Shown piece by piece: positions 1 to 64,000 of a stretch of DNA of 64,000 nucleotides (within the stretch, counting starts at the first letter, position 1; each line of letters opens with the position of its first letter). The translations under genes were made by a program, and so were the position numbers. Source of the DNA: Ferrovibrio sp. (GTDB lineage Bacteria; Pseudomonadota; Alphaproteobacteria; Ferrovibrionales; Ferrovibrionaceae); NCBI RefSeq assembly GCF_025869515.1, contig NZ_JAOZVR010000077.1, positions 1 to 64,000 of the forward strand, written 5' to 3'. Under the pieces are notes generated by a model, which worked only from the letters and a program-made list of their open reading frames with translations, searched no databases and was not told the DNA's origin.

Positions 1-1228
1 CTGGTACGCCCGTAAGCACTTCAGTATTGATAATACCGAACAGCCTCTCGACAGTTCCCTTGTACCGCGGCGTTTTTCGCGGTGCGTGCTGCATACGTAT
101 ATTCAGGCGCCGGCACGCCTCCTCTACTGTGGCAGCATGCAGCTCTCCACCATTATCAACCACGATAGTTTCGGGCACGCCGTACGCATCCCACGTATTC
201 TTGATCGATGGATAGCGCGAAACAATTTCGTGCTTAGGGAAGATGATATTTCGTAGACATCGCAGGATGACAAGTGCGCTCGGAGCCGCGAAACCCAAGT
301 GCAGACCGACTATCATTCTCGTCGCAACATCGATAGCCAGGGTAAGAGTCGGGCGGCCGATGACAGTTCCGTATTCGTCGTCGACAACCATCAGATCGAG
401 GACAGTATGGTCGATCTCGACGCGCTCCAGCGGGCGGTAGGGCCGGGGCCCTTGATACACCGCACGGAAGTGTTGGTCGGCAGCGGCTTTACCCTCTCGC
501 CGGGCCTTAATTTCATAAGGATCGGCAACGCGCCGGATTTCGTCGAACACCCAGCGAAGGCTGGGGAACGGCAATTGTGATGTGCGGCCAGGCCGGTTGT
601 TCTGCTCATCGATGGCGGAAATGAGCGCATCGTAAGTCCGCCGGCCGGTGAGTTGTTCGCGGGTGAGATAGTTCTCGTAAATGACGTCCCTGGCGATCTT
701 GAGCACCTCAGGCGGCAGTCTACGCGTACGACGACCGCGGCGGCGGGTATTTGGGAATAGCGCCCGCATGTCTCGTCCACCGGCAACATATGTCCTGTGC
801 CAGCGACTCACCGTCGCATAGGACGGCGGCCGCTTATCTGCGTTGTCGGTGGCGACGGATTTTACAACGGCGAGAGTCCGCTCGCGTTCCAGCTCGACGA
901 GCTGAGCGGACGTTATGGCCTTTATGTAGGCCCAGCGGCGCTCGAACACCTTTCGCTCGGCTGGACTCAGCAGCGCAATATCTGTTCGAAGCTTCTCTTC
1001 GATCGAAGGCATGGAGACGGTCTTTAGGGCAACACGGGGCGGCGGCAGTCGGAGACGAGCAACCCCGGCGCCGATATCCAGTGCGATATCGTCGCGCTTT
1101 CTTTGCAGAACTTCGCGATTATCGAACGCCCGCAGAAACACCGTTCCTTCGGGTGTTACGTTCAACACCTCGAACAGGCGGTCAGACATCCAGAGCTTCG
1201 TATCGATTTCGATTCGCTGAACAGGCAT
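1..1228 (-). CDS. tnsB: Tn7-like transposase subunit TnsB (DDE integrase), 3' end beyond the window
   Basis: This open frame has no stop before the window edge and gives 409 residues from an ATG at 1228. The DDE catalytic set is visible: Asp about residue 273 (motif EIDHT), Asp about 358 (VDNGGE) and Glu about 394 (GTVERLFG). A basic, helix-rich N-terminal half would hold the end-binding domains. In the Tn7 family TnsB cuts the 3' strands at the element ends and joins them to target DNA, while TnsA cuts the 5' strands. It starts 7 bases after the tnsA stop, so the two are one operon read leftwards. The remaining tnsC/targeting genes would lie left of the window. The family call is firm; the exact Tn7-like or Tn5053-like branch is not. 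Confidence 0.9.
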   Translation of the reverse strand, partial: MPVQRIEIDTKLWMSDRLFEVLNVTPEGTVFLRAFDNREVLQRKRDDIALDIGAGVARLRLPPPRVALKTVSMPSIEEKLRTDIALLSPAERKVFERRWAYIKAITSAQLVELERERTLAVVKSVATDNADKRPPSYATVSRWHRTYVAGGRDMRALFPNTRRRGRRTRRLPPEVLKIARDVIYENYLTREQLTGRRTYDALISAIDEQNNRPGRTSQLPFPSLRWVFDEIRRVADPYEIKARREGKAAADQHFRAVYQGPRPYRPLERVEIDHTVLDLMVVDDEYGTVIGRPTLTLAIDVATRMIVGLHLGFAAPSALVILRCLRNIIFPKHEIVSRYPSIKNTWDAYGVPETIVVDNGGELHAATVEEACRRLNIRMQHAPRKTPRYKGTVERLFGIINTEVLTGVP

Positions 1229-1235
1229 ATGCCAC

Positions 1236-1874
1236 CTATAGCCAACGGACCATTGTGCTATCAGTGAGGTCCTTATGTTCGAAGTCGGCAGAGATTAGCC
1301 CGCGATACATGAGCCCATAGATCGTGCCGCGCGTACCGCCGTACATCTTCAATGCATCGACAAGCTGCCCGAATGGACAGCCGCCAGTTGCGAGAAGGAT
1401 TGCCCGCGCAGCGGTTGCCGTTTGAGGGGCAATGGGGTGTGCTGCATATCGCAGAAGGATTTCCTTGTTGCGGAGCTGCGGCTGCTTCTGGATTGCCGAT
1501 TGCTTGGCGACCACGAAGCGATATCCATGACATTCGAAAAAATCCGCCGCGGCACGGAACAGGTCTTCGTTATCTTCCAGGTCGTCGTCCGGCTTGACCT
1601 CGTATACGCACGGACCGGCGGCCTCCTCAGCGTAAATGTCGGGGGTGTACCTCCTGGTCTCGCCATTTACCTCAAGAGCGAAAGTCCCTGGCTGTTCGCG
1701 GAACCGCAGAACAAGCGGATCTGTCTCAAGCTGGATCATAAAATCCCGCTCGATCATGGATTCCCAGTGCAGCATCCGGTCGCTTTTCCGACTGACGAAT
1801 CGGCCCACCGTTCGGCCTTTAGAACGAGTAACCACGCGCCGCGCCCTCTCGCCATCCATTGAAATTAAAGGCAT
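1236..1874 (-). CDS. tnsA: Tn7-like TnsA endonuclease
   Basis: This 212-residue protein is shorter than the roughly 270-residue E. coli Tn7 TnsA. It carries a PD-(D/E)XK-type nuclease core: Glu42 in SMIERDF, Asp79 in YTPDIY, and Glu92-Val-Lys94 in the typical spaced order. The C-terminal third (after about residue 135) is the position of the winged-helix TnsC-contacting domain. It is immediately upstream of tnsB in the same direction. The start at 1874 has a GGAA element ahead of it; an internal ATG at 1859 is a weaker alternative. The combination with a DDE transposase indicates a cut-and-paste heteromeric transposase. Base composition is less GC-rich than in the chromosomal part of the window. 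Confidence 0.88.
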   Translation of the reverse strand: MPLISMDGERARRVVTRSKGRTVGRFVSRKSDRMLHWESMIERDFMIQLETDPLVLRFREQPGTFALEVNGETRRYTPDIYAEEAAGPCVYEVKPDDDLEDNEDLFRAAADFFECHGYRFVVAKQSAIQKQPQLRNKEILLRYAAHPIAPQTATAARAILLATGGCPFGQLVDALKMYGGTRGTIYGLMYRGLISADFEHKDLTDSTMVRWL

Positions 1875-1893
1875 TTTTCTATTTCCGTGCCGA

Positions 1894-1924
1894 TGTAGAA
1901 AAATACAACGATGTAGACGCTACA
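1894..1924. promoter_or_regulatory. Tandem TGTA/TACA palindromes between tnsA and the divergent gene
   Basis: Two inverted repeats lie side by side: TGTA-N6-TACA at 1894-1907 and TGTAG-ACG-CTACA at 1912-1924. Each left half is part of a direct repeat CGATGTAGA with an 18-base period (1891 and 1909), and TACAACG also repeats (1904 and 1921). The position between divergent tnsA and the gene at 1991 fits operator sites for a transposon regulator. They could instead be transposase-binding sites. Confidence 0.5.
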
Positions 1925-1990
1925 ACGCGAATCACCCAGAGTGCAAGTCGGATTTGGCATTTTCTAGAAGCGGCCGGTGGAGGGTGCTAC

Positions 1991-2971
1991 ATGAACCAGA
2001 TGGCCGTACGTCGAAATACCGATTTAGACCGCGCAATTGCAACCATCACTCAGGTTGCGGGCAATAAGCCCGATTGGCGCACGGTTGCAATTACAGTCGA
2101 GAAAATACGCAAAGATGGGAGTTGGCGCGATCGGTACGCTTCTCCGTCCGAATGGCTTAGTGCTGCTGCCGCTGCATATGACGTGCATCCGAATACCATG
2201 CGCCGGTTTATCACCGTCACTGAATTCGTTAGGGAGAAGTTGGGCGCAAAGGCCGTGCTATTCGATCCGGCCGCTGGCGAGGGCAGCCTGCCGCGTCTTG
2301 TATTCGGTACCGTCGAACTCATTAAGCGTTTACACGACATATCGCCTGACGAAGCCGACAAGGCACTCGCGAAGCACCAGGAGCGCAAGCTCTCATTTCG
2401 GGAAATGCAAAGGTGGTACGAGAATTTCGCTCCCACTTTTGACACGGTAATCGGCAATCCGCCGTATCTCGATAATGCGTACGATTCAAAGAAAATCAGC
2501 AGTAAACGTGCCCATGCAGAGCGAAGTGGGCTGGCAGGTCTTATCCAAAGCCATATAGAAATGCTGTCGGGGAATGACACCGAGCTCGAGGCAACGAAGA
2601 TTAAATTCGACTACGTTAATCCTGATGCTGTTGTCATAGGTCGCAAAGGCGGCGCGGCGACATTCGTCGATGCCTTCTCGTTGAAGCGAGTACCCGCCGG
2701 CGCGCCGCGGACGCATTTAACAAAGCTGGTGAGCGAGATTGCCTTCGCATCTACGTTCTTTCGCCGATACTGGCTTCTCCTGGATGCCCCCCCTAAGGAT
2801 GTCACCGAGATTGGCGAATCCATTTCCGACCTAGCTCTTAAAAATGTTGGGATCGCTGAGTACATCAGTGGGAAGCAGGACAACTTAAACCTGCGCAGAT
2901 CTCCTTCCGGCAACCCTGTCCCCGACAGGCAGGAAAAGCCCCTGGAAGAACTGGCCTCTAAGCCACTCTGA
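1991..2971 (+). CDS. Uncharacterised protein divergent from tnsA, possible DNA-binding N-terminus
   Basis: The protein has 326 residues from an ATG at 1991, preceded by a good GGAGGG ribosome site at 1979-1984; the open frame continues upstream without a better start. I do not recognise the family. Residues about 55-85 are helical and could hold a helix-turn-helix (a stretch ending in HPNTMRRFITVTEF). There is a DPAAGEGS string near residue 92 and NPPY near 156, which superficially match motifs I and IV of adenine methyltransferases, but the rest does not look like that fold. Its last 62 codons lie in the 260-bp segment repeated, with a frameshift, at 35747. It is probably transposon-linked. 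Confidence 0.6.
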   Translation: MNQMAVRRNTDLDRAIATITQVAGNKPDWRTVAITVEKIRKDGSWRDRYASPSEWLSAAAAAYDVHPNTMRRFITVTEFVREKLGAKAVLFDPAAGEGSLPRLVFGTVELIKRLHDISPDEADKALAKHQERKLSFREMQRWYENFAPTFDTVIGNPPYLDNAYDSKKISSKRAHAERSGLAGLIQSHIEMLSGNDTELEATKIKFDYVNPDAVVIGRKGGAATFVDAFSLKRVPAGAPRTHLTKLVSEIAFASTFFRRYWLLLDAPPKDVTEIGESISDLALKNVGIAEYISGKQDNLNLRRSPSGNPVPDRQEKPLEELASKPL

Positions 2972-3041
2972 CGACCGCTTCGCCTTATTGTGGCCAAGCC
3001 CATGCCCAAGGTCATGTTCAAATTTTAGCTGCACACAGGAT
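2782..3041 (+). repeat. Left copy of a 260-bp diverged direct repeat
   Basis: This copy contains the last codons of the gene at 1991-2971 and 70 bases downstream. It matches 35747-36006 in the same orientation at roughly 90 percent by eye, with several single-base indels. Similarity stops abruptly on the right after GCACACAGGAT. The two copies bracket about 32.7 kb of catabolic genes. Confidence 0.9.
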
Positions 3042-3179
3042 TTACACATCGATATGAGCACGCTCGGGCTGGAAACTCTGTGGAGAGGCGTTTCAAAACG
3101 GAACCCATAAATCTTCTTGTCATCGCGAAGTATGTGAACTTCAACCTTACAGGTTTTATTCTCTTCTGAAAAATCCCAG

Positions 3180-3369
3180 CTAGACCACAGGGCCACCAAC
3201 ATTCCGCTTCAGGAATTTGGCTTTCTTGTTGTTAGCCTCAAACGGAAACTTACACGCTGGGTCGATGTCGACACCAAGTTTGACCTTGATGCCTTCCTTA
3301 AGCAGACCATGCGTATCCACGCAGAAGCAAGCAAAGTTCCAACGCCCATTAGTGGCGGCGCAATGTCAA
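3180..3369 (-). pseudogene. Fragment of a cytosine-5 DNA methyltransferase
   Basis: One frame on the minus strand reads a stretch typical of the N-terminal region of C5 DNA methyltransferases, THGLLKEGIKVKLGVDIDPA followed by a region ending in EANNKKAKFLKRNV. This corresponds to the segment after motif I where the cofactor adenine is bound. A stop codon is met at 3180 and the frame upstream has a stop near 3370, so the canonical FxGxG motif and the catalytic PCQ region are missing. The rest of 3042-3385 holds no other gene I can support. It looks like a decayed restriction-modification or phage gene just inside the left repeat. Confidence 0.6.
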
Positions 3370-3385
3370 GCGAGATTGGCGGTCC

Positions 3386-4597
3386 TCACCTTCGGTATCG
3401 CCTGACCATCTCTATGATCCGCCTTCCGGCCGCAGTGGCTGCAGCATGATCTTGCGAGAAATTCAGCCGCATGCTCGACCAGTGCGGCCCGAATTCCGGC
3501 CCTGGTGTAACGGTCACGCCAGCCTGCATACGCAGAAGCCGCACGAAGTCGGTAATGCCAACGTCCAGGGGCGGTACCTCGGGAAACAGGTAGCTGCCTG
3601 CTTGCGGTATCCGCACCTGCAGACCGCCGGCACGAAAGATCTCGATCAGCTCGTTGCGTATGGCCTGATGTAGACGGATTCTTTCATCGAGCCATCCAGT
3701 TGGCTCAGAAAACCATGTACGCAGCACCGCTTGGTTGTAGCCAGCGGCCCGAAGCGAGACGATTGCCTGCAGCTTTTCCATCCGTTCGATGACGGCTTGC
3801 GCCCCGAAGGCAACACCAAGGCGATAACCTGATAGCGATTCAGTCTTTGACGGCCCCATGATAGTGACAACGCGGTCCTCGGCGAGGCCGGCGGCGCGTA
3901 AATGCGAATAGCAGACGCCTTCATAGCGCAGCCTCGAATACAGCTGATCCACGATGACCGTGGCATCGAACTCGGCGGCCAGCCTGGCGATCGCCTGGAT
4001 CTCGGCCGGAGCGTAGACCACGCCGGTCGGATTATTCGGATTTGAAAATAGGAACAGCCTTGCGCCCGAGATGAAGGCATCACGCAGCTGCCCCAGGTCA
4101 AGTCCGGCTGCACCTTCAGACGTCATGTAATGGATCTGCACCGGCACAATCTCGCCGCCAAAGAACTGCACGAGTTTGCGATTGGCAAAATAGTCCGGCT
4201 GAATGATGGCAACGCGGTCACCGGCGGCAACCGTCGCAGCAACGGCCAGGAACAGCGCGCCCTGTGTCCCCGGTGTCAGGATAAGCCCGTCCTCGGCCGA
4301 AACTGGCGCACCAGTGAAGTCGGCGAGCTTTCCGGCCAGGTCGGCTCGAATTGCAGCCGAGCCACGATACTCGGTATACGCCTGCTGTCCGCCGGCCGCG
4401 ACCGCATCAGTAAACGTCTCGAAAGCGCCCGGCGTCGGCGTAAAGGCATCGACGTCACCATGCGAAAAGTCGACCGGGACACCCACCAGGAGGTCTCCCC
4501 GCTGTAGGTTCCCGATGTCACCGGCGACTTGCCGGACTTCCTGTCCGGGCGCGTGCTCTGTCGCCAGCGCCGCGAATTTCTCTTCAATGATTGACAT
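3386..4597 (-). CDS. PLP-dependent aminotransferase (class I/II)
   Basis: This 403-residue fold-type I aminotransferase shows the SNPNNPTG substrate/cofactor motif near residue 185, an Asp in VIVDQLY near 217, and the PLP-binding Lys in GPSKTESLSGYRLG near 252. The arginine that binds the substrate carboxylate is likely the one in SSMRLNF near the C-terminus. It would move an amino group between an amino acid and a 2-oxo acid; the substrate cannot be read from sequence. It is a leftward gene whose start faces 235 bases with no gene, so it may have its own promoter. It is the leftmost intact gene of the catabolic segment. Confidence 0.88.
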   Translation of the reverse strand: MSIIEEKFAALATEHAPGQEVRQVAGDIGNLQRGDLLVGVPVDFSHGDVDAFTPTPGAFETFTDAVAAGGQQAYTEYRGSAAIRADLAGKLADFTGAPVSAEDGLILTPGTQGALFLAVAATVAAGDRVAIIQPDYFANRKLVQFFGGEIVPVQIHYMTSEGAAGLDLGQLRDAFISGARLFLFSNPNNPTGVVYAPAEIQAIARLAAEFDATVIVDQLYSRLRYEGVCYSHLRAAGLAEDRVVTIMGPSKTESLSGYRLGVAFGAQAVIERMEKLQAIVSLRAAGYNQAVLRTWFSEPTGWLDERIRLHQAIRNELIEIFRAGGLQVRIPQAGSYLFPEVPPLDVGITDFVRLLRMQAGVTVTPGPEFGPHWSSMRLNFSQDHAAATAAGRRIIEMVRRYRR

Positions 4598-4832
4598 ATC
4601 TGCTCACCAGATTGCAGTGAATGATCGGCGGGGGGATCAGGTCCAGCCATGATGGAGGGCGCGCTTGGGTCGCTGGGGGCAGAGGCCGTTGATTCAAATG
4701 GTCGCGCTGGTGAGAGTACAGCTGAACCGTAAGTCGTTGACCTTGACGCGCCACGCGCTGACTTGATCGCGCTCTCCGGCCGATACCCCCTACGACTTTT
4801 CGTGCCGCATGACGTTGAAAGCGGAGGCGGCC

Positions 4833-5558
4833 TCAGGCCGCCGTGGCATTCAGTTCCGCCTTGTGCAGCTGCACGAGCTCCGCCAGCGAAGTCACGGTGA
4901 CGTCCGGCATTGCATCAGTCGCCAGCGTGGCACCACTGCCGCGTTTGCCAAAGCGGCGGTTTACCCAGACTGTCGTGAGGCCGAGCTGACGGCCCGGGTT
5001 GATGTCGTGATGCTTGCTCTGCGCAACATGCAGCAGCCCGTCTTTTTGGATACCAAGTGCGGCCAGTTTCTGCAGGGCTTTTTCAAAATGTGGCAGGCCC
5101 GGCTTGTACGATCCAACATCTTCTGCCGTGACCGTGAAGGTGAATGGCACTTCAAGCAACCGCAGCGTACCAGCGAGCGACGCATTGTCGACGTTCGACA
5201 GAATCACAAGCTTGTAGTGCCGTGACAGGTACTGCAGACTCTCGACCGTGTCGGCAAAGGGGGGCCATTCCGACACCGATTTCGCAAACGCTTCGGCATG
5301 GTCGGGATTCGCGTCCCAGCCGAACTGGCCTTCGATGTCCCGCCAGGTGCGCCGCATGACGTCCGTGTACAGCAGCGCCGGCCGCACCTGCTGGTGCTTG
5401 GCCTGCATCAGCGCGAAAGATGACAGGACGAGATCGACCGGGACCGGTGAGTTCATCTCGGTAAGCCACGGGCGGACCAGCGCCTCGATCCCGGTTTCCC
5501 AATCGATCAGCGTGCCGTAACAGTCGAACGACAGCGCTTTGAAGTTTTGAATTTTCAT
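4833..5558 (-). CDS. HAD-superfamily hydrolase, 2-haloacid dehalogenase type II-like
   Basis: The protein has 241 residues from the ATG at 5558, whose first bases overlap the GntR gene stop by four bases (ATGA coupling). HAD motif I is FDCYGTLIDWE with the nucleophilic Asp near residue 11, motif II is ILSNVDN, the motif III Lys is in SYKPG, and the last acidic motif is in SKHHDI. The sequence pattern is that of type II haloacid dehalogenases, but many members hydrolyse phosphates or other esters, so dehalogenation is only possible. It is co-transcribed with the GntR regulator. Confidence 0.8.
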   Translation of the reverse strand: MKIQNFKALSFDCYGTLIDWETGIEALVRPWLTEMNSPVPVDLVLSSFALMQAKHQQVRPALLYTDVMRRTWRDIEGQFGWDANPDHAEAFAKSVSEWPPFADTVESLQYLSRHYKLVILSNVDNASLAGTLRLLEVPFTFTVTAEDVGSYKPGLPHFEKALQKLAALGIQKDGLLHVAQSKHHDINPGRQLGLTTVWVNRRFGKRGSGATLATDAMPDVTVTSLAELVQLHKAELNATAA

Positions 5559-6265
5559 GGTTCCTTCCCGTTTGGTGTTGAGGATTGGTTGGCTTCGATC
5601 CTGCGCAGGACATCGTGGACGCGTTCGGCCGATTCGACCGCCTGACGACCGATCAGGTCCGCCGCGCCATCGATGTCGCCGTCCTTGATCTTCTGCACGA
5701 TCGCCATGTGCGAACCGACCCAGTCCGCGCTCAGGCCGACCCGCGACCACAGCGGCAAGAGGTAGCGATTGATGTTCGTATACAGGGATGCGATCTGCGC
5801 CAGCTGGCGCGGCCGGCCGGCCCGGCTGTAAAGAATTCTGTGAAAGTCCCAATGATGATGGGCCCGCTCGAGCAGGTCGGTTGCGGCCTTGGCCGCATGC
5901 AGGGCTGCTTCTGCTGCGGTGAAATCCTGGTCTGTCAATTTTGGACCGGACAAGCGTAAGGCATGCGGCTCGAGCAGACTGCGCATCTCGGCAATATCGA
6001 TGAAGTTCTCCGCCGAGACCGGCGTCACCATGACCCCGCGATTGGGAATCAGAGTAGCAAGACCATCGGCCACCAGGCGGCTGAACGCCTCGCGCACTGG
6101 CACAATGCTGACGCCAAAGGTCGAGGCCACCTCGGTCTGCTTGAGTTGCGCGCCGCCAACAATGCGGCCTTCGCAAATGGCCCGCCGCAGCGTGTCGGCG
6201 ATATGGTCAGGGGTCGACTGCCGACCACGCCCTGCATTCACGTCGAGTAGACCTGCATTTGTCAT
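5555..6265 (-). CDS. GntR-family regulator (FadR/FCD type)
   Basis: This 236-residue regulator has an N-terminal winged helix (about residues 15-85, including LKQTEVASTFGVSIVPVREAF as the recognition region) and a C-terminal all-helical FCD ligand domain with metal-type acid and His residues (EMRSLLE, HHHWDFH). The start at 6265 has a GGAGAA site. It is divergent from the TAXI transporter, and a perfect 13-bp palindrome at 6302-6314 lies between them. It most likely represses the transporter in the absence of the transported acid. Confidence 0.88.
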   Translation of the reverse strand: MTNAGLLDVNAGRGRQSTPDHIADTLRRAICEGRIVGGAQLKQTEVASTFGVSIVPVREAFSRLVADGLATLIPNRGVMVTPVSAENFIDIAEMRSLLEPHALRLSGPKLTDQDFTAAEAALHAAKAATDLLERAHHHWDFHRILYSRAGRPRQLAQIASLYTNINRYLLPLWSRVGLSADWVGSHMAIVQKIKDGDIDGAADLIGRQAVESAERVHDVLRRIEANQSSTPNGKEP

Positions 6266-6301
6266 CTTGACAAGTTCTCCGTCCTGGGCATTTGATAGAT
6301 T

Positions 6302-6314
6302 GTAGATTATCTAC
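6302..6314. promoter_or_regulatory. Probable GntR operator
   Basis: GTAGAT-T-ATCTAC is a perfect inverted repeat. It sits in the 81-base divergent gap between the GntR gene and the TAXI binding-protein gene, where an autorepressor/transporter operator would be expected. Confidence 0.6.
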
Positions 6315-6346
6315 TGTCAATGATCGATTGAAAAAGGAGATCAAAA

Positions 6347-7315
6347 ATGTTGCACGGGGTCAAGGTGATGGGGGCGATCGCGGCGCTAACCCTCTGTTTT
6401 TCCACTGCCAAGGCGGCAAATTACGAATTCACCGCCGGCGATGTCGGCGGCGTGTGGTACACGACGGCGGCCGGGCTGTCACAGCTGGTCCAGGCAGCGC
6501 ACCCCGACGTCGTGCTGAAGACGGTGCCGGGTGGCGGGGTCACCAATCCCGCCAAACTGCAGGCCGGTGCCAGCCAGTTCGGCCTGGTGCAGAGCATTTT
6601 TGCAACGGCAGCGGTCAAGGGGGCGACGCCGTTTGACGGTAAGCCGAATCCCAAGATTCGCTTGGTGCTGCAGGGGCTGGCCAAGAACTATGTGCATTAT
6701 GTGCAGACCAAGGGAGAGACCCGCAGCATCGCCGATGCGCTGAAGCAGCCCAAGCTGCGGATTGCCCTGCCGCGGGCGGGGTCGACCGACGAATACACTT
6801 TCCGCTTCATTATGAAGCATTACGGCACATCCTACGACGCGATCCGCGCCAATGGCGGCAAGGTCGTGAATGCCGACTACAATGACATTGTCAGCGCCTT
6901 CAAGGATGACCAGGTCGACGCCTTCTTTGTTCTGCTGGGCATCCCGGGCGCGGCGATTATCGATGCGTCGCAGGGACGCGCGGCCGCACTTGGCGCGCTG
7001 CCGGCGGAGCTGGTCGAGCATCTTTCGAGCACCTACGGCTACACGAAAGCAGCAGTCCCGGCTGCCACCTATCCCGGTCTCCAGGCGCGGGATGCCGCCA
7101 CGGTCGTGACCTCGACAAGCCTGTACACCAGCAGCGACGTGCCCAACGAGGTCGTCTACAAGGTCGCCGCGGCGATCTGCAAGGACGCGTCAAAACTGCC
7201 GGACGTTCACAAAAGCATGATGGGCTTCGCCTGCAATGCCGAGGCCATGGGTGACGGATCCGTACCCCTGCATCCGGGTGCGAAAGACTACTTTGCGAAA
7301 GCCGGCGTTCGCTAA
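6347..7315 (+). CDS. TAXI-family TRAP transporter solute-binding protein
   Basis: This is a 322-residue secreted protein. Residues 1-23 form a signal peptide ending near AKAANYE. The mature protein begins with GDVGGVWYTTAAGL and continues with PGGGVTNPAKL, which are characteristic of TAXI proteins that bind small carboxylates or amino acids. A strong AAGGAG site precedes the ATG. It is followed by the fused TRAP permease after a long intercistronic hairpin. The ligand is unknown; the neighbouring aminotransferase and hydrolase suggest an amino or halo acid. Confidence 0.88.
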   Translation: MLHGVKVMGAIAALTLCFSTAKAANYEFTAGDVGGVWYTTAAGLSQLVQAAHPDVVLKTVPGGGVTNPAKLQAGASQFGLVQSIFATAAVKGATPFDGKPNPKIRLVLQGLAKNYVHYVQTKGETRSIADALKQPKLRIALPRAGSTDEYTFRFIMKHYGTSYDAIRANGGKVVNADYNDIVSAFKDDQVDAFFVLLGIPGAAIIDASQGRAAALGALPAELVEHLSSTYGYTKAAVPAATYPGLQARDAATVVTSTSLYTSSDVPNEVVYKVAAAICKDASKLPDVHKSMMGFACNAEAMGDGSVPLHPGAKDYFAKAGVR

Positions 7316-7330
7316 CACCATTTACGGGAA

Positions 7331-7364
7331 AAGCGGCCTGCCGTCGCAGGGCGGCAGGCCGCTT
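7331..7364 (+). promoter_or_regulatory. Intercistronic hairpin between binding protein and permease
   Basis: There is a perfect 13-bp stem (AAGCGGCCTGCCG pairing with CGGCAGGCCGCTT) with an 8-base loop. It has no downstream T-run. It probably protects the binding-protein message or attenuates into the permease, giving more binding protein than permease. Confidence 0.7.
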
Positions 7365-7385
7365 GCAATCGGGTAAGGAAGTAAG

Positions 7386-9296
7386 ATGCGTCAGATCAAC
7401 GGGAGTGTCGGCATTGCCTTGGGGATTTGGACCGGCCTATGGGCGGCCCTCCATATCTATTGGGCTGGGTTTGGATATCCAGAGCCGCTGACCACGCGTG
7501 CCTTGCATATTCTGGCTTTTCTGCCGCCTGCCTTCCTGCTGTTCCCCGCCACCGGTAGATCATCAACGGACAAGCCGTCTGTGCTCGACTGGCTCCTGGC
7601 TGCCGCATCGCTCCTGCCGCCCGCCTATGTGTACCACTATGCCAATGAGATAAATCTGCGCATTGCGCAGCTTGATCCGGTGCTGCCCCTGCATATCGTG
7701 CTTGGTCTGGCCCTCGTGGCCCTCTTACTCGAGGCGGTCCGCCGCGCCGTGGCGCCGGCGCTCATGATCATTGCCGGCATCATGGTGGTGTACCTGTTCG
7801 TCTGCGACTACATGCCCGGCTTCTTGCAGTATCGCAGCTTTTCCACTGGCGAGATTGTCGAGGGACTCTATCTGTCCGGCAACCAAGGCGTCTTTGGCTT
7901 CATCACCGGCATTTCCGCCACGGTGGTCTCTGCCTTCATCATCTTTGGCGCCTTCATTGAGGGCACCGGCAGCGGCCGCCTGTTCATGAACCTCGGCACT
8001 CGTGCGGCCGGCCGCTATGTCGGCGGCGCGGCCAAGGTTGGCGTCGTCACCTCGGGACTGTTCGGCATGATCAGCGGCTCCAGCACCGCCAATGTCGCCA
8101 GTGTCGGCAGCTTCACCATTCCGGCCATGATCCGCCGGGGCTATACCCCGACCTTTGCCGGCGGCGTCGAGGCTGCGGCCAGCACGGGCGGGCAGATCAT
8201 GCCGCCAATCATGGGGGCGGCGGCCTTCATTCTGGCTGAAACCACCCAGACGCCCTATTCCCATGTCATCGCCGCCGCCGCGCTCGGCGCCGTGCTCTAC
8301 TTCTTCTCGATCTACATCAACGTGCATTATGAAGCCCGCAAACTGCGCCTGGCCGGCATGCGGGCAGATGAGCTGCCGACCTGGCGGACCGTGCTGCGCG
8401 ACGCCCATCTGCTGCTGCCGCTCGTTACCTTGGTGGTACTGCTGCACGGCCATTTCTCACCCAACTTCGCCGCGTTCTGGTCGCTGGTGACGATGATCGC
8501 CGTTGCCAGTCTGCGCGCCCATACGCGCCTGGGCGTGAAGGACTTTTTGGCAATTGTTGCAAAAGCCGGCCGCGCCGTGATCACGGTGGCGCTGGCCTGC
8601 ACCTGCGCCAACCTTGTCGTGACCGCCCTGACCATGACCGGTATGACGCTGTCGTTCGGGTCGCTGGTCCTGTCGGTCTCCAATGGCAATCTGGTCGTCG
8701 CCGGCACGCTGCTCATGGTTGTGTGCCTGATTCTGGGCATGGGCGTGCCGACCTCGGCGGCCTATGTCATTGCCGCCGCAATCGGCGCTCCGCTGCTGAT
8801 CCAACTGGGCGTACCGGAGCTCGCAGCCCATCTGTTCGTTTTGTACTTCGCCGTGTTTGCCGAGGTGACGCCGCCAGTGGCGGTGGCATCCTATACGGCA
8901 GCCGCCATCGCCAAAGCCAATCCAATGAAAACCGGCTTGCAGGCGTTTCGTTTGGCTACCGGCGGCATCATCGTCGGCTACAATTACCTGTTCTCCCAGG
9001 CGCTGCTGCTCGAAGAGGGTTGGCTGGCGGCCGTCAGTCACTTCACCATGAACCTGGCGGGCCTGACTCTTATCGCCGGTGCAATCAGTGGCCACTTCAG
9101 CGCGACCGTCACCAAACCCGTCCGTGTCATTGCTCTGGCAACAGGCATCTCTGCGTGTCTGCTGCATGACGTGCCGATCACCTATCGAGTGATGGCTGTC
9201 GTGGCGCTGCTGGCAGCGATCTACGGGTGGCAGCGCCGGCAGGCTCGACGCAGCGATGTCCTGCCGTTAGTGGAGGAGCGCGACACCGGCCGCTAA
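7386..9296 (+). CDS. TRAP transporter, fused small and large permease subunits
   Basis: This 636-residue polytopic membrane protein has the fused layout typical of TAXI systems. An N-terminal DctQ-like four-helix part covers about residues 1-125 and is followed by the DctM-like transport domain. Family signatures visible include SGSSTANVASVGSFTIPAMI, GGQIMPPIMGAAAF, and a second half with LGMGVPTSAAYV. A GGAAG site precedes the ATG. It forms a sodium-coupled uptake system with the TAXI protein just upstream. The gene ends at the boundary of a 514-base stretch with no clear gene. Confidence 0.9.
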   Translation: MRQINGSVGIALGIWTGLWAALHIYWAGFGYPEPLTTRALHILAFLPPAFLLFPATGRSSTDKPSVLDWLLAAASLLPPAYVYHYANEINLRIAQLDPVLPLHIVLGLALVALLLEAVRRAVAPALMIIAGIMVVYLFVCDYMPGFLQYRSFSTGEIVEGLYLSGNQGVFGFITGISATVVSAFIIFGAFIEGTGSGRLFMNLGTRAAGRYVGGAAKVGVVTSGLFGMISGSSTANVASVGSFTIPAMIRRGYTPTFAGGVEAAASTGGQIMPPIMGAAAFILAETTQTPYSHVIAAAALGAVLYFFSIYINVHYEARKLRLAGMRADELPTWRTVLRDAHLLLPLVTLVVLLHGHFSPNFAAFWSLVTMIAVASLRAHTRLGVKDFLAIVAKAGRAVITVALACTCANLVVTALTMTGMTLSFGSLVLSVSNGNLVVAGTLLMVVCLILGMGVPTSAAYVIAAAIGAPLLIQLGVPELAAHLFVLYFAVFAEVTPPVAVASYTAAAIAKANPMKTGLQAFRLATGGIIVGYNYLFSQALLLEEGWLAAVSHFTMNLAGLTLIAGAISGHFSATVTKPVRVIALATGISACLLHDVPITYRVMAVVALLAAIYGWQRRQARRSDVLPLVEERDTGR

Positions 9297-9810
9297 TTAG
9301 AGCACCGCGCCCAGACCACTGCTGGCCGCGCTGCCTGCCGCGACCCCGGGACGGGCCCGCCTAATTGCCACCATTCGCGGAGGACCAGTCGACCAGTTAA
9401 GCCTGCGGTGCAGGTTGGCCGGCGGGTCGGAAAACGAACCGCAGCCCAACAGTTCAGTTCCTAGCCACGTATCTCGAATAAGAATTCACTTAATGCGGCA
9501 CCAGCTGTGGAACGTAGTGGACTAAGTCTGCACACAATCTTCGTCGACCTAGTATCCAACCATAAAAAAGAAGCCAAGCGTAGGTTGGTGGCGCCGTGCT
9601 CAGTTGCGACGCCAGAAGTCGGGGAACCCCATCAGAAATTGTTCTGGTGGGGAAAATCCTCAAAGCCTGCCGGAAGTCCCAACAGGCAGTCGTCCACCGG
9701 TCGAACTCTGGGAGGAAGCGTCGAACTCTCGGTGCCAAGAACCCGATATCAAAACCCGTTAGCTTGGCAGCCAGTTACATCTCCCTTCGCGAGGAGAAGG
9801 GCGCACTTGC
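9297..9810. other. 514-base stretch without a supportable gene
   Basis: It separates the TAXI-TRAP module from the acyl-CoA module. Base composition is more mixed and AT-richer than on either side. Short frames exist on both strands, but none has a convincing start, ribosome site or family pattern. It may be a scar of module joining. Confidence 0.5.
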
Positions 9811-10602
9811 TCAACCGAATTTCGGCGGACGTTTGGCGTGGAAGGCAGCGATGCCTTCGGTCCAGTCGGCGCTGCCGATCAGCAGGCTCAGGGCTTCCAG
9901 ACCGAAGCGGCGGGCGCTGCGCAGATCGGCATCTTCCGACAGGTAGACAGCGGCCTTACTCTGGGCGATCGCCCGCGGGCTCAATGCCTTGAGTCGCTCA
10001 GCCAGTGCCAGGGCCTCCTGCAGCAACGCCTCCGGTTCGGTCATGGCATAGAGCAGTCCGCGCCGCTCGGCCTCCTCGGCCGAGACATGGCTGGCAAGTA
10101 GGATCCATTCCAGCGCCTTGGTGCGGCCCACATGGCGGACCAGTTTCTGCACGCCACCGGCGCCGGCGATGGCACCGAGTTTGACCTCGGGCAGGCCGAT
10201 GCGCGCCGTCTTCGACATGATGCGGAAATCGCAGGACAGTGCAAGCTCGCCACCGCCGCCCAGCGCAAAGCCGTTGATCGCGGCTATCACTGGATAGGGC
10301 TGTTCCTCGAGGCTGTCAAAAACCCGGGCGATGCGATCGAGATAGGTGTCCCGCAATATGAAGCCAGCGTCGCGGCCGAGCTGGTCTTCGATGAAGTAAT
10401 CCAAATGCGCACCGCAGCAGAAGGCGCGGCCGCTGCCGGTGATGATCAACGCGCGCACGCCCGAACCCTTGAGTTGGACAATGGCTCCTTCCAGGCCATC
10501 CAGCAGGGCATGCGTCAGGGTGTTCATTTCGGAGCCACGGGTCAGGGTGATCTGCGCCACACCCTCGGCCGGCCAGGTCAGTTCCAGCGCTTCATTCTTC
10601 AT
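9811..10602 (-). CDS. Enoyl-CoA hydratase/isomerase (crotonase family)
   Basis: This 263-residue protein keeps crotonase features: an oxyanion-hole segment AFCCGAHL near residue 60, a second one GGGGELALSCD near 116, and LPEVKLG near 136. Both glutamates that act as acid/base in hydratases are thus present (in GGGGEL and LPEV). The C-terminal helix region is complete. It lies 23 bases downstream of the acyl-CoA ligase in the same direction, so the pair may activate and then hydrate an unsaturated acid. A stop at 9811 ends the leftward operon. Confidence 0.88.
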   Translation of the reverse strand: MKNEALELTWPAEGVAQITLTRGSEMNTLTHALLDGLEGAIVQLKGSGVRALIITGSGRAFCCGAHLDYFIEDQLGRDAGFILRDTYLDRIARVFDSLEEQPYPVIAAINGFALGGGGELALSCDFRIMSKTARIGLPEVKLGAIAGAGGVQKLVRHVGRTKALEWILLASHVSAEEAERRGLLYAMTEPEALLQEALALAERLKALSPRAIAQSKAAVYLSEDADLRSARRFGLEALSLLIGSADWTEGIAAFHAKRPPKFG

Positions 10603-10625
10603 CGGATTCCTTCCTTCGACACGGC

Positions 10626-12260
10626 TCAGCGCGTCACCTTGATGCCAGCCATCTCACGATCCCAGAGCTTGCCCATATTCTCGGACGCCCATTGGCGCAG
10701 CTTGTATTTCTCGATCTTTTCCGAAGCCGTCTTGGGCAGCTCGTCGAGGACATGCAGATACCGCGGCACCATGAAATATGGCATGTTGGCGTCGCAGAAG
10801 GCGATGATCTCGGCGAAATCGACCTTCGCATCCGGATTGGCGACGAGGCAGACCAGCACATCGTCCTCGCCGAGTTCCGAGGACACAGCCACTGCCGCGG
10901 CCTCGCGCAGCGCCGGATGCCGTGAGATGATCATCTCCAGTTCATAGGCTGAGATATTCTCGCCGCGGCGCCGGATCGCGTCCTTCTTGCGATCGACGAA
11001 GTAGAGATAGCCATCCTTGTCGAGATAGCCGCGATCGCCGGTATGGAACCAGAGGCTCGACATGGTGCCCAGGGTTTCCACCGGCATTTCAAAATAGCCC
11101 TGCATCATGATACCCGGCGCGCGGGGGCGTACGGCGATCTCGCCGACTTCGCCCGGTGGGAGGAACCCGTCCTCGTCGTCGAGAATCGCCACTTCGGTAT
11201 AGGGATGGCCACGGCCCGCGGATCCGGCCTTTTCCGCCGGCTCGTCCGGTCCGTGGAGCGTCACCGCGAAGGTTTCAGTCTGGGCGAACAGGCTGGTGAG
11301 CTTGATGCCCATGTCGCGGAAGGGTTTGCCCGCCTCATAGTCGAGGGCTGGAACCACCATGCACTGGCGCAGCTTGAGACGGCTGCGATCCAGCTGGCCC
11401 AGCTCCTTCATCACGATATTGGCCATGGCGCCGAGCGCATTGGCCTGGGTAGCGCCGCTGTCCACCACTTCCTGCCAGAAGCGCGAGGCCGAGAAGCGCC
11501 GCGAAACCACCAGCGTCGCGCCGCAGAGAAATGCCGGCATCATCGAATACCAGAGGGCATTGCCGTGGAACAATGGCAGACAGGTATAGAGGATGTCGGC
11601 GGAGGTATAGCCATAGACGTTGACAAGCTGGTCGCCAACGCTCAGCCCTTGGGAATGCGGCGCGATCACGCCCTTCGACGGGCCCGTCGTGCCGGAAGTA
11701 TACATCAGAAACATCGGGTCCCGGTGCGACACCTCCACGGCGGGCGGCGTATCGGGCGACTCCTCCAGCGCGGCGAAAGGTATGATAGGGAGTTCGGTCA
11801 CCGCGGCCGCATCGCCTCGGGCGGGGCTGGGCACAACGATAACGGTGTGAATCGCCTTGCTCTTCAGCAGGTAGGCTTCGGCACGGGGCAGCAGTTCCGC
11901 CTCGACGATCAGGACGCTGACCCTGGAATGGCCGAGTAAATAGCCAAGCAGCTCACCCTTGGCCGCAGTATTGAACGGCACCGCCACGGCGCCGAGCTTG
12001 CCGAGGCCGAAGACCGACCACAGGAATTCCGGGCAGTTGCCCAGCAGCAGGCCGACATGGTCGCCCTTCTTCACCTTTGCCTCGTCGCGCAGGCCATTGG
12101 CAATCCGGCTGGCCTGACGGTCGGCAAAGGCATAGCTGTAGCTCTTGCCTTCGAAGGAGAGGAGGGTCTTTTCGCCGAACGCGGCGGCGTTCCTGACCAG
12201 AACCTCGCCGAGGGTGCTCCGAACCACGCCGTAGGGCGCGTTTGTGTGTACTCCCACCAT
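10626..12260 (-). CDS. AMP-dependent acyl-CoA synthetase
   Basis: This 544-residue ANL-superfamily ligase has the ATP-binding P-loop-like motif MYTSGTTGPSKGV near residue 185, the adenylate motif region near 330 (AQTETFAVT), the hinge WFHTGDRGYLDKDGYLYFVDR, and a C-terminal RRRGENISAYELE with a catalytic Lys near the end (KTASEKIEKYKLR). It converts a carboxylic acid, ATP and CoA to acyl-CoA. It presumably activates the acid imported by the TRAP system encoded just upstream. The substrate could be a medium-chain, branched or carnitine-like acid and cannot be fixed. Confidence 0.88.
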   Translation of the reverse strand: MVGVHTNAPYGVVRSTLGEVLVRNAAAFGEKTLLSFEGKSYSYAFADRQASRIANGLRDEAKVKKGDHVGLLLGNCPEFLWSVFGLGKLGAVAVPFNTAAKGELLGYLLGHSRVSVLIVEAELLPRAEAYLLKSKAIHTVIVVPSPARGDAAAVTELPIIPFAALEESPDTPPAVEVSHRDPMFLMYTSGTTGPSKGVIAPHSQGLSVGDQLVNVYGYTSADILYTCLPLFHGNALWYSMMPAFLCGATLVVSRRFSASRFWQEVVDSGATQANALGAMANIVMKELGQLDRSRLKLRQCMVVPALDYEAGKPFRDMGIKLTSLFAQTETFAVTLHGPDEPAEKAGSAGRGHPYTEVAILDDEDGFLPPGEVGEIAVRPRAPGIMMQGYFEMPVETLGTMSSLWFHTGDRGYLDKDGYLYFVDRKKDAIRRRGENISAYELEMIISRHPALREAAAVAVSSELGEDDVLVCLVANPDAKVDFAEIIAFCDANMPYFMVPRYLHVLDELPKTASEKIEKYKLRQWASENMGKLWDREMAGIKVTR

Positions 12261-12300
12261 CTACCCGTTACCTTCTTTCGACGGTCTGACTTGTCGGCCG

Positions 12301-13596
12301 TTACAGCGGCCAGAGAATGATCTCGGGCACCATCACCAGCAGGATGGTCAGGCCGATTTCCAGCAGCACGAAGGGAATGCATCCGATGAATACATCCCGC
12401 AGCGGCAGATCCGGCACGGCACCCTTGACGACGAAGACATTGAGTCCGACGGGTGGCGTGATCAGGCCGATCTCGACTGCTTTAACAACCAAGATGCCGA
12501 ACAGGATCGGATCGATGCCGGCGTGCTGGATAATGGGAAACACGATCGGCATCGTCAGCAGCACCATCGAGAAACCGTCGATGAAGGCGCCGAGAAACAG
12601 GAACGGCACGAGGATCAGAAGCACGAGCGCCTGCGGCGGCAGATCGAAGCCGGCCGTCCACTGTGCAATCTCCATCGGCAGCCGACTCGTCGTGAGTGCC
12701 ATGCTGAATATTCCGGCGCCGATGATCAGGCCGAAAACGGCGCAGGTAACCGAACCGCTCTGCCGAAGTCCATCCCAGAGGATGGACACGCGCTTGGGCC
12801 GGAACACCGTCAGGAGAATGGCCATGAAGGCGCCCACGGCCGCCGCTTCATTGGGCGTGGCGATGCCGAGATAGATGGAACCGATGACCAGAACGAACAG
12901 CAGCGCGGCTTCCCAGGTCATCAGCAGGCTTTTGAAGCGATCGGCGATCGTAACGCCGCTGCGCCGCGGCTTCCCACCCACGCTGCGAGGGCTCAGATAT
13001 CCCACGACCGTGATGCCGATGATATAGGCGACGGCCGTCAGGATGCCGGGAATCAGCGCGCCGATGAAAAGCTGCACCACCGACGTGCCGGTTGCCAGGC
13101 CGTAGATGACCAGAATGCTGCTCGGCGGGATCAGCACGCCAAGCGTACCGCCGGCCGCCACGCAGGCCGCGGCAAGGCGGTTGCTGTAACCGGCCGCACG
13201 CATCTCCGGGATCGCCACATTGGCGATCGACGAGGCGGTGGCGATGCTCGAGCCACTGACCGTCGAGAACACGGCGCAGGCAAAGACGGACGCCGTGGCA
13301 AGGCCGCCGCGCAGGCCGCTGGTCATGATATTGGCGGCCTCGAAGGCACGGCGCGACATGCCGGTAACGAAGGCCATCTGGCTCATGAACATGAACAATG
13401 GCACGACGATCCAGGCGAAGTTCGCGATATACGAATAGGGGAAAGTCGCCAGGACATATTCGAAGCCGGACGGGCCACGGGCGATGAAGATGCCCAGGAA
13501 GCCGCTCGCCATCAGCGCGAAGGCGATGGGCATGCCCAGCAGGAGAAGCACTAGCAGGGCGCAAATGATGATGATTCCCAGTTCGATCGGCGTCAC
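12301..13596 (-). CDS. dctM: TRAP transporter large permease (DctM)
   Basis: This 431-residue protein has about 12 membrane segments. It shows DctM family patterns: LGMPIAFALMASGF at the N-terminus, GSSIATASSIANVAIPEM near residue 115, a GGTLGVLIPPSSILVIYG segment near 150, and GLITPPVGLNVFV near the C-terminus. Its start overlaps the DctQ stop by four bases, so the two are translationally coupled. It forms the sodium-driven channel of a C4-type or other organic-acid TRAP carrier. Confidence 0.92.
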   Translation of the reverse strand: MTPIELGIIIICALLVLLLLGMPIAFALMASGFLGIFIARGPSGFEYVLATFPYSYIANFAWIVVPLFMFMSQMAFVTGMSRRAFEAANIMTSGLRGGLATASVFACAVFSTVSGSSIATASSIANVAIPEMRAAGYSNRLAAACVAAGGTLGVLIPPSSILVIYGLATGTSVVQLFIGALIPGILTAVAYIIGITVVGYLSPRSVGGKPRRSGVTIADRFKSLLMTWEAALLFVLVIGSIYLGIATPNEAAAVGAFMAILLTVFRPKRVSILWDGLRQSGSVTCAVFGLIIGAGIFSMALTTSRLPMEIAQWTAGFDLPPQALVLLILVPFLFLGAFIDGFSMVLLTMPIVFPIIQHAGIDPILFGILVVKAVEIGLITPPVGLNVFVVKGAVPDLPLRDVFIGCIPFVLLEIGLTILLVMVPEIILWPL

Positions 13597-14123
13597 TGGC
13601 CCACTCCCTTGATTTCGGCATCCTCTCCGGCCGGCGCAGGCAGTCCGTGGAAGATCAGACGCAGCGCGTCACACACAAGCTGCAGCCACAAAATGGCGAG
13701 GCCGAAAGTGACGATGATGCGGGACGGCCAGACCGGGAAGATGATCGCCCCAAAGGTCATTTCGCCGCGCATGGTCGACGTCCACGCCTCTTTGCCTGTG
13801 AACCAGACCAGCAGGCCGATCGCCGCCGCCGACAGCAGCGTCACCAGCGCCTCCTGCACGCGGCGCACCGATGGCGGCAGATGCACGACGATGATCTCGA
13901 CGGAGAAGTTCGCCTTGCCGGCCTGGACCGAGGCCAAGCCTAGGTAAACCAGCGCCACCAGCAGCAATGTGCTGAATTCGGTCGCACCTGGGATCGGCGC
14001 GTTCAGCAGCGTCCGCAGCGCGATATCCAAAATAACGATGACAGTGATGACCAGGGTGGTGAAACCGGACAAACCACCCAGGAAGTCGCTGATCTTTTCG
14101 ATCAATCGGAAAACGTGCCGCAT
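13593..14123 (-). CDS. dctQ: TRAP transporter small permease (DctQ)
   Basis: This 176-residue protein has four predicted membrane helices, the usual DctQ size. The first helix contains TTLVITVIVILDIALR and the pattern after it (PGATEFSTLLLVALVYLGL) is family-typical. It sits between dctP and dctM; the 127-base gap from dctP carries strong hairpins. Confidence 0.88.
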   Translation of the reverse strand: MRHVFRLIEKISDFLGGLSGFTTLVITVIVILDIALRTLLNAPIPGATEFSTLLLVALVYLGLASVQAGKANFSVEIIVVHLPPSVRRVQEALVTLLSAAAIGLLVWFTGKEAWTSTMRGEMTFGAIIFPVWPSRIIVTFGLAILWLQLVCDALRLIFHGLPAPAGEDAEIKGVGQ

Positions 14124-14186
14124 ACAGGAGACCCACCCACCCGGACCGCTGATCGCTCAGTAACAAATGCTGACTATCTGCTCCTT

Positions 14187-14237
14187 GCCGGGCCTGATGG
14201 CGAACGGAAGGAGAAGGCCCGGCTGATGCGCCGGGCC
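14187..14237 (-). promoter_or_regulatory. Competing intercistronic hairpins between dctP and dctQ
   Basis: GCCGGGCCT (14187-14195) can pair with AGGCCCGGC (14215-14223). The same central segment can instead pair with GCCGGGCC (14230-14237) across a six-base loop. These are mutually exclusive stems in the message. This matches the position of the hairpin in the TAXI operon and suggests reduced permease expression relative to the binding protein. Confidence 0.65.
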
Positions 14238-14250
14238 AACTTCGAAGGAA

Positions 14251-15354
14251 TTACTTCTTTTTCTTGGCGTAACGCTCGAGGCCCGGCAGGTAATTGTGAT
14301 TGCCTACATGCTCCGACACAAGCTGACGGTACTGGTCGAGGAAAGCCGAACCATCGATTCCCCGCTGATTTGCGGCCATTAGCCATTTATCCCACAGGGG
14401 TTTTGCCACGGCGTCACGGACGCGCGCCTTCTCCTCCACACTCATCAGCACGACCTGCGTCTTACCTGCGGCGATCACCGCATCCACTGCTTTGTCGACC
14501 ATGCCGTCCATGATTGCCGCGTAATGGTCGGGGACCTTCGCAGCCACCTCTTCCATCACCTTCTGCACGTTCGGCGGCAGCTTCTTCCAAGTATCGAGAT
14601 TGATGGACGTGCTGGACACGGCATAGACGCCCATGCCGCCGCCATCGGACACATACGGGGCAAAGTCATGCAGACCGACCGAAATGCTGGTCAGGAAAGG
14701 TGCAGACGAAAAACCATCGATAACCTGCCGCTGGAGCGCGCCGACGGCGTCGCCAAATCCCATCGACACCGGCACCGCGCCCAGAATCTTGAGGCCATCC
14801 GCGATGCTCATGACGGAGCGGATGCGCATGCCCTTGAGATCCTCGACCTTCCTGATCGGCTTCGTCGACCAGATCGTGTTCTCGGAGAAGCCGAGCGCAT
14901 AGAGCAGCTTGACGTTCTGGTTGGCATATTCCTTCTGCAGCGCGGGCGATTTCTGAGCCAGCTGGTTGAAGGCATAGGTCACAGCGACCGAGTCGTCGGT
15001 GATATACGGCAGCGTGACGTTGCTCAGCACGTAATCCGTCGGCTGAAAGGCCGCGGGCACGCTCATCCCCATATCCACCGCGCGCCGGGACATTCCGGGA
15101 TAGATTTCCGGCCCACCGAACATGGCGCCGCCCAGAAAGGTGTCGAACTTGACCGCACCGTTGGTCCGCTTCTCCACCTCTTTCATGAACCAGGTATCGA
15201 CCTGGACCAGAGGGTCATTGGCGCCGAAATAGGTGGCGTAGCTCAGGGTTTCTGCGCTGTGCGCTGTACCGGCGCCCGCCAGCAGCATTCCGGCCACGGC
15301 CAGCGACGCCGCAACCCGCTTTTTCAGACTCCATGCCCTCTTGGTGCTCGACAT
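14251..15354 (-). CDS. dctP: TRAP transporter solute-binding protein (DctP family)
   Basis: This 367-residue secreted protein has an N-terminal signal peptide with a basic start (KKRVAAS), a hydrophobic core, and a cleavage site near AHSAET. The DctP fold pattern is present, including MRIRSVMSIADGLKILGAVPVSMGFGD, where the conserved arginine that binds the ligand carboxylate is expected. The gene is preceded by a probable operator at 15410-15427. It delivers an organic acid to DctQM and then to the ligase encoded downstream. Confidence 0.9.
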   Translation of the reverse strand: MSSTKRAWSLKKRVAASLAVAGMLLAGAGTAHSAETLSYATYFGANDPLVQVDTWFMKEVEKRTNGAVKFDTFLGGAMFGGPEIYPGMSRRAVDMGMSVPAAFQPTDYVLSNVTLPYITDDSVAVTYAFNQLAQKSPALQKEYANQNVKLLYALGFSENTIWSTKPIRKVEDLKGMRIRSVMSIADGLKILGAVPVSMGFGDAVGALQRQVIDGFSSAPFLTSISVGLHDFAPYVSDGGGMGVYAVSSTSINLDTWKKLPPNVQKVMEEVAAKVPDHYAAIMDGMVDKAVDAVIAAGKTQVVLMSVEEKARVRDAVAKPLWDKWLMAANQRGIDGSAFLDQYRQLVSEHVGNHNYLPGLERYAKKKK

Positions 15355-15409
15355 CGGGGTTTCCTTCCCATTTCCCGGCCCCCGATCCCATATCGGGTGG
15401 CTCTATTTT

Positions 15410-15427
15410 CTAACAGTCGTAAGTTAG
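15410..15427. promoter_or_regulatory. Probable TetR operator, site 1
   Basis: CTAAC-N8-GTTAG is a perfect 5-bp inverted repeat in front of dctP. The same layout, CTAAC-N8-GTTCT, occurs at 16394-16411 in front of the divergent MaoC/carboxylase operon. A TetR regulator encoded at 21767 is the likely binder. Confidence 0.55.
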
Positions 15428-15476
15428 TATATGTCGATTCCGCTGGCTTGCAAGCACAATTACCGCCTGAATAAGC

Positions 15477-16313
15477 CTAGAGGCAAAGAAACGTGCAGGC
15501 CGCGCGGGCAATAACGCGCCCAACCTCCTGCGTCGAGGTCACCCGCACCGAAGCCACCGAAGCACCCAAGTGATCAATCTCGGCCTGCGCCAGCGTGTCG
15601 GCCGTACCGGCAAAGCGCAGAAAGCTGAAATGCGCCGTGGTCAACCGGGCCGGCCGGCCGCTGCGTTCCTTCGCCACGGCCTCGCCGGCCGCGCGCTGCA
15701 GATGGGCCGCGACCGCCCCACCATGCAGCGACGGCAGCGAGCCATTGCCCACCAGGCCGGGACGGAACGGCATGCGCAGGCCGTCGGGCTGCGAGACAAA
15801 TTCCATTAGCCCGCGATAATTCGGCGCCGTCGACATTGCCGCCACGGCGCCATGGCCCCGCCGCGGCTCCAGCTTGGGGAGGCGACGGCGGATAAACTCG
15901 CCGGTGGCGCAGGCCAGCAGCGTTTCCGACCCGGTTTCGCGCGCTTCGGCGCGCATCATCACCATGCCGGCTTCGGGCTCTCCGCCGACATGCACCGCCT
16001 GCGCGGCGACATAGCAGCCGGTTTCCGGCGCCGGATCCCGCAGATAGTCGATCCGCAGATCGACCGTCGCCGTGCTCTCGCGATAACCCATGGCTGCCAT
16101 CGCCCCGATCCCGCAGACACTGTCGAGCACGGTGGCCAGCGGCCCAACGCCGATCCAGGCTTCGCCGGCCTCGGCGAGGAAAGGCGCATAGGGCAGTTCC
16201 AGCACCACCCGCTGGTCGGCCGAACGCCTGTAGCGCACGCCGATCTCGTCATCATGGGCAATCGGCCCGCCAAGGACCTGGGCCAGCCCCTGATCGATCG
16301 GAATCATCTGCAT
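15477..16313 (-). CDS. Acyl-CoA thioesterase-like protein (tandem hotdog folds)
   Basis: This 278-residue protein has two PaaI-like hotdog halves. The first half has GVGPLATVLDSVCGIGAMAA near residue 55 and the second has SLPSLHGGAVAAHLQRAA near 200, each matching the HGG-type helix segment of the family. It would hydrolyse an acyl-CoA to free acid and CoA, perhaps relieving CoA trapping by a dead-end intermediate. It is a leftward gene facing the operator at 16394. Confidence 0.75.
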   Translation of the reverse strand: MQMIPIDQGLAQVLGGPIAHDDEIGVRYRRSADQRVVLELPYAPFLAEAGEAWIGVGPLATVLDSVCGIGAMAAMGYRESTATVDLRIDYLRDPAPETGCYVAAQAVHVGGEPEAGMVMMRAEARETGSETLLACATGEFIRRRLPKLEPRRGHGAVAAMSTAPNYRGLMEFVSQPDGLRMPFRPGLVGNGSLPSLHGGAVAAHLQRAAGEAVAKERSGRPARLTTAHFSFLRFAGTADTLAQAEIDHLGASVASVRVTSTQEVGRVIARAACTFLCL

Positions 16314-16393
16314 CGGCCTCTTTCCTCCCGGCTCGACCCAACGTCTGGATGTTCTTCAGGTGGTTGTTGCAGACCACCCGAGCATTCGCTATT

Positions 16394-16411
16394 CTAACTA
16401 ACACTTGTTCT
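16394..16411. promoter_or_regulatory. Probable TetR operator, site 2
   Basis: CTAAC-N8-GTTCT lies in the divergent gap before the MaoC gene at 16438. It shares its left half and exact 8-base spacing with the dctP site at 15410-15427. The element overlaps an AT-rich region suitable for a promoter. Confidence 0.5.
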
Positions 16412-16437
16412 ATATTTTGTCGAGAAGGGATACCGGT

Positions 16438-16884
16438 ATGGGCCTTGCCTACGAGGAATATCGCCTTGGCCAGACCTGGACGACCCAGCGCCGCACGGTG
16501 ACCGAAGCCGATGTGGTGATGTTCTGCGGCGTGTCAGGGGACTTTAACCCGCTGCATTCCGACGAGGAGCATTGCCGCGAAACCCGTTTCGGCACTCGGA
16601 TTGCCCATGGCCCGCTTGGCATGTCGATGGCGATCGGCCTGATGTCCCAGCTCAACCTGATCAACGGCACCGCGCTGGGCCTCCTCAATCTCAACTGGGA
16701 TTTCCGCGGTCCGATTCGTCTGGGCGACACCATTCATGCCCGCGTCACCACCGATGCCCTGCGCCCCACCAAGGCCGGCGACGGAATCGTTACCCTGCGC
16801 TTCAACGTCATCAACCAGAAGGACGAGACGGTGCAGGAAGGCACAGCCACGCTGCTGATGAAGTCCGCGTCGAAGGCCGGATAA
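16438..16884 (+). CDS. MaoC-like acyl-CoA hydratase, first of two
   Basis: The protein has 148 residues from the ATG at 16438, preceded by AAGGGA; an upstream TTG in frame has no such support. The single hotdog domain has the hydratase-2 motif, here FNPLHSDEEHCRETRFGTRIAHGPLG near residues 35-60, with the catalytic Asp/His pair in its D-x4-H context (DFNPLH). It hydrates an enoyl-CoA to a 3-hydroxyacyl-CoA. A second MaoC protein is encoded at 20502, and the two may pair as a heterodimer or work on successive steps. Confidence 0.85.
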   Translation: MGLAYEEYRLGQTWTTQRRTVTEADVVMFCGVSGDFNPLHSDEEHCRETRFGTRIAHGPLGMSMAIGLMSQLNLINGTALGLLNLNWDFRGPIRLGDTIHARVTTDALRPTKAGDGIVTLRFNVINQKDETVQEGTATLLMKSASKAG

Positions 16885-16946
16885 TCGGGCGACAGAATTT
16901 CGAGGACCGAGGCCGCCCCGCAAATGCCAGAAGTACAGGACAGGCA

Positions 16947-18548
16947 ATGACCGTTTTGCATAGTTCCATCGATCCGCGCGATACAGGCTTTCTCGCGCGA
17001 CAGGAAGCATATCAGCAGTTGATCGACCGGTTGCGCGAACGGCTGGACTGGGCGCTGGCCGGCGGCGGCGAGCGCATGGTCGAACGCCATCATGCGCGCA
17101 AAAAGCTGCTGGCGCGCGATCGCATTGACCTGCTGATCGACCCTGGCACGGCGTTTCTCGAACTCACGCCCCTGGCGGCATGGGGCATGTATGACGGCCA
17201 GTTGCCCAGCGCCGGCCTCATCACCGGCATCGGCACTGTGCGCGGCACCGCCTGCATGATCATCGCCAATGACGCCACGGTGAAGGGCGGCAGCTTCTAT
17301 CGCGAGACGGTGAAGAAGCATATCCGCGCCCAGGAAATCGCCATGGAGAACCGGCTGCCGGTGCTTTACCTGGTCGATTGCGGCGGCGCCAACCTCAACC
17401 AGATGGAAGAGGTGTTCTACGACGAGAACCATTTCGGTGGCACCTTCTATCGCCAGTGCCGCATGTCGGCCGAGGGCCAGCCCCAGCTTGCGGTGGTATT
17501 CGGCGAATGCACCGCCGGCGGTGCCTACATCCCCGCGCTCTGCGACGAGTTCGTGATGGTCGACGGCAATGCCTCGATCCATCTGGGCGGGCCGCAGATC
17601 GTGCGTGCTGCCATCTCCGAAGTGGTCGACCGCATGGATCTGGGCGGTGCTGCGCTGCATACCTTCAAATCCGGCGTCAACGATCATATTGCGCCCGACG
17701 AGCGTTCCGCCCTCGGCCGCCTGCGCGACATGGTCGGTGCGCTGAACTATGCGCAGCCTTTCGAGCACCATCCGAAGGCGCCACGTCCACCGCTGTTTGA
17801 CCCGGCCGAGATTCCGGGCATCGTTGGCACCGATCTCAGCCGCCCCTTCGATCAGCGCGAGGTTATCGCCCGCCTGGTGGACGGCAGTGCCTTCCACGAA
17901 TTCAAGCCCGACTGGGGCGACACCCTGGTCTGCGGCTTCGCGCATATCGAGGGTTTCCCCGTCGGCATCATCGCCAATAACGGCGTGCTGTTCGCGGAAG
18001 CCTGCCTGAAGGGCACCCATTTCATCGAATTGTGCGACCAGCGCGGCACGCCACTACTGTTCCTGCAGAACACCACCGGCTTTATGGTCGGCAGCGAGGC
18101 GGAGATCGGCGGCATTTCGAAACATTCCGCCAAGCTGGTCTATGCCATGAGCAACAGCCGGGTGCCGCGTTACACGATGATCACCGGCAGTTCCTATGGC
18201 GCCGGCAACTACGGCATGTCGGGCCGCGGCTTCCGTCCTCGTTTCCTCTTCATGTGGCCCAATGCCCGGTTGGGCGGCATGAATCCGGATGTCGGCAGTA
18301 CCGTGCTGATGGATCTGCGTCGCGCCTCGATCAACAAGGAAACGGTGAACGAGGAAGAACTGGCCCAGTACGAAGCTAAGATTCGCCGCATGTTCGACGA
18401 AAAGTCGGATCCCTATTTCTGCACCGCGCGGCTGTTCGATGACGGCATCATCGACCCACGTGACACCCGCCGAATTCTGGGGATCTGCCTTGCACTGGGC
18501 AACATGCGCCCAACGCCGCGCCCGACTCGGCCGGTGTACAGGATGTGA
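16947..18548 (+). CDS. Acyl-CoA carboxylase, carboxyltransferase (beta) subunit
   Basis: The protein has 533 residues from an ATG at 16947, the usual size for propionyl-/methylcrotonyl-CoA carboxylase beta chains. Two crotonase-like halves are visible. The oxyanion-type glycine motifs are GECTAGGAYIPA near residue 190 and GSSYGAGNYGMSGR near 412. The first matches the acyl-CoA pocket and the second the carboxybiotin pocket. It transfers CO2 from biotin to an acyl-CoA. The alpha subunit starts 5 bases downstream. The FLQNTTGFMVGSEAEIGGI segment resembles methylcrotonyl-/geranyl-CoA enzymes. Confidence 0.9.
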   Translation: MTVLHSSIDPRDTGFLARQEAYQQLIDRLRERLDWALAGGGERMVERHHARKKLLARDRIDLLIDPGTAFLELTPLAAWGMYDGQLPSAGLITGIGTVRGTACMIIANDATVKGGSFYRETVKKHIRAQEIAMENRLPVLYLVDCGGANLNQMEEVFYDENHFGGTFYRQCRMSAEGQPQLAVVFGECTAGGAYIPALCDEFVMVDGNASIHLGGPQIVRAAISEVVDRMDLGGAALHTFKSGVNDHIAPDERSALGRLRDMVGALNYAQPFEHHPKAPRPPLFDPAEIPGIVGTDLSRPFDQREVIARLVDGSAFHEFKPDWGDTLVCGFAHIEGFPVGIIANNGVLFAEACLKGTHFIELCDQRGTPLLFLQNTTGFMVGSEAEIGGISKHSAKLVYAMSNSRVPRYTMITGSSYGAGNYGMSGRGFRPRFLFMWPNARLGGMNPDVGSTVLMDLRRASINKETVNEEELAQYEAKIRRMFDEKSDPYFCTARLFDDGIIDPRDTRRILGICLALGNMRPTPRPTRPVYRM

Positions 18549-18552
18549 TGAC

Positions 18553-20502
18553 ATGACCGCGTTTCTGACCGCACCATTTCCGATCCGTACCGTTCTGATC
18601 GCCAACCGGGGCGAGATCGCCTGCCGCGTCATCGCCACCTGCCGGCGCCTCGGCCTGCGCACAGTCGCCGTCTATTCCGATGCCGATGCGAACGCCCTGC
18701 ATGTCCGACTTGCCGACCAGGCCTGCCGCCTTGGCCCGCCGGCGGCCTCCGAAAGCTATCTCAACATCCCGGTAATCATTGCCGCCGCCCGCGCCAGCGG
18801 CGCCGATGCGGTGCATCCCGGCTACGGCTTCTTGTCGGAGAATGCCGGTTTCGTCCGCGCCTGCGCCGAGGCCGGGCTGATCTTCATCGGGCCTTCGGCC
18901 GAGGCGGTGCAAGCGATGGGATCGAAAATCGAGGCACGCCGCATCGCAGAAGCCGCTGGCGTGCCGGTGGTGCCGGGCTTCGACGGCGTTGGCGCCTCCA
19001 CCGAAGAGCTGATCGCGGCGGCCGAACGCATCGGCTATCCCGTGATGGTCAAGGCCAGCGCCGGTGGCGGCGGCCGCGGCATGCGCCGCGTCGAAACGGC
19101 TGAGGCATTGCCGCCCGCGCTGGCCAGTGCCCGCGCCGAGGCCGGTTCTGCCTTTGGCGATGACACTGTCTTTCTGGAGAAACTGATCCAGTCGCCGCGC
19201 CACCTGGAAGTCCAGGTGTTCGGTGACGGCAAGGGCGGCGCCCTGCATTTCCACGAGCGCGACTGCTCGGTGCAGCGGAACCACCAGAAAGTCATCGAGG
19301 AAGCCCCCGCGCCCAATCTGCCGGAGGCGGTGCGCGAGAAACTGTTCTCGAGCGCGCTCAAGCTTGCCCGTGCCATCAACTATGCCGGCGCCGGCACCGT
19401 CGAGTTCATCATGGAAGGCGGCGGAAGCGAGCCGTATTTCCTCGAGATGAATACCCGTCTGCAGGTTGAGCATCCGGTTACGGAATGTATCTGCGGCGTC
19501 GACCTGGTAGAGTTCCAGCTGCGCCAGGCCGCGGGCCTGGCCCTGCCGCTGACGCAGGAGCAGATCGTACCGCGCGGGCATGCCATCGAGGTCCGCATCA
19601 ATGCCGAGCGGCCCGATGAAGGCTTCCTGCCGGCCACCGGCCGTTTCCTCGATGTCGTGCCGCCGCGCGGCCTGCGTTTCGACACCGGCGTCGCCGCCGA
19701 ATCCGAGGTCGGCACTTATTATGATTCCATGCTGGCGAAGCTGATCTCGCATGGCGCCGATCGCGAGACTGCACGACAGCGGCTGATCGCCGGCCTCGAG
19801 CAGCTGGCGATGCCCGGCTTATCCGTGAACCAGGCTTTCCTCGCCGATTGCCTGCGCGCCCCGGCCTTTGCCGCAGGCAATGCCACGACGGCCTTCCTCG
19901 GCGAGACTTTCCCCGATGGCTGGCGGCCGGATTCCAAGAAACTCCTGGCGTTGCGCGCGCAGGCGGCGACCGCCCTGCTCGACCAACCCTCGGAGAATCC
20001 GCTGCTGCGCACCGATGGCTTCCGCGCCACCGGTCCCCGGCGACCGGGTGCTGCGCCGCTGGCGGTCGACGACGATTACGGCCAGGCCGATCTGACGCTG
20101 CTATTCGGCGCCGAACGGTCGGCGCTGTCCGGCGGGGAGATTGTTACACTCGGCAGCCGCGATGCGGCCGTCTGGCACTCAGACGGCGTGATTCATGCCA
20201 CGGCAGACGGACTTTCCGTCAGCCTCTCAGCGCGGTCGCTGGCCGAAGCCCGGGTCAATGCCCGCGCCGAAGGCCAGGCCGCCGGGCAGATCGTGGCGCC
20301 GCTCACCGGACTGATCACCGGCGTCCATGTCGCGCCGGGCGATGTAGTGAAATCCGGCGACCAGCTGCTGGTCATGGAAGCTATGAAACTGGTGCACACA
20401 CTGGTGGCGCCGTTCGACGGCAAAATCATCAAGGTCGCCTGCGCCACCGGCGAAACCAAAAGCGCGAAGACAGTGTTGATCGAAATGGAGGAGAACCCCT
20501 GA
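18553..20502 (+). CDS. Acyl-CoA carboxylase, biotin carboxylase plus BCCP (alpha) subunit
   Basis: The protein has 649 residues from an ATG at 18553. It contains a biotin carboxylase domain (residues about 10-455: VLIANRGEIACRVI, ATP-grasp glycine loop KASAGGGGRGMR, FLEMNTRLQVEHPVTE) and a C-terminal biotinyl domain with the target Lys in MEAMKLVHT near residue 613. It carboxylates biotin with ATP and bicarbonate and partners with the beta chain just upstream. Spacing is tight on both sides (5 bases, then a one-base TGATG overlap), so the genes are co-translated. Confidence 0.93.
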   Translation: MTAFLTAPFPIRTVLIANRGEIACRVIATCRRLGLRTVAVYSDADANALHVRLADQACRLGPPAASESYLNIPVIIAAARASGADAVHPGYGFLSENAGFVRACAEAGLIFIGPSAEAVQAMGSKIEARRIAEAAGVPVVPGFDGVGASTEELIAAAERIGYPVMVKASAGGGGRGMRRVETAEALPPALASARAEAGSAFGDDTVFLEKLIQSPRHLEVQVFGDGKGGALHFHERDCSVQRNHQKVIEEAPAPNLPEAVREKLFSSALKLARAINYAGAGTVEFIMEGGGSEPYFLEMNTRLQVEHPVTECICGVDLVEFQLRQAAGLALPLTQEQIVPRGHAIEVRINAERPDEGFLPATGRFLDVVPPRGLRFDTGVAAESEVGTYYDSMLAKLISHGADRETARQRLIAGLEQLAMPGLSVNQAFLADCLRAPAFAAGNATTAFLGETFPDGWRPDSKKLLALRAQAATALLDQPSENPLLRTDGFRATGPRRPGAAPLAVDDDYGQADLTLLFGAERSALSGGEIVTLGSRDAAVWHSDGVIHATADGLSVSLSARSLAEARVNARAEGQAAGQIVAPLTGLITGVHVAPGDVVKSGDQLLVMEAMKLVHTLVAPFDGKIIKVACATGETKSAKTVLIEMEENP

Positions 20503-20957
20503 TGGCTGGACTTTGGTACGAGAAATTCGAGGAAGGCATGGTGTTCAACCATGAATGGACCCGAACCATCACCGAAGCCGATAACCGGTGGTTCTCTCTG
20601 CTCACCATGAACACCCAGCCGCTACATATCGATGCGCATGCCGCGGCTAAGTCGGTCTGGGGTCGGCCGCTGGTGAATTCGCTGTTCACCCTTGGCTGCA
20701 TGGTGGGAATGACAGTCAACGACACCACGTTCGGCACCACGATTGCGAATCTCGGCATGACCGATGTCCGCTTTCCGCATCCGCTGTTCGAGGGCGACAC
20801 CATTCGCATGCGCACTACCGTGCTGGGCAAGCGCGAAAGCAAGTCCCGCCCGAATGACGGTATCGTCACTTTACGCCACGAATGCTTCAACCAGGACGGC
20901 ATCCTGTGCGGTGTGTGTGATCGCGCCGCCCTGATGATGAAGCAACCAAAGTCGTGA
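20502..20957 (+). CDS. MaoC-like acyl-CoA hydratase, second of two
   Basis: This 151-residue hotdog protein starts with the ATG that shares one base with the preceding stop. The hydratase motif is partly altered: MNTQPLHIDAHAAAKSVWGRPLVNSLF keeps the His and Asp region (PLHID) but has no clear Asp before the His as in the first MaoC. This resembles mesaconyl-/methylfumaryl-CoA-type MaoC proteins. It may be the structural partner of the hydratase at 16438, or act on a carboxylated intermediate. Confidence 0.82.
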   Translation: MAGLWYEKFEEGMVFNHEWTRTITEADNRWFSLLTMNTQPLHIDAHAAAKSVWGRPLVNSLFTLGCMVGMTVNDTTFGTTIANLGMTDVRFPHPLFEGDTIRMRTTVLGKRESKSRPNDGIVTLRHECFNQDGILCGVCDRAALMMKQPKS

Positions 20958-21712
20958 CAGAACTGTCCGACCAACGCGTCCTGGTGGCCGGAGGAACGGC
21001 CGGCATTGGTCTGGCAATCGCCCGCCGCGCCATCGCCGCCGGCGCGCGCGTCGTCATCGCCGGCCGTGATCCCCAGCGGGGCGCCGCAGCCCTCGAGCAG
21101 CTGGGCAACCTGCAGGCTTCCTTCATCCGCGGCGATGCCGGCGATCCTGCGGAATGCACCGCCATGGTCGCGGCGGCGGCGGAAAGCTTGGGCGGCATCG
21201 ACGCCCTCTTCTGCTGCAGCGGCGGCAATCCGATGCCGTGCCTGCTGAAGGACATTCCCCTGGACAAGGTCATGGGTATTATCAACCGGTCGCTGGCGCC
21301 GACGATCCTGCCGGCGCGGGCGGTCCTGCCCACCATGACGCAACAGGGCCATGGCGCAATCGTCTGCATTGCCTCCGATGCCGGCAAACTTGCCACGCCA
21401 GGTGAGGTGGCGATCGGCGCGGCGATGGCCGCCATCATCATGTTCTGCCGGGCCATGGCGTATGAGGCAAAGCGCCAGGGTATCCGCGTGAACTGCATCA
21501 CTCCCTCCATTGTCGAGGGCACCGAGCTGCACGACAGTCTGATGAGCGATTCCTTCGCGGGGCGACTGTTTTCCAAAGCCAAGACGCTGGCCCATCTGGG
21601 CGTCGTCCAGGCCGAGGACATTGCCGAAGCGGCACTTTTCCTAGCCGGTCCCGGCGCCGCCCGCATCACCGGCCAGACCCTGTCGGTGACCGGAGGCATC
21701 TCGGCAATCTGA
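20954..21712 (+). CDS. Short-chain dehydrogenase/reductase with altered catalytic residues
   Basis: The protein has 252 residues from a GTG at 20954 that overlaps the previous stop (GTGA). The Rossmann NAD(P) motif is AGGTAGIGLAIAR near residue 11, and a Cys-rich CSGG replaces NNAG. The SDR Ser remains in IASDAGK, but the YxxxK position reads IGAAM, so the catalytic Tyr and Lys both seem to be lost. The C-terminal VNCITPS and TGQTLSVTGG are normal. It probably binds nucleotide but may not be a conventional oxidoreductase. Confidence 0.85.
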   Translation: MTELSDQRVLVAGGTAGIGLAIARRAIAAGARVVIAGRDPQRGAAALEQLGNLQASFIRGDAGDPAECTAMVAAAAESLGGIDALFCCSGGNPMPCLLKDIPLDKVMGIINRSLAPTILPARAVLPTMTQQGHGAIVCIASDAGKLATPGEVAIGAAMAAIIMFCRAMAYEAKRQGIRVNCITPSIVEGTELHDSLMSDSFAGRLFSKAKTLAHLGVVQAEDIAEAALFLAGPGAARITGQTLSVTGGISAI

Positions 21713-21766
21713 GGGCAACCGCCGATAGCCAGAGCGCCCAAACTTCGCTAGAAAAGAAGTGAGGTT

Positions 21767-22432
21767 ATGGAATTTCACAGTAAGGGACCGAAGGCCGTGA
21801 GCATGAACGCGGACCGGGCAACCGAACGGGCTGCCGGTGGCGGCCGCCAGCGTGTCAAGGCCGAGGCAGCGCGCGCCGAGATCCTGGCCACGGCGGCCCG
21901 CATGATGCGGCGGGCAGGTTACTCCGAGATGTCGCTGCGCGATCTGGCTGCCGAGGTCAACATGAAGGCCGGCAGCCTGTACTACCATTTCACCTCGAAA
22001 GACGAGCTGGCCGCCGAGGTGATGCGCATCGGCGTTGAGGCGATCGAGGCCGTGGTGCGCAAGGGCCTCGCCGATGCGGCTGATCACTCGCCGGCGGAAC
22101 GGCTGTCCATCGCCATCAGGATTCATCTGGAAACCCTGCTCGAGAAGAGTGACTTTGTCTCCTCACATATCCGTTGCTATCCCTTCGTGCCGGAGACGGT
22201 GCGCGAGCAGCTACGCGACGTGCGTCGCAGTTACGACCAGCTATGGGTGGAACTGATCCGCGACTTCCTCGGTGCCGGCGTTCCCAATGAAACCGTGCGC
22301 TACCTTCGCTTCGTGCTCATCGGAGCGCTGAACGGTTCGGTCGAATGGTTCAATCCCAACCGGGATTCCATTTCCGACTACGCGCGCATGATCGAGAAAC
22401 TGCTGACCAATCCGTCATTCATAGGCCGCTGA
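21767..22432 (+). CDS. TetR-family regulator
   Basis: This 221-residue protein has an N-terminal three-helix DNA-binding domain around residues 28-80 (ILATAARMMRRAGYSEMSLRDLA, then MKAGSLYYHFTSKDEL) and a helical ligand domain. It follows the SDR by 54 bases in the same direction and precedes the CitE-like lyase by one base, so it is part of the operon it likely controls. Its expected sites are the CTAAC-N8-GTT elements at 15410 and 16394. Confidence 0.9.
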   Translation: MEFHSKGPKAVSMNADRATERAAGGGRQRVKAEAARAEILATAARMMRRAGYSEMSLRDLAAEVNMKAGSLYYHFTSKDELAAEVMRIGVEAIEAVVRKGLADAADHSPAERLSIAIRIHLETLLEKSDFVSSHIRCYPFVPETVREQLRDVRRSYDQLWVELIRDFLGAGVPNETVRYLRFVLIGALNGSVEWFNPNRDSISDYARMIEKLLTNPSFIGR

Positions 22433-22433
22433 C

Positions 22434-23282
22434 GTGTCCTGCCGTTCCTATTTGTTCGTTCCCACCGACAGTTCCCGAAAAATGACGCGTGCGGCGGAGA
22501 GCGGGGCCGATGCCCTGATCCTCGATCTCGAAGATGCCGTGGCGCCCGCCAACAAGGTAGCAGCCCGCACGGAAGCTGCGCGTTTCCTGGCTGAGCCCGT
22601 GCCGATGAAACGCTTCGTGCGGGTGAATGCTCTGGCGACCGGACTGACCGAGGAAGATGTCGCCGCAACCATTGCCGCAGCTCCTGACTGTTATGTTCTA
22701 CCCAAATGCGAGGGACCGGACGATATTGAAACCCTTTCGGGCCTGATCGCAAAGCTGGGTGGCGGTGATGGCATCGGCATCATGTCGATTGGAACGGAGA
22801 CGGTCCGCGGCCTGCGCCGGCTGATGCGCGAGGACTGGCGTCATCCGCGCCTGACCGCCTTCGCCTGGGGCGGCGAGGATCTCTCTGCGGATATGGGCGC
22901 GGAACGCAACCGAGATGCGGCGGGGGCCTATCTAGGCCCGTTCTTAATGGCGCGCGACCACACCCTGCTGGCGGCACTCGAAGCCGGTGCGGAGGCTGTG
23001 GATGCGGTCTTCACCGATTTCCGCGACGAAGCTGGACTGATGCGGGAAGCCCGTCTGGCCAAGACACTGGGATTCAGCGGCAAGATGGCGATCCACCCGG
23101 CGCAGGTGCCGGTCATTCATGCCGCATTCCGGCCGGAACCGGCCGAAGTCGACTGGGCGAAAGCCGTGATTGCAGCTTTGGAAGCCACCGGCGAAGGTGT
23201 TGCCAGCCTAAACGGTATGATGCTCGATCGTCCGCATCTCATCCGGGCGCGCAAAATCCTCGAATGCGAAGCGAGATCCTGA
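22434..23282 (+). CDS. HpcH/HpaI (CitE-like) lyase
   Basis: This 282-residue TIM-barrel protein of the citrate lyase beta/malyl-CoA lyase family starts at GTG 22434, directly after the TetR stop. Family marks are SYLFVPTDSSRKM at the start, ADALILDLEDAVAP with the metal-binding acids, FVRVNAL, and GKMAIHPAQVPVI. Members cleave 3-hydroxy-dicarboxyl-CoA thioesters such as malyl-CoA or citramalyl-CoA into an acyl-CoA and a 2-oxo acid. It would be the last step after carboxylation and hydration. The exact substrate is open. Confidence 0.88.
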   Translation: MSCRSYLFVPTDSSRKMTRAAESGADALILDLEDAVAPANKVAARTEAARFLAEPVPMKRFVRVNALATGLTEEDVAATIAAAPDCYVLPKCEGPDDIETLSGLIAKLGGGDGIGIMSIGTETVRGLRRLMREDWRHPRLTAFAWGGEDLSADMGAERNRDAAGAYLGPFLMARDHTLLAALEAGAEAVDAVFTDFRDEAGLMREARLAKTLGFSGKMAIHPAQVPVIHAAFRPEPAEVDWAKAVIAALEATGEGVASLNGMMLDRPHLIRARKILECEARS

Positions 23283-23383
23283 ACTCGCGAAACCACTGCA
23301 AGCTTTGTCGATGCGTTTTTATTGAAGCGCCTCCCAGCCCCATCACACTTCATGGTCTGAAGAATGCCGATCCAGCGAGACCG

Positions 23384-24052
23384 TCAATCACCCAAACTCT
23401 GGATGAGACCCGCTTCGACACTGTCGATGACAGCAGTGTCTGCCGGCACATTCAGCCTGGCCGCCAGACCACCAAGGCCCGCCCCACCGATGACGACGAC
23501 ATCGGCACCATCATGATGCCGGCACTCCCAAACCGCCCGATTTAAAGCTTGGATCGCGAGATCAGGCTGTTCGGCGATGATGGTACCGGTCGTATCGATG
23601 GTGCGAATGCCGGCCAGAACCATCTCATCATTCCGCAAAAGCGGTGCCACCATCGACGGCAGCAGATCACGCCATTGCGTGCCGGCGGTCACGATCCCCA
23701 GTCGCCGGCCACGGCGGCCCGCCGCCAGCAATGAGGCGCCGAGCAGACTGCAAACCGGAATTTCCAGCATCTGCCGTACCGCCGCGACCCCAAGCTCGGC
23801 AAAGCACCCCATGACTATCGCGTCGAAGGCCTTGCCCTGGCCAATGCACAGGTCACGCACGGCTGCGATGGCGGCCGCCTCGCCGGCCCGCATGGTCTCC
23901 ATATCGCCCAGATAGGCCGGCCCACCTGCAGCGGTCACCACCTGGACAACAGCCCGACCGGTCAAAACGATGTCAGCAACATCGGCCAGCCGCTGGCTGA
24001 CGGCAGCGGAACTGTTCGGATTGATCACGAGCAGACGTTTAGCGCGGGACAT
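23384..24052 (-). CDS. Asp/Glu/hydantoin racemase family protein
   Basis: The protein has 222 residues from ATG 24052, which lies inside the preceding permease gene (14-base overlap). It has the two-cysteine layout of the family: Cys in DAIVMGCFAELGV near residue 83 and a second acidic/His region late in the protein, though the expected second Cys (usually GC in the C-terminal half) reads VIGGAGLG here. The N-terminal INPNSS motif is strongly typical of hydantoin racemases and arylmalonate-decarboxylase relatives. It is the last gene of the ten-gene operon. A single catalytic Cys would favour a decarboxylase-like or isomerase role over racemisation. Confidence 0.8.
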   Translation of the reverse strand: MSRAKRLLVINPNSSAAVSQRLADVADIVLTGRAVVQVVTAAGGPAYLGDMETMRAGEAAAIAAVRDLCIGQGKAFDAIVMGCFAELGVAAVRQMLEIPVCSLLGASLLAAGRRGRRLGIVTAGTQWRDLLPSMVAPLLRNDEMVLAGIRTIDTTGTIIAEQPDLAIQALNRAVWECRHHDGADVVVIGGAGLGGLAARLNVPADTAVIDSVEAGLIQSLGD

Positions 24053-24839
24053 GGCCCAGCATGCGGCGATCCAGCACCAGGATAACCACCAGGGTGATGG
24101 CAACGATGATGCCCGAGACCGAGGCCACGCGTACATCAAGGTTGGAGTCGAGCAGGATCCACAGGTTCACCGGCAGGGTCTCGACCCGCGGATCCGACAG
24201 CATCAGCGAGACCGGCACATGGTCGATGGAGCTCAGGAAGGCGATCACGGCGCCGCCTAGCAGGCCGGGCCGGATCAGCGGCAGCGTGACATTGAAGAAA
24301 GTGAAAATCCGGCTCGCCCCCAGGCTGGCCGAACAATCGAGCAGAACCGGATTAAGCTGCTGCACCGCAGCCGAAACCATGCGGATAACAAAGGGCGTGA
24401 CGATCACAGTATGGCCGACGGCCAGACTCCACAGCGCCGGCCGCATACCCAGCAGCGACAGCAGCAGCAGTAGCGCCAGGCCAAGCGACATGGCCGGAAA
24501 GACCATCGGGGACATGAACAGCGAGTCGAGCGCCACCGCCCAGGCCGACCTGCGCCCAGCGACGGCCAACGCCGCCAGAGTGCCGAGCGTGGTGGAGGCC
24601 AGCGTCGAGATCAGTGCCACCTGCAGGCTGATCCAAGCCGAAGCAGCGATCTGCGGCGAGTTCTCGAACAGTTCGATATACCAGCGCACCGACCAGGAGC
24701 GCGGCGGAAACCGCAGCAGGAAATCCCCGGTAAAAGACATTACTAGGATCACCAGTGTGGGCGCGACCAGCAGGATCACCGATGCAGCTGCCAGAAGTCC
24801 AACGACAGTCTCGTAACTGAGGTTTCGCAGTTTAAGCAT
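24039..24839 (-). CDS. ABC transporter permease (PotC-like)
   Basis: This 266-residue protein has about six membrane helices. The binding-protein-dependent permease EAA loop reads LDCSASLGASRIFTFFNVTLPLIRPG near residue 180. It belongs to the spermidine/putrescine-type permease pair with the gene just upstream; the two overlap by eight bases. It imports the substrate presented by the periplasmic protein encoded at 25683. Confidence 0.9.
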   Translation of the reverse strand: MLKLRNLSYETVVGLLAAASVILLVAPTLVILVMSFTGDFLLRFPPRSWSVRWYIELFENSPQIAASAWISLQVALISTLASTTLGTLAALAVAGRRSAWAVALDSLFMSPMVFPAMSLGLALLLLLSLLGMRPALWSLAVGHTVIVTPFVIRMVSAAVQQLNPVLLDCSASLGASRIFTFFNVTLPLIRPGLLGGAVIAFLSSIDHVPVSLMLSDPRVETLPVNLWILLDSNLDVRVASVSGIIVAITLVVILVLDRRMLGHVPR

Positions 24840-25680
24840 CCATGCCCCGTAGATACTTGCGCGAGTAACGATTCATCGCGAACACGATGACCAGGATAGA
24901 GATGGCGAAGACAATGGAGAGTGCTGCCGCAGCATTCCATTTCTGAACACCGATCGCCTGCTGATAGATCAGCAACGGCATGAAGATCTGGCGCCCGCCG
25001 CCGACCAGAGTCTGGCTGACAAAAGCGGTGGATGATCCGGCGAAGGTGAGCAGGAAGCCGGCGATGGCGCCGGGCAGCGACAGTGGCAGGATCACGGTGC
25101 GGAAAACATAGAACCGGCTGGCGCCCAGGCCTTCGGCCGCCTTCACCAGGTTGTCGTTGATGCGTGCCAGCGAGGCGTTTATGGGCAAGGCCATCAGCGG
25201 CAGGAAAATCTGCACCAGCGCCACGATCAGGCCGGTGCGGGTGTAGAGCATACGCAGCGGCTCCTCGATCCAGCCGATGCTCATCAGCGAAATATTGATG
25301 ACGCCTTCGCGACCCAGGATGATCATCCAGGCAAAGGTGCGCACCACCGTGTTGGTCAGCATCGGCAGTAGAATCAGGAATACGATGATGGCGCGCCCGC
25401 GCGGACCGCAGCGCATGAACAGCAGGCCGATCGGATAGGCCGCCAGCATGGTGGCAAAAGACACCTGCAGGCCCAGCACCAGGGTGTCGAACAGGATCCC
25501 CAGGTTGAAGCCATTGGTCAGCGCCGCGACATAATGCACAAGAGTAAAATTGAAACCGCTGGTCGATGCCGACAGGCTGATAATGACCAGGATGACCACC
25601 GGCACCAGGTAGGCGACGGTGAAAAGCAGCGCGAGCGGCGCAGCCGAGAGATATCCCGATACTGCACCGCCCGCCCGCAT
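24832..25680 (-). CDS. ABC transporter permease (PotB-like)
   Basis: This 282-residue membrane protein has its EAA loop near residue 190 (VKAAEGLGASRFYVFRTVILPLSLPG). It starts two bases after the binding-protein stop and overlaps the next permease. It pairs with the PotC-like protein as the translocation channel. Confidence 0.9.
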   Translation of the reverse strand: MRAGGAVSGYLSAAPLALLFTVAYLVPVVILVIISLSASTSGFNFTLVHYVAALTNGFNLGILFDTLVLGLQVSFATMLAAYPIGLLFMRCGPRGRAIIVFLILLPMLTNTVVRTFAWMIILGREGVINISLMSIGWIEEPLRMLYTRTGLIVALVQIFLPLMALPINASLARINDNLVKAAEGLGASRFYVFRTVILPLSLPGAIAGFLLTFAGSSTAFVSQTLVGGGRQIFMPLLIYQQAIGVQKWNAAAALSIVFAISILVIVFAMNRYSRKYLRGMDA

Positions 25681-25682
25681 GA

Positions 25683-26723
25683 TCAGACCCGGATTTCCCG
25701 ATTGAACCGTTCGACCCAGCTCGGGCGGCTGGCAATAAACTTGGTCCAGTCGAGGAAAATGCCACGCTTCAATACATCGCCAACAGTGGCGCCGACATCG
25801 CGATTGAAGCCGGTCAGGGCGACTTTTGGATTGGCCGGCATCATGATCCAGGGCGCCGCCTCCAGCTGCGCCTGTACGACGGGGTCGATTAGCAGATCGA
25901 CCACTTTCTGAGCCAGCTCGGGGTTGCGGGAATTCTTGATCGCCGCGGCGGTCACCGTCTGCAGCGGCAGGCCGCTGGACGGCACGGCAAAAGCGATATC
26001 GGCGCCGCGTGCCTTCAGGGCGGCGACATTGTTGAAGAAGTTCGGCGCGATATCGACCTGACCCTGGCTCAGCGCCGTGGTCAATGCGCCCGGATTGGGC
26101 GGAATGGCACCGACATTGGCCACCAGTTCCTTGAGCGCGGCAAAGCCCGGCTCGACATTGGTTTCCGAGCCGCCGCGCAGCTTGGCCACCTCGATCAGGA
26201 AAGTGGTGCCCAGCGTGGAAGCCGGGCCGACAATGCCGACGCGACCTTTATATTCAGGGTTCCATAGGTCGTTCCACGAGGTCGGCGGGGTTTTGATCTT
26301 TTTCGGGTTATAAGCAATCCCGATGGAGGTCAGCGCCATTGCCGGGCCGAAACCGTCCGGGTCGCGCAGATTGGCCGGCATGTCGGCATAGTTTGGACTG
26401 CCGCTCTCCAGGAATTTCTCAAGCAGCCCATCTTGCTTGGCCGTAATGATCGGCCCGTTGTCCCAGATCGCGACATCGAAAGGCGGATTGTTACGCGAGG
26501 CCTGGATGCGGCCGATCAGGTCGGTGTTCAGCATCGGCGAAAAGGCCGACGTGGCGCCGAACTTCTGCCGGATCTGCGGTCCAACAACGGCTTTGAAGCC
26601 CTCATCTACGCTGCCGGGGTAAGTGGCGATGAAGACCTCTTTCGACTGCGCCATGGCGGGAAAGGCCCCGGCCATGGCACTGCCGGCGAGTATGCCAAGC
26701 ATGGTACGGCGATCGATCTGCAT
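25683..26723 (-). CDS. ABC transporter substrate-binding protein (PotD-like)
   Basis: This 346-residue exported protein has an N-terminus DRRTMLGILAGSAMAGAFPAMA that resembles a twin-arginine signal with a cleavage site after AMA. The mature part has the extracellular solute-binding family 1 pattern of polyamine/thiamine/iron binders (VFIATYPGSVDEGF; AIWDNGPIITAKQDGLLE; IGIAYNPKKIKTPPTSWNDLW). The last phrase is very typical of PotD-type proteins. The ligand is unknown but probably a cationic or nitrogen-rich small molecule given the operon. Confidence 0.9.
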   Translation of the reverse strand: MQIDRRTMLGILAGSAMAGAFPAMAQSKEVFIATYPGSVDEGFKAVVGPQIRQKFGATSAFSPMLNTDLIGRIQASRNNPPFDVAIWDNGPIITAKQDGLLEKFLESGSPNYADMPANLRDPDGFGPAMALTSIGIAYNPKKIKTPPTSWNDLWNPEYKGRVGIVGPASTLGTTFLIEVAKLRGGSETNVEPGFAALKELVANVGAIPPNPGALTTALSQGQVDIAPNFFNNVAALKARGADIAFAVPSSGLPLQTVTAAAIKNSRNPELAQKVVDLLIDPVVQAQLEAAPWIMMPANPKVALTGFNRDVGATVGDVLKRGIFLDWTKFIASRPSWVERFNREIRV

Positions 26724-26750
26724 GTGATGTCCCCTTTTTTGCCTGTCTGG

Positions 26751-27860
26751 TTAATGGTCTGCGGAGGTGGATTGAGTGCCGGCGGAGTAGATCGTGCAGG
26801 CGGCCGGATCGCGGATCGCCATATGGATCAGCTCGCCTGCCGTGTTGCGGATGCCGCCGCGCTGATGCGGCTGGGTGAACTTGAGCACGGTGCCGGTCGC
26901 GGTTTCGGCCTCGATCACATCCATGGAACCGAGTGGCAGTACCTGGCGCACGGTGGCTGTGAACAAACCGCCGTCAGCGTCCGTCAGGCGCAGGTTTTCC
27001 GGCCGGACCGACAGATAGACGGCGCTGCCCGGCGCGTGCTCCTTGTCGCTGGGCACCGCGCAGGCCGCACCGGTGTCGAGTTCAAGGCCGACACTGCCGC
27101 CGTCGCGGCTACGCAGGGTGGCACGAAGCAGGTTGGCATGGCCGAGAAACTGGTTGACGAACAGCGTGCGCGGCCGGTCATACAGATCGGCCGGACTGCC
27201 CAGCTGCTCGATACGGCCCTGGTTCAGCACAACGACCTGGTCGGCCATCGACAGTGCCTCTTCCTGGTCATGGGTCACCAGGATCGAAGTCACACCGGTC
27301 CGCTGCAGCAGCGCCTTCACTTCGATCTGCATGTCGAGCCGCAGGCTCTTGTCCAGCGCTGAGAAAGGTTCATCCAGCAGCACGATCTTGGGTTCGACCG
27401 CCAGCGCACGCGCCAGTGCGATGCGCTGCTGCTGGCCTCCCGACAGCTCGCCAGGCAGGCGATTGCCGAATTTCTCCATCTGCACGAGCCGCAACATCTC
27501 GGCGGTGCGCTCGGCCACAACAGCGGTGGGTTTGCCGCGGGCGCGCAAGCCGTAGCCGACATTCCGGGTGACGCTCATATGCGGAAACAGCGCATAATTC
27601 TGGAACACGATGCCGATGCTTCGCTCGGCCGCTGCCATATCGTCGATGGACACGCCATCCACCAGGATCGATCCGGCCGTCTGGCGGATGAATCCCGCAA
27701 TGACTCGCAGCAACGTGGTCTTGCCGCAGCCCGATGGCCCCAGCAGCGCCGTGAGGCTGCCCGGCGGAATGTCGAGTGAAATCTCGGTCAGCGCAGGCAC
27801 GCCCGCATAGGCATGCGAGACGCGCGACACAGTGAGCTGGTGACCCCGCGCCACCGTCAT
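26751..27860 (-). CDS. ABC transporter ATP-binding protein (PotA-like)
   Basis: This 369-residue protein has Walker A GPSGCGKTT near residue 39, signature LSGGQQQRIALARAL near 138, Walker B IVLLDEPFSALD near 160, and a switch His in ILVTHDQEEAL. A C-terminal TOBE domain (about 285-360) is typical of PotA/FbpC-type ATPases. Its start overlaps the amidohydrolase stop by four bases. It powers uptake through the two permeases downstream. Confidence 0.93.
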   Translation of the reverse strand: MTVARGHQLTVSRVSHAYAGVPALTEISLDIPPGSLTALLGPSGCGKTTLLRVIAGFIRQTAGSILVDGVSIDDMAAAERSIGIVFQNYALFPHMSVTRNVGYGLRARGKPTAVVAERTAEMLRLVQMEKFGNRLPGELSGGQQQRIALARALAVEPKIVLLDEPFSALDKSLRLDMQIEVKALLQRTGVTSILVTHDQEEALSMADQVVVLNQGRIEQLGSPADLYDRPRTLFVNQFLGHANLLRATLRSRDGGSVGLELDTGAACAVPSDKEHAPGSAVYLSVRPENLRLTDADGGLFTATVRQVLPLGSMDVIEAETATGTVLKFTQPHQRGGIRNTAGELIHMAIRDPAACTIYSAGTQSTSADH

Positions 27861-29392
27861 GGCACACCCCCGGTGGCGGCAATGTTGTTGCCTGTCACCA
27901 TCGCCGCGTAATAGTCATGCGCGATCGGGCAGCTCAGGGATTTGAGATAGACCGCCTCGATGGCGTGCTTGAACGGCGCCGTATCGACCTGCGACGACAT
28001 CAGCTGGTCGATCAGTTCAGCATGGGCGCTCTGCGCCTCGCGCAGGACCGCTGTCTCATCAATCGTGGTCAGGCGGCCGTCACGCATGACGATCCGGCCA
28101 TCAACCACGGCCAGGGCGATATTGCTGCCACGCTCACTATAGACGATCTGCCGCACGGGGTCGTTCAGTGGCGTAAAGGTGGTGGAGTCGAGCCGATACC
28201 CGACTAGATCAGCCTTCATGCCAACGGCAATACGGCCGATCTCATTGCCCATGCCGAGCGCTGCCGCGCCGCCTTCGGTGGAGGCGCGAAGGATTTCCGC
28301 CGCAGTCAACCACTGCTTCATGTCCGGGCTGGCCAGATTTGGCAACACCGCGCCTATGCCCATAGCGTTCAGCATATTGACGCCGAATGGCAGGCCGACA
28401 CCGTCGGTACCCATGCTGACATTGATCCCGGCATCCAGGCAGGCGCGCACCGGCGCGATGCCGGCGCCGATGATGGCGTTGCTCCAGGGATTGTACTGCA
28501 CGGTGGCGCCGAGGTCGGCAATCAGGGCGATGTCGCGCTTCGACAGCCAGACGCCATGGATCAGCGTGGTATCTGGCTTGATGAAGCCGATCTCTGCCAT
28601 ATGGGCGACCATCGACTTGCCGTAGAATTCATGACCCGTCACGATCTGCATGCGGGTTTCCTGGCAATGCGTCATCACCGGCAGGGCCAGATCGTCAGCC
28701 AGCCGGCGGCAGCGCCGCAGGAAATCGTCGGTGCAGCGATGCGGTGCCGATGGTGCCACCAGCACGCCGACGCGCGACGAGGCAGGATGATGGCTGTCGG
28801 CCAGATCGGTCACCAGATCCAGCAGGGTGTCGGCCTGCGGTCGCGGCAGTGCGCGCAACTCGGCCAGCAGGTCCGCCGGGAAGCATTCGTCGAGATAGGG
28901 ATAGCTGTCGACCACGGCGCGGTCGATCATGCTGAAGCCTACTAGCGCGCGCACGCCGGCATCCGAATAGGCCTGCAGTGCGGCATCCACATGCTCGCGC
29001 GAAAAGGTCTGGCCCAGCGACAGGTCGTCCACCAGGGTGGTGGCGCCGGTGCGCAACGATTCGATGGCGCCGATCATGGTGCGCAGATACATCTGCCGCG
29101 GCGTGATCTGCACCGGACGGCGCGGCCGGATCAATGCCATGGCCACTTCCATGGTCAGGTTTTCCAAGCAGCCCTTCAGGTAGTGGTCCCAGGAATGCAG
29201 ATGGCCGTTGACCAGGCCGGGAGCCAGCAGCAGGCGCGTCGCATCAACAAACGTGTCGGCGGCCGTGGCCGGCGCCGTGCCAGCCGGTTCGATGGCAGCG
29301 ATGCGGCCATCCCTGATCACCAGGTCGGCGGGCCGGGCCGCACTGCGACTGTCCGGCAATACCTGCGCTCCTGAAAGTACCGTCACCGTCAC
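27857..29392 (-). CDS. Metal-dependent amidohydrolase (TrzN/AtzA/cytosine-deaminase-like)
   Basis: This 511-residue amidohydrolase-superfamily enzyme has the metal set in order: HxH in GLVNGHLHSWDH near residue 65, His in MTHCQET near 240, His in LIHGVW near 275, and Asp in MGTDGVG near 330. An SAPHRCTD motif near 215 is typical of the subgroup that deaminates or dechlorinates triazine, purine and pyrimidine rings. It would remove an amino group (or another leaving group) from an aromatic N-heterocycle. The C-terminal 90 residues after the metal domain are longer than in most deaminases. Confidence 0.85.
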   Translation of the reverse strand: MTVTVLSGAQVLPDSRSAARPADLVIRDGRIAAIEPAGTAPATAADTFVDATRLLLAPGLVNGHLHSWDHYLKGCLENLTMEVAMALIRPRRPVQITPRQMYLRTMIGAIESLRTGATTLVDDLSLGQTFSREHVDAALQAYSDAGVRALVGFSMIDRAVVDSYPYLDECFPADLLAELRALPRPQADTLLDLVTDLADSHHPASSRVGVLVAPSAPHRCTDDFLRRCRRLADDLALPVMTHCQETRMQIVTGHEFYGKSMVAHMAEIGFIKPDTTLIHGVWLSKRDIALIADLGATVQYNPWSNAIIGAGIAPVRACLDAGINVSMGTDGVGLPFGVNMLNAMGIGAVLPNLASPDMKQWLTAAEILRASTEGGAAALGMGNEIGRIAVGMKADLVGYRLDSTTFTPLNDPVRQIVYSERGSNIALAVVDGRIVMRDGRLTTIDETAVLREAQSAHAELIDQLMSSQVDTAPFKHAIEAVYLKSLSCPIAHDYYAAMVTGNNIAATGGVP

Positions 29393-29422
29393 TGCGTCAA
29401 TCCTCCGGGCATGGCATTCCCA

Positions 29423-30433
29423 TCACGAGGCGATGGCTTCTATCTTCACATTGTTGGCCTTGGCGAATTTCATGCGCTTGTGGTCGCCCGAAGTGATGGG
29501 CGCATAGCGTGCCGCACCGCCGTCGGGCTGGCAGCCCGGGATACATTCGATCACCGCGTCGTAGTTGGGCTGGTGGAAGAAGGCGATCGACAGGCGCCGT
29601 GAACCGAGACGGCGATCGACCGGCGGGTTGACCACGCGATGCAGCGTCGACACCCAGCGGTCGTTGGTCCATTGCGCCATCAGGTCGCCGATGTTGATCA
29701 TAAATCCGCCGGGCGGAATCGCCGCATCGATCCAGTCGCCGTCCCGAGTGCGGACCTGCAGGCCGCCGGGAGAATCGTCCCCGCGCAGGATCGTCAGCGC
29801 GCCGTAGTCGGAATGTGCCCCGGCCCGCAATTGGCCGGGCTGCGGTGGCGTCGGCTGGTCGGGATAGTTCTGCGCCCGCAGCAGGCTGATGCATTTGTCG
29901 GTCTTGTCGGCAAACCAGGATTCCGGCAAATCAAGCGCCACTGCGAAGATGCGCATGATGTCGTCGGCCAGCCGGTGCATGGTGCGGAAATACGATATCC
30001 AGGCTGTCCGCAGGTCCTCGGGCCGCTCGGGCCAGATATTGGGCACAAAATGCGGATAAGATTTCGGCCCTGCGTAATCCGGATCGGCCGGCAGGTCGAC
30101 CGGACCGATGGCGAAGGTTTCCTTCAGGTCGAAGGGCGCCGATACATCGAGGCTGTAGGCAAGCGATTCGCGACCGACGGCGTTGTAGCCGCGGCTCGCC
30201 TCCGGTGACGGCCGCTTGACCAAGTCCTTTTCATCGAAGGAAAGATCGAAGAAACGATAGGCTGCATCATAGGCGGATTTGTAGGCGCTGTCCGGAACGC
30301 CGTGACCGGTGAGGGCGAAAAAGCCGATGCTCTCGTTGGCGGTTGCAATGGCAGCAGCGACCTGGGCCTTGTCTGCGGCTGATCCGTTCAGGAAGCCCGA
30401 GATGTCCACCGTGGGAATGCTCTGCCTGTTCAT
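29423..30433 (-). CDS. 2-oxoglutarate/Fe(II) dioxygenase, isopenicillin-N-synthase family
   Basis: This 336-residue protein begins with the DIOX_N region (IPTVDISGFL, SIGFFALTGHGVP). The catalytic domain has the facial triad: His and Asp in AHSDYGALTIL near residue 208, and a distal His in STLHRVVNP near 262. The 2-oxoglutarate-binding Arg-x-Ser is RRLSIAFF near 277. It hydroxylates or oxidatively demethylates a small molecule. Thymine-7-hydroxylase belongs to the same fold, which fits a nucleobase-like substrate. It overlaps the deacetylase stop by four bases. Confidence 0.88.
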   Translation of the reverse strand: MNRQSIPTVDISGFLNGSAADKAQVAAAIATANESIGFFALTGHGVPDSAYKSAYDAAYRFFDLSFDEKDLVKRPSPEASRGYNAVGRESLAYSLDVSAPFDLKETFAIGPVDLPADPDYAGPKSYPHFVPNIWPERPEDLRTAWISYFRTMHRLADDIMRIFAVALDLPESWFADKTDKCISLLRAQNYPDQPTPPQPGQLRAGAHSDYGALTILRGDDSPGGLQVRTRDGDWIDAAIPPGGFMINIGDLMAQWTNDRWVSTLHRVVNPPVDRRLGSRRLSIAFFHQPNYDAVIECIPGCQPDGGAARYAPITSGDHKRMKFAKANNVKIEAIAS

Positions 30434-31362
30434 GCGGATTCCTCCATGACGGGGCGCGCCTGCGTGGGGAACTGTTCGGCCCAGAGTGTCGCCAGATCGA
30501 TGCGGCGCGGCACCCAGATCTGGTCGCCGTAGCTGTCGAGCAACTGCAGAATTCGGCGAAAAGCAGCGAAACGCGCCGGACGGCCGATGATGCGCAGATG
30601 GAAGCCGATATTGAGCAGCTTCGGACAGCCGGCAGCGCCTTCGGCCAGCAGCACCTCGATGGCGTCCTTCACATAGGCCACCATCTCGTCGGCAAGCACG
30701 AAGCCGTTCGGATGGAAGAACTTCATGTCATTGGTGTCGAAGGTGTAGGGCACCACCAGCAACGGCCGCGCCGGCTGCGTCGCATCCCAGTAGGGCAGAT
30801 CGTCATCCAGCCCGTTGCTGGTGTAGGTGAAGCCCAGTTCGCGCAGAATGTCGCGCGTCCAACGGCTTTCGCTGCCGCGGCAGAAAAATCCGACCGGCCG
30901 TTCGCCCGTGGCCAGCCGGATCACTTCGACGCAGCGCTTCAGGTCGGCGCGTTCGGCGTCCGGGCTGTCGTAGTGGGCATGCGGCAGCCAGCGCCAGCCG
31001 TGACAGGCCGCTTCATGGCCGGCGGCCACGATGCGACGCGCAATCTCGGGCGAACGCTCGACCGCACGGCCGCACATGTAGAAGGTGGCAGGCCGACCAT
31101 GCGCTTTCAGCGCATCCAGTACCCGCCAGATGCCGGCGCGCATGCCATAGGCGAAGATCTGCTCGGTACCCTGATCCCAGCGGCCTTCCGGCACCACGCT
31201 GGCCACTTCGGAGATGCGCTCGCTGCTGGCATCGCCATCGCCGGTGGCCAGCTCGGCACCTTCCTCGAAATTTACCACTAGCGAGACAGCCAGCTGAGCA
31301 TCGTTCGGCAACCGTAAAACCGGCGGCTCCGACCCATAACCATGAAGATCGCGTGCGCTCAC
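30430..31362 (-). CDS. PuuE-like polysaccharide-deacetylase-fold hydrolase (allantoinase/cyclic imidase type)
   Basis: This 310-residue NodB-fold protein has VVNFEEGAE near residue 30 and EAACHGWRWLPH near 130, which match the PuuE/allantoinase group rather than true sugar deacetylases; in PuuE the metal-binding residues are partly lost. FFCRGSESRWTRDIL is also typical. The group hydrolyses cyclic ureides or imides such as allantoin. It lies four bases after the PhyH-like gene and is coupled to the next dioxygenase. A ring-opening step is the likely role. Confidence 0.82.
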   Translation of the reverse strand: MSARDLHGYGSEPPVLRLPNDAQLAVSLVVNFEEGAELATGDGDASSERISEVASVVPEGRWDQGTEQIFAYGMRAGIWRVLDALKAHGRPATFYMCGRAVERSPEIARRIVAAGHEAACHGWRWLPHAHYDSPDAERADLKRCVEVIRLATGERPVGFFCRGSESRWTRDILRELGFTYTSNGLDDDLPYWDATQPARPLLVVPYTFDTNDMKFFHPNGFVLADEMVAYVKDAIEVLLAEGAAGCPKLLNIGFHLRIIGRPARFAAFRRILQLLDSYGDQIWVPRRIDLATLWAEQFPTQARPVMEESA

Positions 31363-31366
31363 CGGT

Positions 31367-32263
31367 TCACCCGTTCTTTGCAGTATCGGCGCGGAAAAAG
31401 CGCTTGGTGAACTGCTGCTGCAGGTCGTAGATCATGCCCTTGGTCTGGCGCGGATAAGGCATGCGGATCGGCGTATCCGACAGGCGCGGCCACTGGCTGG
31501 ACTTGCCGCGCACCATGCGGCTTTCGTACTCATCCCAGTCTACGCCATAGAACAGTGGCCAGGCGTCGGCGGCGGCGTATTCAAAAAACAGGATGCGGCG
31601 CGATCCCGCACTGGTGTTGTGGCCGGAACCGTGGATGACCAGCGGGTGATGGATCGACATCGCGCCCGGCGGACCGAGCAGGGTTTCCGCCGCTGTCGTA
31701 TCGATCTTCTCCGCGTCCGTATCGATGGCGCCAAAAAAATAGCCGCCGTGATGATGGTCACGCAGCCCCGTCAGGTGGGTGCCGGTCAGCAAATGCAGCG
31801 GGCCGTTCTCCGTCGTGCAGGCATCGATGGCGATCGATACGAAGGCCATGGACGGATTGGTGTGCGGCACGAAGGCCCAGTCCTGGTGCCATTCCAGCGG
31901 CGAGCCCACAGATGGCATCTTCACGTTGATCTTGGAATGATGCAGTCGGATATCGGGACCGATCAGCTCTTCGACGATATCGAGGATTTCCGGCGCCCGC
32001 GCCAGTTCGGCAAAGAAGGGGTTGATCTCGTGCGGTCGCTTGATGCGCTGGATCACGGGCTGGCCGTTCAGCTTCTCCGGTTCGAAATCGAAATGGGCAT
32101 CGCCCGGGCTACGGCCCTCGCCGTCAGCCATCAGTGCGTCGGCGGCCTCGCGCATACGCGCAACCGTTGCGGCCGAGAGCTGATCCTGCAGGATCAGGCA
32201 GCCATTGGTCTCGAACGCCTGGCGAAAGCCGCTGGTGTTTTTTGCAATCGCAGCTTCAGGCAT
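31367..32263 (-). CDS. Phytanoyl-CoA dioxygenase (PhyH) family protein
   Basis: The protein has 298 residues from an ATG at 32263, which overlaps the barbiturase-like gene by eight bases; the longer upstream frame lies wholly in that gene and is rejected. The iron triad is HQD in EWHQDWAF near residue 130 and a distal His in VIHGSGHNTS near 215. The 2-oxoglutarate Arg is in AGSRRILFF. PhyH relatives hydroxylate many small substrates. This is the second 2-oxoglutarate dioxygenase of the operon and belongs to a different family from the one at 29423. Confidence 0.87.
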   Translation of the reverse strand: MPEAAIAKNTSGFRQAFETNGCLILQDQLSAATVARMREAADALMADGEGRSPGDAHFDFEPEKLNGQPVIQRIKRPHEINPFFAELARAPEILDIVEELIGPDIRLHHSKINVKMPSVGSPLEWHQDWAFVPHTNPSMAFVSIAIDACTTENGPLHLLTGTHLTGLRDHHHGGYFFGAIDTDAEKIDTTAAETLLGPPGAMSIHHPLVIHGSGHNTSAGSRRILFFEYAAADAWPLFYGVDWDEYESRMVRGKSSQWPRLSDTPIRMPYPRQTKGMIYDLQQQFTKRFFRADTAKNG

Positions 32264-33347
32264 TGCTTGCCTCCCTGGAGAAAACCACCAGCACGCCGCC
32301 CCCTTCAGGACCCTGGTGCTCGGCGCCGCCGGCGCAGAAGACGCGCGTATTGCCGAGCAGGCTGGACAGCATGCCGCCGACGGCGGCGCGCACATGGCGC
32401 GGTGGCTGGATATCGCTGTCGCGCCAGATCACGTGGCGACGGCCGCGGATGACCTCGGCAGCCGGCGGATCGCCCTTGAACAGCACGCCATCAATCCGCG
32501 TGCTCTCCGTGACCGCCAGTTGCGGATCCGGTGTGAAACCTAGCCGGCGCAGCAGACCGGTGGCCGATTTCAAGTCGATCAGGTCCTGTAACGCGGTGGC
32601 ACCGACGCGATGCGGCCCGATCCAGCCCGACGCATGGCCGAACACGATGATATCGCAACGCATGTCGGTATTACCTGGCGTCACGATGGCGCGGCTGGTC
32701 TGCAACCGGCCGTCCTCTAGCGAGGCATCGTTCAGACCGGCCATGTCGACCTCGCCGAGGGCCGCAGCCACGCCGATGGCGCAGGCCGCCCGGGTTAGCG
32801 GTTTGGAGGCATGCGGCCGTATGGCGCGAACTTCCACCTTGCGGCCCATCGCATCGGCGATGGCGGCATCGGTGAGCAGAGCTGCCTTGATTTGTACGAA
32901 GGCGACGTCAGCCGCTGTCATGCCAGCGTCCTGCATGGCTGTCTCAACTGCTTCGGCCGTTGCCCTCACCTGCCCCAGCGTGCCGATCTCTTCCGGCGCC
33001 AGCAGACGGGTGCGCGCATGACCGACGGCCAGCGCACGCGTATCGTCAGTCTGCGCATCCTGGACGTCGCGCCGCTGCACGACGATGTAATGCGGCGACA
33101 GCACACCCTCGCAGCCACCCGAGGCGATCAGCACTGGTGCCGCGCCGTAGCGGGAGAAAATGCCCTGCAACGTCATTGCGGCGACATCGCGGCTGAAGTC
33201 GTTGTCCTGGCCGTTGCCTTCCGTCTTCACGTAAATGCAGACCACGGCGACCGGATCGATCCGGCCTTCGGCAATGGCGGCAATGAGCGCCGACATATCC
33301 GACGGCGCAGTCATCCCGAAACTGAACACTTCGCCCAAACGCGGCAT
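32256..33347 (-). CDS. Ring-opening amidohydrolase (barbiturase/cyanuric acid hydrolase family)
   Basis: The protein has 363 residues from ATG 33347, chosen because GGAGAG lies seven bases upstream; the frame could extend to 33389. The length matches AtzD. Family motifs: LIASGGCEGVLSPHYIV near residue 75, FVQIKAALL near 150, HASKPLTRAACAIGVAAAL near 180, and NTRVFCAGGAEHQGPEGGG near 340. The Ser/Lys pairs of the three-fold repeat are present. The family hydrolyses a C-N bond of cyanuric acid or barbiturate and occurs in few genomes. It is the first gene of the operon, next to the 37-bp palindrome. Confidence 0.92.
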   Translation of the reverse strand: MPRLGEVFSFGMTAPSDMSALIAAIAEGRIDPVAVVCIYVKTEGNGQDNDFSRDVAAMTLQGIFSRYGAAPVLIASGGCEGVLSPHYIVVQRRDVQDAQTDDTRALAVGHARTRLLAPEEIGTLGQVRATAEAVETAMQDAGMTAADVAFVQIKAALLTDAAIADAMGRKVEVRAIRPHASKPLTRAACAIGVAAALGEVDMAGLNDASLEDGRLQTSRAIVTPGNTDMRCDIIVFGHASGWIGPHRVGATALQDLIDLKSATGLLRRLGFTPDPQLAVTESTRIDGVLFKGDPPAAEVIRGRRHVIWRDSDIQPPRHVRAAVGGMLSSLLGNTRVFCAGGAEHQGPEGGGVLVVFSREASNA

Positions 33348-33504
33348 CACAGCTCTCCGAAGGAAGTCCTCCATCCGGTCGAATTGCAACCGCCGTGCCA
33401 GAGCCCGGGCGAGACTGCGGAATATCGGGAAGTGGCTGATTTACGGGAGTATTCGGATAATGCGGCTGGCGGCGCGGATCTGTCGGCCAAAACCTGCCCA
33501 GCCC

Positions 33505-33541
33505 AATATGTGCACATTCATTCGGTGAATGTGCACATATT
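33505..33541. promoter_or_regulatory. 37-bp perfect inverted repeat, probable GntR double operator
   Basis: Arms AATATGTGCACATTCA (33505-33520) and TGAATGTGCACATATT (33526-33541) pair perfectly across TTCGG. Each arm holds a copy of the self-complementary ATGTGCACAT, and the two are 21 bases apart, about two helix turns. It lies in the 323-base divergent gap between the barbiturase-like gene and the M20 hydrolase gene, so one site can control both. The rest of the gap holds no gene I can support. Confidence 0.75.
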
Positions 33542-33670
33542 TGCGACACAGATTCTGCCGCCGAATGCGCCAGCCTCCCAAATCACGGAGAAAAAAGCGT
33601 GCCGCGGTCGGCATGGAGATTGCAACGCCCAGTGTATGAAAACGCCGCCTCAGGACGCGAGTGAAGAAAC

Positions 33671-34960
33671 ATGAGCACCAGCGGATTGGACGCCGATCTC
33701 ACGGCGGAGATCGACCTTGCGGCAACGCTGTTCGACAGCCTGCGCGACAGATCGCGCAGCCGGCTCGGCGTCACCCGCGCCTCCTATGGCGAGGGCGAGC
33801 AGATGGCTCACGATCTGATGAGCCAGCTGGGAGAGACCCTGGATCTGGAGCGGCGCATTGATGCAGCTGGCAATCTGTACCTGACGCTGCCCGGCCGCGA
33901 CCGCAGCCTGCCGGTCATCATGACCGGTTCTCACCTTGATTCAGTGCCAGAAGGCGGCAATTACGACGGCGCCGCCGGAGTGGTCGCCGGTATGGCGACG
34001 CTGGCGCGCTGGCGCCGCGCCGGTCGGCAGCCGCACCGCGACATTACCGTGATGGGCGTGCGTGCCGAGGAGCTTTCCTGGTTCCCCGCCCCATATATCG
34101 GGAGCCGCGCCGCTTTCGGCCTGTTGGAACCCGAGGCCCTCGACGCCTGCCGCCGGCCGGATACCGGAAAGACCCTGGCCGAGCATATGGTGCTGGCCGG
34201 TTTCGCGCCCGACCGCATCCGTGCCGGCGAGGCACAGATCGCCGTTGATCGGGTGCACTGCTTCCTCGAACTGCATATCGAGCAGGGACCCGTGCTGGTG
34301 CAGCGCGCGTTGCCAGTCGGCATCGTCACCGGCATCCGCGGCAACCTGCGCTATCGCCATTGCCACATCGCCGGGCGTTATGGCCATGCCGGGGCAGAGC
34401 CGCGCGAGAGCCGTCAGGATGCCTTGCTGGCCGGCGTGGACTTCATCCACCGCCTGGAATCTCTGTGGCTGGAGCATGAACGCGATGGCAAGGATCTGGT
34501 CTGCACGGTGGGGCAGTTCCATACCGACACGGCCGTACATACCATGACCAAAATCCCGGGCGAACTGTGGTTCACCATGGATCTCCGTAGCGAGGACAAC
34601 GATGTGCTGCTCGCCATCGACCGCCGCCTGCGAATCCATGCCGACGAGATCAGCCAGCAACGACGCGTCCGGATGGACCTTGGTGACTACACCAATGCGC
34701 TACCGGGCCCAATCGATCCGGCCCACTTGCAGAGGCTGACACAGCTGGCTAAGACCTTGGGGATTCCAGCCATGACGATGGCCAGCGGCGCCGGTCATGA
34801 TGCGGCCGTCTTCGGCAACAGGGGCATTCCGACCGCCATGATCTTCATCCGCAACGAGCATGGCAGCCACAATCCCGATGAGGCGATGGAGATGGCGGAT
34901 TTCGCCCAGGGCCTGAAGCTCCTGGTGGCCGCCGTGGAGGATATTGATGCCGCCCTCTAA
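33671..34960 (+). CDS. M20-family N-carbamoylase/allantoate amidohydrolase-like enzyme
   Basis: This 429-residue dimetal amidase has metal-ligand motifs GSHLDSVPEGGNYDG near residue 86, EEL near 127 (usually EEGSRF, here EELSWF), ELHIEQGP near 200, and a late His in GSHNPDE near 400. GAGHDA near 375 is typical of N-carbamoyl-amino-acid hydrolases and allantoate amidohydrolases. It would release ammonia and CO2 from a ureido group, the expected product after ring opening. It is divergent from the operon and overlaps the GntR gene by 14 bases. Confidence 0.88.
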   Translation: MSTSGLDADLTAEIDLAATLFDSLRDRSRSRLGVTRASYGEGEQMAHDLMSQLGETLDLERRIDAAGNLYLTLPGRDRSLPVIMTGSHLDSVPEGGNYDGAAGVVAGMATLARWRRAGRQPHRDITVMGVRAEELSWFPAPYIGSRAAFGLLEPEALDACRRPDTGKTLAEHMVLAGFAPDRIRAGEAQIAVDRVHCFLELHIEQGPVLVQRALPVGIVTGIRGNLRYRHCHIAGRYGHAGAEPRESRQDALLAGVDFIHRLESLWLEHERDGKDLVCTVGQFHTDTAVHTMTKIPGELWFTMDLRSEDNDVLLAIDRRLRIHADEISQQRRVRMDLGDYTNALPGPIDPAHLQRLTQLAKTLGIPAMTMASGAGHDAAVFGNRGIPTAMIFIRNEHGSHNPDEAMEMADFAQGLKLLVAAVEDIDAAL

Positions 34961-35744
34961 AACGAAAGGCGCTGCGACTAAGCCACGGAAAAAGGGCGAC
35001 GTCGATACTGATGAAGCGATCTACAACGCCATTCGGCAAGCCATGCTGATGGGCAAGCTGCCGGCCGGGCTCAACCTGCAGGAGCCGACGCTGGCACGGG
35101 CGCTGGGCGTCAGCCGCGAACGCGTGCGTAAGGCGCTGCACCGCCTGGCGCATGAACGCTGGCTCGACATGATTCCCAATCGCGGCACCTTCGTGCCAAC
35201 GCCAACCATCGAGGAACTGCACAATATTTATGAGGCACGGAAGATTCTGGAGGTCGGCATCGCCCGAAAGCTGGCGACACGTCGCGCTTTCATCGATACC
35301 GAGCGTCTGAACCAGCACGTCGCATCGGAAAAGAAAGCGATCAAGACAGACGACCGTGGGCGGTTATTCAGACTATCGGCCGAATTCCATTTCCTGCTGG
35401 CCGAACTGAGCGGCAACGACCAGCTCATCGACATGCTGCGCGGACTTCTGACCCGATCATCGCTGCATTTCTCGCTCTTCGCACCCAAACGCCTGCATAA
35501 CTGCGCCGGCCCGCATGAGCATGAGGATATCGCTGATGCCATCCTGGAGGGTGACACCACTCGAGCCGCGAAGCTAATGCTGGACCATCTGGTCGGACTT
35601 GAAACAATGCTGTCGGTGCGCGATCGCGTCGACAACTTCACCAGCCTGGAGGATGTCTTCCGGTGTACGGCAGTGGGCCGCGGCAGGACATCCCTGGCTA
35701 CCGGCAAAAAGCAAGGCGGAAGATCGGACGGTAAGAAGTCCTAA
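34947..35744 (+). CDS. GntR-family regulator (FCD type)
   Basis: The protein has 265 residues from ATG 34947, inside the 3' end of the M20 gene. A basic N-terminal tail precedes the winged helix (about residues 22-95, with LARALGVSRERVRKALHRLA and IPNRGTFV). The FCD domain follows (EARKILE, EFHFLLAEL). A basic tail (KKQGGRSDGKK) ends the protein. It most likely binds the double palindrome at 33505-33541. Its stop is two bases before the right repeat copy begins. Confidence 0.9.
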   Translation: MPPSKTKGAATKPRKKGDVDTDEAIYNAIRQAMLMGKLPAGLNLQEPTLARALGVSRERVRKALHRLAHERWLDMIPNRGTFVPTPTIEELHNIYEARKILEVGIARKLATRRAFIDTERLNQHVASEKKAIKTDDRGRLFRLSAEFHFLLAELSGNDQLIDMLRGLLTRSSLHFSLFAPKRLHNCAGPHEHEDIADAILEGDTTRAAKLMLDHLVGLETMLSVRDRVDNFTSLEDVFRCTAVGRGRTSLATGKKQGGRSDGKKS

Positions 35745-35746
35745 TC

Positions 35747-36006
35747 GGATGCTCCCCTAAGGATGTCGCCGAGATTGGCGAATCCATTTCCGACCTAGAT
35801 TTTAAAAAATGTTGGGATCGCTGAGTACCTCAGTGGGAAGCAGGACAACTTGAACCTGCTCAGATCTCCTTCCGGCAACCCCTGTCCCCGACAGGCAGGA
35901 AAAAGCCTCAAGAACTGGCCTCTAAACCACTCTGACGATCAGCTTCGCCTTATTGTGGCCAAGCCCAAGGCCTAGGTCATGTTCAAATCTTAACTGCACA
36001 CAGGAT
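35747..36006 (+). repeat. Right, decayed copy of the 260-bp direct repeat
   Basis: It matches 2782-3041 in the same orientation, roughly 90 percent by eye. It carries an extra A in the A-run near 35814 and other indels, so the reading frame of the gene at 1991-2971 is broken: the matching codons run into TGA at about 35820. It starts two bases after the GntR stop and ends at the same GCACACAGGAT as the left copy. Confidence 0.9.
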
Positions 36007-36047
36007 CAGTGTTAGCTGCACTGTGTTCACTTAATGCCTCACGCGAC
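35981..36047. other. 22-base-period motifs that may mark a transposon end
   Basis: TTAACTGCAC (35990) and TTAGCTGCAC (36012) are exactly 22 bases apart. GTTCA occurs at 35981 and 36025, 44 bases apart. Tn7-family ends carry arrays of 22-bp transposase-binding sites, and the sequence GTTCAAATCTTAACTG loosely resembles them. One such motif also ends the left repeat copy near 3024. A terminal trinucleotide and target duplication could not be fixed. Confidence 0.35.
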
Positions 36048-36082
36048 ACCCCTCATTAGCCACATTTAAACCCTTGGGCTTT

Positions 36083-36111
36083 ATGTCATATGGGTGTAAT
36101 GAATCTGTCAT
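36083..36111 (+). promoter_or_regulatory. Pho box
   Basis: Three heptamer-like repeats ATGTCAT, GTGTAAT and CTGTCAT follow each other with exact 11-base spacing (TGTCAT at 36084 and 36106, TGTAAT at 36095). This is the PhoB-binding layout of 7-base repeats separated by 4 bases. An AT-rich -10-like region is at 36120-36127. The downstream gene is a phosphate cotransporter, which fits well. Confidence 0.8.
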
Positions 36112-36144
36112 AATTGAGTTTTAAACTTGAAAGCCCCTCAGAAA

Positions 36145-36252
36145 ATGCCTGTTTTCCGCGATCCTGACCCCGACCCCGACGGTACCCCGGACGCGTCCGC
36201 GCCCCCCGCCAGCTTTTTCCTGGCGCGCCATGACCGGGGGGCCGCGCGATGA
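36145..36252 (+). CDS. Possible 35-residue leader ORF
   Basis: An ATG at 36145 opens a 35-codon frame rich in DPDPDPD and ending in RGAAR, whose TGA overlaps the ATG of the phosphate cotransporter (ATGA). It begins about 12 bases after the expected transcription start of the Pho promoter. It could couple translation to the downstream gene. Coding status is uncertain because it lacks a clear ribosome site. Confidence 0.3.
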   Translation: MPVFRDPDPDPDGTPDASAPPASFFLARHDRGAAR

Positions 36253-37976
36253 CCAGCAGTGCAGGCGCGACCGAACTCCTTCTCCATCTCGTCGCCGGCG
36301 TGGCGCTCCTGCTCTGGGGCGTGCGCATGGTGCGCACCGGCATGACACGCGCCTTCGGCGCGCCGCTGCGGCGCTATCTCGGCCAGGCGATGCGCAACCG
36401 TTTCCAGGCCTTCCTCGCCGGCGTCGGCGTCACCGCCCTGCTGCAGTCGAGCACGGCCACGGCGATGATCGTGTCGTCGTTTGCCGGCCGCGGCCTGATC
36501 GTCGGCGGCGCCGCCATCGCCGTGCTGCTGGGTGCCGGCATCGGTACATCGATCACCGCGCAGTATCTCTCGCTCGACCTGCACTGGCTCGGGCCGCTCT
36601 GCATCATTCTCGGCGTGATCGGCTTCTTCGCCTCGGAAAGCGGCCTGCCGCGCCATGTCGGCCGGCTTCTCATCGGTATCGGCCTGATGCTGCTGTCGCT
36701 GGAGATGATCATCGGCGCCTCGGCGCCTCTGCGCGACGCGCCGGGTCTCGCCGTGGTACTGCATCCGCTGGAACGCGAGCCCGTGCTCGGCGTGCTGCTG
36801 TTCGCGCTGCTCACCTGGCTGAGCCATGCCAGCCTCGCCACCGTGCTGCTGGCCGCCTCGCTGGCCAAGGCCGGCACCGTGGATGCGACGCTCGCCGTCG
36901 CCCTGGTGGTCGGTGCCAATCTCGGCACCGCGATCTCGCCGCTGGTGGCCAGCTCCGGTCAGCCGCCGGCGGCGCGGCGCGCCCAGCTCGCCAACCTGAT
37001 CACCCGGGTGATCGCCACCCTGGTGGCGATTCCGTTCCTGAGCCAGATTCCGCAGCTGCTGGCCTGGGCCGGCGAAGATGGCGCGCGCATGGCGGTGAAC
37101 GCGCATACCGCCTTCAACATCGCCATCGCGCTGGCCTTCCTGCCGTTTGTCACACTGCTCGACAGGCTGGCGCGGCGCCTGCTGCCCGATCTGCCGGCAA
37201 CCGAGGCTGCCGGCAAGCCGCGCTATCTTGACAAGTCGGCGCTGGAAACGCCGACCGTGGCGCTCGCGGCCGCCGCGCGCGAAACCCTGCGCCTGAGCGA
37301 TGCCGTGTCGCGCATGCTGGACGACACCATGACGGTGTTCACCCGCGACGATTCCAAACTGGCCAAGGCGGTGGAACAGGCCGACGATGCGGTGGATGGC
37401 CTCTACGAGGCGATCAAGCTCTACCTCACCGAACTCTCCAAACATGGCCTGGATGAAGCGGAAAGCCGCCGCTATGTCGACGTGCTGACCTTCACCACCA
37501 ACCTGGAGCATATCGGCGACATCATCGACAAGAACCTGATGGAGCTGGCGCAGAAGAAGATCAAGAACAAGCTGGCCTTCTCGAAGGAGGGCCTGGCCGA
37601 ACTGACCGACTTCCACCATCGCGTCGCCGCCAACCTGCAGATGGCCTGCAACCTGTTCATGTCGGGCGATGTGAAAATGGCGCGCCAGCTGCTGCAGGAA
37701 AAGGCCGATCTGCGCCTGGCCGAGCAGCAGGCGGCGGAGAACCACTACCAGCGCATCCGCGACGGCCGCGCCGAAAGCATCGAGACCAGCGCGATCCATC
37801 TCGACCTGATCCGCGATCTCAAGCGCATCAACAGCCATCTGACGGCTGTCGCCTATCCGATCCTGGAACAGGCCGGCGAACTGACGGCGACCCGGCTGCG
37901 CGCCGACGAGCGGCCCGACCGCTCCTCGCAGCGGATGGCCCAAACCAGCAAGACCGATCGCACCAGCCTGGCCTGA
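36249..37976 (+). CDS. Na+/Pi cotransporter family protein with PhoU-like domain
   Basis: This 575-residue protein has two NptA-type Na/Pi repeats, each with a QSS-like motif (TALLQSSTATAMIV near residue 62; LSHASLATVLL near 190), and conserved glycine runs. From about 330 to 550 a soluble PhoU-like helical domain follows (LSDAVSRMLDDTM, VEQADDAVDGLYEAI, FTTNLEHIGDIIDKNL). It couples phosphate movement to sodium and may be modulated through the PhoU part. The Pho box upstream indicates induction by phosphate starvation. It is the first clearly chromosomal gene. Confidence 0.9.
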   Translation: MTSSAGATELLLHLVAGVALLLWGVRMVRTGMTRAFGAPLRRYLGQAMRNRFQAFLAGVGVTALLQSSTATAMIVSSFAGRGLIVGGAAIAVLLGAGIGTSITAQYLSLDLHWLGPLCIILGVIGFFASESGLPRHVGRLLIGIGLMLLSLEMIIGASAPLRDAPGLAVVLHPLEREPVLGVLLFALLTWLSHASLATVLLAASLAKAGTVDATLAVALVVGANLGTAISPLVASSGQPPAARRAQLANLITRVIATLVAIPFLSQIPQLLAWAGEDGARMAVNAHTAFNIAIALAFLPFVTLLDRLARRLLPDLPATEAAGKPRYLDKSALETPTVALAAAARETLRLSDAVSRMLDDTMTVFTRDDSKLAKAVEQADDAVDGLYEAIKLYLTELSKHGLDEAESRRYVDVLTFTTNLEHIGDIIDKNLMELAQKKIKNKLAFSKEGLAELTDFHHRVAANLQMACNLFMSGDVKMARQLLQEKADLRLAEQQAAENHYQRIRDGRAESIETSAIHLDLIRDLKRINSHLTAVAYPILEQAGELTATRLRADERPDRSSQRMAQTSKTDRTSLA

Positions 37977-37978
37977 AC

Positions 37979-38659
37979 CTACAGGGACAACCGTCTGGCC
38001 AGGAGCGGTGCACTCCTGGCCCAGGCGGCCTGCACGGCCTCGCTGACCATCAGCGCCAGGAACAGGCTGATAAAAATATCCGACAGGAAATGGTGATGCG
38101 CCATCATGCGCTGCACCGCCACCACCAGCGCCAGGCCGAAGAAGACCGCGCGCAGTTCAGGCCTCAGCCGCGACAGCACCGCCGCCATGGCGAAAGCCGT
38201 GAAGGCATGCGAGGACGGCAGGGAGGTGAACGGCTCGCCGCTGAACGGATCGGCGAAGCCATGACTGCCATCCTCCATCAGCTCCAACGGACGCAGCCGC
38301 GCCACGGTTTGCTTCAGCAGGAAAACCAGCAGATGGCCGACCGCCAGCGTGCCGGTGATCAGCGCCCCCGCGTGTAACAGTGTCCAGCCATGCCGGCCGG
38401 TGCGCTGCCGATGCACCATCCAGCCGCCGAGCAGGAGGCCGGGAATGCCAAAGGCAAGGTAATATTCACCGCGGCCCAGCTGCGAGACCGCCTCCAGCAG
38501 CGCGCCTGAATCGGTGACTCCCGTGCTCGACAGCCGCAGCGCCAGCGGCAGGTCGACATAGCGGATCAGCAGCAGCGCGACGACGCTGACCACCGCGATC
38601 TCGATGCCATACGGGCGCAGGAGCGCTGCAGCCGCCGCTGCAAGGCTTCGTTTCGTCAC
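37979..38659 (-). CDS. PAP2-family phosphatase, membrane protein
   Basis: The protein has 226 residues from GTG 38659, which has GGAAGGA upstream. It has five or six hydrophobic helices. Phosphatase motifs are KQTVARLRP near residue 118, SLPSSHAF near 148, and QRMMAHHHFLSD near 190 (the usual SR reads QR). The family dephosphorylates lipid phosphates or undecaprenyl diphosphate at the membrane. Its stop is two bases after the end of the convergent cotransporter gene. Confidence 0.85.
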   Translation of the reverse strand: MTKRSLAAAAAALLRPYGIEIAVVSVVALLLIRYVDLPLALRLSSTGVTDSGALLEAVSQLGRGEYYLAFGIPGLLLGGWMVHRQRTGRHGWTLLHAGALITGTLAVGHLLVFLLKQTVARLRPLELMEDGSHGFADPFSGEPFTSLPSSHAFTAFAMAAVLSRLRPELRAVFFGLALVVAVQRMMAHHHFLSDIFISLFLALMVSEAVQAAWARSAPLLARRLSL

Positions 38660-38827
38660 GCTGCATTCCTTCCGGCTCAATGCGCAGGCAGGGCATTGGC
38701 CCGTGCCCCCCCCTCTAGCAGATTGGGAGCAGGTGGCCGATGTCATCCGCGTAACATCGTGTTTCGGAATATGTCAGCGCTCTGTGGCAGGCCTGTGACA
38801 AGGCAACTGCAGCTGAGACGGCGCCGG

Positions 38828-40054
38828 TCAGGCCGCGCTGACCGCCGTCCGGCGCTGCCCGCTCTGCCGCGTCAGCAGCCACAGCGCGATCAGCACATTG
38901 ACCAGGTTGAAGGCAATGCCGTTCAGCAGGGCGGCCTGATAGGAGCCGGTGAGATCGTAGATCTTGCCCGACATCCAGCCGCCGAGCGCCATGCCGGCCA
39001 GCGTGGACGAAATCGCCAGGCTGACACGGAAACCCGCCTGGTTTGCCGGAAACAGCTCGCGCACGATGAAGGCATAGCTCGGCACGATGCCGCCCTGCAC
39101 CAGGCCGAAAATCGCCGAAATGACATAAAGCGACATCAGTCCGTCGAACGGCAGGTAGAGCGCCAGCGCCAGCATCTGCAGGGTCGACCCGAGCAGCAGC
39201 GTCTTCAGCCCGCCGATGCGGTCGAGAATGTAGCCCGAGGCCAGCCGGCTGATGATGCCGAAGCCGAGCATCAGCGACAGCATTTCGGCACCGCGCGCCG
39301 GGCCGTAGCCGAGATCGACGCAATAGGCGACGATATGCACCTGGGGCATCGACATGGCGACGCAGCAGCCCAGCCCCATGATGACGATACAGGCCTGGAT
39401 GACATTCGGATGCAGGCCGAGCGGTCGCACAAAGCCGGCGGCAGCGGCCGCCTCGGTGGCGGGTTTCAGCAGCGGCGGTTTCGGCCGCAGGATCAGCGCC
39501 AGCGGCAGCATGGTGATCAGGCAGAACAGGCCCGTGTAGAGATGCGTCTGGCGCCAGCCGATCTCGGCGATGAAATGCTCCAGCACCGGCGGCCAGAGCG
39601 TGCCGGCGACATAGTTGCCGGAGGCGCAGAGCGCGATCGCCAGGCCGCGCCGCTTCTCGAACCACAGCGAGGTATCGGCCAGCAAAGGCGCGAACAGCGC
39701 CGCGCTGCCCAGCATGCCGATGGCGACGCCGGAGACGATGGCGAAGATCCAGAAGGTCGGCGAATAGGCGGCGACTGCGTAGCCGATCGACATGACCACT
39801 GTGGCGATCAGCAGCGGCGTCATGATGCCGCGCTTGTCGGCCAGCCGGCCCATCAGCACGGTACCGAAGACGAAGCCGATCATGGTCAGCGTATACGGCA
39901 GCGCGGCCTCGGCACGGGCGATGCCGAATTCGGCCTGCACCGCCGGCACGACGACCACCGGCGACCACATGCCGACGCCGCCGATGGTGCCGATCACCAT
40001 GGCGGCCACCAGCCTGATCCAGGCATATCCGGAATCGACACGGCTCTCGGTCAC
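38828..40054 (-). CDS. MFS transporter, monocarboxylate/oxalate-formate type
   Basis: This 408-residue protein has 12 predicted membrane helices. It shows the MFS loop 2-3 motif as GRLADKRGIMTP near residue 69, and the mid-protein loop around 190-210 is basic and Ala-rich. The N-terminal GVGMWSPVVVVPAVQAEFG pattern is typical of the oxalate:formate/monocarboxylate group. The substrate is unknown. The neighbouring cupin is divergent in function but in the same direction. Confidence 0.85.
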   Translation of the reverse strand: MTESRVDSGYAWIRLVAAMVIGTIGGVGMWSPVVVVPAVQAEFGIARAEAALPYTLTMIGFVFGTVLMGRLADKRGIMTPLLIATVVMSIGYAVAAYSPTFWIFAIVSGVAIGMLGSAALFAPLLADTSLWFEKRRGLAIALCASGNYVAGTLWPPVLEHFIAEIGWRQTHLYTGLFCLITMLPLALILRPKPPLLKPATEAAAAAGFVRPLGLHPNVIQACIVIMGLGCCVAMSMPQVHIVAYCVDLGYGPARGAEMLSLMLGFGIISRLASGYILDRIGGLKTLLLGSTLQMLALALYLPFDGLMSLYVISAIFGLVQGGIVPSYAFIVRELFPANQAGFRVSLAISSTLAGMALGGWMSGKIYDLTGSYQAALLNGIAFNLVNVLIALWLLTRQSGQRRTAVSAA

Positions 40055-40097
40055 GGGCAGTCCTCCGGGGTGGCGGGTCTTTTCTTGTTTTTACAGT

Positions 40098-40427
40098 TTA
40101 GTCGACAATGAACAGGCTGGCACCGGTCGCGGTACGCGAGCGATGCGGCTCGGCATTGTCGGCCACTTGATACGATTGCCCGGCTTTCATGACGAATTCG
40201 CGGCCATCTTCGAGTTCGGTGACCAGCTCGCCGTCCAGCACGAACAGGATATGACCCTTTACGCACCAGTGGTCGGCCAGGTAACCCGGCGTGTAATCGA
40301 CGCGGCGCACCCGGATGCCGCCAAAGGTCTGCGTGCGCCAGGTGGCGCTGCCGGTCTCGCCCTTGTGATGGGTCGGCTCGATTGTCGACCAGTCGGTGGT
40401 GCCGAAGGGAATGTTGCTCATCTGCAT
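40098..40427 (-). CDS. Small cupin protein, DHCW motif type
   Basis: The protein has 109 residues from ATG 40427; AGGAG lies upstream. The single cupin domain has YLADHWCVKGHILFVLDGEL, which is characteristic of the DHCW-motif cupins, and a second motif AEPHRS. The His residues could bind a metal. No function is known for the group. The long upstream frame has no support as part of the protein. Confidence 0.8.
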   Translation of the reverse strand: MQMSNIPFGTTDWSTIEPTHHKGETGSATWRTQTFGGIRVRRVDYTPGYLADHWCVKGHILFVLDGELVTELEDGREFVMKAGQSYQVADNAEPHRSRTATGASLFIVD

Positions 40428-40515
40428 GGCGATACGGGCTCCTGAAATCCATCCGCTTCTAGGCCCGGATTCCACGCAAATCCAGCGCGGAATTGTCAGG
40501 CGACAATGTGGCTGC

Positions 40516-40983
40516 TTAATGCGCCCCGAAAACCGCACCGCCGATAGTGATGGCACCGACCAGCAGCAGGATCAGGTGCAGCCGCCAGGCCCAGGCAAAG
40601 CTCGCATCAGAATCGCGCGCGGCCCAGCGCCGGAAGGCACGATGCAGCCACAGCGGTTCGAGGACAAAGAGCACGAAAACAAACAGCAGCCACAGCACCG
40701 CCATCGCCTGCATCCACCAGTAGGTCGCAAGAGACTGCATGGTGAAGCGATGCCACAGATCAAGTCGCCACAGCAGCCAGAAGCCGCTGGCCCCGGCGAT
40801 GACCACGGCCCAGCGCGCGATCTCGCCGAACGGTTTCTCCAGGCTTTCAAACAGCGCCAGCCGCGCCCCGGCCGGCAGGCGGCGTGCCTGCGGCAGCACC
40901 ACGAAGGTCACGAAGGCGATACCGCCGAACCACACGACAATCGACAGCACATGCAGCAGGCGGGCAAGCAGCAGATCGTCCAT
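40516..40983 (-). CDS. Membrane protein of the CopD/DUF2269-like type
   Basis: The protein has 155 residues from ATG 40983, with four predicted membrane helices. The first helix begins LLLARLLHVLSIVVWFGGIAFVTFVVLP, and the LHV...WFGG pattern occurs in CopD-like and DUF2269 membrane proteins. It starts two bases after the acyl-CoA dehydrogenase stop and ends the leftward acyl-CoA operon. Its role there is unknown. Confidence 0.75.
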   Translation of the reverse strand: MDDLLLARLLHVLSIVVWFGGIAFVTFVVLPQARRLPAGARLALFESLEKPFGEIARWAVVIAGASGFWLLWRLDLWHRFTMQSLATYWWMQAMAVLWLLFVFVLFVLEPLWLHRAFRRWAARDSDASFAWAWRLHLILLLVGAITIGGAVFGAH

Positions 40984-40985
40984 CG

Positions 40986-42128
40986 CTACCAGCCGAGCTG
41001 GCGGCTGGCGAGATCCTTCATGATTTCCTCGGCGCCGCCACCGATGGCATTGACCTTGACCTCGCGATAGATGCGCTCGACCCTTAGCCCCCGCATGAAG
41101 CCGGCGCCGCCGAAAATCTGCACGGCCTCGGAGGCGCAAAACGCCATGGTCTGCGTCGCCTGGTTCTTCAGCAGGCAGAGCGCGGCAATCGGGCTTTCGC
41201 CGTTGTCCAATGACCATGCTATGCGCTCCAGAAACGCCTGGCTCGCCTCGATGCGCTGTGCCATGTCGACCAGCTTGTGGCGGATCACCTGGTGGCGGAT
41301 CAGCGGTTTGCCGAAAGTCTCGCGCTGTTTGGCATAGTCCAGCGCATCCTCGTAGGCCACCTGGGCGAAGCCGATGGCCGAGGCGGCCAGCCCGAGCCGC
41401 TCGTCGTTGAAATTCAGCATGATGCCGCGGAAGCCGGCATTCTCCTCGCCGATCAGGTTCTCGGCCGGCACGCGGCAGTCGTCGAAATGCAGCGTCGCGG
41501 TATCGGAGGCCCACCAGCCCATCTTTTTCAGCGGCGTGCGGGTGAAGCCCGGCGTGTCGCGCTCGACCAGCAGCAGCGAAACGCCAGCCATGCCCGGCCC
41601 GCCGGTACGCACCGCCACCGTGTAGTAATCGGCGCGCATGCCCGAGGTGATGAAGGTCTTCTCGCCGCGCAGGATGTAGTCGTTGCCGTCACGCTTCGCC
41701 GTGGTCTTCAGGTTGGCGACATCGGAGCCGCCACCGGGTTCGGTGATCGCCAGCGCCGCGATCTTCTCGCCGCTCAGCACGCCGGGCAGCACCTTGCGCT
41801 TCAGATGCTCCGATCCCAGCCTGGCGATCGGCGGGCAGCCGATGGTGTGGCTCATCAGCGAGGCGGCAACACCGCCCGAGCCACCGCGCGCCAGTTCCTG
41901 GCCGACAATGATGCCGTAGAAATGGTCTGCCGGCACGCCGCCGAATTCCTCTGGAAAATTCAGCTGCAGCAGGCCGATGCCGGCCGCCTTCCTGTACAGC
42001 TCGCGGGGAAACTCGCCGGCCTCGTCCCACCGGTCGGCAAAGGGCGCGATCTCTTTCGCCACGAAACGGCGCAGCTGCTCGCGGAAGGCCTCGTGATCCG
42101 GCGTGTAATACGGTGAGGCGCCGAGCAT
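40986..42128 (-). CDS. Acyl-CoA dehydrogenase
   Basis: This 380-residue flavoprotein has the three-domain ACAD layout: LAITEPGGGSDVANLKTTA near residue 128 (FAD/acyl contact), a middle beta domain, and a C-terminal EAVQIFGGAGFMRGLRVERIYR. The catalytic base would be the Glu at the usual position or the one near IGGGAEEI. It introduces a double bond in an acyl-CoA, passing electrons to ETF. It is in the same operon as a second ACAD (44806) and an acyl-CoA carboxylase. Confidence 0.9.
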   Translation of the reverse strand: MLGASPYYTPDHEAFREQLRRFVAKEIAPFADRWDEAGEFPRELYRKAAGIGLLQLNFPEEFGGVPADHFYGIIVGQELARGGSGGVAASLMSHTIGCPPIARLGSEHLKRKVLPGVLSGEKIAALAITEPGGGSDVANLKTTAKRDGNDYILRGEKTFITSGMRADYYTVAVRTGGPGMAGVSLLLVERDTPGFTRTPLKKMGWWASDTATLHFDDCRVPAENLIGEENAGFRGIMLNFNDERLGLAASAIGFAQVAYEDALDYAKQRETFGKPLIRHQVIRHKLVDMAQRIEASQAFLERIAWSLDNGESPIAALCLLKNQATQTMAFCASEAVQIFGGAGFMRGLRVERIYREVKVNAIGGGAEEIMKDLASRQLGW

Positions 42129-42130
42129 GC

Positions 42131-42679
42131 TCAGCTCCCGCTCTGCGGTTCGGTTTTTGGGGGCCGCAGCCGCGCCATCATGATGATGTCGTCGTATTCG
42201 CCATCCAGCTTGCGGGCGCGGCTTTTCACACCTTCGGTGACAAAGCCGAATTTGCGATAGAGCTTCACGGCGGATTCATTGCTGGCATAGACCTGCAGCT
42301 CGACCCGCTCGATACCGACACGGCCCGCCGTGTCGAACACCGTCTGCAGCATGAGCCGCCCCAGGCCCTGGCCACGCCAGGCGGCATCGAGCCCCATGCC
42401 GACGGTGCCGACATGGGCAAAGCCGTTGCGATGCGGCGTCTGCGGCTGCACATGGATGTTGCACCAGCCGACGACCTGCCCCTGCGGATCGACCGCAACG
42501 ATAAACGGCAGGCCGCGCTGCAGCATGGCCTTGAGATAGAATTTCACCTCCGGCAGTGCCGGCGCCTCGGTGAAGGCGAGATAGCGCCGCTCGGCCGCCA
42601 CGCGATTCAGGCAGGCGCGATAGCCCTCGGCATCGGCTTCGGTGATCGGGCGCAGGCTGGCTGCCGGTTTGTCACTCAT
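42131..42679 (-). CDS. GNAT-family N-acetyltransferase
   Basis: This 182-residue protein has the acetyl-CoA-binding motif A as VGMGLDAAWRGQGLGRLMLQ near residue 92 and motif B as VYASNESAVKLYRKFGF near 130, ending like RimI/RimJ relatives. It transfers an acetyl group to an amine; the target is unknown. It lies between the carboxylase alpha gene and the ACAD with 2-7 base gaps, so it belongs to the operon. Confidence 0.88.
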   Translation of the reverse strand: MSDKPAASLRPITEADAEGYRACLNRVAAERRYLAFTEAPALPEVKFYLKAMLQRGLPFIVAVDPQGQVVGWCNIHVQPQTPHRNGFAHVGTVGMGLDAAWRGQGLGRLMLQTVFDTAGRVGIERVELQVYASNESAVKLYRKFGFVTEGVKSRARKLDGEYDDIIMMARLRPPKTEPQSGS

Positions 42680-42686
42680 CGCACAC

Positions 42687-44645
42687 TCACTCGGCCGCAG
42701 CGGCCGGCGTCAGCGTGGCCAGCAGCTGGCGCGTCGCCACCTGGTCGCCCACCCTGACCGGCAGGGCATCCACGGTGGCATCCGCCCGCGCCACCATTTC
42801 ATGCTGCATCTTCATCGCTTCCATGATCACCAGGCGCTGACCTTTCCTGACCTGATCGCCGACGGCGGCCAGCACGGCGACGATCCTGCCGTTCATTGGT
42901 GCGCGCAACTCGCGTTCGGCGGCGCCCTCGGCTTCCGCCGGCGGCGCCCAGGTCAGGTCGCGGCAGCTAAGATCGCGCGCGCCGCAGGCCAGATGCAGGT
43001 CATCGCCAGCAAAGGCATAAACCACATCCCGCGCGATGCCGCCAGCGGCAACCCGCAGATGGTTTTCGCACCGCATGGTCACGACATACTCGCCATCACC
43101 GATGCGATAGCGATCCACCCCGGCCACTGCGACCGTGTGTTTTACGGCTGTGCCGCCGATGCCAAGCCTGACGGGCCAGTTGAAGCTGCCGCCGGAATAC
43201 CAGCTGCGCGCCGGATCGTGACCGAACCGCGCGGCACCCTGTTCGAACCACAGCAGCGCGGCGATGCCCTGCAGCAGCGGATCGGCCGCCGGCGCGGCCA
43301 CCTGCGCGAAATGCTGCGGGATGAAAGCCGTGGTCGCTTGACCGGCCGCAAAGTCTTCATGAGACAGAAGATCGATCAGGAAACCGCGATTGGTCTCGAT
43401 ACCCAGCGCCACGGTGGTTTCCAGCCCGGCAACCAGCTTGCGGCGGGCGTCTTCACGCGTCGCGCCATGGGCAACGATCTTGGCGATCATCGGGTCGTAA
43501 TGGGGCGTCACTGCCTGGTCGCGGGAATGCAGGCCATGATCGACACGCAGACCGTCCGGCGGCTGCCACAGCGCCAGCCGGCCCGATTGCGGCAGGAAGT
43601 TGTTGTGCGGCGCCTCGGCATAGAGCCGTACCTCGATGGCATGGCCGTCGAACTGCACATCGTCCTGCACCAGCGGCAGGCGCTCGCCGGCGGCGACGCG
43701 AATCTGCAGCGCCACCAGGTCCAGCCCGGTGATGGCTTCGGTCACCGGATGCTCGACCTGCAGGCGGGTATTCATCTCGAGGAAATAGAAACGGCCGTCG
43801 GCATCGAGCAGGAATTCCACCGTGCCGGCGCCGACATAGCCGATCGCCTTCGCCGCCGCGACGGCGGCCGCGCCCATCTTCGCCCGCAGGTCTTCATCCA
43901 CGGCCGGCGACGGCGCCTCCTCGATCACCTTCTGGTGCCGGCGCTGCACGCTGCAGTCGCGCTCGCCCAGATGGATCGTGTGGCCGGCATGATCGGCAAA
44001 GATTTGAATCTCGACATGACGGCCGGCGGTGATCGCCTTTTCCAGGATCAGTTCGCCGGAGCCGAAGGCATTCTCCGCCTCGGCGCGCGCCGTGCGAATC
44101 GCATCATTCAGATCGGCTGTGTCGCGCACCAGCCGCATGCCACGCCCGCCACCACCCGCCGCCGCCTTCACCATCACCGGCAGGCCGATCTTTTCCGCCT
44201 GTTTCGCCAGCGCGGCATCCGACTGGTCAGGACCCTGGTAGCCAGGCACGCAGGGTACGTTGGCGGCGATCATGCGCTGCTTGGCGGCCGCCTTGTTGCC
44301 CATGGCGGCAATCGCAGCGGCCGGCGGGCCGATGAAGACCAGCCCGGCCCCGGCGCAGGCCGTGGCAAAGTCCGCATTCTCCGACAGGAAGCCATAGCCC
44401 GGATGCACCGCATCGGCGCCGACGATTTTCGCGGCTGCGATGACCGCATCGATGCTGAGGTAGCTCTGCTTCGAATCAGAAGGGCCGATGCAGATCGCAC
44501 GGTCAGCCAGCTGCGTGTGCAAGGCGCCGGCATCGGCCTCGGAATACACCGCCACGGTGCGATAGCCGAGCGCGCGCGCCGAGCGGATCACCCGGCAGGC
44601 GATCTCGCCGCGATTGGCGATCAGGATGGTGGTGAAGGGTTTCAC
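42687..44645 (-). CDS. Acyl-CoA carboxylase alpha subunit (AtuF/LiuD-like), biotin carboxylase plus BCCP
   Basis: This 652-residue protein has a biotin carboxylase domain over residues 1-450 (ILIANRGEIACRVI, KAAAGGGGRGMR, FLEMNTRLQVEHPVTEAI) and a C-terminal biotinyl domain with the target Lys in MEAMKMQHE near residue 617. It partners with the beta chain at 46097. The pair with an AtuD-like ACAD and PECR-like SDR suggests geranyl-/methylcrotonyl-type carboxylation. A palindromic repeat element (44666-44772) lies between it and the next gene upstream. Confidence 0.92.
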   Translation of the reverse strand: MKPFTTILIANRGEIACRVIRSARALGYRTVAVYSEADAGALHTQLADRAICIGPSDSKQSYLSIDAVIAAAKIVGADAVHPGYGFLSENADFATACAGAGLVFIGPPAAAIAAMGNKAAAKQRMIAANVPCVPGYQGPDQSDAALAKQAEKIGLPVMVKAAAGGGGRGMRLVRDTADLNDAIRTARAEAENAFGSGELILEKAITAGRHVEIQIFADHAGHTIHLGERDCSVQRRHQKVIEEAPSPAVDEDLRAKMGAAAVAAAKAIGYVGAGTVEFLLDADGRFYFLEMNTRLQVEHPVTEAITGLDLVALQIRVAAGERLPLVQDDVQFDGHAIEVRLYAEAPHNNFLPQSGRLALWQPPDGLRVDHGLHSRDQAVTPHYDPMIAKIVAHGATREDARRKLVAGLETTVALGIETNRGFLIDLLSHEDFAAGQATTAFIPQHFAQVAAPAADPLLQGIAALLWFEQGAARFGHDPARSWYSGGSFNWPVRLGIGGTAVKHTVAVAGVDRYRIGDGEYVVTMRCENHLRVAAGGIARDVVYAFAGDDLHLACGARDLSCRDLTWAPPAEAEGAAERELRAPMNGRIVAVLAAVGDQVRKGQRLVIMEAMKMQHEMVARADATVDALPVRVGDQVATRQLLATLTPAAAAE

Positions 44646-44665
44646 TATACTTCACCCAACCAAAG

Positions 44666-44772
44666 ACCGTCACCCTCGGGCTTGTCCCGAGGGTCCATCC
44701 CAACTATCCGCGCATCGGCCAATAGACCTGCTTGGGCAGATGGATCCTCGGCACAAGGCCGAGGATGACGGT
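44666..44772. repeat. Paired palindromic repeat element, copy A
   Basis: Two inverted units: a hairpin CCTCGGG-CTTGT-CCCGAGG with flanks ACCGTCA and TCCATC, and about 70 bases on an inverted unit with CCTCGGC-ACAA-GGCCGAGG and flanks GATGGAT and TGACGGT. It lies in the 160-base intercistronic gap of the acyl-CoA operon. The same layout recurs at 45994, 57748 and 58568. Confidence 0.9.
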
Positions 44773-44805
44773 TTATGTGAAACGGTCTATCCATCCTCTC
44801 GATGC

Positions 44806-45963
44806 CTATTTCCGCTTGCCCGGCAGGGTGCCCATGTATTTCGAGATGATGCCGAGCATCACCTCGTCGGCACCGCCGCCGATGGAGGCGAGGCGGCTGT
44901 CGCGATAGGCGCGGCTGATCGGTGTCTCGTTCATGAAACCCATGCCGCCGAAATACTGCAGGCAGGCATCGGTGATCTCGCGGGCCAGCCGGCCGGCTTT
45001 CAGCTTGGCCATCGAAGCCAGCATGGTGACGTCTTCGCCTTTGAGCATGAGATCTGCCGCGCGATAGCTGATCGAGCGCAGCAGCTCGACTTCGGTGCGC
45101 AGCTCGGCAAGGCGGAAATGCACCACCTGGTTGTCGAGGATGGATTGCCCGAAGGCCTTGCGCTGGCGGGTGTAGTCGATCGTTTCGTCGATATGGCGGT
45201 CGAAGGCCATGAGTGACGAAAAGGCGCACCACAGCCGTTCCTCCTGGAACTGCTGCATCTGGTAGACGAAACCGTGACCTTCCTGGCCGATCAGGTAGCG
45301 CTGCGGAATGCGCGCGTCGTCGATATAGACCTGCGCGGTATCCGAACTGCGCATGCCCATCTTGTCGAGCTTGCGGGCGATCTGCACGCCTCGGGTTTTC
45401 ATCGGCAGGCAGAACAGCGATTTGTTCTGGTGCACCGGCCCGTCGCCGGTATTGGCCAGCAGGCACATCCAGTCGGCCTGGGTGCCGTTGGTGGTCCACA
45501 TCTTGCCGCCGTTGATGACGTAGTCGCCGCCGTCCTTCTTCGCCGTGGTCTTGATGCCGGCCACATCCGAGCCGGCGCCGACTTCCGACACGCCGAGGCA
45601 GACCACCTGGTCGCCGGCAATGGCGGGCGCGAGAAACTCTTTCCGCAGTTCATCCGAGCCGAACCGCGACAGCGCCGGCGTGCCCATATCGGTCTGCACG
45701 CCGAGCGCCATCGGCACGCCGCCGCAATTGATATGGCCGAGCGCCTCGATCATTACCATCTGGTAGGAGTAATCGAGGCCGAGGCCGCCGTATTCCACCG
45801 GCTTGTTGATGCCGAGGAAACCGAGCGTGCCCATCTTCTTGAACAGGTCGTGGGCCGGGAAGATGCCATCGCGTTCCCAGTCATCGACATGCGGATTGAT
45901 TTCCGCGTCGATGAACTTGATCAGGTTGCGGCGCAGGCCGTCATGTTCCTGGGTGAATTCCAT
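44806..45963 (-). CDS. Acyl-CoA dehydrogenase, AtuD/citronellyl-CoA-dehydrogenase-like
   Basis: This 385-residue ACAD has LGVSEVGAGSDVAGIKTTA near residue 125, GGKMWTTNGTQADWMCLL near 150, FQEERLWCAFSS near 240, and a C-terminal LQYFGGMGFMNETPISRAYRD. The overall phrasing, GLDYSYQ and INCGGVPMALGVQTDM, resembles AtuD of the acyclic terpene pathway more than isovaleryl-CoA dehydrogenase. It would oxidise a citronellyl- or branched acyl-CoA. It sits between two palindromic repeat elements. Confidence 0.88.
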   Translation of the reverse strand: MEFTQEHDGLRRNLIKFIDAEINPHVDDWERDGIFPAHDLFKKMGTLGFLGINKPVEYGGLGLDYSYQMVMIEALGHINCGGVPMALGVQTDMGTPALSRFGSDELRKEFLAPAIAGDQVVCLGVSEVGAGSDVAGIKTTAKKDGGDYVINGGKMWTTNGTQADWMCLLANTGDGPVHQNKSLFCLPMKTRGVQIARKLDKMGMRSSDTAQVYIDDARIPQRYLIGQEGHGFVYQMQQFQEERLWCAFSSLMAFDRHIDETIDYTRQRKAFGQSILDNQVVHFRLAELRTEVELLRSISYRAADLMLKGEDVTMLASMAKLKAGRLAREITDACLQYFGGMGFMNETPISRAYRDSRLASIGGGADEVMLGIISKYMGTLPGKRK

Positions 45964-45993
45964 TTTATGATCCTCCCTTTATTCGTTCCGAAG

Positions 45994-46088
45994 ACCGTCA
46001 CCCTCGGGCTTGTCCCGAGGGTCCATCCCAACCATCCGTGCGACGGAATCGACAGATGGATGCTCGGAACAAGTCCGAGCATGACGGT
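45994..46088. repeat. Paired palindromic repeat element, copy B
   Basis: The left unit has the same ACCGTCACCCTCGGGCTTGT start as copy A, and the right unit GCTCGGA-ACAAG-TCCGAGC is followed by ATGACGGT. The arms differ in sequence yet keep pairing, which indicates selection for the hairpin. It fills the gap between the carboxylase beta and ACAD genes. Confidence 0.9.
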
Positions 46089-46096
46089 TAAAACGC

Positions 46097-47716
46097 CTAC
46101 ATCCTCGCAATGCCGAACGCATTCTCCTTGGTCACGCGGGCATCCGCCTCGCGGCAGACCGACAGACACAGTGCGAGCACGCGGCGGCTGTCGCGCGGAT
46201 CGATCAGCCCGTCATCCCACAGCCGCGCGGTGGCGAAATAAGCCGTGCTCTCCGCCTCCATCTTCGCCACCACCTTGGCTTTCATCTTGTCGAGTGCGGC
46301 CATGTCCGGCTCGGCACCGGCGCGACGGAATTTCTCTTCCGCCACGATGGCCAGCACGCCGGCGGCCTGGTCCGGACCCATCACGGCGATGCGGTTGTTG
46401 GGCCAGGCGAAAATGAAGCGCGGATCATAGGCACGGCCGCACATGCCGTAATTGCCGGCGCCGAAGCTGGCACCGATATGCAGGGTCAGTTTCGGCACGC
46501 GCGCATTGGTCACTGCCTGGATCATCTTAGAGCCGTGCTTGACGATACCGCCGCGCTCGGCCTCCTTGCCCACCATGTAACCGGTGGTGTTCTGCAGGAA
46601 GACCAGCGGCATGTCGGCCTGGTCGCAGAGCTGGATGAACTGCGCGGCTTTCACCGCACCTTCGGTATCGATCGGCCCGTTATTGCCGATCAGGCCGACC
46701 GCCTCGCCCTCAATGCCGGCCTGCATGCAGACGGTGTGGCTGCCATACGTCGGCTTGAAATCGGTCAGGTCGCTGGCATCCGCCAGCCGCGCCATCACCT
46801 CGCGCACGTCATAAGGCTTGCGGTAATCCACCGGCACGATGCCGCAGAGTTCGTCGATGTCGTATTCCGGCGCCGTCCACGACTTCTTCTGTAGCTGCGG
46901 CCCGCGCTCGTTCCACGGCAGACGCGTCATGATCTCGCGTGCGATGCGCAACCCGTCAGCGTCGTCCTCGGCCATGAATTCGGCCACGCCGGACACGGTC
47001 GTGTGCATCTCGGCGCCGCCAAGCTCCTCGTCGGTGGCGATCTCGCCGGTGGCGGATTTCAGCAGCGGCGGCCCGGCGAGGAAGATTTTCGCACGGCCCT
47101 TCACCACCACCACATAATCGCTCATGCCCGGGATATAGGCGCCACCCGCCGTGCTGGAGCCATGCACCACGGTGATCTGCGGAATGCCCGCCGCCGAGAG
47201 CCGCGCCTGGTTGGCGAAGCCGCGTCCGCCATCGACGAAAATCTCAGCCTGATAGTTCAGATTGGCGCCGCCGGATTCGACCAGGTTGACCACCGGCAGC
47301 TTGTTGCGGAAGGCAATCTCCTGCGCGCGGAGAGACTTGCGCAGACCCATCGGCGCGATGGTGCCGCCCTTGATGCCGCTGTCAGACGCCGTGATCAGGC
47401 AGCGGATACCGGCAATGCTGCCAATACCGGCGATGAAACCGCCGCCCATGATATTCTCGGCACCGTCGTCATCGTGCATCTGGTAACCGCAGAGCGTCGA
47501 GATTTCCAGAAACGCCGCGCCGCGATCCAGCAGATGGGCGATGCGGTCGCGCGGCGTGATCTGGCCGCGCTTCTCGAATACCGGGCGGCGCGCATTCGAG
47601 GTGTCGCGCACGCGCTGCTCCAGCGCACGGAAGCCTTCCACCAGCGCCAGCATATCGGCGCGGTTCTGCCGGTAGGTGTCGGAGCCGGTCTCGATCTGCG
47701 AACGCCAGACAGCCAT
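46097..47716 (-). CDS. Acyl-CoA carboxylase beta subunit (AtuC/LiuB-like)
   Basis: This 539-residue carboxyltransferase has the paired glycine motifs HGSSTAGGAYIPG near residue 195 and IGASFGAGNYGMCGRAYDPRF near 420, and FLQNTTGYMVGKEAERGGI near 370. The N-terminal GYQMHDDDGAENIMGGGFIAGIG matches geranyl-CoA carboxylase beta chains (AtuC) well. It transfers carboxyl from biotin on the alpha chain. It begins four bases after the SDR stop, so the two are co-translated. Confidence 0.9.
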   Translation of the reverse strand: MAVWRSQIETGSDTYRQNRADMLALVEGFRALEQRVRDTSNARRPVFEKRGQITPRDRIAHLLDRGAAFLEISTLCGYQMHDDDGAENIMGGGFIAGIGSIAGIRCLITASDSGIKGGTIAPMGLRKSLRAQEIAFRNKLPVVNLVESGGANLNYQAEIFVDGGRGFANQARLSAAGIPQITVVHGSSTAGGAYIPGMSDYVVVVKGRAKIFLAGPPLLKSATGEIATDEELGGAEMHTTVSGVAEFMAEDDADGLRIAREIMTRLPWNERGPQLQKKSWTAPEYDIDELCGIVPVDYRKPYDVREVMARLADASDLTDFKPTYGSHTVCMQAGIEGEAVGLIGNNGPIDTEGAVKAAQFIQLCDQADMPLVFLQNTTGYMVGKEAERGGIVKHGSKMIQAVTNARVPKLTLHIGASFGAGNYGMCGRAYDPRFIFAWPNNRIAVMGPDQAAGVLAIVAEEKFRRAGAEPDMAALDKMKAKVVAKMEAESTAYFATARLWDDGLIDPRDSRRVLALCLSVCREADARVTKENAFGIARM

Positions 47717-47719
47717 GCG

Positions 47720-48592
47720 CTAGTCCTCCAGCACTTTCGGCGTCACGGCGCGGTGGAAACCGTCGAACGGCTTCGGCGCATTGTTGTGTTTGGGCAGCGG
47801 ATAATGCCGGCGCGCATTCGGCACGGCGGCATCCACACGCAGGGTCGTGCCGCTGATGAAGCTGGCGCCCGGCGAGAGCAGGAAAACGATGGCTGCCGAG
47901 ACTTCTGCCTCGTTGCCCAGCCTTTGCATCGGCACATGGTTGCGCATGTCGCGAATGAGCGGCTTCATCCAGTCGGGGTAGGTGTCCATGCCGCTGGAGG
48001 CGATCCAGCCCGGCGCCACGGCATTGACCCGCACGCCGGAAACGCCCCACTCCGTGGCCGCCGTTTCGGTGAAATTCACCATGCCGGCGCGTGCCGCACC
48101 GGAATGGCCCATATTCGGCATGCCCATCCACATATCGGCGACGATATTGACGATACTGCCGCCATGATCGGCCATCCACTGGGTGTAGCATTCGCGCGCC
48201 ACCAGGAAGCCGCCGGTGAGATTGTTGCGCACCACCGCATCCCAGCCCTTCTGGCTGATCTGGCTCAGGGGCGCGGGAAACTGCCCGCCGGCATTGTTCA
48301 CCAGGCCGTCGATACGGCCGAAACGCTGGAGCGCCGCCTTCACCGTCTCGGCGACGCGCTCCTCCTCGCGGATATCGCAACTTAAGGCTTCGACCTCCGC
48401 GCCCGGATTATCGGTGCGCAGTTCTTCCGCCACTGCCTGCAGCTTGTCGATCTTGCGGCCGACCAGCACCAGCCTGGCGCCCAGCGCGGCCAGTTCATGG
48501 GCGGTGCAGCGGCCGATGCCGGAGCCGCCGCCGGTGACCATGACGACCTGGCCGGCGAAAACGGCATCACGGAAGACCGAGCGATAGGGCAT
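47720..48592 (-). CDS. SDR, PECR/2-enoyl-CoA reductase-like (AtuG-like)
   Basis: This 290-residue protein has nucleotide motif TGGGSGIGRCTA near residue 20 and NNAGGQFPAPL near 102. In place of YxxxK it has HSGAARAGM, as in peroxisomal trans-2-enoyl-CoA reductase, followed by EWGVSGVRVNAVAPGWI and SPGASFISGTTL, also close to PECR. The lack of the usual Tyr is therefore a family trait. It would reduce or handle an enoyl-CoA with NADPH. It is the first gene of the leftward operon and faces LiuR-like palindromes. Confidence 0.87.
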   Translation of the reverse strand: MPYRSVFRDAVFAGQVVMVTGGGSGIGRCTAHELAALGARLVLVGRKIDKLQAVAEELRTDNPGAEVEALSCDIREEERVAETVKAALQRFGRIDGLVNNAGGQFPAPLSQISQKGWDAVVRNNLTGGFLVARECYTQWMADHGGSIVNIVADMWMGMPNMGHSGAARAGMVNFTETAATEWGVSGVRVNAVAPGWIASSGMDTYPDWMKPLIRDMRNHVPMQRLGNEAEVSAAIVFLLSPGASFISGTTLRVDAAVPNARRHYPLPKHNNAPKPFDGFHRAVTPKVLED

Positions 48593-48662
48593 CGGACTGT
48601 TTCTCTCCCTGTACGGTTCTGTGGTGAACCGCTGCGTTATTTTTATCGTGCCTGAACGCTAC

Positions 48663-48726
48663 TTGACGCTAACGTAAGCGTCAATATAGGGTGCGAAAAA
48701 CCCGCATGGCGCATGACGTTACGTCA
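48663..48726. promoter_or_regulatory. LiuR-like palindromes and divergent promoter
   Basis: TTGACGCT and AGCGTCAA pair across six bases (48663-48684), and TGACG-TTA-CGTCA follows at 48714-48726. MerR-type LiuR regulators of branched-chain acyl-CoA genes in proteobacteria use TTGACGTTAACGTCAA-like sites. TTGACG (48663) and TATAGG (48685), 16 bases apart, form a rightward promoter overlapped by the first palindrome; a leftward one overlaps too. No regulator gene is visible in the window. Confidence 0.6.
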
Positions 48727-48781
48727 ATTCGCCCTGCCCGCAGCAATACCAAACGCAGCAATAACAAATCCGGAGCCCGAG

Positions 48782-49072
48782 ATGTCGCTCGAACAGATCA
48801 CCCAGCAGATGAGCCAGCGTGTGAAGCCCGGCGCGGTCGACGCGACGGTGAAGTTCGATTTCGGCGATGACGGCCTGATCTTCGTCGACGGCAATGCCGG
48901 CACGGTCACCAACGAAGATGGCGACGCCGACTGCACCATCACCATCTCGATGGCCAATTTCACCGCGCTGGCCAGCGGCGACCTCGACCCCACCACCGCC
49001 TTCATGATGGGCAAGCTGAAGGTGAAGGGCAATATGGGCGTGGCGATGAAGCTGCAGTCCATTCTCGGCTGA
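48782..49072 (+). CDS. SCP2 sterol-binding domain protein
   Basis: This 96-residue protein from ATG 48782 is a single SCP2 domain (FDFGDDGLIFVDG, ADCTITISMANFTALASGDLDP, AFMMGKLKVKGNMGVAMKLQSIL). Such proteins bind lipids or acyl-CoA. It is divergent from the acyl-CoA operon and shares the LiuR-like control region. An upstream in-frame extension to 48713 crosses the second palindrome and is rejected. A strong terminator follows. Confidence 0.88.
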   Translation: MSLEQITQQMSQRVKPGAVDATVKFDFGDDGLIFVDGNAGTVTNEDGDADCTITISMANFTALASGDLDPTTAFMMGKLKVKGNMGVAMKLQSILG

Positions 49073-49091
49073 GCCCGATCCACCGCATGTG

Positions 49092-49128
49092 AAAAGGCCG
49101 GGCGGCAGCGATGCCGTCCGGCCTTTTT
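49092..49128. terminator. Bidirectional intrinsic terminator
   Basis: AAAAGGCCGGGCGGCA pairs over 16 positions (one G-T) with TGCCGTCCGGCCTTTT across GCGA, and a T-run follows on the plus strand with an A-run at the other side. It lies between the convergent SCP2 and FTR1 genes and can stop both. Confidence 0.9.
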
Positions 49129-49138
49129 ATTGCCGGCC

Positions 49139-49924
49139 TCAGGCCGCGGCGTCGCGGCGCGCCCGGCCCTGCGTCGCGGCAAACAGCAGTGCGCCGGCCA
49201 GCAGCGCCGCCTGCAGGCCGAGCGCCTGCAGGGTCGGATTGAAGCCGGCCTGCACCGCCCAGGCCGGCAGGCCGACATCGTCGTAAGGCAGCCAGCCGAG
49301 TTCCTGGACTTCCAGCAGGGCGCCGCCGATGAAGCGCAGGCCGAGCAGGAACAGGATGCCAGACGTTACGGCGAAGACCGGGCGCAGCGGCAGACGCAGC
49401 GCCAGTTTCGTCATCGCCAGGTAAATCAGCGCCAGCAGCAGGGCGGCCGCCGTCAGGCCCGGCAGCATGCCCGACACGCCGGTTTCCGCCTCGGCGGCCA
49501 CCGCATGCAGGAACAGGATGGTCTCGGCGCCTTCGCGGAACACGGCCAGAAAAGCGATCCCCGCCAGCAGCCAGGGCCCGTCGGCCTGCAGGGCGCGGTT
49601 GGTCTGCTGCTGCAGGCGGCGCTTCCAGCCTTCCGGGTCGCGACGCAGCCAGAGCCAGCCGCTGACATACAGCAGCAGCACCGCCGCCACCGACATCACG
49701 ACGGCTTCGGTCAGATCGTCATGGGCGCCGCCGAAATAGCGGTAGAAGATCCAGGCCGCCACCAGGCTGGCCAGCAGGGCGGCAACGCTGCCCCAGAGCA
49801 GGGCGCCGCGGCGATGGCCCTCGCCCGCGCGCTGCAGAAAGGCCGCAAGGGCGGCGATGACCAGCAGGGCTTCCAACCCTTCGCGCAGCAGAATGAAGAA
49901 TGAGTCGACAGCGACCGACAGCAT
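49139..49924 (-). CDS. FTR1-family iron permease
   Basis: This 261-residue protein has seven predicted membrane helices. The iron motifs RExxE occur twice: LLREGLEALLV near residue 14 and VFREGAETILF near 128. The family moves Fe3+ or Fe2+ across the membrane, often with a cupredoxin or peroxidase partner, none of which is adjacent here. An Irr/Fur-like palindrome at 49973-49989 lies 49 bases before the start. Confidence 0.88.
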   Translation of the reverse strand: MLSVAVDSFFILLREGLEALLVIAALAAFLQRAGEGHRRGALLWGSVAALLASLVAAWIFYRYFGGAHDDLTEAVVMSVAAVLLLYVSGWLWLRRDPEGWKRRLQQQTNRALQADGPWLLAGIAFLAVFREGAETILFLHAVAAEAETGVSGMLPGLTAAALLLALIYLAMTKLALRLPLRPVFAVTSGILFLLGLRFIGGALLEVQELGWLPYDDVGLPAWAVQAGFNPTLQALGLQAALLAGALLFAATQGRARRDAAA

Positions 49925-49972
49925 GACGGCGGCTCTCCTTTGTTTGCTTCAGGCGGGGCGGGGTCGACGCTA

Positions 49973-49989
49973 TTGCGAAGCTTTCGCAA
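49973..49989. promoter_or_regulatory. Possible iron-responsive operator
   Basis: TTGCGAA-GCT-TTCGCAA is a perfect 7-bp inverted repeat with a 3-base centre. It shares the TTNNGAA-N3-TTCNNAA layout of alphaproteobacterial Irr (ICE) sites. It lies just upstream of the iron permease gene on the minus strand. Confidence 0.5.
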
Positions 49990-50174
49990 CCACAAGACCG
50001 ACACCGGTGACAAATCGCCGCGCCGCGCGCCGGATTTTGACCCTTGTCACGCCCAGCCTGCCGGCAGCCTGTCTTCACGGTCATAGCATGGCGCTGCGAC
50101 GGCATGCGGGCCGGCAGCTTTGCCAGTGCCGGCAACCATTTGACCTCCGGGCCGCTGCAGGGCAAAGGTCAGAT

Positions 50175-51944
50175 ATGGAGCATAACGAGGCGATTCCCTA
50201 TCTCCGCGAACTGGTGGTGTTTCTGGTCGCCGCCGGCATTGTCGTGCCGGTCTTCCACCGCCTGCGCGTCAGCCCGGTGCTGGGTTTCCTGATGGTCGGG
50301 CTGGCGATCGGGCCCTTCGGCCTCGCCCTGTTCGCCGATACGCTGCCCGCCCTGGCCTATGTCACCATCGGCGACATCGACGGCGTGCGGCTGATCGCCG
50401 AATTCGGCGTGATGTTCCTGCTCTTCACCATCGGCCTTGAACTGTCGCTCGATCGGTTATGGCAGTTGCGCCGGCTGGTCTTTGGTCTCGGCCTCGGGCA
50501 GATTCTGCTGACCGGGACGGCCATCGCCGGCATCGCCATGCTGTTCGGCAATGCCGCGCCGGCCGCCATCGTGCTGGGCTGCTGCCTGGCGCTCAGCTCC
50601 ACCGCCATCGTCATGCAGCTGCTGGTCGAGACGCGGCGCAGCGCCACGCCGATGGGCCGCGCCAGTTTCGCCATGCTGCTGATGCAGGATCTGGCCGTGG
50701 TGCCGATCCTGCTGCTGCTCGGTTTCCTCGCCGCCGCCCAGCCCGGCGCGGATGGCAATGCCACGCTGCTGCCGCAGCTGGGCGAGACGCTGCTCGGCGC
50801 CGCCCTGGCCATCGGCGGCATCGTGCTGTTCGGCCGCTATTTGCTGGCGCCGCTCTATCGCCTGGTCGGCGCGGCGAAAAGCCCCGAACTCTTCATGGCA
50901 CTGACCCTGCTGGTGGTGATCGCCATGGCAGCGGCCACCGGAATAGCCGGCCTGTCGATGGCGCTCGGTGCCTTTCTCGCCGGCCTGCTGCTGGCGGAAA
51001 GCGAATATCGTCACGCCGTCGAGGTCAGCATCGAGCCGTTCAAGGGCCTGCTGCTCGGGCTGTTCTTCCTGTCGGTCGGCATGGGCATCGATCTGCGCGT
51101 GGCGCTGGATCATGCCGGCTGGGTGCTGGTTTCGGTGATCGGCCTGTTCGTGCTCAAGGGCGGTATCATCGGCCTGCTGGCGCTGCTGTTCGGCCAGGGC
51201 CGCGCCGTGGCGCTGGAAATGGCGCTGCTGCTCGGCCAGGGCGGCGAATTCGCCTTCGTGGTCGTCGGCCTGGCCGAACGGCTCGGCCTGCTGCAGCTCG
51301 ACGTCGCGCAGTTCATGCTGCTGGTGGTGTCGCTGTCGATGGCGCTGACACCGCTGACCGCGCAGCTCGGGCGCCGGCTGGCGCAGGCGATCGGCCATCG
51401 CACGGCCACGCGCGATCACGGCATTGCCGGACGCGATGACGAAGACCTGGAAGGCCATGTGCTGATCTGCGGCTTCGGCCGCGTCGGGCAAACGGTGGCG
51501 CGCGTGCTGGATAGTGAAAACATCCCCTGGGCGGCGCTCGACCACGATGCCATGACCGTGGCCCGCGAACGCGACGCCGGCCGTCCGGTGCATTACGGCG
51601 ATGCCAGCCACGGCGAATTGCTGGGCAAGCTGGGGGCCGCGCGGGCCCAGGTCCTGGTGGTGACGCTGGACGATCCCGTGGCGGCCGGCCGTCTGGTCAG
51701 TGCGGCCCGCAGCGCGTGGCCGGCCCTGCCGGTTCTGGCGCGTGCCCGCGATATCCCGCATGCCGACCAGTTGCGCGGCCTTGGTGCCAGCGATGTGGTG
51801 GCCGAGGCCGAGGAAGCCTCGCTGCAGCTCGGCGCCATGGCGCTGGAACAGACCGGCCTGCCGGATGAAGCCGTGCGGCAGCGCATGGAGCGCATCCGTA
51901 CCGCCGCCGTCAAACGCGCCGTCCGCGGCGGCCGTCCGGGCTGA
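50175..51944 (+). CDS. Kef-type monovalent cation:proton antiporter (CPA2) with RCK/TrkA-N domain
   Basis: This 589-residue protein from ATG 50175 has an N-terminal Na/H exchanger domain with about 12 helices (GLAIGPFGLALF, FLLFTIGLELS, LALSSTAIVMQLL) up to about residue 400. Then comes a soluble Rossmann TrkA-N domain starting at GHVLICGFGRVGQTVARVL near 433. It exports K+ in exchange for H+, usually under electrophile stress or nucleotide control. The open frame extends upstream to 49857 but runs into the FTR1 gene, so the later ATG is preferred. Confidence 0.9.
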   Translation: MEHNEAIPYLRELVVFLVAAGIVVPVFHRLRVSPVLGFLMVGLAIGPFGLALFADTLPALAYVTIGDIDGVRLIAEFGVMFLLFTIGLELSLDRLWQLRRLVFGLGLGQILLTGTAIAGIAMLFGNAAPAAIVLGCCLALSSTAIVMQLLVETRRSATPMGRASFAMLLMQDLAVVPILLLLGFLAAAQPGADGNATLLPQLGETLLGAALAIGGIVLFGRYLLAPLYRLVGAAKSPELFMALTLLVVIAMAAATGIAGLSMALGAFLAGLLLAESEYRHAVEVSIEPFKGLLLGLFFLSVGMGIDLRVALDHAGWVLVSVIGLFVLKGGIIGLLALLFGQGRAVALEMALLLGQGGEFAFVVVGLAERLGLLQLDVAQFMLLVVSLSMALTPLTAQLGRRLAQAIGHRTATRDHGIAGRDDEDLEGHVLICGFGRVGQTVARVLDSENIPWAALDHDAMTVARERDAGRPVHYGDASHGELLGKLGAARAQVLVVTLDDPVAAGRLVSAARSAWPALPVLARARDIPHADQLRGLGASDVVAEAEEASLQLGAMALEQTGLPDEAVRQRMERIRTAAVKRAVRGGRPG

Positions 51945-51974
51945 GAGAGATCGGCCGCCGGCGCGGCGGCCGCG

Positions 51975-53555
51975 TTACGGCGCCCCGGTCGCAGCCGCAG
52001 GGAAAGCGATCATCCGGTCGGCCGGCAGCATGACGTTGACCGTGGTGCCCTTGCCGGGCGTGCTGGCGATGCCGACCGCGCCGCCATGCATTTCCACCAG
52101 CGAGCGCACGATGGCGAGTCCGAGGCCGGCGCCCTGGAATTGCCGCTTGTAGACATTGTCGATCTGCGCGAAGGGCTGCATCAGGCGCGGAATATCGGCG
52201 GCGGCGATGCCGATGCCGGTATCGGACACCCACAGGCGCAGGCCGGTGCGCGGCTCGGCCTGCAGGCCGCAGGTGATGCATCCGCCCGGCTGAGTGAACT
52301 TCACGGCATTGGACAGCAGGTTGAACATGATCTGGCGCACCGCGCGCTCATCGCCGCAGAAAGCCGGAACGTTCTCGGCGATATCGAAATCCAGCCTCAG
52401 TCCTGCTGCCGTTGCCTCGCGACGGATCACGCTGACCACATCGTTGATCACGTCGCGCAGGTCGAAACTGGATTCGTTCAGCGTGAACTTGCCCGACTCG
52501 ATGCGCGACAGGTCGAGCAGGTCGTTGATGATTCCGAGCAGATGCTGGCCGCTGGCATGGATATCGGCCGAATAGGAGCGCACCAGCGATTCATTGGTGA
52601 CATTGACGATGCCGGATTTCATCGCGTCGGAAAAACCGATGATGGCATTCAGCGGCGTGCGTAATTCATGGCTCATATTGGCCAGAAACATGCTTTTGGC
52701 GCGATTGGCGGCTTCCGCCTCGTCCTTGGCCCGCTGCAGGTAGCGCGCCATTTCGATCCGGTCGGTCTCGTCGGCATTCGTGCCGATCAGCTTGCGCGGC
52801 CGGCCGTCTTCATGGCGCTGCACCACCGACTGCACGCGGATATGGCGGATGCGGCCGTTTGGCAGCACCACCCGATGCTCGGTCTCGAAGCTGCCATGGC
52901 CGTCGAGCGCGGCCTTGTAGCGCGTCATCACCATGTCGCGATCCTCGGGATGGATGCGCGCCATCCAGGCATTGGCCGAGTTGTCCGGTATCAGCGGATC
53001 GCGGCCCCACAATTCCCAGACCCGCGCATCGGCGATGAATTCGCGGCTTTCGAAATCGTAGGACCAGATGCCGATCTGGCTGGCCTGGATGGCAAGCCGG
53101 AGATATTCGGCCAGCTCCTCAAGCTCGGCTTCATGCTGCTTGTGCGCGGTGATGTCGGTGATCTGCACGACGATATTCGCCATCGTGCCGCTGGCGCTGC
53201 GCGCGGCCGACCAGACCACAGCAGCCCAGAGATAGCTGCCGTCCTTTCGCCGGTAGCGCTTCTCGGCATGGTGCCGTTCCGTCTGGTTGTCGTTCAGCAG
53301 CCGATAGGCGTTTTCGGAATCGGCAATGTCATCGGGATGGGTCAGCGCGCGGAAATCGAGGTCATAGAATTCTTCGGGCGTGTAGCCAAGCAGGTCGCAG
53401 AGCGCCCGGTTGACGCGCAGGCAGCGGCCCTGCGGCGTCGCCAGCGCCATGCCGCTCGGCGAATGTTCGATGATGCTGTTCAGCGTCGCTTCGCTGTCGC
53501 TGCCAGGCTGCAAACCGGCGCGCCACTGCTGGCGGTCTCCAACTCCGATATCCAC
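51975..53555 (-). CDS. Sensor histidine kinase with two PAS domains
   Basis: This 526-residue cytoplasmic kinase shows no membrane helix. PAS1 covers about residues 22-137 and PAS2 about 148-268, each with a PAC-like end (IVVQITDIT). The HisKA domain carries the phospho-acceptor His296 in MSHELRTPLNAIIGF. The ATPase has N box FNLLSNAVKFTQ, G1 DTGIGI, and G2 GAGLGLAIV. No response regulator is adjacent in the same direction. The signal is probably cytosolic (redox, light or a ligand). Confidence 0.92.
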   Translation of the reverse strand: MDIGVGDRQQWRAGLQPGSDSEATLNSIIEHSPSGMALATPQGRCLRVNRALCDLLGYTPEEFYDLDFRALTHPDDIADSENAYRLLNDNQTERHHAEKRYRRKDGSYLWAAVVWSAARSASGTMANIVVQITDITAHKQHEAELEELAEYLRLAIQASQIGIWSYDFESREFIADARVWELWGRDPLIPDNSANAWMARIHPEDRDMVMTRYKAALDGHGSFETEHRVVLPNGRIRHIRVQSVVQRHEDGRPRKLIGTNADETDRIEMARYLQRAKDEAEAANRAKSMFLANMSHELRTPLNAIIGFSDAMKSGIVNVTNESLVRSYSADIHASGQHLLGIINDLLDLSRIESGKFTLNESSFDLRDVINDVVSVIRREATAAGLRLDFDIAENVPAFCGDERAVRQIMFNLLSNAVKFTQPGGCITCGLQAEPRTGLRLWVSDTGIGIAAADIPRLMQPFAQIDNVYKRQFQGAGLGLAIVRSLVEMHGGAVGIASTPGKGTTVNVMLPADRMIAFPAAATGAP

Positions 53556-53755
53556 GGCCCGATCCTCTTTGCCTTTTCACCAACGTTACTAATGCAAAAA
53601 CCCAGCTTGGCCGTCATATCCAATTGATTATGCGGGGTTATCTTTCAGTAATGCGTGACCGGCATGCCCGCCTCCGCTTTCCCGGTTGCATGGCATCCAC
53701 CATGGGTCGGGCGATCTGCATAGGAAATTTAGCCGTATTTTGTTCTCTTTATGTA

Positions 53756-53785
53756 TTGACATTGCCCGCGGAGATCCGCTATCCT
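53756..53785 (+). promoter_or_regulatory. Sigma-70-type promoter
   Basis: TTGACA at 53756-53761 and TATCCT at 53780-53785 with 18-base spacing, 26 bases ahead of the ATG at 53812. The expected transcript start leaves room for only a short leader. The rest of the 256-base gap from the kinase gene shows nothing else. Confidence 0.65.
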
Positions 53786-53811
53786 TCCTGCAACACTGAC
53801 CCGAGATAGCC

Positions 53812-54207
53812 ATGCAGCCTCCGCCCGCCGGCATGCCGGAGAACCCGTCCGGGCCCGCCCCCACCCTGCCGCGCTCCGAACCGTTATGGCGCTGGATCGC
53901 CGGCGTGATGTTCGCCGTCATGGGCATCATCCTGCTGGTCTGCCTGGAATTCGTGATCGGCGTCGGCGCCCAGACGCTGACCAGGGGCACCGGCTATGAG
54001 AAGCCGGTCTATTACAGCCTGCGCATTGCCGCTTATCTGCTGCTGTTCGGCATGGCCGTCTGGCTCGTGCGCCAGTTCGTGGCCCCGGAGCGGCGCCGGA
54101 AATACTGGATCGGGCTGGGCATCGCGACCGCCATCATGATCAGCCCGGCCGGCCTATCCCTCTTCGCCATGGCCCTCCTGGGCGGCGTCGCCCTCTTCAT
54201 CAACTGA
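53812..54207 (+). CDS. Small membrane protein of unknown function
   Basis: This 131-residue protein has a proline-rich N-terminal tail (about 25 residues) and three or four hydrophobic segments (WRWIAGVMFAVMGIILLVCLEF, AAYLLLFGMAVWLV, WIGLGIATAIMI). I recognise no family. A promoter at 53756 sits just upstream. It is probably an inner-membrane protein. Confidence 0.7.
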   Translation: MQPPPAGMPENPSGPAPTLPRSEPLWRWIAGVMFAVMGIILLVCLEFVIGVGAQTLTRGTGYEKPVYYSLRIAAYLLLFGMAVWLVRQFVAPERRRKYWIGLGIATAIMISPAGLSLFAMALLGGVALFIN

Positions 54208-54279
54208 CTGATTTACGTAACTTTTATACTGAAAAGACTATTTGGAACAAAACAAGATCATACGAGAGGGGCTTTGCCA

Positions 54280-55620
54280 ATGGTCTATAAGCCCCGCCCC
54301 TCCCGTCGCGAACAGCGGGCCGTGCTCGACCAGGCGCGCGATCGTCTTGCTGCCGGCGACATCGATGGCTACTGGGCGACCCTGGAAAAACAGGACGCCT
54401 ATGCCGGCCTGGCCAGGGATGCGGCCGGCAATCGCGGCGAACTGGGCGAAACTGCCAATGCACGGCTGGAGCGTTTCGCCCGCGACCGGCGCGGCCGGCC
54501 GCTGACCGACAGCGAACGCGACGACATCCGCAACGCGGTGGCGGCCGCCGATCTGGCACAGCGCGACCGCAACCTGCAGGAGCGCGGCGATCATCGCATC
54601 ACCGGCCAGCAGAGCGTGGAGTATCACGCCGCGGTTTTCGAAACGCGCGGCATTCCGAAGGAAGCCTATTTCCCGACGCTGCTGCAGCCCGATATGGGCG
54701 GCGCCTGGGGCCTGCCCGCCAATGTCGTGCTGCCTGATATCGCCGTGCCGACCGGCTTGCCGCTGACCGATATTTCCGACTGGGCACAGCAGGACTGGAA
54801 ACCGGTCAGCGATCGCCGTTTCCGCGATGCGGTTAACGAGAATGCCGAGACCCTGCCCAGCCAGGGCCTGATGGAAACGGAAGGCTTTCACGGCAATGCG
54901 ACGACGGAAACGCCGCTGCAGTCTGCGCAGGCAACGTCTTTTGCCGCGCAGTTCGCGACGCTGCCGCCGACACCGCAGCGCTGGCTTGATTTCACCCTGG
55001 CCAAAGCGCCGGGCGATCTGAGCGAGTCCGATCTGCATGCCCTGCAGGCGCATGATGCCTATCTGAAGCCGCAGCACCGCCGGCATGACGATGCCTTTCG
55101 ACTGGTCGGCGATACCTACCGCCATCTCTATGGCGATGCGCCGCAGGAGGCCGATGCCACCGGCCGGCCGCTGCGCAGTCCGCGGCGGCAGAACCTGCCG
55201 GAAACATCGGCGATGAGCGCTGCCGAACGTCGGCGCGGCGAACAGCTGGCCAGCCTCGGCGCCCGGCTCGACCGCTGGCAGCAGGATCTCGGCGGCGACG
55301 CTGCGGCACGCCATCGCGTCACCGGCTGGCTGCAGCGCGGCCTCAACGACCTGCTCTGGCCCGGTGCGCCGGCACCCGATGCGGTGGATGCGCGGCGCCG
55401 GCCGTATCGCGGCGGGCCGCTGCTGGTCGACGGCCTGTTCGGTCCGCTGACTGCCGGTGCGCTGGATGCGGCCGAAGCCGGCCTTGGCCTTGCGCCGCTG
55501 GAACAGGGCATTGCCCGCATCGCGGCGGTCGATCAGGGCTGGACGGCCGATACCGGACCGGAGACTGCACCGGGTCCCGTGCCGGACATTGAACTGGCGC
55601 CGATTTTCTTTGCGCCATAA
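54280..55620 (+). CDS. Uncharacterised 446-residue protein with peptidoglycan-binding-like tail
   Basis: It starts at ATG 54280, with GAGAGGGG upstream at the expected distance. The protein is soluble, rich in Asp, Ala and Arg, with no signal peptide. Residues about 365-395 read LLVDGLFGPLTAGALDAAEAG, which resembles the DGxFGPxT core of PG_binding_1 modules. The remainder matches nothing I know. The repeated ANARLERFARDRRGRPLTDSERDDI style suggests a phage- or effector-like helical protein. The real extent of the gene is good because codon use is typical of the region. Confidence 0.7.
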   Translation: MVYKPRPSRREQRAVLDQARDRLAAGDIDGYWATLEKQDAYAGLARDAAGNRGELGETANARLERFARDRRGRPLTDSERDDIRNAVAAADLAQRDRNLQERGDHRITGQQSVEYHAAVFETRGIPKEAYFPTLLQPDMGGAWGLPANVVLPDIAVPTGLPLTDISDWAQQDWKPVSDRRFRDAVNENAETLPSQGLMETEGFHGNATTETPLQSAQATSFAAQFATLPPTPQRWLDFTLAKAPGDLSESDLHALQAHDAYLKPQHRRHDDAFRLVGDTYRHLYGDAPQEADATGRPLRSPRRQNLPETSAMSAAERRRGEQLASLGARLDRWQQDLGGDAAARHRVTGWLQRGLNDLLWPGAPAPDAVDARRRPYRGGPLLVDGLFGPLTAGALDAAEAGLGLAPLEQGIARIAAVDQGWTADTGPETAPGPVPDIELAPIFFAP

Positions 55621-55742
55621 TGGCTTAACCGACTTGGCCTGAACCGGGCTTTCAGTTACTCTCCCGCCCCAGTGTTTCGTGCCAGGAGCGCCGGCAAGGC
55701 TGCGCCGGCCGTTTCGCCAGCTACAGCCTTCAGAGGGATTTC

Positions 55743-56588
55743 ATGTCGCAACCGCAACCGCTCATGCATGGCAAGCGTGGCCTGATCATGGGCGTCGCCA
55801 ATGACCGTTCGCTCGCCTGGGGCATCGCCAAGGCGCTGCACGACCATGGCGCCGAACTGGCCTTCACCTATCAGGGCGAGGCGCTGGAAAAGCGCGTCAG
55901 GCCGCTGGCCGCCGGTATCGGCGCACAGCATGTGCTGGAATGCGACGTCACCAATGCCGCCTCGATCGATACCACCTTCGCCACGCTGGAGAAGGCCTGG
56001 GGCAAGCTGGATTTCCTGGTCCATGCCATCGGCTTTTCCGACAAGAACGAGCTGAAGGGCCGCTATATCGACACCAGCCCGGAAAATTTCGCACTGACCA
56101 TGAATGTCAGCTGCTACAGCTTCACGGCTGTCATGCAGCGCGCAGAAAAGCTGATGACCGATGGCGGCGCCGCCATCACGCTCACCTATTACGGCGCCGA
56201 GCGCGTGATGCCGCATTACAACGTGATGGGCGTGGCGAAAGCCGCCCTTGAGGCTTCCGTGCGCTATCTCGCCGCCGATCTCGGCCGCAAGAACATTCGC
56301 ATCAATGCCATCTCGGCCGGTCCGATCAAGACGCTGGCCGCCAGTGGCATCGGCGATTTCCGCTATATCCTGAAATGGAACGAGCTGAACGCGCCGCTGC
56401 GCCGCAATGTCAGCATCGAGCAGGTCGGCGGCGCCGGTCTGTACCTGCTGAGCGAGCTGGGCTCCGGCGTCACCGGCGAAGTGCATCATGTCGACAGTGG
56501 CTATCACAGCGTCGGCATGGTCGCGGTCGATCAGGCCGCGCAGGTCGCCGACCTGCTGCTCTCGCTCGGCAGCAAGAAGGCCGAGTAA
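55743..56588 (+). CDS. fabI: Enoyl-[acyl-carrier-protein] reductase (NADH)
   Basis: This 281-residue FabI has the cofactor motif [13 protein letters not shown] near residue 18, the Tyr of the pair in SFTAVMQRA, and the Y-x6-K style active site in [22 protein letters not shown] near residue 158. FEYM-like [13 protein letters not shown] near 192 is also typical. It makes the last reduction in each round of fatty-acid elongation. It is followed 28 bases later by aroC, a common alphaproteobacterial pairing. Confidence 0.95.
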
Positions 56589-56597
56589 GCCTGCGCC

Positions 56598-56624
56598 ATG
56601 TCTGACAATAGCCCCCATGTCTGA
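56598..56624 (+). CDS. Eight-codon ORF overlapping the aroC start
   Basis: ATG at 56598 gives eight codons (MSDNSPHV) and stops at 56622-56624, overlapping the aroC start at 56617. Its first codons copy the aroC start: CATGTCTGACAATAG against CATGTCTGATAACAG. This looks like a local 19-base duplication that left a decoy start. Confidence 0.35.
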
Positions 56625-57726
56625 TAACAGCTTTGGCCGGCTGTTCCGCGTCACCACCTGGGGCGAGAGTCACGGCCCGGCGCTGGGCTGCGTGATCGAC
56701 GGCGCGCCGCCGCGCGTGGCGCTGTCCGAGGCCGATATCCAGGACTGGATGGACAAGCGCAAGCCAGGCACCTCGCGCTTCGTCACCCAGCGCCAGGAGC
56801 CCGACTCTGTGAAGATCCTGTCCGGCACTTTCGAGGGACAGACGACCGGCACGCCGATCATGCTGATGATCGAGAATGTCGACCAGCGCTCGAAGGACTA
56901 CGGCGAGATCAAAGACAAGTTCCGTCCCGGTCATGCCGACTACACCTACTGGAGCAAATACGGCATCCGCGACTATCGCGGCGGCGGCCGCAGCTCGGCG
57001 CGCGAAACCGCGTCCCGCGTCGCCGCCGGCGCCGTGGCGCGCCAGGTGCTGAAAACCCTGCTCGGCCCGCAGGTGATGATCCGCGGCGCGTTGGTGCAGA
57101 TCGGCGAAAAGAAAATCGACGGCAGCACCTGGAGCTGGGACAGCGTGACGCAGAATCCCTTCTGGTGCCCCGATCCGAAAACGGCGCTGGAGTGGGAAGA
57201 TTATCTCGACGGCATCCGCAAGGCCGGCTCGTCCGTCGGTGCCGTGGTGGAACTGCGTGCCTCCGGCATTCCCGCCGGCCTGGGCGAGCCGATCTACGGC
57301 AAGCTGGACGCCGATCTCGCTGCGGCGATGATGAGCATCAATGCCGTGAAGGGCGTCGAGATCGGCGCCGGCTTTGCCGCTGCTGCGCTGTCAGGTGAAG
57401 CCAATGCCGACGAGATGCGCCTGAGAGACGGCGGTGCGGCATTCCTGTCCAACCAGGCCGGCGGCATTCTCGGCGGCATTTCCACCGGCCAGGACATCGT
57501 CGTGCGTTTCGCGGTGAAGCCGACTTCCTCGATCCTCAGCCCGCGCGCCACCATCGACCGCTTCGGCACTGAAACCGAGATCATGACCAAGGGCCGCCAC
57601 GACCCTTGCGTCGGCATTCGCGCCGTGCCGGTCGGCGAGGCCATGCTGGCCCTGGTGCTGGCCGACCATCTGCTGCGCCATCGCGGCCAGGTCGGCGACT
57701 TTAAACAGGGCTTCGATCCGCGCTGA
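56617..57726 (+). CDS. aroC: Chorismate synthase
   Basis: This 369-residue protein starts at ATG 56617. Family signatures are [14 protein letters not shown] near residue 16, [22 protein letters not shown] near 120, and the flavin/EPSP region [24 protein letters not shown] near 335. It converts EPSP to chorismate with reduced FMN, the last common step of aromatic amino-acid synthesis. The open frame reaches back into fabI, but the ATG at 56617 gives the standard N-terminus. Confidence 0.95.
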
Positions 57727-57747
57727 TCGCGCGCTCAGCGACACAAA

Positions 57748-57840
57748 TCGTCACCCTCGGATTTATTCCGAGGGTCCATCTGCACGTTCCGAAACACGGA
57801 TGGTCGGGATGGACCCTTGGGACAAGCCCAAGGGTGACCG
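57748..57840. repeat. Paired palindromic repeat element, copy C
   Basis: The left unit CCTCGGA-TTTAT-TCCGAGG with TCGTCA and TCCATC flanks, and the inverted right unit CCTTGGG-ACAAG-CCCAAGG with TGACCG. Both differ from copies A and B in arm sequence but keep base pairing. It follows aroC and may end its transcript. Confidence 0.88.
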
Positions 57841-57924
57841 CTTATGTGTAACCCACACCCCCTGGCCAAAGACTTTGTTCCCGCCTGACTTCGCCCTAGT
57901 GTTGGGCCAGCCCAGGAGGAAACC

Positions 57925-58539
57925 ATGGCCAATGCCAAAGCTGCCCCGAAGAAGACCGCCGCCAAAAAGACCACCAAGCCGCATGCCCTGAAAATTGCCG
58001 TGCCGCCGCGCGAAAAACTCGATCCGGCGACCCAGGCCTATTTCGCCAAATGCGACGCGAAGATCGGCTTCGTGCCGAATGTGCTGCTCAGCTACAGCTT
58101 CGATGCGAAAAAGCTGCGCGGCTTTTCCGAGATGTACAACGAGCTGATGCTGGGCGAGTCCGGCCTCAGCAAACTCGAGCGCGAGATGATCGCCGTGGTG
58201 GTCAGCAGCATCAACCACTGCTTCTACTGCCTGACCGCCCATGGTGCCGCCGTGCGGCAGATTTCGGGCGATCCGAAGCTGGGCGAACTGATGGTGATGA
58301 ACTACCGCGCCGCCGAGCTGTCGCCGAAGCTGCGCGCCGCACTGGATTTCGCCGCCAAGCTGACCGAAACGCCGGCCAAGATCGTCGAGGCCGACCGCGA
58401 GGCGCTGCGGAAAGCGGGCTGGAGCGACAAGGACATCTGGGACATCGCCGCCACCGCCAGCTTCTTCAACATGAGCAACCGCATGGCGGCCGCCATCGAG
58501 ATGCAGCCCAACGACGAGTATCACGGCGCGTTCCGGTGA
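57925..58539 (+). CDS. AhpD-like (peroxidase-related) protein
   Basis: This 204-residue protein starts behind a strong AGGAGGAAACC site. It has a Lys/Ala-rich N-terminal tail (about 22 residues) and then an AhpD-type all-helical domain with the redox pair and proton relay in SSINHCFYCLTAHGAAV (two Cys separated by two residues, then His) near residue 92. The family reduces peroxides or supports alkylhydroperoxide reduction. It lies between two palindromic repeat elements and has its own transcription unit. Confidence 0.85.
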   Translation: MANAKAAPKKTAAKKTTKPHALKIAVPPREKLDPATQAYFAKCDAKIGFVPNVLLSYSFDAKKLRGFSEMYNELMLGESGLSKLEREMIAVVVSSINHCFYCLTAHGAAVRQISGDPKLGELMVMNYRAAELSPKLRAALDFAAKLTETPAKIVEADREALRKAGWSDKDIWDIAATASFFNMSNRMAAAIEMQPNDEYHGAFR

Positions 58540-58567
58540 GGCGGACCGCCGCCATCAATACAAGCCT

Positions 58568-58640
58568 GTCATCCTCGGGCTTGACCCGAGGATCTTTCTC
58601 CGCGCGGCGCGAGATGCCCGGGTCAAGCCCGGGCATGACG
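58568..58640. repeat. Paired palindromic repeat element, copy D
   Basis: GTCATCCTCGGGC-TTGA-CCCGAGGAT and the inverted GATGCCCGGG-TCAAG-CCCGGGCATGACG with a short GC-rich centre. The arms are longer than in the other copies. It lies between the AhpD-like gene and the PAP2 gene. Confidence 0.88.
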
Positions 58641-58680
58641 ATTTGTATGATGATGACGTCTCTGTATCAGTAACCTCGTT

Positions 58681-59409
58681 ATGCCCCATCCCCTCTCCGC
58701 TCTCCTCACCCGCCTCGGCCGCTTTGAACTGCCTTTGCTGGTGCTGCCGGGGGTGGCGGCACTGGCGCTGTGGGGCTTCGTCGCGCTGGCCGACGAAATC
58801 CTCGAAGGCGAGACCGGCGATGTCGACCGCCGGCTGCTGCTGAGCCTGCGCAATCCGCAGGACCTCTCCAACCCGCTCGGACCGCTCTGGCTGGAAGAGA
58901 TGATGCGCGACGTCACCGCCTTCGGCGGCACCGGGCCGCTCGCCTTCATCACCGCCGCCTGCATTCTCTATCTGCTGCTGCGGCGACGCCGGCGCAGCGC
59001 GCTGTTCCTGTTCGCCGCCATTGCCGGCGGCCAGCTGATGTCGACCCTGCTGAAGGCCGGCTTCGAGCGGCCCAGGCCCGACCTGGTGCCGCATGGCATG
59101 ACGGTCTACACGGCGAGCTTTCCGAGCGGCCATGCGATGATGACCGCCATCGTCTATCTCACGCTCGCCGCCCTGCTGGCGCGCAGCGAAAGCCGCAAAC
59201 GCCTGAAGGCCTTCCTGCTGCTGCTGGCGGTCTGCGTCACCCTGCTGGTCGGCGTCAGCCGCGTCTATCTCGGCGTGCACTGGCCGAGCGACGTGCTGGG
59301 CGGCTGGATGATCGGCAGCGCCTGGGCGGCCGGCTGCTGGAGCCTGGTGGCGCTGCTGCAGCGGCGCGGCGATGTCGAAGGCGAGCCTGCCGCGGACAGC
59401 GACACCTGA
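58681..59409 (+). CDS. PAP2-family phosphatase, membrane protein
   Basis: This 242-residue membrane protein has about six helices. The three phosphatase motifs are complete: KAGFERPRPD near residue 123, FPSGHAM near 146, and SRVYLGVHWPSDVLGG near 194. It probably acts on undecaprenyl diphosphate or another lipid phosphate. It is a better match to the family than the one at 37979. Its 3' end lies close to the REC-EAL gene. Confidence 0.9.
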   Translation: MPHPLSALLTRLGRFELPLLVLPGVAALALWGFVALADEILEGETGDVDRRLLLSLRNPQDLSNPLGPLWLEEMMRDVTAFGGTGPLAFITAACILYLLLRRRRRSALFLFAAIAGGQLMSTLLKAGFERPRPDLVPHGMTVYTASFPSGHAMMTAIVYLTLAALLARSESRKRLKAFLLLLAVCVTLLVGVSRVYLGVHWPSDVLGGWMIGSAWAAGCWSLVALLQRRGDVEGEPAADSDT

Positions 59410-59458
59410 CCCTGCTGTTTTGCTTGACCCTGCCGTGACGGCACCCGAGAGTAACGCT

Positions 59459-60709
59459 GTGTCTGCCCCTGATCCCACAACCGGGCCCGCCGAACCGGCT
59501 GCCGTCGACCCCGCCCGCCTGCGCGTTCTGGTGGTCGATGACATGCAGCTGATGCGCGACATGGCCGCCGCCATGCTGCGCGCCCAGGGCATCGGCACTG
59601 TCGAGACCTGCGACGACGGCGCCGCCGCGCTCGCGGCGCTCGACCGCATCGCGGCGGCCGGCCTGACCTGCGACCTGATGCTGCTCGATCTCAACATGCC
59701 AGGCATGGACGGCATCGAGGTGCTGCGCCATCTCGCCGAGCGCGGCTATGAAGGCCAGATCGCCCTGTTCAGCGCCGAATCCGCCCGTGTGCTGCGCACC
59801 GCCGAAACGCTGGCGCGCGCACATAACCTCAATATCCTCGGCTTCGTTGAAAAGCCGCTCACCGATATCGCCATCGCCGGCCTGCTGCGCAAGCTCGCCA
59901 CCGGCGGGGCGCGCGCTGTCATCGATGCGGACGAACCCCTGAGCGAAGCCGAATTGCTGGATGGCATCCGGCTCGGCCAGATCGAGATCATGGTGCAGCC
60001 GAAAGTGGCGATGGCCACCCGCCAGCCGGTCGGCGTCGAGGCACTGGCGCGCTGGCGTCATCCGCAGCGCGGCGTGATCGGCGCCGGACAGTTCATTCCG
60101 CTGGCCGAGAACGGCGCCGCCGCCGAGCCGTTGTTCGAAGCCATCCTCGGCCTGGCGCTGCGCGCCGCCGCGCATTGGCGCGCCGAAGGCCTCAGCCTGC
60201 AGATGGCGGTCAATCTTTCGACCGCCAACCTGACGCGCCTCGACCTGCCCCAGCGCATCGCCTCTGCGGTGAGCGAGCATGGCCTCAGGCCCGGCGATAT
60301 CGTGCTGGAAGTGACCGAGAGCCGGCTGATCGAGGACCAGACCGCGGCGCTGGAAGTGCTGACGCGGCTCAAGCTGAAAGGCTTCAACCTCGCCATCGAC
60401 GATTTCGGTACCGGCTATTCCTCGCTCGAACAGCTGCAGCGCTTCCCCTTCGAGGAAATGAAGATCGACCGCCAGTTCGTCGGCATGGCGGCGCAGGACC
60501 AGGCGGCGCGGGCCATCGTCAGCTCGTCGGTGCGGCTGGCGCGCAAGCTCGGCATGACCACGGTGGCCGAGGGGATCGAAACCCGGCTCGACTGGGATTG
60601 CGCCGCCGAGCAGGGCTGCGATGTCGCCCAGGGGTATTTCGTCGCCCCACCGCTCAAACCCGAGGCGCTGCCCGGCTGGATCGCTACCTGGCTCAGCCGC
60701 CGGGACTGA
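59459..60709 (+). CDS. Response regulator with EAL phosphodiesterase domain
   Basis: The protein has 416 residues from GTG 59459, with GAGAG upstream; ATG 59372 inside the PAP2 gene is an alternative. The N-terminal REC domain has the acidic pair VVDD, phospho-acceptor Asp in LLDLNMPGMDG, and Lys in VEKPL. The EAL domain from about residue 165 keeps EALARW, NLST, EVTESRLI, IDDFGTGYSS, KIDRQFV and VAEGIET, so c-di-GMP hydrolysis is likely intact. It lowers c-di-GMP on phosphorylation by an unlinked kinase. Confidence 0.9.
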   Translation: MSAPDPTTGPAEPAAVDPARLRVLVVDDMQLMRDMAAAMLRAQGIGTVETCDDGAAALAALDRIAAAGLTCDLMLLDLNMPGMDGIEVLRHLAERGYEGQIALFSAESARVLRTAETLARAHNLNILGFVEKPLTDIAIAGLLRKLATGGARAVIDADEPLSEAELLDGIRLGQIEIMVQPKVAMATRQPVGVEALARWRHPQRGVIGAGQFIPLAENGAAAEPLFEAILGLALRAAAHWRAEGLSLQMAVNLSTANLTRLDLPQRIASAVSEHGLRPGDIVLEVTESRLIEDQTAALEVLTRLKLKGFNLAIDDFGTGYSSLEQLQRFPFEEMKIDRQFVGMAAQDQAARAIVSSSVRLARKLGMTTVAEGIETRLDWDCAAEQGCDVAQGYFVAPPLKPEALPGWIATWLSRRD

Positions 60710-60987
60710 GGCGCAGGCATCCAATCCAGCCCAACCTTCCCGGACGGAAGGCCAGGCAAAAAATCTGGCGAGTCGCGACCAGCCGCCGCCGCCCTGTGGA
60801 CAAAATGCCCATCCAGCATTCTGGCTAAAAATGCGGCTGCCTGTGTTCCGGGCGCAACACTTCGGGATTATTCGCGCCTGCACAATGAAATGTGAGCAAA
60901 CAATCTGTCGCGCACCCTGATGAATGAATCAGAAAATTTCACAAGTCATTGATATTAAAGGTGCGACATCCTGACCCGATTTTCCTC

Positions 60988-61014
60988 TTGCGCTGCACAC
61001 GGTCTTTCTATAGT
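60988..61014 (+). promoter_or_regulatory. Probable promoter for the small RNA
   Basis: TTGCGC at 60988 and TATAGT at 61009 with 15-base spacing, placing a start near 61021. The spacing is slightly short, so the -35 may be one or two bases further left. Confidence 0.45.
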
Positions 61015-61020
61015 TTTTGC

Positions 61021-61107
61021 GTTGCAACAAGCTTCGGTTTGTTGCATGCCCTTCTCGGGCGTTTCCTCCCTAGACTTGGGCCGCACTTTTGTGCGGCCCC
61101 TTTTTTT
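61021..61107 (+). ncRNA. Structured small RNA with anti-Shine-Dalgarno-like CCTCCC
   Basis: Three stems in order. The first is GCAACAAGC-TTCG-GTTTGTTGC, 9 bp with a C(TTCG)G tetraloop at 61024-61045. The second is GCCC-TTCTC-GGGC at 61048-61060. The third is a GGGCCGCAC-TTTT-GTGCGGCCC terminator with T7 at 61078-61107. Between stems 2 and 3 is an unpaired GTTTCCTCCCTAGACTT. Alphaproteobacterial suhB/alpha-r8 (MmgR) RNAs have a similar unpaired CCTCCC next to a terminator. No protein gene covers 60710-61343. Confidence 0.75.
61078..61107 (+). terminator. Intrinsic terminator of the small RNA
   Basis: GGGCCGCAC and GTGCGGCCC form a perfect 9-bp stem with a TTTT loop, followed by C and seven T. 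Confidence 0.92.
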
Positions 61108-61304
61108 GCCCGGACCGCCCTGATCCCGGGGCGACGCGTTTTATGCGCCGGCTATGTAAGCCGCTGTCATACAAGTGCGTTTTTCGGGCAGCCCCATACG
61201 AGGCAGCCACGGCATCGCCGGCGGATTTCACTCCGCCTGCGGATCATAACGGCGAACCCGGCCGGCGGTTTCCGCCTGGTGCAGTTTATGCCGGCTTACG
61301 AATT

Positions 61305-61370
61305 ATGCGCGCCATAGGGCGCCCGAAAACTATGACCCGAAAACTATGAATCATGCGCGCCATAGGGCGC
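61305..61370. repeat. Duplicated 3' end of the CBS/CorC gene
   Basis: ATGCGCGCCATAGGGCGC occurs at 61305 and 61353, and CCCGAAAACTATGA is tandem at 61322 and 61336. Read on the minus strand both longer copies encode PYGAH followed by a stop (PYGAHDS in the gene, PYGAHNS downstream), so the C-terminal codons were copied about 48 bases downstream. Confidence 0.85.
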
Positions 61371-62684
61371 GACGGGTGGCAGCGCCAGTACCTTGTCGAT
61401 GCGGCGGCCATCCATGTCGACCACCTCGAAGCGCCAGCCATGCCATTCGACATAGTCGCCGGTTTCCGGCAGGCGGCCGAAGCGCGCCAGCACAAAGCCG
61501 GCGACGGTGTGATAGTCGTCTTCCTCGGCCGGCAGCGTGATGCCGAGCCGGGCCACCAGTTCATCGCGCGCCAGCAGGCCGTCGAGCAGCCAGGAGCCGT
61601 CCTCGCGCTGCATCGCGCCGGGCAGCTCCTCGCCGTCGGGCAGCGCGAAATTGCCGGCGATGCTTTCGAGAATATCGTTCGCCGTCACCACGCCTTCGAG
61701 GCTGCCGAATTCATCGACGACGAAGGCCATGCCGGCCGGCGACTTCTGCAGCAGCGACAATGCGGCGAGCAGGTCGGCGTTTTCATGCAGCGCCGGCACC
61801 GGCCGCACGAAGCTGGTGATGCCGGCCTGCGCCAGGCCGTCGCGGCCGCTGTCGAGCAGCTGGTTGAGCACGTCTTTCACGCTGACGCTGCCCACCGGCT
61901 CATCGATCGAGCCGCGCGCGGCCGGCAGCAGCAGATGCGTGGTCTCGCGCAGGCGCAGCATCTGCTCTTCATGCGGCAGCGACAGGTCGAGCCAGTCGAG
62001 ATCGTGGCGCGGCGTCATCACGCTGCGCACCGGGCGATCGCCCAGCCGCATCACGGCGGCAATCATCTGGCGTTCGGCGGGTTCGACGGTGCCCGCACTT
62101 TCCGCCTCGGCCACCAGATGCTGGATCTCTTCTTCCGTCACCGCGCCGGCATTGCCCTTGCCCGCACCGATCAGGCGCAGCACCAGCTGCGAAGACCGGT
62201 CGAGCAGCCAGACCAGCGGCGCGGCGATGCGCGCCAGAATATGCAGCACCGGCGCCATGGCGGCCGCGATGCCTTCGGCATTCTTCAGGGCCAGTTGTTT
62301 GGGCACCAGTTCGCCGATGATCAGCGACAGATAGGTGACGATGCTGACCACGACGGCGAAGGCTGCCGGACTGGCGATGGTCGGATCGATGCCGAATTGC
62401 GCCACCAGCCAGGCGGTCAGCCGTTCGGCCAGCGTGGCGCCGGAAAAGGCGCCGGCGAAAATGCCGACCAGCGTGATGCCGATCTGCACGGCGGAGAGAA
62501 ACCGGCCGGGTTCGGTGCCGAGCTGCAGCGCCAGCCGCGCGCCGCGCCAGCCGCGCGCTTTCTTGCGCACGATGGCTTCGAGCCGCGCCTTGCGCGCCGA
62601 CACCACGGCCAGTTCCGACATCGCCAGCAGGCCGTTGACCAGGATCAGGACAACGATCAGCAGCAGTTCAAGCGCGAGCGACAT
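61344..62684 (-). CDS. CNNM/CorC/HlyC-family CBS-domain membrane protein
   Basis: The protein has 446 residues from ATG 62684, chosen because GAGGAGG precedes it; longer frames have no ribosome site. Four N-terminal helices form a DUF21 domain (ELVPKQLALKNAEGI near 115), followed by two CBS repeats (SVMTPRHDLDWLDLSL near 215; VVDEFGSLEGVVTANDILESI near 310) and a CorC/HlyC transporter-associated domain near 355-435. The family takes part in Mg2+/cation export. The ancestral stop region was duplicated just downstream. Confidence 0.9.
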   Translation of the reverse strand: MSLALELLLIVVLILVNGLLAMSELAVVSARKARLEAIVRKKARGWRGARLALQLGTEPGRFLSAVQIGITLVGIFAGAFSGATLAERLTAWLVAQFGIDPTIASPAAFAVVVSIVTYLSLIIGELVPKQLALKNAEGIAAAMAPVLHILARIAAPLVWLLDRSSQLVLRLIGAGKGNAGAVTEEEIQHLVAEAESAGTVEPAERQMIAAVMRLGDRPVRSVMTPRHDLDWLDLSLPHEEQMLRLRETTHLLLPAARGSIDEPVGSVSVKDVLNQLLDSGRDGLAQAGITSFVRPVPALHENADLLAALSLLQKSPAGMAFVVDEFGSLEGVVTANDILESIAGNFALPDGEELPGAMQREDGSWLLDGLLARDELVARLGITLPAEEDDYHTVAGFVLARFGRLPETGDYVEWHGWRFEVVDMDGRRIDKVLALPPVAPYGAHDS

Positions 62685-62907
62685 GGCCTCCTCGCGCAGG
62701 GAAACGGACCCAGGGCTGAAGCAGCGCCGGTCGGTGCAGGAATGGTGTGGAAGCGGCGACGCGCGCTGTTCTGCGGCGGCCGGCTTGGGGCGAAACGCCC
62801 GCGCTAGGTCGGTCTGGCATAGCGGCGGCACTATAGGCGAAGCGCCGCCGGCCCGCTAGGGCCGGCGGCCGCATCATGCCGCCGGCATACGCGGTGAATA
62901 CAATAGC

Positions 62908-63243
62908 TTAGATGAGTTCGGCGGCCTCGACAGCAGACGGCTTGGCCTTGCGCGGCCGCATGCTCGGCTTGCGCTTGACCGGTGCCGGCTTGCCGATGCC
63001 GAGCAGTTCGGCGCGGCGCTTTTCATTATCGGCGGCGGCTTCGGCCTGTGCCGGCGTGGCATCGCCGGCTTCGCGCGCCAGGCGCAGGGCACGCAGATGC
63101 TCCATCTTGTTGGCGGTGGCCTTGCGCCGGTCCTGCTCGGCCTTCTGCGCGGCCTCGGCTTCGCGTTCGCGCTGCGAGGCTTTCTGGAAACGCTGTTCGG
63201 CGCGGGCGCGGGCATCTTCGGATGTAATGGTACGCGATGTCAT
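62908..63243 (-). CDS. Small basic coiled-coil-like protein
   Basis: The protein has 111 residues from ATG 63243; the longer frame upstream is not supported. It is rich in Ala, Glu, Arg and Lys, and about residues 8-75 are one continuous helix. NKMEHLRALRLAREA near residue 45 resembles the KVMELRNLRLARDA of the protein at 63529. The C-terminal tail is basic (KRKPSMRPRKAKP). I recognise no family. Confidence 0.65.
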   Translation of the reverse strand: MTSRTITSEDARARAEQRFQKASQREREAEAAQKAEQDRRKATANKMEHLRALRLAREAGDATPAQAEAAADNEKRRAELLGIGKPAPVKRKPSMRPRKAKPSAVEAAELI

Positions 63244-63528
63244 GATGAACGACCTCCAATCATGCTGCGCCGCCGCCGGCTGCAAGTCAGCAGGGCGGCT
63301 GGACGGCGATAGGGAAAAACGGCGCGAGAGTGAAGGCATCCGCATCGAAGAGCCGATGATGCGAAAACTGCGCCGGCGGTGTGAATGGCAGATACGGCAT
63401 CCACGCGGATGTCGTGCAGCCGCAGCGCGGATCGGCAGGCTGCGGCACTCGGCTCTGGCAATGTATAATATATGGGGTGGCGGGGCGCCGAATACAAGGT
63501 CGCGCTAATAACCGTCAGCCGGCGCGCG

Positions 63529-63747
63529 TCACACTGTTTCTTCGGCCGGTTTTGCCGCGGCGGCGCGGCGGGCATCGCGGGCAAGACGCAGGTTACGCAG
63601 TTCCATCACCTTTGCCGTGACGGCATCGCGCTGGTCATCGGCATCGCGCGCGGCATCGGCCGCGGCCTGCTGGCGCTGCAGGGTCACTTCCTGGCGCAAC
63701 TGGGCACGTTTCTGATCGATTTCGGCCTGGATTCTGCGGGCAGTCAT
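63529..63747 (-). CDS. Small basic helical protein, paralogue of the preceding one
   Basis: This 72-residue protein is almost wholly helical, starts MTARRIQAEID and contains VTAKVMELRNLRLARDARRAA, similar to NKMEHLRALRLAREA at 62908. It carries no tail. Both genes point left and are separated by 285 bases without a gene. Function is unknown. Confidence 0.6.
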   Translation of the reverse strand: MTARRIQAEIDQKRAQLRQEVTLQRQQAAADAARDADDQRDAVTAKVMELRNLRLARDARRAAAAKPAEETV

Positions 63748-63883
63748 ACAAAGGGCTCCTGGTTACGCTGTGGCCTGAGCCTGGGCGAATATACAGCGCA
63801 GTATAGGCGATTTCGGCCCGATCCGGTGAGAATTCGCCCGCGGCGATGCGGCGGCATAGCGCCACATCACACGCGGTGCGGGA

Positions 63884-64000
63884 TCAGGAGGCGGCCAGCA
63901 GCTGGCTGCAGGCGCTCACCACATCGGAATCCGCTGCGTCACGCCCCGGCATGACGGCGAATTTCTCGGCAATCGTCCGGCGTTCGGCCCAGCCCAGCTT
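63884..64000 (-). CDS. 3' end of an unidentified gene that enters from the right
   Basis: The last 38 codons are open to the window edge and end in TGA at 63884-63886. The tail reads KLGWAERRTIAEKF, then MPGRDAADSDVVSACSQLL. Codon use fits the region. The product cannot be named from this fragment. Confidence 0.6.
   Translation of the reverse strand, partial: KLGWAERRTIAEKFAVMPGRDAADSDVVSACSQLLAAS

Follow-up and report, generated by a model that had tools for sequence, protein, structure and literature searches.

What compound does Ferrovibrio sp. take up and dismantle with a cluster that joins an AtzD-family protein, two dioxygenases and several hydrolases to a single importer? The question is raised by a locus in the window, the 64,000-nucleotide stretch of DNA that was analyzed. 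Judging from family matches and gene context, we think it somewhat probable that this is a catabolic operon under GntR control, serving to take up and break down a cyclic ureide that resembles a purine or a pyrimidine and carries amino and alkyl groups.

Layout and gene families

The open reading frame list gives 10 genes head to tail on the minus strand from 33,389 to 23,384, each overlapping the next or separated from it by no more than 30 bases (Table 1). The largest intergenic gap in this leftward arm is the 30 bases at 29,393–29,422. The AtzD and PhyH genes overlap by 8 bases, PuuE-like and T7H-like by 4, TRZ/ATZ and the ATPase by 4, the two permeases by 8, and the racemase-family gene and its neighboring permease by 14. 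An earlier note had described ten leftward genes with tiny gaps, which is correct, and overlaps of 4–8 bases, which the last of these exceeds. From the spacing, the leftward genes presumably form one operon. The M20 hydrolase and GntR genes make up a divergent pair on the plus strand.

Table 1. Coordinates of the cluster features in the window, with the matches behind each assignment.
Feature	Position	Strand	Basis
Asp/Glu/hydantoin racemase-family protein	23384 to ~24052	-	PF01177 104 bits; presumed ATG start
ABC permease, PotC type	24039-24839	-	PF00528
ABC permease, PotB type	24832-25680	-	PF00528
Periplasmic solute-binding protein, PotD/ThiB-like	25683-26723	-	SBP_bac_6 103.5 bits
ABC importer ATPase, PotA type	26751-27860	-	Pfam, NCBIfam
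TRZ/ATZ-type amidohydrolase, predicted deaminase	27857-29392	-	PF01979 154 bits
Isopenicillin-N-synthase-type 2-oxoglutarate (2OG) dioxygenase, thymine-7-hydroxylase-like (T7H-like)	29423-30433	-	PF14226 and PF03171
PuuE-like cyclic ureide/imide hydrolase, polysaccharide-deacetylase fold	30430-31362	-	TIGR03212 284.5 bits (below cut-off)
PhyH-family 2-oxoglutarate/Fe(II) dioxygenase	31367-32263	-	PF05721 112 bits; presumed ATG start
AtzD/TrzD (Toblerone-fold) family protein, divergent	32256-33389	-	PF09663 320 bits (cut-off 25)
Candidate GntR operator, perfect inverted repeat	33505-33541	none	arms each contain ATGTGCACAT
M20 carbamoylase/allantoate-amidohydrolase-type hydrolase	33671-34960	+	PF01546; PDB 3n5f, 1z2l
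GntR-family regulator, FCD type	34944-35744	+	PF07729 FCD 81.3 bits, PF00392 GntR 49.1 bits, both above cut-off

Families were assigned by Pfam (the 10 leftward genes, M20 and GntR/FCD), NCBIfam and PDB sequence searches, and the family calls made earlier from the sequence hold. The regulator has 15 NCBIfam matches, none above cut-off. Its listed start is a TTG, and the true start may lie further downstream. The AtzD gene is also listed from a TTG, at 33,389, with an in-frame ATG at 33,347 as a possible alternative. The candidate operator lies between the two arms of the cluster and consists of 16 + 16 bases with 100% complementarity; the pair with its spacing occurs a single time in the genome, at the window site. 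A sigma-70 scan of the intergenic region gave no match, and terminator-like matches there numbered 2 vs 0.3 expected.

The metal ligands of the amidohydrolase domain are HxH, His, His and Asp. In the TRZ/ATZ protein the motifs HLH, HCQE, LIHG and GTDG are all present, and no cut-off is reached among the 25 of its 44 NCBIfam matches that were listed. The M20 protein exceeds the cut-offs of NF009527 (497 bits, cut-off 461) and TIGR01879 (277 bits, cut-off 204).

Two motif cysteines are functional in hydantoin and allantoin racemases. The racemase-family protein, whose closest PDB entry is allantoin racemase 5lfd, keeps MGCF but has IGGAGL in place of its relatives' LGCAG, so that the second Cys is a Gly. 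Both cysteines are present in the homologs at three loci (L074, L087 and L173), and a one-Cys racemase-like protein adjoins the AtzD gene in L100. The window protein is thus unlikely to act as a two-cysteine racemase, and the hydantoin racemization once proposed for it is not supported.

The racemase-family, PuuE-like and M20 genes could also be taken for an allantoin racemase, an allantoinase and an allantoate amidohydrolase in a uricolytic operon, with the rest of the genes serving upstream purine oxidation. There are family matches to all three (PuuE-like matches PDB PuuE 3cl6 at E 1.7e-76), and in Azospirillum a related importer adjoins a hydroxyisourate hydrolase. We nevertheless regard this as improbable. 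The PuuE-like protein falls well under the TIGR03212 cut-off of 424.6 bits, whereas a separate gene of the same genome passes at 451.9, and in the tree the window protein clusters with importer-linked copies, apart from the genome's own true PuuE. The missing second Cys also argues against it, as does the M20 score, which misses the cut-off for each allantoate model among the NCBIfam matches listed.

Related loci in other genomes

The best conserved part of the cluster is the four-gene importer with TRZ/ATZ, T7H-like and PuuE-like. It is syntenic in four genomes of another family, f128, at 49–70% identity (67–68% for TRZ/ATZ, 60–62% for the binding protein), in the order TRZ/ATZ-ATPase-binding protein-PotB-PotC-T7H-amidase-PuuE-racemase-like. 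Since this central block recurs there, the gene set is beyond chance. The f128 loci carry an amidase-signature enzyme, and all four have the racemase-like gene; none has a relative of the window AtzD, PhyH, M20 or GntR, even at E 1e-3.

The two genomes of family f15 contain the same enzyme families, recombined. One is missing only PhyH and the binding protein; the other is also without the racemase-like gene, but its locus adjoins genes for a nucleoside hydrolase (IunH) and a nucleoside-type importer (BMP/PnrA). No binding protein of the window type occurs in the f15 loci, and their PuuE-family protein belongs to a different clade from PuuE-like. In a congener, an AtzD gene has a T7H-like gene immediately before it and a BMP-type importer after it. 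Among the loci read, BMP nucleoside-type importers stand beside the AtzD genes of G013 and G261, the latter also having a nucleoside hydrolase beside it, and a thymine-hydroxylase-like dioxygenase lies within 5 kb of AtzD in 5 of 16 genomes of the class. In Beijerinckia (L120), RutA, RutB and RutD lie a few kb away from a group made up of AtzD, PotBC, TRZ/ATZ and a PuuE-type gene.

Reduced versions also exist. The Ferrovibrio genome has a second set consisting of importer, PuuE-like and GntR, and a Comamonadaceae plasmid combines the importer with an annotated nucleoside deaminase, TRZ/ATZ and PuuE-like, with no dioxygenase and no AtzD. Going by gene content, the substrates of such reduced modules could differ between genomes. 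The recurring gene set, together with the nucleoside hydrolase and importer neighbors, supports a nucleobase-like substrate. To that extent, the import and hydrolytic/oxidative breakdown of a nucleobase-like N-heterocycle, as first proposed, continues to look sound.

Conserved co-occurrence of AtzD with both dioxygenases and PuuE-like had been suggested as a check, and it came out in part. L173 and L174 each have AtzD, T7H-like and PuuE-family genes together; G144 has the three within about 12 kb, and L074 has them in a looser grouping. In L173, L174 and L074, the PuuE-family protein falls in a different clade from PuuE-like. Among the 94 other AtzD loci tested, not one has PhyH nearby, and so not one has both dioxygenases. 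The PhyH protein carries an HQD motif, and its plasmid-borne relatives sit in loci without other operon parts (3 of 3 annotated cases read; a fourth record is unannotated).

The T7H-like protein has as its best PDB match 5c3p, 'Thymine dioxygenase' (E 4e-47). The iron ligands (His207, Asp209 and His265) and equivalents of the 2OG Arg/Ser are present in an alignment mapped by hand. The fungal thymine-7-hydroxylase contacts the base through Asn87 and Asn294 (PMC4787775); at these positions the window protein has Ser and Gln. We considered whether T7H-like genes always mark nucleobase loci, using 18 loci chosen by this gene (L155–L172), and rejected the idea, as neighbors were mixed in the 13 read by eye. 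Relatives at about 50% identity are found in such mixed contexts, so a pyrimidine substrate cannot be read from the T7H-like gene by itself.

The AtzD-family protein

The AtzD protein scores 322.5 bits against the NCBI equivalog NF052395, a model named cyanuric acid amidohydrolase, under the 360 cut-off; nine AtzD relatives tested score 480–554, and all pass. Its best PDB sequence match is 5t13, which the predicted fold also matches (Foldseek TM 0.86). The mean pLDDT is 80.3, with several loops, including 315–329 and 354–362, below 50. Identity to relatives is at most 45% among the matches listed, and a single-sequence scan of the genome contigs with this protein gave no match. Its branch length in the tree is 2.11 vs a median of 0.22. 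The tree places it with L029 and L030, a placement we distrust because the branches are long.

In PMC4051656, a Ser226-Lys156 dyad with Glu230 is described as absolutely conserved in cyanuric acid hydrolase and barbiturase. Where these are expected, the window protein has Thr237, Lys168 and Thr241. In Azorhizobium caulinodans numbering, the substitutions are Ser226 to Thr, Glu230 to Thr, Ser333 to Ala and Ser227 to Pro, a set of four found in 0 of 122 other sequences compared; Ser at position 226 is missing in 6 of the 122. Lys40, Lys156, Lys285, Arg52, Arg188, Arg314 and Ser79 are kept in the pocket. With the nucleophile and its partners lost, ring opening by this protein through the known mechanism is not supported. 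The residues suggest either that the hydrolase has been re-engineered to use Thr237 or Ser90 instead of Ser226, or that the protein has ceased to be a hydrolase.

The AtzD- and racemase-family genes might also be passengers losing function, with the importer, amidohydrolase, T7H-like, PuuE-like and M20 as the working parts. Catalytic residues are gone from both proteins, the AtzD branch is long, and relatives' syntenic loci do without AtzD and PhyH. We still judge it quite unlikely, because both reading frames are intact and overlap their neighbors, the AtzD fold is predicted to be intact apart from the weak loops, and its six Lys/Arg pocket residues and Ser79 remain. The racemase-like gene, moreover, is in every syntenic locus, and its one-Cys form recurs beside AtzD in L100.

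Degradation of cyanuric acid or an s-triazine would account for AtzD and TRZ/ATZ family members occurring together, but it appears extremely improbable: the AtzD protein misses the equivalog cut-off and has none of Ser226, Glu230 and Ser333, the operon has no biuret hydrolase or AtzE-type gene, and the two dioxygenases would be left without a role. A 2OG version of the oxidative pyrimidine route, with T7H-like making a barbiturate-type trione from uracil or thymine and the AtzD-family protein opening it, would suit the nearest PDB relative of T7H-like, the AtzD-T7H adjacency with nucleoside-type importers (once with a nucleoside hydrolase) and the Rut genes in Beijerinckia. We find it very improbable, however, given the two changed base contacts, the lost nucleophile and the absence of any dihydropyrimidine- or Rut-type gene from the operon. 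AtzD also retains the Arg of position 188, for which PMC4051656 reports Gln in barbiturases.

Proposed route and known systems

For the favored reading, a cyclic ureide catabolic operon, the most likely order would be uptake, deamination, hydroxylation, PuuE-type hydrolysis with a further C-N hydrolase, and decarbamoylation. The Pot-type ABC system would import the compound, and the TRZ/ATZ amidohydrolase, with its expected metal-site motifs, would take off an exocyclic amine. T7H-like, and here also PhyH, may hydroxylate a ring carbon or side methyl. PuuE-like would then cleave a cyclic ureide or imide bond, a step that a further C-N hydrolase would finish or precede: the AtzD-fold protein here and the amidase-signature enzyme in the syntenic relatives. 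This difference in gene content is observed, and from it we infer a functional exchange. The M20 enzyme would strip an N-carbamoyl group. We found no support for the completeness that the module had been credited with.

The cluster brings known families together in a new arrangement, whose role is probably the oxidative-hydrolytic breakdown of a purine- or pyrimidine-like ring. We know of no biochemistry for members of this operon type. The literature search returned no paper describing the gene set, a weak negative, as part of it gave mostly off-topic results and subscription journals were outside its scope.

More speculatively, and rather unlikely in our estimate, Proteobacteria may have an undescribed nucleobase pathway in which a T7H-type 2OG dioxygenase prepares the ring and a Toblerone-fold enzyme opens it hydrolytically, the window enzyme using Thr for Ser on a new, less symmetrical ring. 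The 2OG dioxygenase would there stand in place of a flavin or molybdenum enzyme. If such a pathway exists, part of the AtzD family gains a natural substrate other than cyanuric acid. If some members act on natural nucleobase derivatives, the name cyanuric acid amidohydrolase does not suit the whole family, and the role of the family before industrial triazines becomes a testable question. Because the window protein has no such nucleophile, it would reveal whether a change of mechanism is open to the Toblerone fold.

The window protein resembles cyanuric acid hydrolase/barbiturase (AtzD/TrzD) in its Toblerone fold and seven pocket residues and differs at positions 226 (Thr here), 230 (Thr), 333 (Ala) and 227 (Pro). 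The Rut and oxidative pyrimidine pathways cleave nucleobase rings, and one relative, L120, has Rut genes close to its AtzD, but the operon lacks RutA, uracil dehydrogenase and dihydropyrimidinase. T7H-like shares its dioxygenase family and iron ligands with fungal thymine-7-hydroxylase, and it keeps the equivalents of Arg190, Tyr217, Phe292, Arg286 and Ser288; the equivalents of Asn87 and Asn294 are changed, and the window gene is bacterial and operonic. As among PuuE allantoinase and hydantoin degradation genes, PuuE-like, racemase-family and M20 carbamoylase-type genes occur together. Unlike those genes, PuuE-like is under the allantoinase cut-off, the racemase is short of one Cys, and the operon adds two dioxygenases and a deaminase-type amidohydrolase.

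Layout of the predicted operon and a putative operator

The reading of open frames gave the same gene set as the earlier note, ten leftward genes with a divergent hydrolase and GntR regulator, and the families of the operon genes are upheld by Pfam and NCBIfam. The minus-strand genes are tightly packed, with overlaps of 4, 4 and 8 bases, gaps of at most 30 bases, and two further overlaps of 8 and 14 bases at inferred starts. The spacing first described, overlaps of 4–8 bases or tiny gaps, thus holds except for the 14-base overlap. The divergent M20 hydrolase and GntR genes overlap each other by 17 bases at their listed starts.

Between the two arms of the operon lies a perfect inverted repeat of 16 + 16 bases around a 5-base centre, each arm including the 10-mer ATGTGCACAT. 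Two copies of this 10-mer per window are unremarkable by count (mean 1.9 in shuffles, one mismatch allowed), and the pair at the repeat's spacing occurs once genome-wide. As judged from sequence, the repeat makes a good GntR operator candidate. A rightward neighbour set resembling acyl-CoA metabolism and loci of interest elsewhere are included in the table.

Coordinates of features in the window and in other loci
Feature	Location	Position	Strand or direction	Content
Operon, main arm	Window	33389 to 23384	minus	ten genes
Operon, divergent arm	Window	from 33671	plus	M20 hydrolase, GntR regulator
Inverted repeat	Window	33505-33541		putative GntR operator
Neighbour set	Window	18439-23282	rightward	biotin carboxylase, MaoC-type, SDR, HpcH/HpaI citrate-lyase-type proteins
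TetR-looking gene (by eye)	Window, within neighbour set	21767-22432
Locus of second AtzD gene	L009, own genome C62	9683-15355		canonical
Island	L153-L154, G144:C21	5-32 kb		four T7H-like dioxygenases, several Pot-type importer genes, amidase, deaminase, AtzD-like gene
Rut genes	L120, Beijerinckia sp. L45	10013-18511		AtzD and, a few kb away, RutA, RutB and RutD (each above NCBI cut-off) and a dihydropyrimidinase
TRZ/ATZ relative (51%)	L202, R. johnstonii 3841 pRL10	59-84 kb		with RidA, racemase-family, second amidohydrolase, GntR genes

The AtzD-family protein and its companion enzymes

The AtzD-family protein has the Toblerone fold (320 bits to PF09663). The top PDB match of its AlphaFold model (mean pLDDT 80.3; loops 315-329 and 354-362 below 50) is 5t13, with a TM of 0.86. 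Among the relatives found, identity is at most 45%, the value for the closest one in the order and class samples; it is 35–44% in the best 80 genome_contigs loci and at most 39.4% in the best 30 of 132 plasmid matches. Its branch is 2.11 long vs a median of 0.22, with unsure placement in the tree.

We aligned the protein to the A. caulinodans cyanuric acid hydrolase, with residue roles from PMC4051656. Equivalents of Lys40, Lys156, Lys285, Arg52, Arg188, Arg314 and Ser79 are retained; Ser226 is replaced by Thr237, Glu230 by Thr241, Ser227 by Pro238 and Ser333 by Ala353. That paper reports Ser226-Lys156 as the sole absolutely conserved dyad and the backbone nitrogen of Ser227 as contacting a ring carbonyl; since proline is no donor, Pro238 would lose this hydrogen bond. 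In a comparison with 122 other distinct family sequences, Ser stands at position 226 in 116 (Val in 4, Phe in 2; the Phe rows may be alignment shifts), Glu at position 230 in 118 (Asp in 4) and Ser at position 333 in all, and one has Pro at position 227. Within this set, Thr226, Thr230 and Ala333 are each unique to the window protein. With Ser226, Glu230 and Ser333 replaced, and 322.5 bits to the NCBIfam cyanuric acid hydrolase model (cut-off 360; nine relatives tested, 480–554), the view that the protein acts as a cyanuric acid hydrolase or barbiturase by the known mechanism is unsupported.

The second AtzD gene of this genome and further canonical copies in the same genus (L011, L008) adjoin an ABC importer whose binding protein is of the NMT1/THI5 type by Pfam. 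A FAD-binding-3 protein stands beside the copy in L008 (tested) and in L011 (by eye).

The TRZ/ATZ amidohydrolase, the M20 hydrolase and PhyH all retain the motifs expected of them. The T7H-like (thymine-7-hydroxylase-like) dioxygenase is of the isopenicillin-N-synthase type, and the nearest PDB entry to it is the thymine dioxygenase 5c3p (E 4e-47), read here as the thymine-7-hydroxylase of N. crassa described in PMC4787775. Mapped by hand, with 5c3p chain numbering equal to the paper's plus 2, the window enzyme retains the iron ligands and the equivalents of Arg190, Tyr217, Phe292, Arg286 and Ser288; Asn87 becomes Ser and Asn294 becomes Gln, residues that, according to PMC4787775, contact the base directly or via water. 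The PuuE-like protein scores under the allantoinase cut-off, which a gene on C55 of its own genome exceeds. In an 18-row tree the PuuE-like protein clusters with a paralogue on its own genome's C118 and with f128 proteins (100/99), separately from true PuuE and from PuuE-type proteins linked to AtzD in other genomes. In the racemase-family protein the first motif Cys is retained and the second is replaced by Gly. Both Cys occur in three of eight aligned relatives, the window's pattern in one (L100, adjoining AtzD) and neither Cys in four, three of these from one genus.

Recurrence of the gene set

TRZ/ATZ relatives 65–68% identical occur in 6/23 genomes of the bacterial family f128. Four of the six (G144, G412, G413, G414) have an intact order of TRZ/ATZ, ATPase, SBP, PotB, PotC, T7H-like, amidase-signature enzyme, PuuE-like and racemase-like; the amidase was called by Pfam on L154 only, the other copies by 86–90% identity to it. 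The remaining operon genes are absent from the 20 kb read either side of TRZ/ATZ in G410, and the contig of G411 is too short to judge. Relatives of the window's AtzD, PhyH, M20 and GntR were searched for in L154, L203, L204 and L206, and none was seen. Upstream of TRZ/ATZ in G144, amid further T7H-like genes, come an AtzD-family gene that has Val at 226 (at ~2 kb) and a CDA-fold deaminase (at ~4 kb). Genomes of the f128 genus g134 (G144, G406, G410, G411, G412, G414) each have 2–4 AtzD-family genes, with some of the matches listed being two pieces of a single frame, and in four genomes one copy has Val at the nucleophile position.

In family f15, G340 carries AtzD, T7H-like, PotBC, ATPase, racemase-family, TRZ/ATZ, PuuE-family, GntR and M20 genes within ~11 kb. 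G261 has this set minus a detectable racemase-family gene, with M20 truncated by the locus edge and an IunH nucleoside hydrolase and BMP-type importer adjoining. A binding protein like the window's was looked for and is absent from both loci; identities to the window are low (25–50%), and the f15 AtzD is canonical. The congener G013 has the order AtzD, LysR, T7H-like (51%), AtzD, BMP-type binding protein. Reduced forms occur on C118 of the window's genome (importer 52–55%, PuuE-like 56%, GntR 33%) and on Comamonadaceae plasmid CP099607 (importer 38–50%, annotated nucleoside deaminase, TRZ/ATZ 54%, PuuE-like 43%), where AtzD and dioxygenase matches were looked for and are not present. Roseibium L074 has a Pot importer, racemase-family, TRZ/ATZ and AtzD in one run, with PuuE-type and 30% T7H-like genes 7–8 kb off; Beijerinckia L120 has PotBC, AtzD, PuuE-type, TRZ/ATZ, dihydropyrimidinase and RutA/B/D within ~10 kb; and L075 has a 50% T7H-like gene on the opposite strand, 2.3 kb from AtzD. 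At E 1e-110, few genomes have an orthologue of the TRZ/ATZ gene: 3/367 in the class and 1/398 in the phylum, own counted in both.

Partners were counted in 94 fetched AtzD loci, with a comparison set of 28 loci picked on grounds other than AtzD; this is a rough control only, because the profiles were partly built from the first AtzD locus set.

Gene families near AtzD (T7H-like and PhyH not comparable in the comparison loci, most being chosen for these genes)
Partner	genome_contigs (best 80)	Whole-genome	Comparison loci
PuuE-type	6/80	3/14	1/28
TRZ/ATZ	16/80	4/14	2/28
PotB	14/80	2/14	2/28
SBP	6/80	2/14	0/28
racemase-family	3/80	1/14	0/28
T7H-like	2/80	2/14
M20	1/80	2/14	0/28
GntR	26/80	2/14	2/28
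PhyH	0/80	0/14

Most single-gene links to AtzD are weak. The enzyme most often found with AtzD is TRZ/ATZ, whose gene immediately precedes AtzD in 10 of the best 80 genome_contigs loci. In the class sample, AtzD occurs in 23 of 385 genomes searched; for 16 of these, the window's included, the reading covered ~10 kb about one or more AtzD genes (less at contig ends). A T7H-like gene lies within 5 kb of AtzD in five of the 16 (G000, G013, G144, G340, G261); it is absent from the AtzD loci of 2.6–4.1 kb in the remaining seven. Since 46/367 genomes carry T7H-like matches at E 1e-60 (61 in all, with no more than five candidates scored in any genome), 5/16 is far above chance by rough arithmetic, with the qualification that the G340 and G261 genes came from a looser threshold. 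Of the proposed co-occurrence of AtzD with both dioxygenases and the PuuE-like gene, the T7H-like and PuuE-family part is borne out in G340 and G261, over about 12 kb in G144 and more loosely in L074, and the PhyH part in none of the 94 loci.

A probable module for a nucleobase-like ring

Common to the nearest relatives are the importer, TRZ/ATZ, T7H-like and PuuE-like genes. The extra C-N hydrolase is an AtzD-fold protein in some loci and an amidase in others, and the presence of M20, GntR and PhyH varies. Of the neighbours, those with known names point to nucleosides and nucleobases: IunH, BMP importers, the CDA-fold deaminase, Rut genes and, adjoining a related importer in Azospirillum, hydroxyisourate hydrolase. 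These neighbours, with the recurrence of the gene set, support breakdown of a nucleobase-like ring as the role of the module, so that the import and ring breakdown first proposed survive in this form, minus an AtzD-family protein acting by the known cyanuric acid hydrolase or barbiturase mechanism. Going by enzyme families, such a ring would undergo deamination, 2OG-dependent oxidation and ureide hydrolysis. A description of this gene combination was looked for and not found in the literature searched; its component families are all known.
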